DNA from: a virus
Direction: 5' to 3' (one strand)
Virus record (IMG/VR): IMGVR_UViG_3300022699_000028
Location: 1 to 28,995 of that record
Length of the DNA: 28,995 bases
The notes under the pieces are model-generated. The model was given only the letters and a program-made list of their open reading frames with translations, did not search any database and was not told the origin of the DNA. The position numbers were made by a program, and so were the translations under genes. Positions 1 to 28,995 of this stretch are shown here, in pieces. Every line of letters begins with the position of its first letter. The first letter of the stretch is position 1.

Positions 1-16
1 ATTGACACACCCTCAC
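1..16. repeat. Terminal direct repeat, left copy (circular junction)
   Basis: The 16 bases ATTGACACACCCTCAC are identical to the last 16 bases of the window. The reading frame of the portal gene continues exactly across the join. This indicates a circular assembly or a terminally redundant linear molecule; the sequence alone cannot distinguish them. Confidence 0.9.
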
Positions 17-39
17 GGGGATCACTTAAATACGGATAA
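1..39 (+). CDS. C-terminal end of the portal protein (partial, continues from the right end)
   Basis: Bases 1-36 encode IDTPSRGSLKY-like residues followed by a TAA stop at 37-39. The frame is that of the portal gene starting at 26952, which runs off the right end at the same 16-base repeat. Joined across the repeat, the full protein is about 688 residues. The next gene begins 6 bases after this stop, so portal and adaptor are adjacent and probably co-transcribed. Confidence 0.85.
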   Translation: MDTPSRGSLKYG

Positions 40-45
40 AAAATA

Positions 46-543
46 ATGAAGGCCCTTTGGATCAAGCGTGAAGATTTAGTACGCAATACTGTGCTTGGTG
101 GCAATATCGACACCGACAAATTTATTTCGTTCATCTCTATTGCTCAAGACATTCACATTCAGAATTACACAGGTACGAAGTTGTACGATAAAATCAGCAA
201 TGATATTCTGAACAATACTCTTGCCAACCCTTACTTGGCGTTGGTGAATGACTACCTTCAGCCTATGGTCATCCATTGGGCAGCGGTTGAGTACATTCCC
301 TTTGCGGCATACACGATCTCTAACGGTGGAGTATTTAAGCACACAAGCGAGAATTCTACAAGCGTAGACAAGTTAGAGGTTGACTTCTTGGTTGAGAAGG
401 AGCGCAACATTGCGCAGTACTATACTGACCGCTTCATCACCTATATGAGCTACAATCAGGCGACCTTCCCTGAATACTACTTGAACAACAACGCTGATGT
501 GTTCCCTGACACGGATGCCAACTTTTCATCGTGGGTGCTTTAG
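46..543 (+). CDS. Putative head-tail adaptor protein (DUF6712-like)
   Basis: 165 residues, beginning MKALWIKREDL and ending with a TAG stop. The length, mostly helical character, and position directly after the portal gene fit the head-tail connector/adaptor role that sits beneath the portal ring in siphoviruses. The sequence style (an N-terminal phrase on reaching a first residue of a set, then VNDYLQPMVIHWA) resembles the DUF6712-type proteins found beside portals in Bacteroidetes phages; that family call is from memory. The leader AAAAAATAATG is A-rich with no Shine-Dalgarno, as is usual in Bacteroidetes. Function is inferred from position; it could also be another head-completion protein. 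Confidence 0.6.
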   Translation: MKALWIKREDLVRNTVLGGNIDTDKFISFISIAQDIHIQNYTGTKLYDKISNDILNNTLANPYLALVNDYLQPMVIHWAAVEYIPFAAYTISNGGVFKHTSENSTSVDKLEVDFLVEKERNIAQYYTDRFITYMSYNQATFPEYYLNNNADVFPDTDANFSSWVL

Positions 544-544
544 T

Positions 545-661
545 ATGGCGAAGAAGAAGGATACCTACAAACCGAAGCCGAGCAACATTGTCAAGCTAAA
601 AAGTTATTTAGGAGAGAATGGGAATACAAGGCGATTGGGGACAAGGAGCAGCAAACAATGA
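545..661 (+). CDS. Small basic protein of unknown function (38 aa)
   Basis: An ATG two bases after the adaptor stop opens a 38-residue frame beginning MAKKKDTYKPKPSNIVKLK. It is very lysine-rich at the N-terminus and has no recognisable domain. It overlaps the start of the next gene (618) by 44 bases in another frame. The tight spacing to the upstream stop argues for a real gene. Against it, the second half overlaps the next gene and contains the GTTATTTA box discussed as a possible late control signal. It may be a translated leader peptide rather than a virion protein. Confidence 0.45.
   Translation: MAKKKDTYKPKPSNIVKLKSYLGENGNTRRLGTRSSKQ
603..615 (+). promoter_or_regulatory. GTTATTTA late box upstream of the tail-fibre unit
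   Basis: GTTATTTAGGAGA lies 2 bases before the ATG at 618. It matches boxes before terminase, tail chaperone, tape measure, scaffold and pre-portal genes. Whether it acts on transcription or translation cannot be told from sequence. Confidence 0.4.
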
Positions 662-827
662 CATCTATTGGGGTCAGGCTGCTGCAACGAATAGTATCTC
701 TTGGGGATACGTTCAGCCGTTGTCGTATGGTCACCCTACTACGAACTTGTACGGCAACAACGAGCAGACGGCTTGGAACTTGATTGCTGAAATTTGGAAC
801 ACTTGGGACACAACTTGGAATAACTAA
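618..827 (+). CDS. WG-rich small virion-associated protein candidate (69 aa)
   Basis: 69 residues with a loose internal repeat: WGQGAANNDIYWGQAAATN, then SISWGYVQPLSYG, then a tryptophan-rich tail (WNLIAEIWNTWDTTWNN). Aromatic W/G/N-rich repeats of this kind are seen in small structural or fibre-associated proteins of Bacteroidetes phages, but I know of no assigned function. It ends in TAATG, sharing one base with the start of the tail fibre gene, so the two are translationally coupled. This makes an accessory tail-fibre role plausible, but that is inference from context only. Confidence 0.65.
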   Translation: MGIQGDWGQGAANNDIYWGQAAATNSISWGYVQPLSYGHPTTNLYGNNEQTAWNLIAEIWNTWDTTWNN

Positions 828-1924
828 TGGGAACAACTTTAACGGGGACTACCCCACAGGACACCTACGATAGCCTTATTAAGGTTACGGATAACGGGCC
901 GTTAAGCGGTACGGCTAAATACCTATCTGATGGCTTGGGTAATGATTCGGCTCTTGCTTTGTCAACGGCTTTTGTTGGTAGCGGAACTACTGCTATCAGC
1001 AATTGGCAATTGTTCAAAGGATTCCAAACCATTGGTGGAAACGCATTTGTGGGTTATGAAGACCAATCTGAAATTTGGAGCAATTCTTTTTACGATGGTG
1101 CTTTCAAATACTTTGCTAATGGATTCGCAACTCGTTTTGCTTGTATCAATGGTGACTATGATTTCAGTACTGCACCCGAAAACACATCGGGAGCAGGAGC
1201 CGCAGCGACATTCACGAATCGCCTAAAAATAACAAACGGAGGCAACGTAGGCATCGGCACGAATACGCCTGCTACTCGTTTGCACGTTGCGGGAGCTGAC
1301 GCTTGGTTGACGCTTCAGCGTACAAGTGGTACTACCAATATCATTGACTTTACGGATTCAGCTGCTGCTCGCATTGGATATGTTGGTGCTATTGCTTCAA
1401 ACATTACTATCAACGCAGCAGCAGGCAATTCAATAATCTTTGCCCCAAACAATGCAGAAGCAGGTCGCTTCACGGCAAACGGACTATGCTTCAACGGGGA
1501 CACCCTTGCAGCCAACGCCCTTGATGACTACGAGGAGGGGACTTTTACTCCGACTGTTGCTTTTGGTGGTGCATCTGTTGGTATCACTTACCTTACGCAA
1601 GCAGCAAAGTACACCAAAGTTGGAAACAAGGTGTCTTTTAGTATCGTTGTTACTCTTTCAAACAAAGGCTCATCTACGGGTTCGGTATCAATCGCAGGAC
1701 TACCATTTAACGTATCACCTTCAACTAATGCGGATTTTATACCAATTACAATAGGAGCGTTTATTAATATAACATTTAGCACCGTACCTGCGTGTGTAGC
1801 CATTGTAAACACAAATACTTTAATTCTTGATGAATTTATTAGTGGTGGAGCGCAAACGCCAATAACTAATGCGGATTTTGCAAATGATTCAACCTTTAGA
1901 CTCGCAGGATTCTACTTTGTATAA
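827..1924 (+). CDS. Tail fibre / receptor-binding protein candidate
   Basis: 365 residues in three zones. Residues 1-50 (GTTLTGTTPQDTYDSLIKVTD...) resemble an N-terminal attachment segment shared by many environmental phage fibres. Residues 137-155 carry the GNVGIGTNTPATRLHV motif typical of phage fibre shafts and adhesins. Residues 230-365 contain DDYEEGTFTPTV and YTKVGNKVSFS, the signature of a beta-rich fibre tip. The gene would determine host attachment at the tail end. The last 200 bases are visibly more AT-rich than the rest and hold a 16-base in-frame direct repeat, consistent with a recombining tip. It is coupled to the upstream WG-rich gene by a 1-base overlap. No peptidase or lyase motif was recognised. 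Confidence 0.75.
   Translation: MGTTLTGTTPQDTYDSLIKVTDNGPLSGTAKYLSDGLGNDSALALSTAFVGSGTTAISNWQLFKGFQTIGGNAFVGYEDQSEIWSNSFYDGAFKYFANGFATRFACINGDYDFSTAPENTSGAGAAATFTNRLKITNGGNVGIGTNTPATRLHVAGADAWLTLQRTSGTTNIIDFTDSAAARIGYVGAIASNITINAAAGNSIIFAPNNAEAGRFTANGLCFNGDTLAANALDDYEEGTFTPTVAFGGASVGITYLTQAAKYTKVGNKVSFSIVVTLSNKGSSTGSVSIAGLPFNVSPSTNADFIPITIGAFINITFSTVPACVAIVNTNTLILDEFISGGAQTPITNADFANDSTFRLAGFYFV
1723..1738 (+). repeat. 16-bp direct repeat in fibre tip, copy 1
   Basis: AACTAATGCGGATTTT occurs here and again at 1864-1879. The offset of 141 bases is 47 codons, so both copies are read in the same frame and encode TNADF. Confidence 0.8.
1864..1879 (+). repeat. 16-bp direct repeat in fibre tip, copy 2
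   Basis: Second in-frame copy of AACTAATGCGGATTTT near the C-terminus of the fibre gene. Confidence 0.8.
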
Positions 1925-1942
1925 AAAATAAAACTAAACAAA

Positions 1943-2200
1943 ATGATTGAAGAAGTAATCTACATTTCGGCCTTCAACGTCAAGATTGACGGAACGATTG
2001 AAGTACGCAAGACCACCGATGTAACCAAAGATGGCGCAGTTATCGCCTCATCTTATTGGCGCACGGTGCTTCAGGTAAACGACCCCGCAGCCGATGAGGT
2101 ATTGGGAGCAGAAGGCTACTACCGCCAACTTGCTGCTGATGCTTGGGCGATGGTGCCTGCACCTGTAGTTGAGGAAGTCGTACCTGCAGAAGGCGAATAA
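1943..2200 (+). CDS. Small tail-associated protein of unknown function (85 aa)
   Basis: 85 residues beginning MIEEVIYISAFNVKIDGTIEVRKTTDV. The pattern, in which a line on what the feature is in a DGxIxVRK context is followed by SYWRTVLQVND and a helix ending in DAWAM, resembles a common small protein found right after tail fibre genes in many environmental phages; I know no experimental function for it. The C-terminus is acidic and repetitive (PVVEEVVPAEGE). The leader is A-rich (AAAACTAAACAAAATG). Position suggests a fibre chaperone or accessory factor, which is only inference. Confidence 0.65.
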   Translation: MIEEVIYISAFNVKIDGTIEVRKTTDVTKDGAVIASSYWRTVLQVNDPAADEVLGAEGYYRQLAADAWAMVPAPVVEEVVPAEGE

Positions 2201-2205
2201 TTGTA

Positions 2206-2218
2206 ATTTAGCAGGGAA
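2206..2218 (+). promoter_or_regulatory. Degenerate late box before the lysis genes
   Basis: The stretch TAATTTAGCAGGGA between the 1943-2200 gene and the lysis genes resembles the GTTATTTAG(TTGA) boxes of the late region but is imperfect. Confidence 0.2.
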
Positions 2219-2233
2219 TTAAAACCCCTACTA

Positions 2234-2368
2234 ATGGAACATTTGACACAACGCTTGGAGGCATTGAAGCAGCAAGAGGCGAACCTCTTAATGCAACTTG
2301 ATGAAGTCCGTGTACTGATTCAGGCCTACGAGAATACAATCAACAAAGATGACAAAGGAGTCGGCTGA
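2234..2368 (+). CDS. Small coiled-coil protein (44 aa)
   Basis: ATG at 2234 opens 44 codons ending in TGA. The protein, MEHLTQRLEALKQQEANLL onward, has leucines at heptad-like spacing and no membrane segment, so it is probably a short coiled coil. It overlaps the next gene, a small membrane protein, by 20 bases. Small coiled-coil proteins directly upstream of holins can be holin regulators, but nothing in the sequence proves this. Confidence 0.55.
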   Translation: MEHLTQRLEALKQQEANLLMQLDEVRVLIQAYENTINKDDKGVG

Positions 2369-2522
2369 TAGCGTTATCACGTCTTGGTCTTTAACGGGAG
2401 CAGGACTCCTTGTCGGCTACATTCATCAAGCTCTTGGCTTGTTGGTCTTGGTAGCGTCTCTTGCTTACACCTTATGGAAGTGGCGCAGGGATTGGCTAAA
2501 GGAGAAGAACAATGTTGATTGA
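2349..2522 (+). CDS. Small membrane protein, holin candidate 1 (57 aa)
   Basis: 57 residues beginning MTKESADSVITSWSLTGAG. Residues 9-45 form a long hydrophobic stretch (GAGLLVGYI ... LGLLVLVASLAYTLW) that could be one long or two short membrane segments. It is followed by a strongly basic tail (KWRRDWLKEKNN). It overlaps genes on both sides, including a second membrane protein, and lies about 500 bases upstream of the endolysin. Size, charge pattern and place fit a holin or holin partner (antiholin, pinholin). Which of the two small membrane proteins makes the hole cannot be decided here. Confidence 0.6.
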   Translation: MTKESADSVITSWSLTGAGLLVGYIHQALGLLVLVASLAYTLWKWRRDWLKEKNNVD

Positions 2523-2700
2523 GCGTATTTGGAAAGACCCAAAGACAACAGTATTAGGCCTGCTTATAGTGGGCCTTTGCTTTGTCTTGGTGTTTTTTGA
2601 GAAAGCTACTCTGACGGAAGTATCTGCTTTCCTGATGGGGGCGTTCGCCCTTATGTTCCTAAAAGACCCTAACGATGGCAAAGCAACAGGCGGTAAGTAA
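2512..2700 (+). CDS. Small membrane protein, holin candidate 2 (62 aa)
   Basis: 62 residues with two hydrophobic segments, about 14-29 (VLGLLIVGLCFVLVFF) and 38-52 (VSAFLMGAFALMFL). They are joined by a short charged turn and followed by a hydrophilic tail with KDPNDGKATGGK. Two membrane spans in about 60 residues match a class II holin layout. It overlaps the preceding membrane protein by 11 bases and the following basic protein by 26 bases, so the set is one translational unit. The amidase downstream would use the membrane lesion to reach the cell wall. Confidence 0.6.
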   Translation: MLIERIWKDPKTTVLGLLIVGLCFVLVFFEKATLTEVSAFLMGAFALMFLKDPNDGKATGGK

Positions 2701-2803
2701 TCACGTCAGCAAGAGCAAGAAGCGAGGCAAGCATTCAAAGAGTGCAAGCAGCAATAAGCGGAGCAAGAATTACAAGAAGCCCTACGGAGGGCAAGGTCGC
2801 TAA
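2675..2803 (+). CDS. Very basic small protein (42 aa)
   Basis: ATG at 2675 opens 42 codons. About half the residues are K, R or S, for example VSKSKKRGKHSKSASSNKR, ending KKPYGGQGR. There is no hydrophobic core, so it is probably disordered and could bind nucleic acid. It overlaps the holin candidate by 26 bases. I have an impression of similar short basic proteins in other Bacteroidetes phages, but no function is known to me. Confidence 0.6.
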   Translation: MAKQQAVSNHVSKSKKRGKHSKSASSNKRSKNYKKPYGGQGR

Positions 2804-3042
2804 ATTTTGTAAGCTAATTCGGATATTTACCGAACCATCGTGCAAAAAATAGCACTTTATCGGGCAATGTATAATTAAATACACAATACCGCTCACTTTT
2901 GTGCAGTATAATGCACATTAAGCATAATGCTTGAGCCGTAATATCGCAGATCGCAATCCGCAATATTTGCATGAAATTTGACAAAACTTCATTCAGGGTT
3001 ACGAAAATCAAAACCAATACCGAGCAAGATTTTACCAAAATC
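2804..3042 (+). other. Intergenic region with small inverted repeats before the endolysin gene
   Basis: About 240 bases without a convincing gene, between the basic protein and the endolysin. It holds TGTGCA-N6-TGCACA at 2900-2917 and AAGCATAATGCTT at 2920-2932. It also holds two copies of AAAACCAAT (3010 and 3043), the second fused to the endolysin start. I see no good TTG-N19-TAnnTTTG promoter, only a weak AATATTTG at 2962. Confidence 0.5.
2900..2932. promoter_or_regulatory. Pair of adjacent inverted repeats, operator-like
   Basis: TGTGCA-GTATAA-TGCACA (2900-2917) is followed two bases later by the near-palindrome AAGCATAATGCTT (2920-2932). The dyads are the size of transcription-factor half sites. 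No phage repressor is recognised, so a host protein would be the likely reader, if any. Confidence 0.3.
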
Positions 3043-3049
3043 AAAACCA
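3043..3049 (+). promoter_or_regulatory. AAAACCA translation leader deciding the endolysin start
   Basis: The endolysin ATG at 3050 is directly preceded by AAAACCA, the leader seen before many genes of this phage. An upstream in-frame TTG at 2978 would add 24 residues unlike any amidase, so the ATG is preferred. Confidence 0.55.
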
Positions 3050-3460
3050 ATGAGAACTCTCAAGCGCATCATCCTCCATTGTACCGCTACTCCTGAAGGT
3101 AAACACTTTGACGTAGCAACAATCCGCAAGTGGCATTTGGAGCGTGGATGGAAGGACATCGGCTACCACTATGTCATCTACTTGGATGGCTCGGTACACG
3201 AAGGCCGACCTATTGAGAAGGTGGGAGCGCATACAAGCGGTCACAACGATGATTCTATTGGTGTGGTGTATGTTGGCGGATGCGATTCCAAGATGAAAGC
3301 GAAGGACACTTTGAACGAAGCACAAGAGGTAGCGTTGGTTAATTTGATACAGGCATTGCGAGCAGCACACGGAGAGCTATCCCTTCACGGACACAACGAG
3401 TACGCAAACAAGGCCTGCCCTTCGTTTAACGTCAAAACCAAATTCCATTGGCTTCTTTAG
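3050..3460 (+). CDS. Endolysin, T7-lysozyme-like N-acetylmuramoyl-L-alanine amidase
   Basis: 136 residues forming a single amidase_2/PGRP domain that would cut the bond between N-acetylmuramic acid and the stem peptide in the periplasm. Landmarks match T7 lysozyme: H10 in IILHCTAT, Y39 in IGYHYVIYLDG, H115 in LHGHNEY, and K121 plus C123 in NKACPSF. H10, H115 and C123 are the likely zinc ligands; Y39 and K121 correspond to the catalytic tyrosine and lysine of T7. The spacing from H115 to C123 is the same 8 residues. There is no signal peptide, so it needs a holin, and two candidates lie just upstream. A spanin candidate follows by 24 bases. Confidence 0.9.
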   Translation: MRTLKRIILHCTATPEGKHFDVATIRKWHLERGWKDIGYHYVIYLDGSVHEGRPIEKVGAHTSGHNDDSIGVVYVGGCDSKMKAKDTLNEAQEVALVNLIQALRAAHGELSLHGHNEYANKACPSFNVKTKFHWLL

Positions 3461-3484
3461 AGGACTTCATCAACGATTTAGAAA

Positions 3485-3883
3485 ATGCGCCACAACCGAC
3501 TTGCAATATTGACAATCCTGACGAGTGTACTTCTTGCGGCAGTTAGCGGATGCCGTACTGCTCAACCTATCCTCGAGAGTGTGATTGTAAGGGACACGGT
3601 GATTGTCACGGAGCCAAAGTACCTGCTCGACACATTGGAGGTGATGAAGGACACCGTAATCTACAAAGACAAGGTTCGGGTGCAGCTTCAGTACATCGAC
3701 CGAAAGGTCGTGGTTGAGGCAGCTTGCGAACCGGATACGATCCGCATCACCCAAACCAAAATCCTCACCAAGCAGGAGCCGAAGGTCAAGAAGTGGACTT
3801 TGGAATCGTACTTGGGAGCTTTGGCTTTCATCTTGACGTTTGCCTACCTCATCAAGCGGTGGGTTGACAAACTGACGGAATAA
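3485..3883 (+). CDS. Unimolecular spanin (u-spanin) candidate
   Basis: 132 residues. The N-terminus is a lipoprotein signal: basic MRHNR, hydrophobic 6-20, then a lipobox ending VSGC with cysteine 23. The middle (33-100) is beta-rich with repeated phrases such as RDTVIVTEP and KDTVIYKDK. Residues 109-123 (YLGALAFILTFAYLI) are a C-terminal membrane span followed by KRW. An outer-membrane lipid anchor plus an inner-membrane span in one protein is the defining layout of u-spanins such as T1 gp11, which is of nearly identical length. It follows the endolysin by 24 bases. Its role would be fusing the two membranes in the last lysis step. Family assignment rests on topology and position, not homology. 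Confidence 0.7.
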   Translation: MRHNRLAILTILTSVLLAAVSGCRTAQPILESVIVRDTVIVTEPKYLLDTLEVMKDTVIYKDKVRVQLQYIDRKVVVEAACEPDTIRITQTKILTKQEPKVKKWTLESYLGALAFILTFAYLIKRWVDKLTE

Positions 3884-3898
3884 GCCCGTAGAGGGCAT

Positions 3899-3959
3899 TT
3901 ATATGCGTTCTCATACACTTTCTACCAAAAGTGGGATGGTTGTATGGTTTCGCATATAA
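3899..3959. repeat. Long interrupted inverted repeat
   Basis: Outer arms TTATATGCG (3899-3907) and CGCATATAA (3951-3959) are perfectly complementary. Inside them CATAC (3912-3916) pairs with GTATG (3942-3946), and CACTTT (3916-3921) pairs with AAAGTG (3928-3933). The whole could fold as a branched or bulged hairpin. It does not end in a T-run, so it is not a simple terminator. Confidence 0.65.
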
Positions 3960-4024
3960 TAGTGGCTTAAATCAAAGATTCCTTTCTTTTTCTTTGTTAA
4001 GTTTCTTTTTCTTTCAAGTAGTTG

Positions 4025-4100
4025 GTCAAGTTATATATTGACTTACTTGATAGTTAAGTCAAGTTATAGTTTAACTTAAGTAAGTAAGTTAAGTAAGTTG
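4025..4100. repeat. Cluster of short direct and inverted repeats (iteron-like)
   Basis: GTCAAGTTATA occurs at 4025-4035 and 4058-4068, 33 bases apart. TTGACTTA (4038-4045) and TAAGTCAA (4055-4062) form an inverted pair. From 4074 the sequence is ACTTAAGT followed by tandem AAGTAAGT/AAGTTAAGT units. Repeats of this density in AT-rich DNA suit binding of an initiator or repressor. Confidence 0.6.
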
Positions 4101-4219
4101 TAAAAAAAACTAAATAAACTTGACATACGCAAGTACCTATGCATAGATTATGCTAATTTTTAATCATTCTAAATAGTGAACGACCATATTTTCATTTATT
4201 GGGATGACTTACCTTTGGG

Positions 4220-4233
4220 TAAACCATCAGAGA
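4220..4233 (+). promoter_or_regulatory. Degenerate AAACCATCAGAGA leader deciding the 4234 start
   Basis: TAAACCATCAGAGA precedes ATG 4234 and is a one-gap variant of the AAAACCAATCAGA leader. It favours 4234 over the in-frame ATG at 4204, whose extra 10 residues are not part of the family fold. Confidence 0.4.
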
Positions 4234-4518
4234 ATGAGCAAGACACCAACATACTACATCGGGAAAACACTCGGCATAGAGGCGAAGGATGTGGTGATGG
4301 ACTTCCAACCTGACAACTACAATTTAGGTACGGCACTCACCTACCTGATGCGAGCAGGAAAGAAGCCCAACAACCCCATAACCCAAGACATCCGCAAGGC
4401 TATCGCACACCTTGAGTTTGAATTAGAACGCCAAATAAAGCAACAAACCACCGATGAGCATTCAGGAACAAGCGCAACAGGTCAAATCAACGATGTCAAG
4501 TATGCAGTACTATACTAA
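4234..4518 (+). CDS. DUF3310-like protein (nucleotide-kinase-related family)
   Basis: 94 residues from ATG 4234. The core, TYYIGKTLGIEAKDVVMDF, then NLGTALTYLMRAGKKPNNP, then DIRKAIAHLEFELER, has the order and spacing of the DUF3310 family: helix, LGxAxxYxxRAGKK, paired helix. That family is common in phages and has been linked to nucleotide metabolism; whether this copy has any kinase activity is unknown. It is the first gene after the non-coding control region, hence likely among the earliest expressed. Its 3' end overlaps the next gene by 65 bases. The poorly ordered C-terminal tail (TTDEHSGTSATGQ) is probably not part of the domain. Confidence 0.7.
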   Translation: MSKTPTYYIGKTLGIEAKDVVMDFQPDNYNLGTALTYLMRAGKKPNNPITQDIRKAIAHLEFELERQIKQQTTDEHSGTSATGQINDVKYAVLY

Positions 4519-4702
4519 CCCTGCCAAGCGCAGGAAGATTGACTTCTTGCTCGCTGAATGCGCTTCCCTGTTCGCCAACTGCGATAGCACCTACCAAGCC
4601 CGCCAAGAGGCGAAATACAAAGAGCAATCAATTCTTGCAGAAATCGCAAAGATTGATATTCACTTCGCCATCCAATGCGGGTACCTGCAACAGGACATCT
4701 AA
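4454..4702 (+). CDS. Small hypothetical protein (82 aa)
   Basis: 82 residues starting MSIQEQAQQVKST, with a predominantly helical pattern and no recognised domain. An alternative start at M14 (ATG 4493) would shorten the long 65-base overlap with the DUF3310-like gene. Its end overlaps the RusA-like gene by 28 bases. The nested arrangement suggests translational coupling of three early genes. Function unknown. Confidence 0.55.
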   Translation: MSIQEQAQQVKSTMSSMQYYTNPAKRRKIDFLLAECASLFANCDSTYQARQEAKYKEQSILAEIAKIDIHFAIQCGYLQQDI

Positions 4703-5061
4703 AGTCCTACCACGTTGTAGTGGGCAAAGTCCCAAGCCTCAATGCCTTCTACGCATCAAAGCATTGGACGGTACGAGCAAAGGCCAAAGACAAGCATTGC
4801 GCTGAAGTGTTGCAACAATTGCAAGAGTACGACTGCGTACCCATTCAGCACGTCTACATAACCTGCAAGGTCAACTACCGCTACGACATAGACAACTCTA
4901 TTATGGCGGTCAAGTTTGCCCTTGACGCATTCCGCAAATGGGGAGGAGTGAAGGATGACTCACGAGCGTATGTCCGGAAGCTAAAGATGGAACACGATCC
5001 CGACATACATCCCGACACTGCAGAAATTACCTTTCAAGGTTTGGTGGTTGAGCAAAATTGA
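4675..5061 (+). CDS. RusA-like Holliday junction resolvase
   Basis: 128 residues. The N-terminal VVVGKVPSLNAFYASKHW segment and the block NYRYDIDNSIMAVKFALDAFRKWGGVKDDSRAYV match the RusA family. Metal-binding acidic residues would be D71, D73 and D94 or D95, with K80 equivalent to the conserved lysine. RusA enzymes cut four-way DNA junctions; in phages they resolve recombination intermediates or branched DNA before packaging. The first 10 residues are not part of the fold, and a slightly later start is possible. It lies in the replication module with a helicase, a DNA-binding protein and a RecE-type nuclease. Confidence 0.85.
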   Translation: MRVPATGHLKSYHVVVGKVPSLNAFYASKHWTVRAKAKDKHCAEVLQQLQEYDCVPIQHVYITCKVNYRYDIDNSIMAVKFALDAFRKWGGVKDDSRAYVRKLKMEHDPDIHPDTAEITFQGLVVEQN

Positions 5062-5070
5062 TTATATTTG
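5041..5070 (+). promoter_or_regulatory. Bacteroidetes-type promoter (TTG-N19-TATATTTG)
   Basis: TTG at 5041-5043, exactly 19 bases, then TATATTTG at 5063-5070. This matches the Bacteroidetes -33 TTG / -7 TAnnTTTG consensus. Transcription would begin just before the leader of the 5095 gene. The promoter lies within the last codons of the RusA-like gene. Confidence 0.65.
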
Positions 5071-5081
5071 TCCTGTCAACT

Positions 5082-5092
5082 AAAACCAATCA
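5082..5092 (+). promoter_or_regulatory. AAAACCAATCA leader of the 5095 gene
   Basis: Full match to the recurrent early leader, 2 bases upstream of ATG 5095. Confidence 0.6.
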
Positions 5093-5094
5093 TT

Positions 5095-5235
5095 ATGACA
5101 CTCAACCTTTCACAGGACACCTACTCCCAAGCGTTAATTGCGCAGCAAGCGCAAATCCAAGCACTCCAAAACAAAGTACAGGAACTTGAAGCCAAGATTC
5201 AGGTATTGGAGCAGCAATCACTTCTATTCATTTAA
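5095..5235 (+). CDS. Small coiled-coil protein (46 aa)
   Basis: 46 residues from an ATG preceded by a promoter and the AAAACCAATCA leader. Residues 18-42 (AQIQALQNKVQELEAKIQVL) are a clear heptad coiled coil. There are no cysteines and no membrane span. Its stop codon TAA forms part of the next copy of the leader, which drives the DNA-binding-like gene 12 bases later. It is probably highly expressed together with that gene. Function unknown; oligomerisation is the only inference supported. Confidence 0.65.
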   Translation: MTLNLSQDTYSQALIAQQAQIQALQNKVQELEAKIQVLEQQSLLFI

Positions 5236-5244
5236 AACCAATCA
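5234..5244 (+). promoter_or_regulatory. AAAACCAATCA leader of the 5248 gene
   Basis: Exact second copy of the leader, overlapping the stop codon of the coiled-coil gene and 3 bases upstream of ATG 5248. Confidence 0.6.
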
Positions 5245-5247
5245 ACA

Positions 5248-5685
5248 ATGGCTAAAATCGTAAGCATCACCCCTACGGGGCAATGGCAAGACCTGTTCAA
5301 GTTAGAGATCCGTTTCGACAACGGTGACTTCGGAACTGCGTTTGCAAAATCACAAACCCCATCCTACCAAGTAGGTGATGAGGTAGAGTACTCCAAGAAC
5401 GAAAAGGGTACTATCAAAATCCAACGCCCAAACAATTTTGGCGGTGGTGGAAGTTTCGGAGGCAGCTTTTCCAACGCTTCGAAATCGTCAGGAGATGACC
5501 GTTCCGCTTCCATCATCCGCCAAGTTGCCCTGAAGGCAGCAGTAGAGTATGCAAGTGCAGCCGGTCACGATGTGAACACCATCTTGGCGAACGCAGAGAC
5601 CTTTAACAAGTGGATGACGGGCCAATCAGCCGCACCCGCTTCGCACACCGAACACTTCGCTACACGCAACGAATCGCCTTTCTGA
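5248..5685 (+). CDS. Single-stranded DNA-binding-like protein (OB-fold candidate)
   Basis: 145 residues in three parts. Residues 1-62 (AKIVSITPTGQWQDLFKLEIRF ... VGDEVEYSKNEKGTIKIQRP) have the alternating pattern of a small five-strand OB fold. Residues 63-80 are a flexible Gly/Ser linker (NFGGGGSFGGSFSNAS). Residues 85-130 are helical, and the tail ends NESPF. An OB fold, Gly-rich linker and terminal PF tip mirror bacterial SSB, whose acidic-PF tip recruits replication proteins, although this tip is less acidic. The place just before the helicase, with its own strong leader and followed by a strong terminator, fits an abundant DNA-binding protein. Assignment is by architecture only. Confidence 0.55.
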   Translation: MAKIVSITPTGQWQDLFKLEIRFDNGDFGTAFAKSQTPSYQVGDEVEYSKNEKGTIKIQRPNNFGGGGSFGGSFSNASKSSGDDRSASIIRQVALKAAVEYASAAGHDVNTILANAETFNKWMTGQSAAPASHTEHFATRNESPF

Positions 5686-5711
5686 TTGGTTTCTTGGCAT
5701 CGTTGTGATAG

Positions 5712-5734
5712 AGCCTCCTTCGGGAGGCTTTTTT
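5712..5734 (+). terminator. Rho-independent terminator with TTCG loop
   Basis: Stem AGCCTCC (5712-5718), loop TTCG, complementary GGAGGCT (5723-5729), then a run of six T. It closes the transcription unit of the coiled-coil and ssDNA-binding-like genes. Confidence 0.92.
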
Positions 5735-5758
5735 ATTTAGAAAACTTTTCTATATTTG
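5729..5758 (+). promoter_or_regulatory. Promoter for the helicase operon
   Basis: TATATTTG at 5751-5758 fits the -7 TAnnTTTG box; the -33 position (5729-5731) reads TTT instead of TTG and overlaps the terminator T-run. It is followed directly by an AGACCAATCA leader and ATG 5775. Confidence 0.5.
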
Positions 5759-5760
5759 TC

Positions 5761-5770
5761 AGACCAATCA
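5761..5770 (+). promoter_or_regulatory. AGACCAATCA leader of the helicase gene
   Basis: One-base variant of the early leader, 4 bases upstream of ATG 5775. Confidence 0.5.
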
Positions 5771-5774
5771 GAAT

Positions 5775-6707
5775 ATGAAACATCCCGACCTTTTACCAAA
5801 CGAAGCATCGCTTCCATACCTACAACGTGCGCTTAAAGGCAAGTACTACGACACCGGAAAGCTCGGTGTCTTTGAGTTAGACCAATACTTACGCTTCAAA
5901 GATGGAGAATTTGTGGTCGTAACAGGCCACGCTAATGTGGGCAAGACCCACACCTTGATGTACCTGATGCTCTTGCAGAGTTACAATCACGGCAAGAAGT
6001 GGCTCATCTACTCATCGGAAAACGATGTGCATTCACTCAAGCGCAAGCTCATTGAGTTTCTTGCTTGCAAGCCCATTCAGGGTCTTGATGAACTTACGAT
6101 GCACCGCAAGCTTGACTTCATCAATGAGTACTTTCAGTTCATAGACGGCAACAGACTATTTAACGCATTTGAACTCTTGGACGTAATGGACTCTATCAAA
6201 AACGAATGGGAGTACACAGGTGCGTTGATAGACCCATACAACTCGTTGTCTACCGATCAGAAAAAACTTGGCAAGACGGGTATGCACGAATACCACTACG
6301 AGGTGGCTTCTGCCATACGAGTCTTCGCCCACAAGAACAACGTCACGACCATCGTCAACACCCACCCCGTAACGGAGGCAATGCGTAAGACGCACCCGCC
6401 AAGCCATACCTACGCAGGGATGCCAATGCCACCGATGACCTCCGACATTGAAGGTGGCGGCAAGTGGGGCAACAGGGCCGATTCGGTACTCGTGGTTCAC
6501 AGGTACTCGCAGAGCGAGGTCGATTGGATCTACACTCACATCCACGTCCGCAAGGTCAAAGAGATGGAAACAGGAGGCCGTGTAACGCCATTAGAAACAC
6601 CCCTCGTCTTACAGTCCATAATTGGTAATGTTGGATTCAAGATGAATGGTCGTAACTTGCTCGGCATAAAAGAAGACGAAACCCCCTCTGCTGATGTACC
6701 CTTCTGA
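5775..6707 (+). CDS. RecA-fold replicative helicase / ATPase (DnaB-Twinkle type)
   Basis: 310 residues. Walker A is GHANVGKT (51-58) after FKDGEFVVVT. WLIYSSENDVHSLKRKLIEF (76-95) resembles the SxE-type segment of DnaB family helicases. Walker B is LIDPYNSL (151-158) with D153. TTIVNTHPV (191-199) corresponds to the QxH-like sensor, and the C-terminal part has DIEGGGKWGNRADSVLVVHR. The protein is close to the size of a helicase C-terminal domain alone, without the N-terminal primase or collar domain, so it would unwind DNA with host primase and polymerase. The end DVPF echoes the PF tip of the upstream DNA-binding protein. It overlaps the next gene by 14 bases. Confidence 0.8.
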   Translation: MKHPDLLPNEASLPYLQRALKGKYYDTGKLGVFELDQYLRFKDGEFVVVTGHANVGKTHTLMYLMLLQSYNHGKKWLIYSSENDVHSLKRKLIEFLACKPIQGLDELTMHRKLDFINEYFQFIDGNRLFNAFELLDVMDSIKNEWEYTGALIDPYNSLSTDQKKLGKTGMHEYHYEVASAIRVFAHKNNVTTIVNTHPVTEAMRKTHPPSHTYAGMPMPPMTSDIEGGGKWGNRADSVLVVHRYSQSEVDWIYTHIHVRKVKEMETGGRVTPLETPLVLQSIIGNVGFKMNGRNLLGIKEDETPSADVPF

Positions 6708-7005
6708 CGATTCCCACGACCTTTACATCAGAGAGAAACAACTGATGCTTGCCGGTACGGCAATGTTCCTTGCAAAGCAAGCAGCAGACAAAGCAAACGG
6801 ACGAGAGGTACAGGACGAGATGCTGCACCACGTAATGAATTGCCACTACGCAGACCTCCTGCTACAACAGTTCATTGACTACCGTCAGTTCATTGAGAGC
6901 AAGATGAACGAGATGTACCTCGCCAACGCCAAGCTACGGGTTGACAACGAGGAGATGCACTACGAGATTGAGCGACTGCAAAAAATCATTGAGGACAATA
7001 TATGA
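6694..7005 (+). CDS. Helical/coiled-coil protein of unknown function (103 aa)
   Basis: 103 residues from ATG 6694, overlapping the helicase end by 14 bases and the next gene by an ATGA. It is rich in M, E, Q and Y; residues 60-100 (FIESKMNEMYLANAKLRVDN then EMHYEIERLQKIIE) form a probable coiled coil. No catalytic motif is recognised. Coupling to the helicase suggests a replication accessory role such as loader or regulator, but this is unproven. Confidence 0.6.
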   Translation: MYPSDDSHDLYIREKQLMLAGTAMFLAKQAADKANGREVQDEMLHHVMNCHYADLLLQQFIDYRQFIESKMNEMYLANAKLRVDNEEMHYEIERLQKIIEDNI

Positions 7006-7232
7006 AGCAGATCTTCTCTCCGTTTCAGAAGTTTGAATGCTTTGAAGCAAAAGGCGATCAATTCCTTGTACTTGACTACACCATCATCCAAGACAACGAA
7101 GACAAGCTCGTTGAATGGTGCAGCGTAATGAGCATCAAACGCCTGAAAGACCACAAGCACTATATGCTACCGATGACTCAAATCTTGGAGAAATACAAAA
7201 CAAAAGAACTTAAACCAATCAAGTGCAAATGA
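7002..7232 (+). CDS. Small hypothetical protein (76 aa)
   Basis: 76 residues starting MKQIFSPFQKFECFEAKGDQFLVLDY, with a mixed alpha/beta pattern and three cysteines that do not form a recognisable metal site. It begins in an ATGA overlap with the coiled-coil gene and ends in an ATGA overlap with the DnaA-like gene. Its last codons (LKPIKCK) are written by the TAAACCAATCA leader of the following gene. I do not recognise the family. Confidence 0.6.
   Translation: MKQIFSPFQKFECFEAKGDQFLVLDYTIIQDNEDKLVEWCSVMSIKRLKDHKHYMLPMTQILEKYKTKELKPIKCK
7211..7221 (+). promoter_or_regulatory. TAAACCAATCA leader deciding the DnaA-like start
   Basis: This copy lies inside the end of the 7002 gene. With the ATGA overlap at 7229-7232 it favours ATG 7229 over the in-frame GTG at 7223. 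Confidence 0.5.
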
Positions 7233-7642
7233 GAGCTTTCGAATTACAACAAATGGAGCGAGCCAAGAACGCTATTTTCGCACGTCTTGGACTTGAGGAC
7301 AGGGACACCCGCAAAAGGGAATACACCCTTGCAAGAGGCGCATTCGCCAACGCCTACCGAAGCAAGGCTACGCTGATAGAGATAGGAAGAATCATAGGTC
7401 GTGACCATTCGTCCATTGTCCACGCTTATAAGGAACACGGAGCAAGACTCGCTTACAAAGACTACCGTTGGGCATACAAGGTTGCCTGTGAAATCCGTGA
7501 GGAGTACCCCATTGAAGCCATCGAAAACGTGGATGTAAGTTCTTTGGAGAACGAAGTCAAACGGCTTAACGATATGGTAAGCGAGTTAGTTAAATATAAA
7601 GAACTATATTTAAATCTGAAAAAGACCTTCGATGAATTTTAA
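7229..7642 (+). CDS. Stand-alone DnaA domain-IV-like DNA-binding protein
   Basis: 137 residues from ATG 7229. Residues 27-75 match the C-terminal DNA-binding domain of DnaA: a helix with TRKREYTLARGAFANAYR, then the turn ATLIEIGRIIGRDHSSIVHAYKEH. The GRDHSSIVHA block is the DnaA signature that reads DnaA boxes. There is no AAA+ domain, so this is not an initiator ATPase on its own. The remainder ends in a coiled coil (ENEVKRLNDMVSELVKYKEL). It could mark the phage origin, recruit the phage helicase, or compete with host DnaA. It sits between the helicase gene and the sigma-like gene. Confidence 0.75.
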   Translation: MRAFELQQMERAKNAIFARLGLEDRDTRKREYTLARGAFANAYRSKATLIEIGRIIGRDHSSIVHAYKEHGARLAYKDYRWAYKVACEIREEYPIEAIENVDVSSLENEVKRLNDMVSELVKYKELYLNLKKTFDEF

Positions 7643-7781
7643 TGTTGGCATCTACCCCGTGTATGGTTTTGTTCTTGGTGTGAATTGGTCAAAGACCGAC
7701 TACCTTGATGAAGAAGAAACCATCCAACAAATACAAGTTGCGATCGGTATACTAATAGTTGAATTTAGTTGGAACTCCTGA
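7632..7781 (+). CDS. Small hypothetical protein (49 aa)
   Basis: ATG 7632 opens 49 codons overlapping the end of the DnaA-like gene by 11 bases and the start of the sigma-like gene by 13 bases. The protein reads MNFNVGIYPVYGFVLGVNWS, an acidic stretch (DYLDEEET), then a hydrophobic C-terminus (IQVAIGILIVEFSW). It is too short and weakly hydrophobic for a confident membrane call. The tiling of overlaps on both sides is the main support. Confidence 0.55.
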   Translation: MNFNVGIYPVYGFVLGVNWSKTDYLDEEETIQQIQVAIGILIVEFSWNS

Positions 7782-8305
7782 CAATACTTGCGGCACGTCA
7801 TACCGATTGGATTCGGATGGCCCGGAGCTTTGGTGCAGACCAAGAGCTTGCGCAAGATATTGTCCAAGAAATGTACGTGCGCCTGTACAAATATGTTGAG
7901 GACGCAGAGAAAATAATGTACAACGAGAAGGAGGTCAATACCTTTTTTGTCTACGTTACGCTTCGAAATATGTACACGAGCTTAATGAAGGCAAAAGCAA
8001 GATTCGAGTTTGTAGACATCTCCACCATTGAGGATGACCTTATCTTCGAGGAGGCCAACGAAGAAGCCGAAAAGAACCTCGTCAGCCTGTACAACGAGAT
8101 TTGGGAGTTCGCTGACGAATGGCATTGGTACGACAAGAAGATCTTTGCCCTCTATCACAACACCGATATGAGCATTCGCACCCTTGCGGATGAAACCAAA
8201 ATTTCAGCACGTTCAATTTTCAACACCCTAAAAAATGCAAGAGAACGAATCCAAGAAGAATGCAACGACTCCTACCAAGCGTGGAGGTCGGCCCAAGAAG
8301 AATAG
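7769..8305 (+). CDS. Phage sigma-70-like (ECF-type) RNA polymerase sigma factor
   Basis: 178 residues from a TTG start, as no suitable ATG exists. Residues 13-75 resemble sigma region 2: FGADQELAQDIVQEMYVRLYKY, then VNTFFVYVTLRNMYTSLMK. Residues 122-162 resemble region 4 with a helix-turn-helix: DKKIFALYHNTDMSIRTLAD, then KISARSIFNTLKNARERI. An acidic linker (82-105) joins them. The protein would bind host core RNA polymerase and redirect it, most simply to late phage promoters. Candidate targets are the GTTATTTAGTTGA boxes found only in late regions. It overlaps its neighbours by 13 and 71 bases. The exact start is uncertain. Confidence 0.75.
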   Translation: MELLTILAARHTDWIRMARSFGADQELAQDIVQEMYVRLYKYVEDAEKIMYNEKEVNTFFVYVTLRNMYTSLMKAKARFEFVDISTIEDDLIFEEANEEAEKNLVSLYNEIWEFADEWHWYDKKIFALYHNTDMSIRTLADETKISARSIFNTLKNARERIQEECNDSYQAWRSAQEE

Positions 8306-8642
8306 CGGACTCGGTGACACCATCGAGGCAATCACCACCGCAACCGGAATCAAAGCTGCGGTAGATTGGTTCAGCGAGCAGACGGGCATCGACTGCGGCT
8401 GCGAAGCCCGCAAGGAGAAGCTCAATCAGTTGTTCCGATACAAGAAGCCTGAGTGTTTGACGCAAGCCGAGTATGAGTTCATTGGAACCGTGAAGGGCAA
8501 GAACGTGATTACGGCTGCGCAGCAGGATGAGATCAACAAAATCTACAACCGTGTCTTTCACGACCGAGTGCAAGCAACAGGCTGCGGATCTTGCCTAAGG
8601 ACTCGTGTGCAAGAATTGGAGACCCTGTACAACGCCTACTGA
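8235..8642 (+). CDS. Cysteine-containing protein with AT-hook-like N-terminus (135 aa)
   Basis: 135 residues. The N-terminus has TPTKRGGRPKKNSG, an AT-hook-like RGRP element that can grip AT-rich minor groove. Then follows GDTIEAITTATGIKAAVDWF, a CGCEARKEKLNQLF segment with three nearby cysteines (counting GIDC), KKPECLTQAEYEFI, and a C-terminal GCGSCLR. The paired cysteine clusters suggest a zinc site. This resembles a family often seen in Bacteroidetes phages near terminase or replication genes; no function is known to me. It overlaps the sigma-like gene by 71 bases and shares TGATG with the restriction-like gene. Confidence 0.65.
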   Translation: MQENESKKNATTPTKRGGRPKKNSGLGDTIEAITTATGIKAAVDWFSEQTGIDCGCEARKEKLNQLFRYKKPECLTQAEYEFIGTVKGKNVITAAQQDEINKIYNRVFHDRVQATGCGSCLRTRVQELETLYNAY

Positions 8643-9292
8643 TGATCTACACCATCGACATCCCGAAGGATGTATTCAGGTCGTTAAACAAGAACGCCAA
8701 GATCAATCCGTACTTCAGCAAGGATGTAGTTGGTGAATGCGTCCGGTTGGTTTCGGACTACTACGAGACCACCGACAACCCAAATCAAAAGGGATGGGAA
8801 CAGTATTACAAGGATGTGCAGGGATGGGATGGCCTTTACATTGCTTTTGATGCCCTAACGGAACGCCTGCCTGACCTTGATGAGATGACTATCAAAAGGT
8901 ACATCTATCACCGTGTGCTTGGTCAGACGTGGAACGGCTTTGCAAAAGAGCTGATGGTCATTCACGACCTCAACATTGCATTCCCTGAGGCACACTTTAA
9001 GCGCACTTCGTTTGAGGTAGACCACGACTACTGCATTGACGCAGAGATGTACTTCGGTGAGACCTTGATTCTTGGCGTGCAGATTAAGCCTGAGTCTTAC
9101 CAAATGATGAGTACCCCATATCAGATGAAGGCCAAAGAGGGCCACCGAGCAAAAAACGAACGCTACAAAGAACAGTTTGCGCCCTACCTGTACGTCTACT
9201 ACAACGCAGACGGCATCAAGGATAAGCCGCAGCTAATGAATCAAATCAACACTTATTTACACTATGCCAATTCCCAAGCCACAAGCAGGTGA
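8642..9292 (+). CDS. MjaI-like type II restriction endonuclease
   Basis: 216 residues from ATG 8642, which forms TGATG with the previous stop; the upstream in-frame TTG at 8591 is rejected. The core is TWNGFAKELMVIHDLN (E103), then FEVDHDYCIDAEMYFGE (D127, D129, D133, E135), then LILGVQIKPESY (Q147, K149), then YKEQFAPYLYVYYNAD. This is a PD-(D/E)xK nuclease with a QxK variant and the WNG...QIKPxSY layout I associate with the MjaI family, whose prototype cuts CTAG. No methyltransferase for it is seen nearby. I found no CTAG in the whole genome, which would make self-protection unnecessary. Role inferred: host DNA breakdown or exclusion of rivals. Confidence 0.65.
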   Translation: MIYTIDIPKDVFRSLNKNAKINPYFSKDVVGECVRLVSDYYETTDNPNQKGWEQYYKDVQGWDGLYIAFDALTERLPDLDEMTIKRYIYHRVLGQTWNGFAKELMVIHDLNIAFPEAHFKRTSFEVDHDYCIDAEMYFGETLILGVQIKPESYQMMSTPYQMKAKEGHRAKNERYKEQFAPYLYVYYNADGIKDKPQLMNQINTYLHYANSQATSR

Positions 9293-9401
9293 GAAGCAAA
9301 GCGACTTCATTCAGAGATGTGTGGAGGCAATCGCAAGCGAGTACACCGACAAGGATCAAGCAGTAGCAATCTGCTACACACAATGGAGAGAGGGCAAATA
9401 G
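9264..9401 (+). CDS. Stand-alone 'PKPxxGE...CYxxW' small phage domain (45 aa)
   Basis: ATG 9264 opens 45 codons overlapping the nuclease gene by 29 bases. The sequence MPIPKPQAGEKQSDFIQRCV ... DQAVAICYTQWREGK matches a short motif that is usually found fused to phage prohead proteases or other virion proteins (IPKPxxGExxxxFIxRC, then QxxAVCYxxW). Here it stands alone in the early region. The two cysteines (C19, C37) may pair or bind metal. Its stop codon lies inside the terminator hairpin. Function is unknown to me. Confidence 0.7.
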   Translation: MPIPKPQAGEKQSDFIQRCVEAIASEYTDKDQAVAICYTQWREGK

Positions 9402-9412
9402 CCCTCTTTTTT
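9389..9412 (+). terminator. Rho-independent terminator
   Basis: AGAGGGC (9389-9395), loop AAATA, complementary GCCCTCT (9401-9407), then a T-run to 9412. It ends the helicase-to-nuclease transcription unit. Confidence 0.9.
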
Positions 9413-9443
9413 ATTCAAAGTATATTCTATTTCAGCCATAGTG

Positions 9444-9473
9444 TTGTGGGTGTCAATGCTTTGTGTACATTTG
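9444..9473 (+). promoter_or_regulatory. Bacteroidetes-type promoter (TTG-N19-TACATTTG)
   Basis: TTG at 9444-9446, 19 bases, then TACATTTG at 9466-9473. It directly follows a terminator and precedes an AAAACCAATCA leader, so a fresh transcription unit starts here. Confidence 0.65.
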
Positions 9474-9483
9474 GGTATCATTT

Positions 9484-9494
9484 AAAACCAATCA
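9484..9494 (+). promoter_or_regulatory. AAAACCAATCA leader of the 9497 gene
   Basis: Full match to the early leader, followed by GA and ATG 9497. It supports translation of the 30-residue membrane peptide. Confidence 0.6.
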
Positions 9495-9496
9495 GA

Positions 9497-9589
9497 ATGA
9501 AACACATACTTTCTTTTGTTGCTCAAGCCATCGCAGCTGCGGTAGTTTTATGGGCTTATTTATGGACTCTTCAAATCGTTGGACTATGA
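9497..9589 (+). CDS. 30-residue membrane peptide
   Basis: ATG 9497, just after a promoter and the early leader, opens only 30 codons: MKHILSFVAQAIAAAVVLWA then YLWTLQIVGL. Apart from K2, H3 and Q residues it is entirely hydrophobic, long enough for one membrane span with the N-terminus inside. It ends in an ATGA overlap with the 9586 gene. Because it has its own promoter and leader it is probably expressed early and strongly. Possible roles are superinfection exclusion, membrane signalling, or a leader that sets translation of the next gene. None can be shown here. Confidence 0.6.
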   Translation: MKHILSFVAQAIAAAVVLWAYLWTLQIVGL

Positions 9590-9912
9590 ATTTTGACTAT
9601 CAAGATTTGAAGTTTTGGCTTGAAGACAAGGACGTGCTTCCGCAAGCCTATTGGGATGCCCTTGAGGACTACGACCCCGACAACCTGAACTCTGACCAAG
9701 TTCTATCTAATTGGCTTGGCTATGCCCACGTCAACGACTTCTACGCCTACGAGATGGACATCACCTACCACGAGGAGCAAGCGGATGTAGACGGTTACAT
9801 TATGACAACCGCCTACCCCACATCATCCATCCATAACCCACCGCCTGCACTTGATGAGCAGATTTACTATGCGTACATTAATTGGGCAACAACCGTAGCA
9901 TCAGAAGAATGA
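9586..9912 (+). CDS. Acidic aromatic protein of unknown function (108 aa)
   Basis: 108 residues from the ATGA overlap with the membrane peptide. It is very acidic and rich in Y, W and D: LKFWLEDKDVLPQAYWDALE, then YDPDNLNSDQVLSNWLGYAH. The strongly negative surface could mimic DNA, a strategy known from some phage anti-restriction proteins; that is speculation from composition only. A longer open frame upstream lacks a proper start and is ignored. It ends in an ATGA overlap with the next small gene. Confidence 0.65.
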   Translation: MNFDYQDLKFWLEDKDVLPQAYWDALEDYDPDNLNSDQVLSNWLGYAHVNDFYAYEMDITYHEEQADVDGYIMTTAYPTSSIHNPPPALDEQIYYAYINWATTVASEE

Positions 9913-10076
9913 AAACGATTGCCCAAACATTGCGAGAGCTGAAGACAATAGACCTGTCTGAATCAATGCTCAAGGATATTGAGTTGATGGAGCAAGTCAA
10001 CCTGCGCCACGCCTACCACGATGCGCTGATTCGTGTGCCGTTTGAGGAATGGTACGATTCAAATTTTCGTAAATAA
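9909..10076 (+). CDS. Small helical protein (55 aa)
   Basis: 55 residues from ATG 9909, which overlaps the previous stop in ATGA; an in-frame TTG at 9882 is less likely. The sequence MKTIAQTLRELKTIDLSESM then MLKDIELMEQVNLRHAYHDA is mostly helix. No motif recognised. It is the last gene before a probable promoter and the RecE-type nuclease. Confidence 0.6.
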   Translation: MKTIAQTLRELKTIDLSESMLKDIELMEQVNLRHAYHDALIRVPFEEWYDSNFRK

Positions 10077-10095
10077 GCAATTTTTCTTATCTTTA
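10066..10095 (+). promoter_or_regulatory. Weak promoter before the RecE-type nuclease
   Basis: TATCTTTA at 10088-10095 matches the -7 box except the last base. The -33 position reads TTC. It is supported mainly by position, directly before an AAAACCAATCA leader. Confidence 0.35.
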
Positions 10096-10097
10096 AC

Positions 10098-10108
10098 AAA
10101 ACCAATCA
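10098..10108 (+). promoter_or_regulatory. AAAACCAATCA leader of the 10110 gene
   Basis: Full match to the early leader, one base before ATG 10110. Confidence 0.6.
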
Positions 10109-10109
10109 A

Positions 10110-10880
10110 ATGAAAATCATAGAACTACTTGACGGAAGCACTTGGGATATGGACACAGTCCTTGCCAAGATGCAGGATGACTCCTTCTACTACGGCAACC
10201 TGTCAAAGAACGCCCTATCATCATCGGCTTGCAAGCTGCTGCTGACCTCACCCAAGACCTACCACTACGTCACCAAGTACGGCAGCGAGGACTCCGATGC
10301 CTTTGCCGTTGGTCGCTTGGTTCACCTGATGGCTCTTGAGCCTCACAAGGTAGAGGAGTACGAGGTGATAGAGGTGCAAAGCAAGAACGCAAAGGCTTGG
10401 CAAGATGCTAAAGGCAAGCGCAACATCTGTACCCGTAAGGAGTACAACGAAGCTCAACGCATCGCTGATGCCCTGCTTCGCAACGAATACTTCTTGTCAA
10501 TGATTGAGGGCTGCGAGTTTGAGAAGCCTGCAATCGGATTGATAGAGGGTATGCCCTTCCGAGCAAAGGCAGACATCATTGCTGATGGCTTCTTGGCTGA
10601 CCTGAAAACAACAACCGACCTACGGGCATTCCCTTACTCTGCAAAGAAGTATGGCTACGATGTACAGGCGTTCATCTACACTCGGTTGTTTGGTGTGCCG
10701 ATTGACAAGTTCTACTTTATCGCCATTGACAAGGCGAGCTTGGATGTGGGGATTTATTCTATCAGTCCTGAGTTCGTAGCGGAAGGCGAAAGAAAAACGC
10801 TTGAGGCAATTGAACTGTACAAGCAGTTCTTCATCTTGGGTGAGGACTTGGACTCGTACACCATCTTCGGTGAACTTTAA
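10110..10880 (+). CDS. PD-(D/E)xK exonuclease, RecE/Cas4-like
   Basis: 256 residues. The conserved ladder of this superfamily is visible: H72 in FAVGRLVHLMALEP, D155 in PFRAKADIIADG, the DxK pair D164-L-K166 in FLADLKTTTD, and the YxxQ motif with Q186 in YGYDVQAFIYTRLF. The order is that of RecE-type and exodeoxyribonuclease VIII-like phage nucleases, which chew 5' ends to make single strands for recombination. No RecT-type annealing protein is recognised next to it; the OB-fold-like protein or an unknown gene might serve. It starts a run of small genes that share a leader. Confidence 0.8.
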   Translation: MKIIELLDGSTWDMDTVLAKMQDDSFYYGNLSKNALSSSACKLLLTSPKTYHYVTKYGSEDSDAFAVGRLVHLMALEPHKVEEYEVIEVQSKNAKAWQDAKGKRNICTRKEYNEAQRIADALLRNEYFLSMIEGCEFEKPAIGLIEGMPFRAKADIIADGFLADLKTTTDLRAFPYSAKKYGYDVQAFIYTRLFGVPIDKFYFIAIDKASLDVGIYSISPEFVAEGERKTLEAIELYKQFFILGEDLDSYTIFGEL

Positions 10881-10892
10881 CACCAACGAGAA
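10876..10892 (+). repeat. Gene leader repeat 1 of 4 (TTTAACACCAACGAGAA)
   Basis: 17 bases directly before ATG 10893, overlapping the stop of the nuclease gene. Identical to the copy at 11078. Confidence 0.8.
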
Positions 10893-11075
10893 ATGCCAAA
10901 TATAGGAGAGCTTCGCAAGAATGAAATGCAAGAAATAATTGACTTCTATCATCACATAGAAGAATATGGACATATCTTTTATGGCGACAATTCTGAATTA
11001 GAAGATGCGTTTAAAAAGATAATGGAAGGAATTGAGCAAATAAGAGTAATTATGGATGATTATTACAGCTATTAA
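10893..11075 (+). CDS. Small acidic protein (60 aa), first of a leader-repeat gene series
   Basis: 60 residues, acidic and helical, starting MPNIGELRKNEMQEIIDFYH. The coding sequence is visibly more AT-rich than the nuclease gene before it. It is the first of four small unrelated genes, each preceded by nearly the same 17-base leader. No family recognised. Confidence 0.6.
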   Translation: MPNIGELRKNEMQEIIDFYHHIEEYGHIFYGDNSELEDAFKKIMEGIEQIRVIMDDYYSY

Positions 11076-11077
11076 CC

Positions 11078-11094
11078 TTTAACACCAACGAGAA
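11078..11094 (+). repeat. Gene leader repeat 2 of 4
   Basis: Identical 17-mer to the copy at 10876-10892, directly before ATG 11095. Confidence 0.8.
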
Positions 11095-11298
11095 ATGAGA
11101 GAACTATTAGAACGTTTGTATGTGATACAAAAGAAGACGCACGTAAATGAGTACGGAACATACACACTTAAGCGACTCAATCCATATCACCCATTAACAT
11201 ACATCGTTATTCCAATGTACTATGCTTTGGCTATTGCTATGTATGGTTTCGTTGGCTATAAGCAAGAAATGGATTCTGACTTTTTTAGATGGCAATAA
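11095..11298 (+). CDS. Small membrane protein (67 aa)
   Basis: 67 residues. The N-terminal half is basic (RELLERLYVIQKKTH); residues 34-53 (LTYIVIPMYYALAIAMYGFV) form one membrane span; the tail is acidic and aromatic (DSDFFRW). AT-rich, like its upstream neighbour. Function unknown. The leader repeat before it is an exact copy of the preceding one. Confidence 0.6.
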   Translation: MRELLERLYVIQKKTHVNEYGTYTLKRLNPYHPLTYIVIPMYYALAIAMYGFVGYKQEMDSDFFRWQ

Positions 11299-11300
11299 CA

Positions 11301-11317
11301 TTTAACACAAACGAGAA
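11301..11317 (+). repeat. Gene leader repeat 3 of 4
   Basis: TTTAACACAAACGAGAA, one mismatch to copies 1 and 2, directly before ATG 11318. Confidence 0.75.
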
Positions 11318-11509
11318 ATGAAACAAACAGCAGTAGAGTGGTTGATGGAGATAGACAAATCTCGTGCAATCACCATAGAAGAATGGCAACAAGCCAAAGA
11401 AATTGAGAAGTATGCAGCGCAGCAATATGCAGAATTTGCAATTGAATGTTACAGAAAAGAACTTCCCGTTCTTGAGTTTGATGGATGGATTAACCACCTT
11501 AGACACTAA
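11318..11509 (+). CDS. Small helical protein (63 aa), 'QTAVEWL' type
   Basis: 63 residues starting MKQTAVEWLMEIDKSRAIT, then EEWQQAKEIEKYAAQQYAEF. The opening QTAVEWL phrase followed by an amphipathic E/Q/K/A helix recurs in small early proteins of many Bacteroidetes phages, as far as I recall, but no function has been assigned. Third gene of the leader-repeat series. Confidence 0.65.
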   Translation: MKQTAVEWLMEIDKSRAITIEEWQQAKEIEKYAAQQYAEFAIECYRKELPVLEFDGWINHLRH

Positions 11510-11515
11510 CGAGAA
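11499..11515 (+). repeat. Gene leader repeat 4 of 4
   Basis: TTAGACACTAACGAGAA, the most diverged copy, directly before ATG 11516. Confidence 0.65.
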
Positions 11516-11737
11516 ATGAAAGCAACACTTGAATACAACCTACCCGATGAGCAAGACGAGTTTGAGAAGGCCGTCAACGCAGGCAAGTACGCCTACATCA
11601 TTTGGGAGCTTGACCACTTCTTGAGAGCCAATACCAAGTACGCTCCTGATTCAATGCCTGATGAGGTTCACAAAGCCTACGAGAGAACAAGAGACAAATT
11701 GCATTCACTACTAATCGAAAACGATTTATCGCTATGA
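11516..11737 (+). CDS. Small protein (73 aa), 'ATLEYNLPDEQDEFEKAVN' type
   Basis: 73 residues. The pattern of a short strand (KATLEYNLP), an acidic turn (DEQDEFEKAV), AYIIWELDHFLRANTKYA and a C-terminal helix ending in LIENDLSL resembles small conserved proteins of Bacteroidetes phages and prophages. Function unknown. It is the last gene with the 17-base leader and ends in an ATGA overlap with the next gene, so the following genes are coupled to it. Confidence 0.65.
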   Translation: MKATLEYNLPDEQDEFEKAVNAGKYAYIIWELDHFLRANTKYAPDSMPDEVHKAYERTRDKLHSLLIENDLSL

Positions 11738-11982
11738 GAGACCAATTTATGAGGATTGCGATGGCTCGCCTACGCAAGACCTATCCCTTCAAACCCCAAC
11801 GCAGAGCAGTAGCTGCGAAGATGTGGAGCGACTACCTTGAGCGCAAAGCAATGAAAGGATGGTTTAAATATCAAGAATCGCAATGCCAAGCTCACGCACG
11901 TTGGCAGGATGAAGAAGAAAAGCTGAACGCACGGATGGACATCATCGGGCAGAACGGAAATACAGGCGAACACTATGAGTAG
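11734..11982 (+). CDS. Small basic protein of unknown function (82 aa)
   Basis: 82 residues, basic and tryptophan-containing: RIAMARLRKTYPFKPQRRAV, then KMWSDYLERKAMKGWFKYQE. It may bind nucleic acid, but no motif proves it. It starts in an ATGA overlap and overlaps the glycosyltransferase gene by 8 bases, linking the small-gene series to the glycan module. Confidence 0.6.
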   Translation: MRDQFMRIAMARLRKTYPFKPQRRAVAAKMWSDYLERKAMKGWFKYQESQCQAHARWQDEEEKLNARMDIIGQNGNTGEHYE

Positions 11983-12916
11983 ACCATTTGTGGTAGCATT
12001 CCACAAGCCAAACTCAGGCGTGTCCTATCACCGTGTGTTCGCCCCTCTGATTTGCCATCAGGAGGCGGACATTTATTTTGTAGAAAAAATCACGGATGTA
12101 GACCCTGAGGTGTGGCCTAAGGTCACCCACGTCTTCGCTTCACGAGCGTTTCCCGTTGAGCCGTTTGATGACTTCGTGATCCTATGCAAGCGTGAGGGCA
12201 TCAAGCTGATCGTTGATCAGGACGATTGGTGGGTGCTACCTCCGACCCATCCCTTGCGTGGCATCTATGCCGACAAGATGAAAGACCGCATCATCCGGTC
12301 GCTCAAAGTAGCTGACGAGGTGTGGGTCACCAACAAGCACCTTGCCTCAAAGGTCAAGCGGTACAACCGCAACATCCGAATCATCCCAAACGGAATCAGC
12401 GTACCCACTTGGCAGGTAGAGCGAGAGCCGAGCGACAAAGTACGCTTTGGCTACATCGGAGGCAACCACCATCAGATTGACGTGCGTGAATCAACCATTG
12501 ACCTCACGGGGTACGAGGCATTTGTTGCTGACGTGGACAACTACCCGCAGATGATGAAGGCCAAGACCACCCTCAAGACCTTCCCGCCTGTGGCCTACCA
12601 TAAGCTCTACGACTTCTTTGACGTGAGCCTTGTGCCGCTTTCAACATCCGAGTTCGCAAAGTGTAAATCGCACTTGAAGATGCTTGAGGCAGGATTCAGC
12701 AAATGCGCCCTGATCATAAGCAAGACGGAACCCTACCTGCCCTACATCACAAAGGACAACTGCATTGCCATCTCTCACCCATCTGAATGGGCAGCAGCAA
12801 TCAAGAGACTAAACGACAACCCCAATCAAGTTGCTGACATAGCGGAATCGTTATACGAGTTCGTCCAAGACTACACTATGACCAAAATCAACGAACTCCG
12901 ATGCTTTACATTGTAA
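11975..12916 (+). CDS. GT-B fold glycosyltransferase
   Basis: 313 residues with a two-domain GT-B layout. N-terminal domain: FVVAFHKPNSGVSYHRVFAP, LIVDQDDWW (78-86), EVWVTNKHLASKV. The hinge is RIIPNGISV (135-143). The C-terminal domain starts with RFGYIGGNHHQID. The donor-binding segment is DVSLVPLSTSEFAKCKSHLK then MLEAGF, with K231, K235 and E238 placed like the Lys/Glu of family 4 enzymes. It would transfer a sugar from a nucleotide-activated donor. The acceptor (host surface glycan, virion protein or DNA base) cannot be read from sequence. It overlaps the next glycosyltransferase by 16 bases. Confidence 0.8.
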   Translation: MSRPFVVAFHKPNSGVSYHRVFAPLICHQEADIYFVEKITDVDPEVWPKVTHVFASRAFPVEPFDDFVILCKREGIKLIVDQDDWWVLPPTHPLRGIYADKMKDRIIRSLKVADEVWVTNKHLASKVKRYNRNIRIIPNGISVPTWQVEREPSDKVRFGYIGGNHHQIDVRESTIDLTGYEAFVADVDNYPQMMKAKTTLKTFPPVAYHKLYDFFDVSLVPLSTSEFAKCKSHLKMLEAGFSKCALIISKTEPYLPYITKDNCIAISHPSEWAAAIKRLNDNPNQVADIAESLYEFVQDYTMTKINELRCFTL

Positions 12917-13428
12917 CCCCTTGCTCACGTCCTCAAAACCTCAAGAGGATCAAACAGTACATCCCACCCTACGCAACGTGGGTAGTGATGATGGACGCAA
13001 ATTGCGACTTCAAGGAAGCAACAGGCGCAAACGTAACCCACTACTCAAAGAACACAGGACATTGGGGACACCCACTACGCAACGAGTTCCTTGACCTGTA
13101 CCAAGACCAATTCACGCAAGATGATTGGGTTTACTTCTTGGATGATGACAACATTCTACACCCCAAGTTCATCGTTGAATGGAACAACCTAAACTCCCTT
13201 GACTCGTCCATCGTGACGTGGGGACAAGAGGGACGGCTCCGCCCAACAGACCAACCAAGAGTCGGCAACATAGACACCGCCTGCTTTATGTTCAAACCCT
13301 ACCACGTTCCCAAGATTCGATTCAATAACACCTACGAGGCAGATGGAACCTTTGCAGAGGTAGTAGCCAAGCAGGGAACACTTATCTGCGTAGATGCCTA
13401 CCTTTGCTATTATAACGCTTTACGATGA
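12901..13428 (+). CDS. GT-A fold glycosyltransferase
   Basis: 175 residues. It opens LYIVTPCSRPQNLKRIKQYI, the nucleotide-binding start of family 2-like enzymes. It carries DDWVYFLDDDNILHPKFI with the metal-binding DDD at 81-83, and a HPLRNEFLDLY segment that would pack against the donor. At 175 residues it is a minimal catalytic domain without membrane spans. It starts inside the end of the GT-B gene and ends in an ATGA overlap with the methyltransferase, so the three are made together and probably act on the same glycan. Confidence 0.8.
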   Translation: MLYIVTPCSRPQNLKRIKQYIPPYATWVVMMDANCDFKEATGANVTHYSKNTGHWGHPLRNEFLDLYQDQFTQDDWVYFLDDDNILHPKFIVEWNNLNSLDSSIVTWGQEGRLRPTDQPRVGNIDTACFMFKPYHVPKIRFNNTYEADGTFAEVVAKQGTLICVDAYLCYYNALR

Positions 13429-13952
13429 AAAACTACAAAGACATTGATGGGTGGTTCAACCACCAAGCAGCATACGACTACCTCCTTGCCAATATGCCCA
13501 AAGACGGAACCTTCGTTGAGTTGGGTGCTTGGCTCGGCAAGTCCTCATCCTACCTGTGCGACAAAGCAACAGGCCAAAACATATTCATCGTTGACTCCTT
13601 CAAAGGGACGGCAGAATACTTGGACTCGTACTACAAGCTCGCAAAGACCAAAGACATCTACCAACTGTTCTTGGAGAATATGGGTGCCCGGAACTACACC
13701 GCCATCAAAGCAACATCCAAAGCAGCAGCACGCAAGTTCAAAGCCGAGTCATTGGACGTGGTATTCATAGACCTTGACCATTCCTACGAAGCAGTCAAAG
13801 AAGACATCAAGCTATGGCTTCCTAAAGTAAAGAAGGGAGGCTACATAGCAGGAGACGATTATCACGAAAATTGGAAAGGAGTCATCCAAGCAGTAGACGA
13901 GCTACTCCCTCACGCTACGTTCATTGACGATTGTTGGATCTACCAAAAATGA
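13425..13952 (+). CDS. Class I SAM-dependent methyltransferase (Methyltransf_24-like)
   Basis: 175 residues. Motif I is VELGAWLGKSSSYL (31-44), the acidic residue after strand 2 is in IFIVDSFKG, and a later DVVFIDLDHSYEAVKEDIKL block plus KKGGYIAGDDYHENW is typical of Methyltransf_24 enzymes, often small-molecule or sugar O-methyltransferases. It lacks NPPY/DPPY-type motifs of DNA base methyltransferases, so it is unlikely to be a partner of the restriction-like nuclease. Coupled by ATGA overlaps to the GT-A gene and to the HNH gene. Substrate unknown; a methylated sugar is the simplest guess. Confidence 0.8.
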   Translation: MKNYKDIDGWFNHQAAYDYLLANMPKDGTFVELGAWLGKSSSYLCDKATGQNIFIVDSFKGTAEYLDSYYKLAKTKDIYQLFLENMGARNYTAIKATSKAAARKFKAESLDVVFIDLDHSYEAVKEDIKLWLPKVKKGGYIAGDDYHENWKGVIQAVDELLPHATFIDDCWIYQK

Positions 13953-14203
13953 AGAACCACACAAAGGTCTACCTCAAAGGGATGGGATACGACACCACCG
14001 ATTGGATTCCCTGCGAGGTATGCCAATCAAAAGCCGTAGACATCCACCACATCGAGGCACGAGGTATGGGAGGCTCAAAGCACGCAGATACCATCGACAA
14101 CCTGATGGCCCTGTGCCGTGCGTGTCATAACGCATTCGGGGACAAGACCCACTATAAGGAATTGCTGAAGGCAACCCACGCTTTGCGAATGAGTAAGGTA
14201 TAG
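13949..14203 (+). CDS. HNH endonuclease of the packaging module
   Basis: 84 residues from ATG 13949 (ATGA overlap); an in-frame TTG at 13931 is less likely. The motif is CEVCQSKAVDIHHIEARGMGG, with C22 and C25, H33 and H34, then NLMALCRACHNAFGDK with C56, C59 and H60. This is a complete HNH site with two CxxC zinc knuckles. HNH proteins next to terminase genes take part in cutting DNA during packaging in several siphoviruses (HK97 type). The tight spacing before the terminase genes supports that role. Confidence 0.85.
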   Translation: MKNHTKVYLKGMGYDTTDWIPCEVCQSKAVDIHHIEARGMGGSKHADTIDNLMALCRACHNAFGDKTHYKELLKATHALRMSKV

Positions 14204-14204
14204 G

Positions 14205-14217
14205 GTTATTTAGTTGA
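14205..14217 (+). promoter_or_regulatory. GTTATTTAGTTGA late box before terminase
   Basis: Best match to the late box. It lies 18 bases upstream of ATG 14236, just after the HNH stop, and would start the packaging transcription unit. Confidence 0.45.
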
Positions 14218-14235
14218 TAAATACAATTTGAAACA

Positions 14236-14535
14236 ATGCCATTTGAAAAAGGAGTAAGCGGCAACCCTGCGGGCAAACCAAAGGGAGCAGCAAACAAAAC
14301 GACAAACAAGATCCGTGAGGCGTTCCAAAACCTCATAGAAGCCAACCTTGAGAATATGACGCTATGGCTGACGCAAGTTGCAGCCGATGACCCGAAGGGC
14401 GCACTCGACCTTCTGAACAAGATGGCGGAGTACACGACCCCCAAGCTCGCAAGAGTCGAGAACTCACACGAGGTATCGGATGAGCTAACCCAAATCAAGG
14501 TAGAGATTGTCCGTTCTGCAAGTCAAGACAAGTGA
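14236..14535 (+). CDS. Putative terminase small subunit
   Basis: 99 residues. It opens FEKGVSGNPAGKPKGAANKT, the basic SGNPxGxPKG opening frequent in phage terminase small subunits (DUF5681-like), followed by helices and an acidic linker. It would recognise phage DNA and regulate the large subunit. It overlaps the large terminase gene by 29 bases. The family call rests on the N-terminal motif and position; there is no obvious helix-turn-helix. Confidence 0.7.
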   Translation: MPFEKGVSGNPAGKPKGAANKTTNKIREAFQNLIEANLENMTLWLTQVAADDPKGALDLLNKMAEYTTPKLARVENSHEVSDELTQIKVEIVRSASQDK

Positions 14536-15667
14536 GCTATTTGAGCGCAACTATACTGCGCCCACTCGCATAGTCGTAAATCAAGGCGGTAGCCGGTCAG
14601 GTAAGACCTACTCCATCTTGCAGATGCTGATCATCATCGCAATGCAAGAGAAGGGTAAGGTCTTCTCCATTGTGCGTAAGTCGCTACCCTCGCTCAAGAT
14701 GACTGCATACAGGGACTTCTTTGAGATCCTGCGCAACCTCGACCTCTACGATGAGTCACGCCACAACAAGTCGGACTACACCTACACGCTCAACGGCAAC
14801 CTCTTTGAGTTCATCAGCCTTGACCAACCGCAGAAGAAGCGTGGCGCAAGACGTGACTACCTATTCTGCAACGAAGCAAACGAACTATCTTGGGAGGACT
14901 TCTTTCAGCTCTTGGTTCGTACAACGGGCAAGATATGGATTGACTACAACCCTTCAGATGCGTTCCATTGGATTTACGATAGGCTCCTGACCCGTGATGA
15001 TGTAACGTACATACAAAGTACCTACAAGGACAATCCCTTTCTTGACAAGTCCATCGTTGATGAGATTGAGCGTCTCGCAACAACCGATGAGGACTATTGG
15101 CGCATCTATGGCTTGGGTGAGCGTGGTATGAGCCGTGCTACTATCTTTCAGTTCGGCAACGCAGAAGTCCCACAGGGTGCAACGCTCTTAGCCTACGGGA
15201 TGGACTTTGGCTACACCAACGACCCGACTGCACTCGTTGCGGTGTACAAATCAGGAGACAACCTGTACCTTGATGAACTCATCTACCAAACGGGGCTAAC
15301 CAACCCCGACATCAGCAACCATCTCAAGTCCCTAAACCTTGACCGGAGGTCAGAGGTATTTGCTGACTCTGCTGAACCCAAATCCATTGAGGAGCTGCAT
15401 CGTATGGGATGGAACGTAAAACCCACGCAGAAGGGCGCAGATAGCGTCATCGTGGGTATTGATGTGCTGAAGCGACACAAGATATTCGTGACCCCACGAA
15501 GCAACAACCTAATCAAGGAAATGCAAAACTACAAATGGGTAGAAGACAAGAACGGCAACCTCTTGAACAAGCCCATTGACGCATTCAACCACGCCATCGA
15601 TGCGGTGCGCTACGCCACCTACAACAAACTCAGCAGACCGAACTACGGACGCTATGCCATACGTTAA
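14507..15667 (+). CDS. terL: Terminase large subunit
   Basis: 386 residues. ATPase part: Walker A GGSRSGKT (27-34) and Walker B DYLFCNEANE (117-126) with E123 catalytic. Nuclease part (RNase H fold): D233 in GMDFGYTNDPTA, D287 in EVFADSAEPKSIEEL, and D365 in FNHAIDAVRYAT. This is the PBSX/terminase_3 layout. It pumps DNA into the prohead and cuts it. The start is a TTG inside the small-subunit gene, because no ATG occurs before the Walker A motif. The translational coupling to the small subunit probably sets their ratio. Confidence 0.95.
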   Translation: MSVLQVKTSELFERNYTAPTRIVVNQGGSRSGKTYSILQMLIIIAMQEKGKVFSIVRKSLPSLKMTAYRDFFEILRNLDLYDESRHNKSDYTYTLNGNLFEFISLDQPQKKRGARRDYLFCNEANELSWEDFFQLLVRTTGKIWIDYNPSDAFHWIYDRLLTRDDVTYIQSTYKDNPFLDKSIVDEIERLATTDEDYWRIYGLGERGMSRATIFQFGNAEVPQGATLLAYGMDFGYTNDPTALVAVYKSGDNLYLDELIYQTGLTNPDISNHLKSLNLDRRSEVFADSAEPKSIEELHRMGWNVKPTQKGADSVIVGIDVLKRHKIFVTPRSNNLIKEMQNYKWVEDKNGNLLNKPIDAFNHAIDAVRYATYNKLSRPNYGRYAIR

Positions 15668-15676
15668 ATCCAAAAG

Positions 15677-15688
15677 GTTATTTTAGAG
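15677..15688 (+). promoter_or_regulatory. GTTATTTTAGAGA-type late box before the tail chaperone
   Basis: Preceded by ATCCAAAAG, a context shared with the copy at 26652, and directly adjoining ATG 15689. Confidence 0.4.
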
Positions 15689-16306
15689 ATGAAGCTCATT
15701 GTGCCAAATAAGATGAGCGAGATAAAGCTCGCTGACTATCAGAAGTTCGTTCGCCTTGAAGGTGATGACGAGTTCCTGTCACGCAAGGCGGTTGAGATCT
15801 TCTGCGGCGTAAAGATGGATGTCATCCTTCAGATGAAGTCATCGAGCCTCACAAGCGTCACAAGCATCCTGATGAACGCCTTTGCAGAGAAGCCCAACCT
15901 CACGCAGAAGTTTACCATCGGCAAACAAACCTTTGGCTTCTTGCCATCGCTTGAGGAGATCACCGTTGGTGAGCTGAATGACGTTGACCAATACATCAGC
16001 GATTGGTCTATGATGCACAAGGCAATGGCGGTTCTCTACCGCCCTGTGGTTGCAACATTTGGCAACCGGTACGAGATAGAAAAATACGAAGGCTCTGACA
16101 AGTACTCAGAGCAGATGAAGGAGATGCCCCTTGATGTGACGATCGGTGCGATGCTTTTTTTTTGGACTTTAGGAAAAGATTTGTCAGTCGCTTCCCTGAC
16201 CTCTTTGGCGAAGGAGGAGGAGATGAATTTGACCCCGCTGCTCAATTTTCTAAAAAGTGGGGATGGTTTCCCATCTACCACCAACTCTCAGGAGGTGACC
16301 CCCTAA
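15689..16306 (+). CDS. Tail assembly chaperone, unshifted product (205 aa)
   Basis: 205 residues starting MKLIVPNKMSEIKLADYQKF. It would guide the tape measure during tail assembly, like the lambda gpG protein. Evidence is the place before tail genes and the slippery site at codon 157-158: the T-run 16155-16163 contains T TTT TTT in phase, so a fraction of ribosomes slip to -1 and read the extension at 16162-16419. Unshifted ribosomes read on to TAA at 16306. The sequence after the slip, FFWTLGKDLSVASL, is specific to the short form. I know no family name with certainty. Confidence 0.7.
   Translation: MKLIVPNKMSEIKLADYQKFVRLEGDDEFLSRKAVEIFCGVKMDVILQMKSSSLTSVTSILMNAFAEKPNLTQKFTIGKQTFGFLPSLEEITVGELNDVDQYISDWSMMHKAMAVLYRPVVATFGNRYEIEKYEGSDKYSEQMKEMPLDVTIGAMLFFWTLGKDLSVASLTSLAKEEEMNLTPLLNFLKSGDGFPSTTNSQEVTP
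16156..16162 (+). promoter_or_regulatory. Programmed -1 ribosomal frameshift site (T TTT TTT)
   Basis: In the chaperone frame the codons are CTT TTT TTT TGG (16154-16165), giving a perfect X XXY YYZ heptamer. After slipping, the next codon is TTG at 16162, exactly where the open -1 frame can be followed to 16419. Confidence 0.8.
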
Positions 16307-16419
16307 AGATTGAGCAGGTATCAAAAATGTCAGCAGCATTCGCATTCACCTACCTGACCTTTGAAAAAGACCGCATAGAGACCGAGAACAAGATTCTGAA
16401 AAAACAACTGAAACGATGA
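16162..16419 (+). CDS. Frameshift extension of the tail assembly chaperone (about 243 aa fusion)
   Basis: The -1 frame encodes 85 residues: LDFRKRFVSRFPDLFGEGGG, then FDPAAQFSKKWGWFPIYHQL, then a helix KMSAAFAFTYLTFEKDRIET ending KKQLKR. Joined to the first 158 residues this gives about 243 residues, like the lambda gpGT fusion. It has no start codon of its own except the slip. It ends in an ATGA overlap with the next gene (16416), the coupling used throughout this genome, which strongly supports translation. The WGWFPIYHQL phrase resembles tail chaperone extensions of other Bacteroidetes phages. Confidence 0.75.
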   Translation: MDFRKRFVSRFPDLFGEGGGDEFDPAAQFSKKWGWFPIYHQLSGGDPLKIEQVSKMSAAFAFTYLTFEKDRIETENKILKKQLKR

Positions 16420-16883
16420 GACAATTCTACGACATCACCCAAAAGCTCAAGGACACCCTTGAAGCGCATAGCCAAGTCAATGTGGTGACCTTTGGCGATG
16501 TGTACGATGTAGACCTCAACAAGCAGACCATCTTTCCCTTGTCGCACATTATGATCAACCAAGCATCCTTTGAGGGGCAGGTCGTTCGTATGAGCGTCAG
16601 CCTCATTTGTATGGATGTCATCGATGAGACCAAAGAAGACCCACGAGCGCAGGGTGAGCCGTTCTACGGAACGAGCAACGTACAAGACATCCTGAACACG
16701 CAGCTTGCCGTCATCAACGATGTAGTGCAGGAGCTACGCAGAGGACAGTTGTACTCCGACTTGTATCAGTTGGATGGCAACCCATCGTGTCAACCCTTCA
16801 CGGAGCGTTTCGAAAACTTGCTTGCGGGATGGACTGCAAACTTCGATGTGCTGCTTGCTAACACCGAAATCAGCATTTGCTAA
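16416..16883 (+). CDS. Putative tail completion / terminator protein (155 aa)
   Basis: 155 residues starting MRQFYDITQKLKDTLEAHSQ. It is beta-rich in the middle (VRMSVSLICMDVIDE) with a paired helix (VQDILNTQLAVINDVVQELR) and a C-terminal strand (ANFDVLLANTEISIC). The order before an HK97 gp10-like gene is typical for tail terminator or head-tail closure proteins. Function is inferred from order and general fold impression; no catalytic motif. It abuts the next gene with TAAATG. Confidence 0.55.
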   Translation: MRQFYDITQKLKDTLEAHSQVNVVTFGDVYDVDLNKQTIFPLSHIMINQASFEGQVVRMSVSLICMDVIDETKEDPRAQGEPFYGTSNVQDILNTQLAVINDVVQELRRGQLYSDLYQLDGNPSCQPFTERFENLLAGWTANFDVLLANTEISIC

Positions 16884-17435
16884 ATGCAGGTACGTCAAGA
16901 CAATGTAAAGGCAAGCCTTGAGAAGTTTGCGAAGGGCGTTGTGCAGCAGGCGAGGTCTAACCTCACCCGCAACAAAAAGAACGTCACAGGCAACCTGTAC
17001 GAGTCGCTTCAGTATGACCTTGAGGTAGGCCCAAACTCCATCGCCTTGCGTTGGAAAATGGATGAGCTTGCGCCCTATTGGAAATTCCAAGACTATGGTG
17101 TGCAGGGTAAATCCTCAAACGCCAAAGCACCAAGCAGCCCATTCAAGTTTGGCTCAGGTGAAAGCGGTATGAAAGGCGGTCTGACTCGTGCCATCAACCA
17201 ATGGGTACAGGCACGCAAGTTTCAGTTCAGAGACAAAAAGGGTCGCTTTATGAGCTACGACTCAACTGCGTTCCTGATCACCCGTAGCATCTACAACAAG
17301 GGCATCCGGACAACGAGCTTCTTCACCCGCCCCTTCCAACTAAAGTTCGAGCAACTCCCTCAGGAGATTGCCAAAGCCTACGCCCTTGACGTGGCTGACT
17401 TCTTACGATTTACCTTACAACCACCGAAAGAATGA
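16884..17435 (+). CDS. HK97 gp10-like neck / tail completion protein
   Basis: 183 residues. The opening (VRQDNVKASLEKFAKGVVQQ, then TRNKKNVTGNLYESLQYDLE) and the following PYWKFQDYGVQGKSS segment match the HK97 gp10-like pattern: an amphipathic helix, TGxLxxSxxY, then a Y-W-x-E/D-x-G-type loop. Such proteins join tail and head or complete the tail. The C-terminal part is basic (KFQFRDKKGRFMSYDS). It ends in an ATGA overlap with the next structural gene. Confidence 0.65.
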   Translation: MQVRQDNVKASLEKFAKGVVQQARSNLTRNKKNVTGNLYESLQYDLEVGPNSIALRWKMDELAPYWKFQDYGVQGKSSNAKAPSSPFKFGSGESGMKGGLTRAINQWVQARKFQFRDKKGRFMSYDSTAFLITRSIYNKGIRTTSFFTRPFQLKFEQLPQEIAKAYALDVADFLRFTLQPPKE

Positions 17436-18646
17436 GTGTTCCTGTACTATCCACACCGAGCAGCCTTGCAATGGCTCGCAGCCCACAGTTCGTCACGGGC
17501 AAGAACAACACGCTTGCAGCCGACACGCTGACTGAGATGACGTTGAATCTCGCCATCTACTCAGGTACAAAAGCAGCAGCCGCAACAAATAACTACACGC
17601 TATCAAAGGGGTACTCGGTCAACGAGGTCATCAACTTTGAAATCAGCGACCTTGTGCGCTCTGAATTCTCTCACAACTTTAACATTTGGAATGACATCGG
17701 CTATGCCCAAAGCCCGTCAGGTGAATGCCTGTGGGTGCGTCCGCAAGGCTCTTGGAGCTACTCTAACAATGGTGCTGCGGTAACTACTGCCACTTGGGGG
17801 TCGGGTACAACCTACGGGTACATCAGTACCGATGGATGGGCAACTATGATGAACCCAACTCCGTCACCCGTGACTCAGTTGGTGCTTGCAACAAGCAGAG
17901 ACCGACAATGCCTTGTCACCAATTACGAGGCGTTAGCAATCAACAATAGCGTTGCAAACGACTTTGTAGAGATTGAGATCGCTTGGAACAATGGTGATGC
18001 AGATGTCTTGTACACAAGCGTATCAAGCACCACACCACCTGACCCAACGTCTACCAACACACGAGACCTTATCATCTACGCAGGCGTTGGCCCTGCCAAC
18101 CTTCAGAACAATACTTGGGTTGACGCAAGCATCAAGCCATCAAATCACGCTGAAGGTGACTACTACGATGTCATCCTAAAGGATTCAGGAGGCGATACAA
18201 TCGACACGGTACGCTACTACCTCGTGTGCGAGCCGAAGTACACACCATACCAAATCGCATTCATCAACCGCTTTGGAGTTGCTGACTTCATCACCTTCTT
18301 CAAGCGCAGCGATGAGCGTGGCAACTTCACACAGGACTCGTACCAAAAGAGCATCTACAACGATGGCTTCACAATCCCTTCTTTGGAGGTAGGCAAGTAC
18401 AACTCGTTCAATGTAAATTCTCGCAACAATCTAACGCTCAACACGGGCTTTGTAGACCAAGACTATGACGAAACCATCAAAGACATCCTGATGAGCGAAT
18501 ACGTTGCCGTGTTGAAAGACAACCAATGGGTGAGCGTAGTGCCTCAGCGTGGTTCTGTCGAGTACCAAAAGCACGTCAATCAGAAGCTCATCAACTACAC
18601 GATGACGTTTGACTTTGGGTTTGACGAACGCAGCTTGATCCGATGA
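17432..18646 (+). CDS. Tail structural protein (404 aa)
   Basis: 404 residues, beta-rich with many S/T/N and aromatic residues (GSWSYSNNGAAVTTATWGSG), no cysteine clusters and no enzymatic motif. The C-terminal YQIAFINRFGVADFITFFKR and YQKHVNQKLINYTMTFDFGF segments resemble tail or baseplate-hub proteins found in other Bacteroidetes phages. It lies between the neck gene and a large baseplate-like gene and overlaps both by ATGA. Probably a distal tail or baseplate component. Confidence 0.55.
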   Translation: MSVPVLSTPSSLAMARSPQFVTGKNNTLAADTLTEMTLNLAIYSGTKAAAATNNYTLSKGYSVNEVINFEISDLVRSEFSHNFNIWNDIGYAQSPSGECLWVRPQGSWSYSNNGAAVTTATWGSGTTYGYISTDGWATMMNPTPSPVTQLVLATSRDRQCLVTNYEALAINNSVANDFVEIEIAWNNGDADVLYTSVSSTTPPDPTSTNTRDLIIYAGVGPANLQNNTWVDASIKPSNHAEGDYYDVILKDSGGDTIDTVRYYLVCEPKYTPYQIAFINRFGVADFITFFKRSDERGNFTQDSYQKSIYNDGFTIPSLEVGKYNSFNVNSRNNLTLNTGFVDQDYDETIKDILMSEYVAVLKDNQWVSVVPQRGSVEYQKHVNQKLINYTMTFDFGFDERSLIR

Positions 18647-20853
18647 ACAAGGTTGATATTTACGTCAACGGCTACCGCCTTGACATTTTTGATGACGAGC
18701 AGATCAGCATCAACCTATCGGTGCAGAACGTGCAGGACATCAGCAAGGTGTTCACGGACTTCACGCAGAGCTTTACGGTACCTGCAAGCCCACGCAACAA
18801 CGAGATCCTTGCGTACTACTACAAGCCCGATGTAACCTCTGCGAGCATAACCACTTCGAGCGAAGGTGGCTTGCCAATTTGGAATAGCATCGGAATCCAA
18901 TGGCAGTCCCTCGTGACTACTTGGAACGCAGGTGGAGCGAGTGACAAGGTCACCAATACCTTTGACGGACGCTTGCGTCAGGAAGCAAGAATCGAAATCA
19001 ACTCGCTCCCATTCCGCACGGGGGTGATTGAGATTGAAAGCGTGCAGCTCAAAGGCACGGAGCCGTATGCCTACACGATGACTTTTTATGGGGACTTGGT
19101 GAGCCTTACCGACCTGTTTGGTGATGACCACCTGTACGATCTAAACTTCAGCGCATACGACCACGACTACACCGATGACGAGGTTCGCTTCCGTTTTGCT
19201 TCAGACACGGATGCTGACTTCTTTTACCCGCTTATGAGTCCGGTTAAGAATTGGTACTACGATTCCAATATCGCAGACGTAGGCGATTCAAACATCGCAG
19301 CAAACGGATCAGCAACGGCTCACGGCATCCATTGGTACGAATTAAAGCCTGCCCTCAAGGTTACGGCAATACTTACTGCAATACAAGCAAAATACGGAAT
19401 CACATTCACGGGTGACTTCTTGACATCGATTCCGTTTGTTGACCTGTCGCTATGGCTGCACCGAACCGAAGGCTATCTATTCTCAAGTGGAAACGACATC
19501 GCTTGGACGTTGATTAACTTCAACCGAAACACGGGAAGCGGCAGCGACTTTAACTTGACCACCGAAACGTGGACAAGCCCTGCTGACAACGACTATCAGT
19601 TCTTGATCACTATGGGAAGCGGCACCGAGAACTACGAGCTTGGTGTTTTCTTCAATGGTCAGCTTCAAGCAACCGCACTCGTTGATGACCACGTCACAAG
19701 CATTCAACGCAGCTTTGATTTGTATGTGCCTCTCGGAACGAACGTGCAGTTGGCAATCCGCCCACAGGCAGCAAACTCAATCACGTTCCAATGCACCGAC
19801 TACTCGGTTGACCAATTAGACCGTGAGACGGGCTTGCCTGTTGCAAACGAGTTCTCAGTTGACCAAACCACCACTCAGACAATCACCTTCAAGGTGGTGG
19901 TCTCTGACCTGATGCCTGAGATGCGGGTCGTTGACTTCTTGACGGGCATCGTGAAGATGCACAATTTGGTCATCGTGCCAAACAGTTCTACCTCGTTTTT
20001 GCTTCAGCCGTTGAGCGATTGGTACAACGATAGCGTTGACCAATACTATCAAACCTACTTTGACATCACTCAATACACAGTGGGCAGACCGCCTGTATAT
20101 CGTGAGATTGAGTTCAAGTATCAAGAGACAGAGCAGATACTCGGATTCCAATATCAGCAAACGAACTCAATCGGATTCGGTGACCTGAGGTCTACGTTTA
20201 ATTTTGACGCTGAGAACTTCAGCATCGAGCTTCCGTTTGAATGCCCATTGTTTGAGCGACTGACAAATGAGAATGGTGGTGCGCTGACGAATGTACTTTG
20301 CTACAAGAGCATCACGACTGAGGCAGACGATCAGGGCAACTTCAACCCGTACTTAGGTGCGCCTGTATTGTTCTACGGGTACTTTGATACTTACGACCTA
20401 ACGTCAAACCCAATAGCATACGTTGACTCTGACGGCACCACCGTCCGCACAATCAGCACTTGTTGGTATGCCAACGTATCTAACCGATACGACCAAACGC
20501 TCTTTGATGCAAATAGTATGTGTTTTGGTGCAAACATTGACCCCTACTTTTTGCAGGTGGTCAAGAACGGCTTGTACTACAACTATTGGGCGGACTACAT
20601 CACGACCCTGTACAACAAGAGCCGGAGGCTCGTGAGTGTCTCTGCGGTGCTACCAATCGGTGAGATCATCACATTGAACCTGCAAAACAAGGTGATTTGG
20701 AACAACACCAAGTACACCGTGAACTCCGTGTCAGTGAATATGACTACGGGCAAGTGCAATTTTGAATTGTTGAACGATGACCAATCTACAACGTCAGGCA
20801 TTTACTCAACGCCATCCGAACCATTGAACCCTGTCGAAGAAGAAGAAGCGTAG
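18643..20853 (+). CDS. Large tail/baseplate protein (736 aa)
   Basis: 736 residues, the longest virion protein. The start KVDIYVNGYRLDIFDDEQIS, then FTDFTQSFTVPASPRNNEIL, looks like the N-terminal domain of baseplate or tail-tip proteins. The middle has jelly-roll-like beta patterns (residues about 290-390). The region FKVVVSDLMPEMRVVDFLTG, then VKMHNLVIVPN, resembles a gp27/hub-like fold. No peptidase motif was noticed. It lies just upstream of the tape measure, an unusual order. Probably the tip or hub that carries the fibre. Confidence 0.55.
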   Translation: MNKVDIYVNGYRLDIFDDEQISINLSVQNVQDISKVFTDFTQSFTVPASPRNNEILAYYYKPDVTSASITTSSEGGLPIWNSIGIQWQSLVTTWNAGGASDKVTNTFDGRLRQEARIEINSLPFRTGVIEIESVQLKGTEPYAYTMTFYGDLVSLTDLFGDDHLYDLNFSAYDHDYTDDEVRFRFASDTDADFFYPLMSPVKNWYYDSNIADVGDSNIAANGSATAHGIHWYELKPALKVTAILTAIQAKYGITFTGDFLTSIPFVDLSLWLHRTEGYLFSSGNDIAWTLINFNRNTGSGSDFNLTTETWTSPADNDYQFLITMGSGTENYELGVFFNGQLQATALVDDHVTSIQRSFDLYVPLGTNVQLAIRPQAANSITFQCTDYSVDQLDRETGLPVANEFSVDQTTTQTITFKVVVSDLMPEMRVVDFLTGIVKMHNLVIVPNSSTSFLLQPLSDWYNDSVDQYYQTYFDITQYTVGRPPVYREIEFKYQETEQILGFQYQQTNSIGFGDLRSTFNFDAENFSIELPFECPLFERLTNENGGALTNVLCYKSITTEADDQGNFNPYLGAPVLFYGYFDTYDLTSNPIAYVDSDGTTVRTISTCWYANVSNRYDQTLFDANSMCFGANIDPYFLQVVKNGLYYNYWADYITTLYNKSRRLVSVSAVLPIGEIITLNLQNKVIWNNTKYTVNSVSVNMTTGKCNFELLNDDQSTTSGIYSTPSEPLNPVEEEEA

Positions 20854-20854
20854 T

Positions 20855-21013
20855 ATGAAAAAAGGTTTTGTAAGTTATTTAGTTGACGTGCTTCAATCTG
20901 AAGATTGGGTAGGGGTCAGCGAAAACGTAGAGATAGCAAAAGGCAAGTACCACCTCCCAAGCACTTGGCAAGACGCAAAAAAGATCATTAGAAGGCAATG
21001 GCTGAAGAAGTAA
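20855..21013 (+). CDS. Small protein of unknown function (52 aa)
   Basis: ATG 20855 follows the preceding TAG by one base and opens 52 codons: MKKGFVSYLVDVLQSEDWVG, VSENVEIAKGKYHLPSTWQD, then a basic end. Compact alpha/beta look. It overlaps the tape measure start by 16 bases in another frame. The GTTATTTAGTTGA box lies inside its codons 7-11. Place and spacing make it probable; function unknown, perhaps a tail assembly cofactor. Confidence 0.65.
   Translation: MKKGFVSYLVDVLQSEDWVGVSENVEIAKGKYHLPSTWQDAKKIIRRQWLKK
20874..20886 (+). promoter_or_regulatory. GTTATTTAGTTGA late box upstream of the tape measure
   Basis: Identical over 13 bases to the box before terminase (14205), although here it also encodes part of the 52-residue protein. 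Confidence 0.4.
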
Positions 21014-22539
21014 ATATTAATATTAGCATCACCACGAATGCTACCCCTGTTGCCTCTAAAATCACGAAAGAGCTTGAGGGTGTACGCAAGGAGGCCAAAG
21101 CCGTCAAGGATGATTTAAACGGCATCACAGAGCCTGTCAAGCAAGGCACAAAGGACTTTGAGACCCTCAAGAATGCGGTGTCACCTATCAAGGGACTAAT
21201 CAACGACTTGACGGGTGGTATGTCAGATGCCTTCTTTCAGGCGTTTGCATCAGTAAAAGCTACTACCAAAGGCATCAAAGGTCTTGACCTTGCTCTCAAA
21301 ACGGCTGCATTTGGTATCGCCATCCTTGCCATTCAAGGCATCATTCAGCTCTACGATGAGTTGGTGCAGAGCGAAGAAGAAGAAGCAGAGGCTCTGAAGA
21401 AGGCTACTGACGCACGAAAAGAATACGTTGCAGAGCTGCGCAATGTTGCTGATGCTCTTGACAAAGAGCAAAAGGCTCGTAGTGGTGGTACAAACGCACT
21501 CAAGCGTGAGGTCGCTGAACTTGAGGCTTCAGGAGCAGCAAGCTCAAAAATATATGAAAAACGCAAAGCACTTCTTCAACAAGAGAAGTTAGACCTCATT
21601 CGCAGAAAAGAGTTCTTGTTTGATGACGCAGAGGCCCAACTTGACATTAGCCAACAGATTCTTGACAAGGAGTCAGAGCTTCGTGCGCTTAATTTATCAA
21701 ACCAAAAGTCGATCAACGAGAAGCGAAAGGCGAACTCAGCGAAGGCAGCACAGGATCGCTTTGAGATTCTAAATCGTGAGAACCAAAGACGTGAGGAGGC
21801 TCTCAAGACACACGAGGAGAATGTTGCTCGCATTGCAAAAGAGGCTCGTGAGAAGCGCATTGCTGATATCGTATCTATCGCTCAGTTCGAACAGGACGAG
21901 GATATGCGTGCTTTCAACGCTGAGCTTGAGCGTCTGAAAAAGCAGAAGGAGGCAGCAGATGCGAAAGACAAAATCCGCAAAGAAGACCTTGAAAAGGAAC
22001 GCAACTACCGTCAGCAGCTTCAAGACCTTGCAACCGACTCAGCCCTCGGCACCATCTCAGCCCTCAAGGAGCTGAACAGTATCTACGATGCCAACAACAA
22101 GGAGGCTGCTCAAAAGGCGTTTAATCGCCAAAAAGCCCTAAACATTGGTGAGACAATCATCTCTACCTATTCAACGGCTCAAAAGGCGTATGCCTCTCAG
22201 TTCACTCCTGTACCTACACCTGACTCACCTGCTCGTGGTGCTATCGCTGCGGGTATCGCTATTGCAGGTGGCCTTGCTCGTATCGCTGCCATCAGCGCAC
22301 AAAAGTTCCAATGGAGCGACCAAGAGCCTGCCACTCCATCAGCATCCGGTGCGGCAGCAGGAGGCGGTTCAATCCCACAACCTCAATTCAACATCGTTGG
22401 GCAGAGTGGAACCAACCAACTTGCAGCAGGCATAGGCGCACAATTCGACCAACCACTTCGTGCGTATGTGGTAGGAGGCGAAGTATCAACCGCACAAGAA
22501 CTTGAAAGACGTAGAGTAAGAACTGCAACATTCGGCTAA
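20998..22539 (+). CDS. Tail tape measure protein (short)
   Basis: 513 residues. Residues 1-60 are helical, and a hydrophobic segment lies at about 102-119 (TAAFGIAILAIQGIIQLYDE). Long charged coiled coils run from 120 to 360, for example KAAQDRFEILNRENQRREEA. A Gly/Ala-rich hydrophobic part follows (GAIAAGIAIAGGLARIAAIS). The C-terminal end is NQLAAGIGAQFDQPLRAYVV then GGEVSTAQELERRRVRTATFG. Coiled coils plus a membrane-capable segment are typical of tape measures. At about 0.15 nm per residue it would set a tail near 75 nm, so a siphovirus with a short tail. It shares TAATG with the protease gene. Confidence 0.85.
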   Translation: MAEEVNINISITTNATPVASKITKELEGVRKEAKAVKDDLNGITEPVKQGTKDFETLKNAVSPIKGLINDLTGGMSDAFFQAFASVKATTKGIKGLDLALKTAAFGIAILAIQGIIQLYDELVQSEEEEAEALKKATDARKEYVAELRNVADALDKEQKARSGGTNALKREVAELEASGAASSKIYEKRKALLQQEKLDLIRRKEFLFDDAEAQLDISQQILDKESELRALNLSNQKSINEKRKANSAKAAQDRFEILNRENQRREEALKTHEENVARIAKEAREKRIADIVSIAQFEQDEDMRAFNAELERLKKQKEAADAKDKIRKEDLEKERNYRQQLQDLATDSALGTISALKELNSIYDANNKEAAQKAFNRQKALNIGETIISTYSTAQKAYASQFTPVPTPDSPARGAIAAGIAIAGGLARIAAISAQKFQWSDQEPATPSASGAAAGGGSIPQPQFNIVGQSGTNQLAAGIGAQFDQPLRAYVVGGEVSTAQELERRRVRTATFG

Positions 22540-23471
22540 TGAACCTCATTGAACTTATACTTGACGAAACGATGGCCCTCACGGGCATCGATGCCATCTC
22601 ATTGGTAGAGCATCCTGCCATCGAAGAAGACTTCATCGCACTCAACGCTCAGAAGCGTCAGCTCTTTGCGATGCAAAACCAAGAGAAGCGTCTGCTGATG
22701 GGTGCGGCACTCGTGCCGGACAAGCCGATCTATCGCACCGATGGCGAGAACGAATACTACGTCTACTTCTCAAAGGACACCGTGCGAAAGGCAATGGAGT
22801 TGTTTTTCAAGAACGGCTACCAAAACAACGCTACCATCGAACACGACTACGATGTGGACGGCACTACGATTGTGGAGTCGTGGATCATCGAGGACGAGAC
22901 CCTTGACAAGAGCCGTGCCTACGGCCTTGATCTGCCTGTCGGAACGTGGATGGTGTCTATGAAGATTGACAACGAAAGCATTTGGAGGCGTGTGAAGGAT
23001 GGCGAGTTTAAGGGCTTCAGTATCGAAGGGTACTTCGTTGACAAGATGAACTTCGCCAAACAAGACCTTGCCAAGATCGAGGAGCAAGAGGCAGCCCTCG
23101 CATTGTCGCAAATCGTAGCTATCATCAAACGTGACGGACGCAAGAAGTCAGGAAAGCGTGTAGAGATGGAATCGTTTGCGGACTATCCTGAGGCGGTCAG
23201 CAACAACGCCAAGCGTGGCATCGAGCTGAACGAAAAGGGCGGCAACAAATGCGCTACGGCAGTAGGCAAGTTGCGTGGTCAGCAGCTCGCACAGGGCAAG
23301 CCATTGAGTGTAGAGACCATCACACGGATGCACTCTTACCTATCAAGAGCCGAGACCTACTACGATGAAAACGACACCACCGCTTGCGGCACCATCAGCT
23401 ACCTTTTGTGGGGTGGTCTTGCAGGCAAGCGTTGGGCGGAATCTAAACTGAAAGAACTCGGTAAATTATGA
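22539..23471 (+). CDS. Prohead protease (XkdF-like) with C-terminal extra domain
   Basis: 310 residues. The start MNLIELILDETMALTGIDAI, then VEHPAIEEDF, is typical of XkdF-like (peptidase S78-type) prohead proteases. Likely catalytic residues are H102 in TIEHDYDVDG and S161 in FKGFSIEGYF. It would cut the scaffold during capsid maturation. Residues 212-310 (ESFADYPEAVSNNAKRGIEL, then SVETITRMHSYLSRAETYYD, then LLWGGLAGKRWAESKL) form a separate helical domain that I have seen fused to such proteases in Bacteroidetes phages. Start overlaps the tape measure stop by one base. Confidence 0.8.
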   Translation: MNLIELILDETMALTGIDAISLVEHPAIEEDFIALNAQKRQLFAMQNQEKRLLMGAALVPDKPIYRTDGENEYYVYFSKDTVRKAMELFFKNGYQNNATIEHDYDVDGTTIVESWIIEDETLDKSRAYGLDLPVGTWMVSMKIDNESIWRRVKDGEFKGFSIEGYFVDKMNFAKQDLAKIEEQEAALALSQIVAIIKRDGRKKSGKRVEMESFADYPEAVSNNAKRGIELNEKGGNKCATAVGKLRGQQLAQGKPLSVETITRMHSYLSRAETYYDENDTTACGTISYLLWGGLAGKRWAESKLKELGKL

Positions 23472-24097
23472 CCACTACACTAAACTCGGCTATCAAGGTT
23501 CAGACGGATGTCATCACGGATGCGGAGCGTCTGACCTACGCCATTGAAGAAGGCTCTATTGTACAAACCGAGACGGGCTATTGGATTGTGCGTAGCGGTG
23601 CTTGGGTCAATCTGAACTCAAGCGATGCTCAAGGGCTTGGTTGGGTGCGTTGGGATGATGGGCAGTACACCTCAAGCAGTAAGCTGACGTTTGCTGATGG
23701 TGTGGCTGCTTTGCTGCCGAATAACGGAGCAACAATCACCTCATACCTCAACACTCCGTCTGACCTGTACAACCCCACCACAGGGCGTGTATATGGCATT
23801 AAAGAGAACGATACCTACGTTGCAACAGTCGTGTTCAAAGCGAGCGCAGCAAACGCACAACAAAGCTACGGGGAGTTGCGCCTTGAGGGAGGTAACGGAA
23901 CGCCATACGAGCGATTGGCTTCGACCATTAGTTTCCCACGAGGCAACGCAGTAGAGCATCCATTTCACCAAGTGTTCCAATACTACGTGGATGAGGACTT
24001 CATCACCAACGGCAACTTTTGGCAGTTGACCGCAGTCGGTGGGGACATCCTTGTGTGGGATATTATTTTCTTCATTCAAAGAACCCAATCACGATGA
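23468..24097 (+). CDS. Virion protein, possible head fibre or decoration protein (209 aa)
   Basis: 209 residues. Residues 1-75 are a short helical/strand N-terminus (TTTLNSAIKVQTDVITDAER). Residues 75-209 look like a single beta jelly-roll: LTFADGVAALLPNNGATITS, VATVVFKASAANAQQSYGEL, then NFWQLTAVGGDILVWDIIFF. Such N-terminal anchor plus C-terminal jelly-roll proteins decorate capsids or act as head fibres. It lies between the protease and scaffold. Starts and ends in ATGA-type overlaps. Confidence 0.55.
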   Translation: MTTTLNSAIKVQTDVITDAERLTYAIEEGSIVQTETGYWIVRSGAWVNLNSSDAQGLGWVRWDDGQYTSSSKLTFADGVAALLPNNGATITSYLNTPSDLYNPTTGRVYGIKENDTYVATVVFKASAANAQQSYGELRLEGGNGTPYERLASTISFPRGNAVEHPFHQVFQYYVDEDFITNGNFWQLTAVGGDILVWDIIFFIQRTQSR

Positions 24098-24318
24098 TGA
24101 GACCACAACGTCTCCCCGTAGCCTCACCAAGAGGCGGCAACAGGGGATGTCTATGCAAGAACAACACCTACTCACGAGCGTGCTGCGATGGGTCTCTGCA
24201 AGCGCAGGGTGTCGGCTCACTCGTAGGTCAGGGCATTAGCGTCCGCATACGAGGCGAGGAATGGCAGACCATCAACACCCGATGGGAGGCTACCAACACG
24301 CTTTGGCAGGACTTGTAA
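24094..24318 (+). CDS. Small cysteine-rich protein (74 aa)
   Basis: 74 residues from ATG 24094 (overlap with the previous stop); upstream in-frame codons to 24019 are rejected. The N-terminal part has RGGNRGCLCKNNTYSRACCD with cysteines 19, 21, 29 and 30, which could hold a zinc or form disulfides. The rest is beta-like with WQTINTRWEATNTLWQDL at the end. The GCLC...CCDGSLQAQG pattern resembles a small protein beside capsid genes in other Bacteroidetes phages. Function unknown. Confidence 0.65.
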   Translation: MMRPQRLPVASPRGGNRGCLCKNNTYSRACCDGSLQAQGVGSLVGQGISVRIRGEEWQTINTRWEATNTLWQDL

Positions 24319-24344
24319 AAATGTAACAATTAACCAACCCCTTT

Positions 24345-24357
24345 TTATTTAGTTAGA
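24345..24357 (+). promoter_or_regulatory. TTATTTAGTTAGA late box before the scaffold gene
   Basis: Lies immediately before ATG 24359, in the 40-base gap after the cysteine-rich gene. It differs from the best late box in two or three positions. Confidence 0.4.
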
Positions 24358-24358
24358 T

Positions 24359-24958
24359 ATGAAAGCAAATTCAATCCTAAACCGAATCCTTGCAGAATTG
24401 GCCTCCGTGCGTGAGGTTAAGTTTGCAACTATGAACCTTGAGAACGGAGCCGTTCTTGAGGCTGAAGCCTTTGAAGCAGGCAACGAAGTTTTTGTCGTTA
24501 GTGGCGAAGACCGTGTACCTGCTCCCGTAGGAGAACACAAGCTCGAAGATGGTCGCATCCTCGTGATTGTTGAAGAAGGAATGATTGCAGAGATCAAAGA
24601 AACTGAAGCTCCGGTTGAAGTTGAAGTTGAGATGCAGTCAGAAGAAGCCGTTGCAGTTGCTGAAGAAGTAGCTGAGGAGGCCGTGTCTGAAGTAGCCCAA
24701 GAGGTTGTTGCCGTTATCGAGGTAGCAGTCGCTGAAGCCGTTGCTCCACTTGTTGAGGAGATTCAGAACGAGATGAAAAAAATGAAGGATGAGATGGCTA
24801 AGTACAAAGAGGAGATGGCTTCTGCAAAGAAGGAGTTTTCTGCTCAAGCTGCTGCCAAGCCAATCAAGCACAATCCTGCAACAAAGCAAGCCAACAAGGT
24901 TGAATTTAATCGTCCGATGAAGTCGATTGACCGAGTCCTTGCACGTCTTAACAAATAA
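24359..24958 (+). CDS. Capsid scaffolding protein candidate
   Basis: 199 residues. Residues 18-80 (EVKFATMNLENGAVLEAEAF, then DRVPAPVGEHKLEDGRILVI) are a small beta domain. Residues 83-135 are a highly acidic E/V/A repeat. Residues 136-160 are a coiled coil (IQNEMKKMKDEMAKYKEEMA). The end is basic (KSIDRVLARLNK) and may bind the coat. Acidic coiled coil with a basic tip, placed between the protease and major capsid genes, is the classic scaffold pattern. The protein is probably degraded by the upstream protease. Confidence 0.75.
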   Translation: MKANSILNRILAELASVREVKFATMNLENGAVLEAEAFEAGNEVFVVSGEDRVPAPVGEHKLEDGRILVIVEEGMIAEIKETEAPVEVEVEMQSEEAVAVAEEVAEEAVSEVAQEVVAVIEVAVAEAVAPLVEEIQNEMKKMKDEMAKYKEEMASAKKEFSAQAAAKPIKHNPATKQANKVEFNRPMKSIDRVLARLNK

Positions 24959-24978
24959 TATAACTTACTCAAAATCAA

Positions 24979-25905
24979 ATGGCTACGACCACCTCGATCA
25001 CGACAAATTATGCGGGCAGTTTTGCCTCCAAATATATTTCTGCTGCTCTTTTGAGCGCAGACACGCTTGACAAGGGACTCATCGAGATCCTTCCAAACGT
25101 AAACTTCAAAACGACCCTTCAGAAGGTAGGTACTGATGACATCGTAAAAGATGCCACTTGTGACTTCACCGCCACCTCTACCCTCACTTTGACCGATCGT
25201 GTCCTTGAGGTAGAGCCTTTCCAAGTAAACCTTCAGCTTTGCAAGAAGGACTACTACGATTCTTGGATCGGTGGACAAATGGGCTTCTCTGCTTACGATA
25301 GCATCCCTGCTTCTTTTGCTGACTTCTTGATTGCTCACGTAGCTGCCAAGACTTCACAGAAGATTGAGCAGAACATTTGGAACGGAAACGCTGCTTCAGC
25401 AGGTGAGTTCTCAGGTCTTATCTCTTTGATGACTGCTGACTCTGACGTTGTTGACGTAACCGCTACTACCGTAACGGCTGCTAACGTAATCACCGAGCTT
25501 GGCAAGGTAATGGATGCCATCCCTGCTGCCCTTTACGGCAAGGAGGACTTGACCATCTACGTTCCACAGAATGTTGCTAAGGCTTACGTTCGTGCGCTTG
25601 GTGGCTTCGGTACTTCAGGTCTTGGTGCTAATGGTGTTGACAACAAAGGCACTATGTGGTACGGACAGGGTGACTTGTTCTTTGATGGTGTTCGTGTTGC
25701 TATGGTCAACGGACTTCCTTCTAACAAGATGGTCGCTGCTCAGTCAAGCAACCTTTACTTCGGTACAGGTCTTCTGAACGAGCGCAACGAGGTTCGTGTC
25801 CTTGATATGGCTGACCTTGACGGATCAGACAACATTCGTGTGATCTTGCGTTTCTTCGCAGGTGTACAATACGGCATCGGTTCAGACGTAGTTCTCTACT
25901 CTTAA
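24979..25905 (+). CDS. Major capsid protein (HK97 fold)
   Basis: 308 residues, directly after the scaffold gene and before a strong terminator. It has the pattern of an HK97-fold coat: an N-terminal arm (1-40), an extended-loop region, the long spine helix around ASFADFLIAHVAAKTSQKIE, and an A-domain/P-domain end (DNIRVILRFFAGVQYGIGSD). The codon use is visibly biased (GCT, ACT, GTT, CTT) unlike the GCA/CAA-rich early genes, as expected for the most highly expressed gene. A-rich leader, no Shine-Dalgarno. Confidence 0.85.
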   Translation: MATTTSITTNYAGSFASKYISAALLSADTLDKGLIEILPNVNFKTTLQKVGTDDIVKDATCDFTATSTLTLTDRVLEVEPFQVNLQLCKKDYYDSWIGGQMGFSAYDSIPASFADFLIAHVAAKTSQKIEQNIWNGNAASAGEFSGLISLMTADSDVVDVTATTVTAANVITELGKVMDAIPAALYGKEDLTIYVPQNVAKAYVRALGGFGTSGLGANGVDNKGTMWYGQGDLFFDGVRVAMVNGLPSNKMVAAQSSNLYFGTGLLNERNEVRVLDMADLDGSDNIRVILRFFAGVQYGIGSDVVLYS

Positions 25906-25924
25906 TTCGACCTAATGTAAATCA

Positions 25925-25960
25925 AGAGGGGGCTTGGGCTATGCCCTCGCCCTCTTTTTT
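25925..25960 (+). terminator. Rho-independent terminator after major capsid gene
   Basis: AGAGGG (25925-25930) pairs with CCCTCT (25950-25955), with GGC/GCC pairs inside, followed by a run of T to 25960. Confidence 0.85.
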
Positions 25961-25983
25961 AATTCTAATAAAACAAACAAACA

Positions 25984-26553
25984 ATGGCTTGTGATTTATC
26001 TTTAGGCAGAGCAATTCCGTGCAAAAATGTGGTGGGTGGCCTGCGGGCAATTTACTTCGCTGACTTCGGTGACATCCCTTTCAGCGCAATCACCTTCGCT
26101 GATGCAACCGCAACATTCGATGAAATTACCGACATCAGTGGGACTTTCACCGTTTACAAATATGACTTGAAGGGCAACTCATCTTTTGAGCAAGCATTCA
26201 ACTCAAGCCGTGAGAACGGAACGACTTTCTTCACGCAGACCCTCAACCTTTCGTTGACCAAGCTGACGAAGCAAGACAACAAGCAACTTAAAGTGATGGC
26301 ATACGGACGTCCTCAAGTAATTGTAGAGGACTACAATGGCAACGCCTTCTTTATGGGTATGCAGTATGGTGCTGAGGTAACAGGTGGCACGGTCGTGACC
26401 GGTGCTGCAATGGGTGACCTTAGCGGTTACACCTTGACGTTGGAAGGTCAGGAGAAGGCTCCTGCTTACTTCATCGAGGGTGCGGTTCAAAACAATCCTT
26501 TTGCGGGATGTTCTTCGGCTACGGTAACTATCACCGTAGGTTCAAATTCCTAA
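25984..26553 (+). CDS. Major tail tube protein candidate
   Basis: 189 residues starting MACDLSLGRAIPCKNVVGGL, then AIYFADFG. It has alternating strands with FTVYKYDLKGNSSFEQAFNS, then GTTFFTQTLNLSLTKLTKQD, and ends GDLSGYTLTLEGQEKAPAYF. This matches the tail tube proteins of Bacteroidetes siphoviruses as I know them. It has its own leader (AAAACAAACAAACAATG) and lies between two strong terminators, so it forms a separate, highly expressed unit. Placement between capsid and portal is unusual for a tail gene. Confidence 0.7.
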   Translation: MACDLSLGRAIPCKNVVGGLRAIYFADFGDIPFSAITFADATATFDEITDISGTFTVYKYDLKGNSSFEQAFNSSRENGTTFFTQTLNLSLTKLTKQDNKQLKVMAYGRPQVIVEDYNGNAFFMGMQYGAEVTGGTVVTGAAMGDLSGYTLTLEGQEKAPAYFIEGAVQNNPFAGCSSATVTITVGSNS

Positions 26554-26604
26554 CGTATATTTGCTTCAGCAATTCGAAAGAGTGCTAAAGTGATGGGATG
26601 GATT

Positions 26605-26629
26605 AGGGGCTTCGGCCCCTTTTTCTTTT
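26605..26629 (+). terminator. Rho-independent terminator with TTCG loop
   Basis: AGGGGC (26605-26610), loop TTCG, complementary GCCCCT (26615-26620), then a T-rich stretch. It closes the tail tube unit. Confidence 0.9.
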
Positions 26630-26651
26630 TCCAACAATTCAACATCCAAAG

Positions 26652-26665
26652 GTTATTTACTTGAG
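26652..26665 (+). promoter_or_regulatory. GTTATTTACTTGAG late box before the pre-portal gene
   Basis: Preceded by ATCCAAAG as at 15677 and directly adjoining ATG 26666. It comes right after a terminator, where a new promoter is needed for the portal unit. Confidence 0.45.
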
Positions 26666-27001
26666 ATGCATATTCTTCAAGTATCGGCTTCGCCTCAATC
26701 AATCACGATCATCCCACGCTCCTTCCCTGCGAGCGTCACGATTCAGTTGATTGACGAATCAACAAACACTACGGCTACACCTTCGGTGACTGCGGCCTCT
26801 GCGAATGGTTTTATGACCCTCACAGGCACTTTCTCGTTGGTCAACAACCGCTTCTATGGTTTGAAGGTTTTTAATGCGGGAAATCTAATCTATCGTGATA
26901 GGGTTTTCGTAACTTCACAAACCGAATACGACAAATTTACGGTCAATCAAAATGTCTACACCGAAGAAACAAGCTACGACAACGAGTTCATCATCATCTA
27001 A
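26666..27001 (+). CDS. Small beta-rich virion protein candidate (111 aa)
   Basis: 111 residues beginning MHILQVSASPQSITIIPRSF, then SVTIQLIDESTNTTATPSVT. It looks like a single Ig-like or beta-sandwich domain and ends EETSYDNEFIII. It overlaps the portal start by 50 bases in another frame. Together with the head gene context it could be a head-tail joining or decoration protein. Function not recognised. Confidence 0.6.
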   Translation: MHILQVSASPQSITIIPRSFPASVTIQLIDESTNTTATPSVTAASANGFMTLTGTFSLVNNRFYGLKVFNAGNLIYRDRVFVTSQTEYDKFTVNQNVYTEETSYDNEFIII

Positions 27002-28995
27002 AGTTCACGTTGTCAACTTCAGCTCCTACACCACCCCCGAAATACGGGAGGTGCAGGGCAAGGAATGGATCGAATATGGCGAGGACAACAACTACTTTCA
27101 GTACTTGATTGACCGCTACAACGGCTCACCTACCAACAACGCCCTGATCAATGGTGTAGTAGACTTCATCTATGGTGAGGGCTTGGATGCTACGGATTCA
27201 GCAAAGAAGCCTGCGGAATACGCAGCAATGAAGGGATTGCTTCACAAGGACTGCATCCGCAAGATCGTAGCCGACTACAAAATGATGGGCCAATGCGCCC
27301 TTCAGGTTATTTATAGCCGTGACCACAACACCATTGCAGAGGTAGAGCATATTCCCATTGAAAGCCTTCGTGCTGAAAAGCCAAACGAAGAAGGGGACAT
27401 TGAAGCCTACTACTACGCTAAAGATTGGTCGGATGTTGCTCAACGCAGGGAGACTCCTGTGCGCATTCCTGCTTTTGGTTTTAGTCAGGATGCAATGGAG
27501 ATTTTGTACATAAAACCTTATCGTGCAGGGTTTTACGCCTACTCGCCCGTGGACTACCAAGGCGGACTTCCTTTTGCATATCTCGAGGAAGAGGTGGCCA
27601 ACTTCCACATCAACAACATTCAGAACGGTCTTGCGCCTTCGATGCTCATCAACTTCAACAACGGAGTACCGAGTGAGGAGGAGCGCAGGCAGATTGAAAT
27701 GCAGATTGCGCAGAAGTTCAGCGGCTCATCAAATGCAGGAAAGTTCATCTTGGCGTTCAACGACAACAAAGAGCTTGCTGCAACGATTGACACCGTGACG
27801 TTGAGCGATGCGCACAACCAATATCAGTTCTTGTCCAACGAGGCAATGCAGAAGCTGATGGTTGCCCACCGCATCACTTCTCCGATGCTGATGGGCATCA
27901 AGGACAACACAGGTCTTGGAAACAACGCAGAGGAGCTTAAAACGGCTTCTGTCTTGTTTGAGAACATTGTGATCAAGCCGATGCAAGAAACGATTCTTGA
28001 CGGCTTAAACAAAATCCTTTCGTACAACGACCTGCGATTGAACATCTACTTCAAGACGCTTCAGCCGCTTGAGTTCAGCAACCTCGTTGTAGAGGATGCT
28101 CAAGTCATTGAGGAGGAGACAGGAATCAAGGTCACCGAAACAACTCCTGTCGGTGGTAAAGCCGCAGAGGCTCAAGAGGAGCTGATTCAGAAGGAGGCTT
28201 CGTACAACGGAGCGCAGATTTCAAGCTCGCTTCAGATTATGCAGAGCGTGAAGGACGGCATCCTTACGGTTGACCAAGCCATCACCTTCCTTGTGCAGAT
28301 GCTTCAGTTCGACCCACAGGTAGCGAAGGCCCTCTTTGCAGGCAACTCTGCAAACGTCATCACGCAGATGAAGTCGCACAAATTCAAGCAAGAAGTACCT
28401 GAATTCACCCACGAAGAAGAACACAAGTGGATTGAGGCCCTGCGGGGAAAGGGTGAGGTCGTTGATTTAGATGAATGGGAACTCGTTTCTGACGAGGTAG
28501 TCAACGACCCTGACAATGAGGATGCCCACCTCGCCAAGCAGTACAACTTCGCAGTTGAGGACTTCAGCAATGCTGATGACCGCAGCAACTTTGATAGCGG
28601 CTTGTACAAAATCCGTTACGCCTACACCCGCAACATCTCGGCAAATAGTCGTGACTTCTGCCGTGAGATGGTGGGAGCAGCAAACGGGGGAGTAGTATTC
28701 CGCAAAGAGGACATCGATATGATGAGCTTTAGCGGGGTAAATGGTCAGTTCGCTCCGGAAGGTCAAAGCGTGTACTCTATTTGGAAGTGGAAGGGCGGAG
28801 CGTTCTGTCACCACGCTTGGAGGCGTTTGGTTTACTTCCGCAAAAGAGAGGGAGGCAAGTTCCTTCCCAACGAAGGTCTTGACAACGACAAGCTCGTCTC
28901 TACGGAGTCGGCTATCAAAGCAGGCGTACCTACGAGCAAGCTCACTCCAAACGCTTGGGATGAGGCTCAGAAACGACCTATTGACACACCCTCAC
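26952..28995 (+). CDS. Portal protein with fused Mu gpF-like C-terminal region (runs off the right end)
   Basis: 681 codons are in the window and 12 more residues lie at bases 1-36, about 688 in all. Residues 1-400 have portal features: DNNYFQYLIDRYNGSPTNNA, the wing/clip YLEEEVANFHINNIQNGLAP, then SDAHNQYQFLSNEAMQKLMV and TSPMLMGIKDNTGLGNNAEE. Residues from about 545 (YTRNISANSRDFCREMV with C570, then RKEDIDMMSFSGVNGQFAPE, KGGAFCHHAWRR with C619-H620-H621) resemble the C-terminal part of Mu gpF-type head morphogenesis proteins. The 12-fold portal ring is the DNA entry and tail attachment site. The fusion may combine portal and minor head protein. Confidence 0.8.
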   Translation, partial: MSTPKKQATTTSSSSSKVHVVNFSSYTTPEIREVQGKEWIEYGEDNNYFQYLIDRYNGSPTNNALINGVVDFIYGEGLDATDSAKKPAEYAAMKGLLHKDCIRKIVADYKMMGQCALQVIYSRDHNTIAEVEHIPIESLRAEKPNEEGDIEAYYYAKDWSDVAQRRETPVRIPAFGFSQDAMEILYIKPYRAGFYAYSPVDYQGGLPFAYLEEEVANFHINNIQNGLAPSMLINFNNGVPSEEERRQIEMQIAQKFSGSSNAGKFILAFNDNKELAATIDTVTLSDAHNQYQFLSNEAMQKLMVAHRITSPMLMGIKDNTGLGNNAEELKTASVLFENIVIKPMQETILDGLNKILSYNDLRLNIYFKTLQPLEFSNLVVEDAQVIEEETGIKVTETTPVGGKAAEAQEELIQKEASYNGAQISSSLQIMQSVKDGILTVDQAITFLVQMLQFDPQVAKALFAGNSANVITQMKSHKFKQEVPEFTHEEEHKWIEALRGKGEVVDLDEWELVSDEVVNDPDNEDAHLAKQYNFAVEDFSNADDRSNFDSGLYKIRYAYTRNISANSRDFCREMVGAANGGVVFRKEDIDMMSFSGVNGQFAPEGQSVYSIWKWKGGAFCHHAWRRLVYFRKREGGKFLPNEGLDNDKLVSTESAIKAGVPTSKLTPNAWDEAQKRPIDTPS
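28980..28995. repeat. Terminal direct repeat, right copy (circular junction)
   Basis: Second copy of the 16-base repeat found at bases 1-16. Removing one copy gives a unique length of 28,979 bp. Confidence 0.9.

Follow-up and report, generated by a model that had tools for sequence, protein, structure and literature searches.

A solitary MjaI-family endonuclease gene in a phage genome without CTRG, and the loss of this word in related carriers

We analysed a stretch of 28,995 nucleotides (hereafter, the window), corresponding to positions 1 to 28,995 of the IMG/VR virus record IMGVR_UViG_3300022699_000028. The window derives from a tailed phage whose terminase is closest, at about 42% identity, to those of phages of Parabacteroides and Bacteroides; this phage and its relatives are probably phages of Bacteroidota, and a search of INPHARED by DNA and by the nuclease protein gave no similar phage. 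The gene under study encodes a putative nuclease and lies within the replication and recombination module, among consecutive genes on the same strand; a sigma-factor-like gene on the left and a DUF3799 gene on the right border the variable slot that contains it (Table 1). The sigma-factor-like gene matched Pfam Sigma70_r2 at E 1.1e-4, below the cut-off, and a PHROG sigma factor at E 6e-5; it forms our gene cluster 2 and was found in 175 relatives. The DUF3799 gene matched Pfam DUF3799 (E 6e-26) and PHROG exonuclease VIII (E 6e-37), and served as an anchor in our search for relatives. The small gene immediately upstream of the nuclease had no match in Pfam or PHROG; its stop codon overlaps the nuclease ATG (TGATG at 8640-8644).

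Table 1. Features of the nuclease locus and of the window
Feature	Position	Strand	Basis
Sigma-factor-like gene, left border of variable slot	7769..8305	+	Pfam, PHROG
Small gene just upstream of nuclease	8235..8642	+	Stop overlaps nuclease ATG
Putative orphan MjaI-family (PF09568) endonuclease, 216 aa	8642..9292	+	Pfam, model, conservation, dN/dS
Codon of E103, invariant acid on long helix 81-113, putative active site	8948..8950	+	Homologues, model
Codon of D133, putative metal-binding Asp, start of strand 134-138	9038..9040	+	Homologues, model
Codons of Q147-I148-K149, putative (E/Q)xK catalytic motif, strand 141-150	9080..9088	+	Q147 and K149 invariant; model
DUF3799/exonuclease-VIII-like gene, right border of slot	10110..10880	+	Pfam, PHROG
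CTAG-, CCAG- and CTGG-free stretch	1..28995	both strands	0 vs 218 expected

The initial annotation had named an MjaI-like nuclease at this position, and profile searches bore this out. The protein matched Pfam RE_MjaI with 30.9 bits (E 2.9e-7; curated cut-off, 22.7), and a six-frame search for RE_MjaI gave 30.4 bits, again above the cut-off. The dN/dS values among relatives were 0.05-0.10, indicating a working gene. The AlphaFold2 model (pLDDT 93.6, pTM 0.86) showed a PD-(D/E)XK-like core spanning residues 95-215, with a best Z of 8.6; this core aligned to Holliday-junction resolvases (Hjc, Z 8.6), to Vsr (Z 7.8) and, loosely, to BsaWI (Z 8.6 at an rmsd of 12.9). Foldseek with the model returned nothing under E 0.001, phmmer against PDB sequences gave no credible match, an NCBIfam search gave no match, and a scan of genome contigs yielded no confirmed homologue. 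Since the Z values are moderate, the fold class rests on the model, the family and the motif together. Residues E103, D133, Q147 and K149 were invariant in 24 homologues (37-89% identity), giving, with the model, a PD-(D/E)XK-type fold with conserved acidic and (E/Q)xK residues; the metal-binding role of D133 is assigned by analogy to PD-(D/E)XK enzymes.

In a Type II restriction-modification system, a cognate methyltransferase stands alongside the nuclease. No such gene was found in the window, as the initial annotation had also noted: none of the window genes bore a DNA-methyltransferase signature, and no open reading frame (ORF) contained a DPPY- or PPC-type motif, in a genome that may be incomplete because the last ORF runs off the window end. 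A gene at 13425-13952 that matched a PHROG 'DNA methyltransferase' was considered as a hidden DNA methylase and ruled out, having a FIDLDHSYE motif and no DPPY. We take this motif to be that of TylF-like O-methyltransferases; the gene matches Pfam Methyltransf_24 and adjoins glycosyltransferase-like genes.

Computed counts confirmed that the window contains no CTAG (0 in 28,995 bases versus 59 expected from a second-order Markov model or 111 from base composition) and that the other palindromes listed in the initial annotation are present: 60 GATC, 142 GTAC, 100 AGCT, 41 GGCC and 66 GCGC. CTAG was not the only missing word. CCAG/CTGG and CGCG were likewise absent, with 148 and 66 copies expected, respectively; CATG occurred once, at 2970, versus 127 expected; and there were no GGWCC or CGWCG sites. 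CCGG occurred 21 times, and CCAAGG/CCTTGG once. With zero copies of CTRG, the site that we predict below, and no methylase found, the enzyme fits the description of a solitary one. With several words besides CTAG gone, however, the window alone cannot assign any of these losses to the nuclease. No window gene could be linked to the losses of CGCG, GGWCC, CGWCG, CATG and CCAAGG/CCTTGG, for which host restriction is the likely cause.

Forty-six viral contigs encoded the nuclease at 59-89% identity (individual contigs are given below as L numbers). Nearly all of them lacked CTAG and CCAG/CTGG, and their CGCG, CCGG, GATC and TCGA counts varied. Gene-free relatives, in which the locus is present and the nuclease absent, were found through the terminase and the DUF3799 neighbour; this anchored comparison superseded a first search of 30 TerL relatives, which had found no nuclease and had no positive control. 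The contigs are metagenomic, and many of them are fragmentary. In a first set of 34 gene-carrying and 37 gene-free non-redundant contigs, CCAG was the only one of 136 tetramers to separate the two groups almost perfectly (AUC 0.002, p 4e-14), and CTAG was a weak correlate within this clade (AUC 0.25). Gene-free relatives in the window clade often lacked CTAG and CATG as well (L059, L066, L107 and L187, for example, were equally CTAG-free), and they kept CCAG, mostly at 0.1-1.0 of expectation, the lowest being L177 with 2/84. Because so many gene-free relatives avoid CTAG, its loss alone is weak evidence. A carrier and a gene-free contig (L016 and L151) came from the same sample, 3300020043, so encounters between the two kinds of phage are possible.

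A tree of 144 contigs, built from the concatenated sequences of three neighbour proteins, showed 24 changes in the state of the nuclease gene. Supported independent pairs linked the gene to CCAG loss at 13.6:0 (sign test, p 1.2e-4) and to CTAG loss at 9.1:0 (p 0.004), compared with 4.9:3.5 for CATG and 2.6:5.0 for GATC. All 60 carriers on the tree lacked both words (observed counts under 0.05 of expectation). When 81 gene clusters were compared for eight words, the nuclease ranked first for both CTAG and CCAG; for CCAG, no other cluster exceeded 3.5. None of the 81 clusters could be pinned to the loss of CGCG, CCGG, TCGA or GGCC. One of them, cluster 33 (for example, L102:3-1199), is a long cytosine-5 DNA methylase-like protein present in 36 relatives, whose CCGG count was 6/678 of expectation; the tree test gave this link no support. 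We also followed individual sites in 12 aligned pairs of gene-carrying and gene-free contigs, some of which share members, so that the totals are descriptive. Of the sites present in the gene-free member, the carrier had kept 0 out of 225 for CCAG and 0 out of 82 for CTAG, versus 47-79% for control tetramers. In the closest pair (L018 and L188, 91% identity), the values were 0 out of 19 and 0 out of 7, respectively, versus 79% for controls.

A second alignment extended the carriers to 42-53% nuclease identity and to phages of 28-47% GC. Among the distant carriers, 30 non-redundant contigs from outside the clade of the window (about 38-53% nuclease identity) gave observed counts over expectation of 0/924 for CTAG and 2/1046 for CCAG. 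In L222, L225, L229 and L230, among others, these were the only two strongly depleted tetramers, and across the distant carriers the loss of other words was no more than patchy. Distant gene-free relatives retained both words (CCAG 46/63 and CTAG 55/74 in L306; 56/66 and 48/59, respectively, in L308). Carriers and gene-free contigs of the low-GC set had 4/1522 versus 1284/2365 for CCAG (p 3e-15) and 3/1337 versus 1462/2501, or about 0.58, for CTAG (p 1e-13); in the high-GC set, the values for CCAG were 9/1937 versus 1738/3113 (p 7e-13). These Mann-Whitney p values ignore relatedness, and the independent-pair tests, which account for kinship, are the more trustworthy. The check on relatives proposed in the initial annotation, co-occurrence of gene and word loss, thus succeeded for CCAG and in the low-GC clades, and failed for CTAG alone in the window clade, where the gene-free contigs named above are CTAG-free.

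Pooling 80 non-redundant carriers, totalling 952 kb and with nucleases as little as about 40% identical, gave 5/2634 of expectation for CTAG and 13/3893 for CCAG/CTGG, versus 1697/3993 (0.425) and 3043/5567 (0.547), respectively, in 101 gene-free contigs with a complete slot. CTRG was absent altogether from 73 out of 80 carriers, compared with 5 out of 101 of these gene-free contigs. Among one-base variants of the site, 13 out of 14 were near or above 1 in carriers, the exception being CCGG, with a ratio of 0.09 in carriers and 0.32 in gene-free contigs. The joint loss of CCAG and CTAG points to CTRG (equivalently CYAG, comprising CTAG, CTGG and CCAG) as the predicted site. The CTAG specificity suggested in the initial annotation therefore stands in part: CTAG belongs to the predicted site, but CCAG/CTGG tracks the gene better, and so the site is widened. 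We dropped a CCAG-only specificity given the distant-carrier and low-GC data, in which CTAG is lost too, and did not favour CYRG, which would include CCGG, since CCGG occurs 21 times in the window and persists to some extent in other carriers. Vsr mismatch endonuclease is a known cause of CTAG depletion, with CTAG-type words converted to CCAG/CTGG; we rejected Vsr-type repair as the cause here, since CCAG/CTGG, which such repair should preserve or enrich, shows an even stricter loss than CTAG.

A few contigs departed from this pattern. Three carriers with an intact gene had clustered sites: 5 CCAG and 2 CTAG within 750 bp in L017/L139 (L017:5156-5906), 4 CTRG within 224 bp in L030 (3691-3914) and 2 CTRG at the contig end in L042. 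These clusters are candidates for recent imports or chimeric assemblies; if real, they would mean that a small number of sites can persist for some time and are not instantly lethal. Conversely, L260, L261, L265, L324, L251, L177, L322 and L333 were gene-free and yet CTRG-free or nearly so. L260 differs by 1.8% from a carrier, which fits, without proving, recent loss of the gene, and the CTRG-free L348 opens on the last part of the nuclease gene. A 109-aa slot gene, in which we saw no nuclease motif, was present at L322:7205-7531, L307:8923-9249 and L324:2342-2668; all three contigs are gene-free and strongly CTRG-depleted, possibly through recent nuclease loss or another cause.

Taken together, these results lead us to propose, with a probability of roughly 0.8, that the gene encodes a solitary Type II-like endonuclease of the phage that cuts CTRG, the phage being immune through site loss and not through a methylase. 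The enzyme would cut unmodified CTRG in the infected cell, no partner methyltransferase would belong to the system, and selection by the phage's own enzyme would have stripped nearly every CTRG from its genome, rendering it immune. From sequence, we infer that the enzyme would be made during infection and would then destroy the host chromosome and any co-infecting phages still bearing CTRG; gene-free sister phages, which keep many sites, would also be targets. The proposal in the initial annotation that an orphan MjaI-type nuclease is accompanied by self-protection through site loss is thus supported by the gene-word link among relatives. For the benefit to the phage, we favour a combination of two roles, keeping out competing phages and breaking down host DNA, which sequence cannot tell apart.

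Phages are known to lose the restriction sites of their hosts (PMC6286503), and a host enzyme that restricts CTRG could in principle drive the same loss, with the phage gene a bystander or harmless in a CTRG-methylated host. In gene-free relatives, the nuclease cannot be why CATG, CGCG, CCGG and some of the CTAG sites are depleted, and host restriction, which the initial annotation had offered as an alternative, probably does explain the CATG and CGCG losses and part of the CTAG loss. As an account of CTRG loss it is nevertheless unlikely, because the loss tracks the gene over 24 state changes, in distant clades, at 28-50% GC and in pairs at 91% DNA identity; under a host cause, every gain or loss of the gene would have to coincide with a change of host, and gene-free sisters would be purged as well. 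We regard as still less probable, at a few chances in a hundred, that the protein has lost its nuclease activity or works in the DNA metabolism of the phage itself (recombination or packaging), with hitch-hiking within clades producing the correlation. Its best fold matches are indeed Holliday-junction resolvases (Z 8.6) and it lies near the DUF3799 gene, but the catalytic residues are invariant, dN/dS is 0.05-0.10, and hitch-hiking fails to explain why exactly two related tetramers are lost on independent branches.

MjaI itself is CTAG-specific, and the phage enzyme might likewise cut CTAG only, with CCAG lost through another linked gene or a host system. Divergent homologues lend this idea some substance. 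L193 and L194 encode a 37%-identical homologue and have no CTAG, while CCAG is kept at about 0.45-0.55 of expectation; the L193 homologue (9983-10636), in which E135 is replaced by Q, is a possible natural CTAG-only variant. MjaI homologues also occur on two Paenibacillaceae megaplasmids of 510 and 414 kb (records L231 and L381 for Paenibacillus pSC2, and L196 and L382 for the Brevibacillus plasmid), with no methylase annotated near the homologue; in the 160 kb examined, CTAG was 0 of 63, 72 and 85 expected, and CCAG was normal. Within the phage group, however, CCAG is the better correlate, no other cluster of the 81 comes near, and in the window clade CTAG is frequently missing from gene-free contigs as well, all of which makes a CTAG-only phage enzyme very improbable. 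A CTAG-only ancestor whose site was later widened in the phage group is plausible.

Gene-free relatives carried other small nuclease-like (PD-(D/E)XK-like) proteins in the same slot. A 138-aa family, found at L305:8547-8960 and in about 49 gene-free relatives, has invariant E10, D35, E49 and K51, and its model resembles both Holliday-junction resolvases and SPARDA nucleases (lowest Foldseek E, 1.7e-5). It was the top correlate of CATG loss (40 out of 41 carriers on the tree), and CATG in the low-GC clade was 12/1426 in carriers versus 574/1763 (p 8e-12). Independent pairs stood at 4.6:0, less support than for the MjaI gene, and L300 carries the family yet keeps CATG; we consider it a candidate orphan CATG nuclease. 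A 130-aa family with an EVK motif (L337:8095-8484 and 10 relatives) was the top correlate of GATC loss (9 out of 10), with 2/287 versus 1534/3269 in non-carriers. Its independent pairs, at 5.7:0, again gave less support than those of the MjaI gene, and it is a candidate orphan GATC nuclease. A PDDEXK-looking slot protein of 162 aa occurred at L059:2965-3450 and in three relatives, including L177; GATC was 0/251 in these four carriers, a set too small to support a link.

Distinct nuclease-like families in one slot, each with its own missing word, are predicted if phages purge the sites of their own enzymes, and are hard to reconcile with a host-driven loss. We think it slightly better than an even bet that the slot is swappable, with several unrelated PD-(D/E)XK-like enzymes, the MjaI type for CTRG, the 138-aa family for CATG, the 130-aa family for GATC and perhaps others, exchanged between relatives without methylases and each erasing its own word genome-wide. 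If so, this would be restriction without modification, serving phage-phage competition or host takeover, and the words missing from a phage would be a record of the nucleases that it has now or had before. More broadly, missing words in phages are usually taken as scars of host restriction, whereas here the phage's own gene predicts the missing word in many independent lineages. This link would let restriction specificities be derived directly from genomes and hints at mutual restriction among related phages. How a genome with hundreds of sites can acquire such a gene is an evolutionary puzzle.

In the open-licence literature that we searched, we did not find an orphan 4-base cutter with self-immunity by genome-wide target erasure in phages. 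The window enzyme shares with the MjaI family (PF09568) its sequence family and the presence of CTAG within the predicted site, but it is phage-borne, has no methyltransferase in the window, and its predicted site is widened to CTRG/CYAG. In PacI, whose site has 8 bases, such a long sequence is easily lacking from a bacterium; here the site would be a degenerate 4-base word, expected about 218 times in 29 kb and purged repeatedly in phages. As proposed for the window enzyme, PacI lacks a methylase and relies for protection on the absence of its site: it is a solitary restriction enzyme of a bacterium, and the bacterial genome does not contain that site (PMC3488263). Avoidance of host sites by phages likewise removes short words genome-wide, but its driver is a host enzyme (PMC6286503), whereas here the enzyme would be the phage's own. 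Restriction-modification systems of chloroviruses and marseilleviruses have been proposed to act against host DNA and rival viruses, respectively (PMC7253447); they protect their own genomes by a methyltransferase, whereas here protection would come from site loss. Homing endonucleases have a rare target of more than about 12 bp at the insertion site, unlike the genome-wide loss of a 4-base word seen here, and we saw no intron or intein at the nuclease ORF, which is free-standing. One of them, gp210 of phage PhiPA3, mediates interference competition with PhiKZ (PMC11620839). Both gp210 and, as proposed here, the window enzyme are phage nucleases that harm a co-infecting relative and spare their own genome; gp210, however, is an intron-borne HNH enzyme with one gene as its target, whereas the window enzyme is PD-(D/E)XK-like and free-standing, and would act on a 4-base word across the whole genome.
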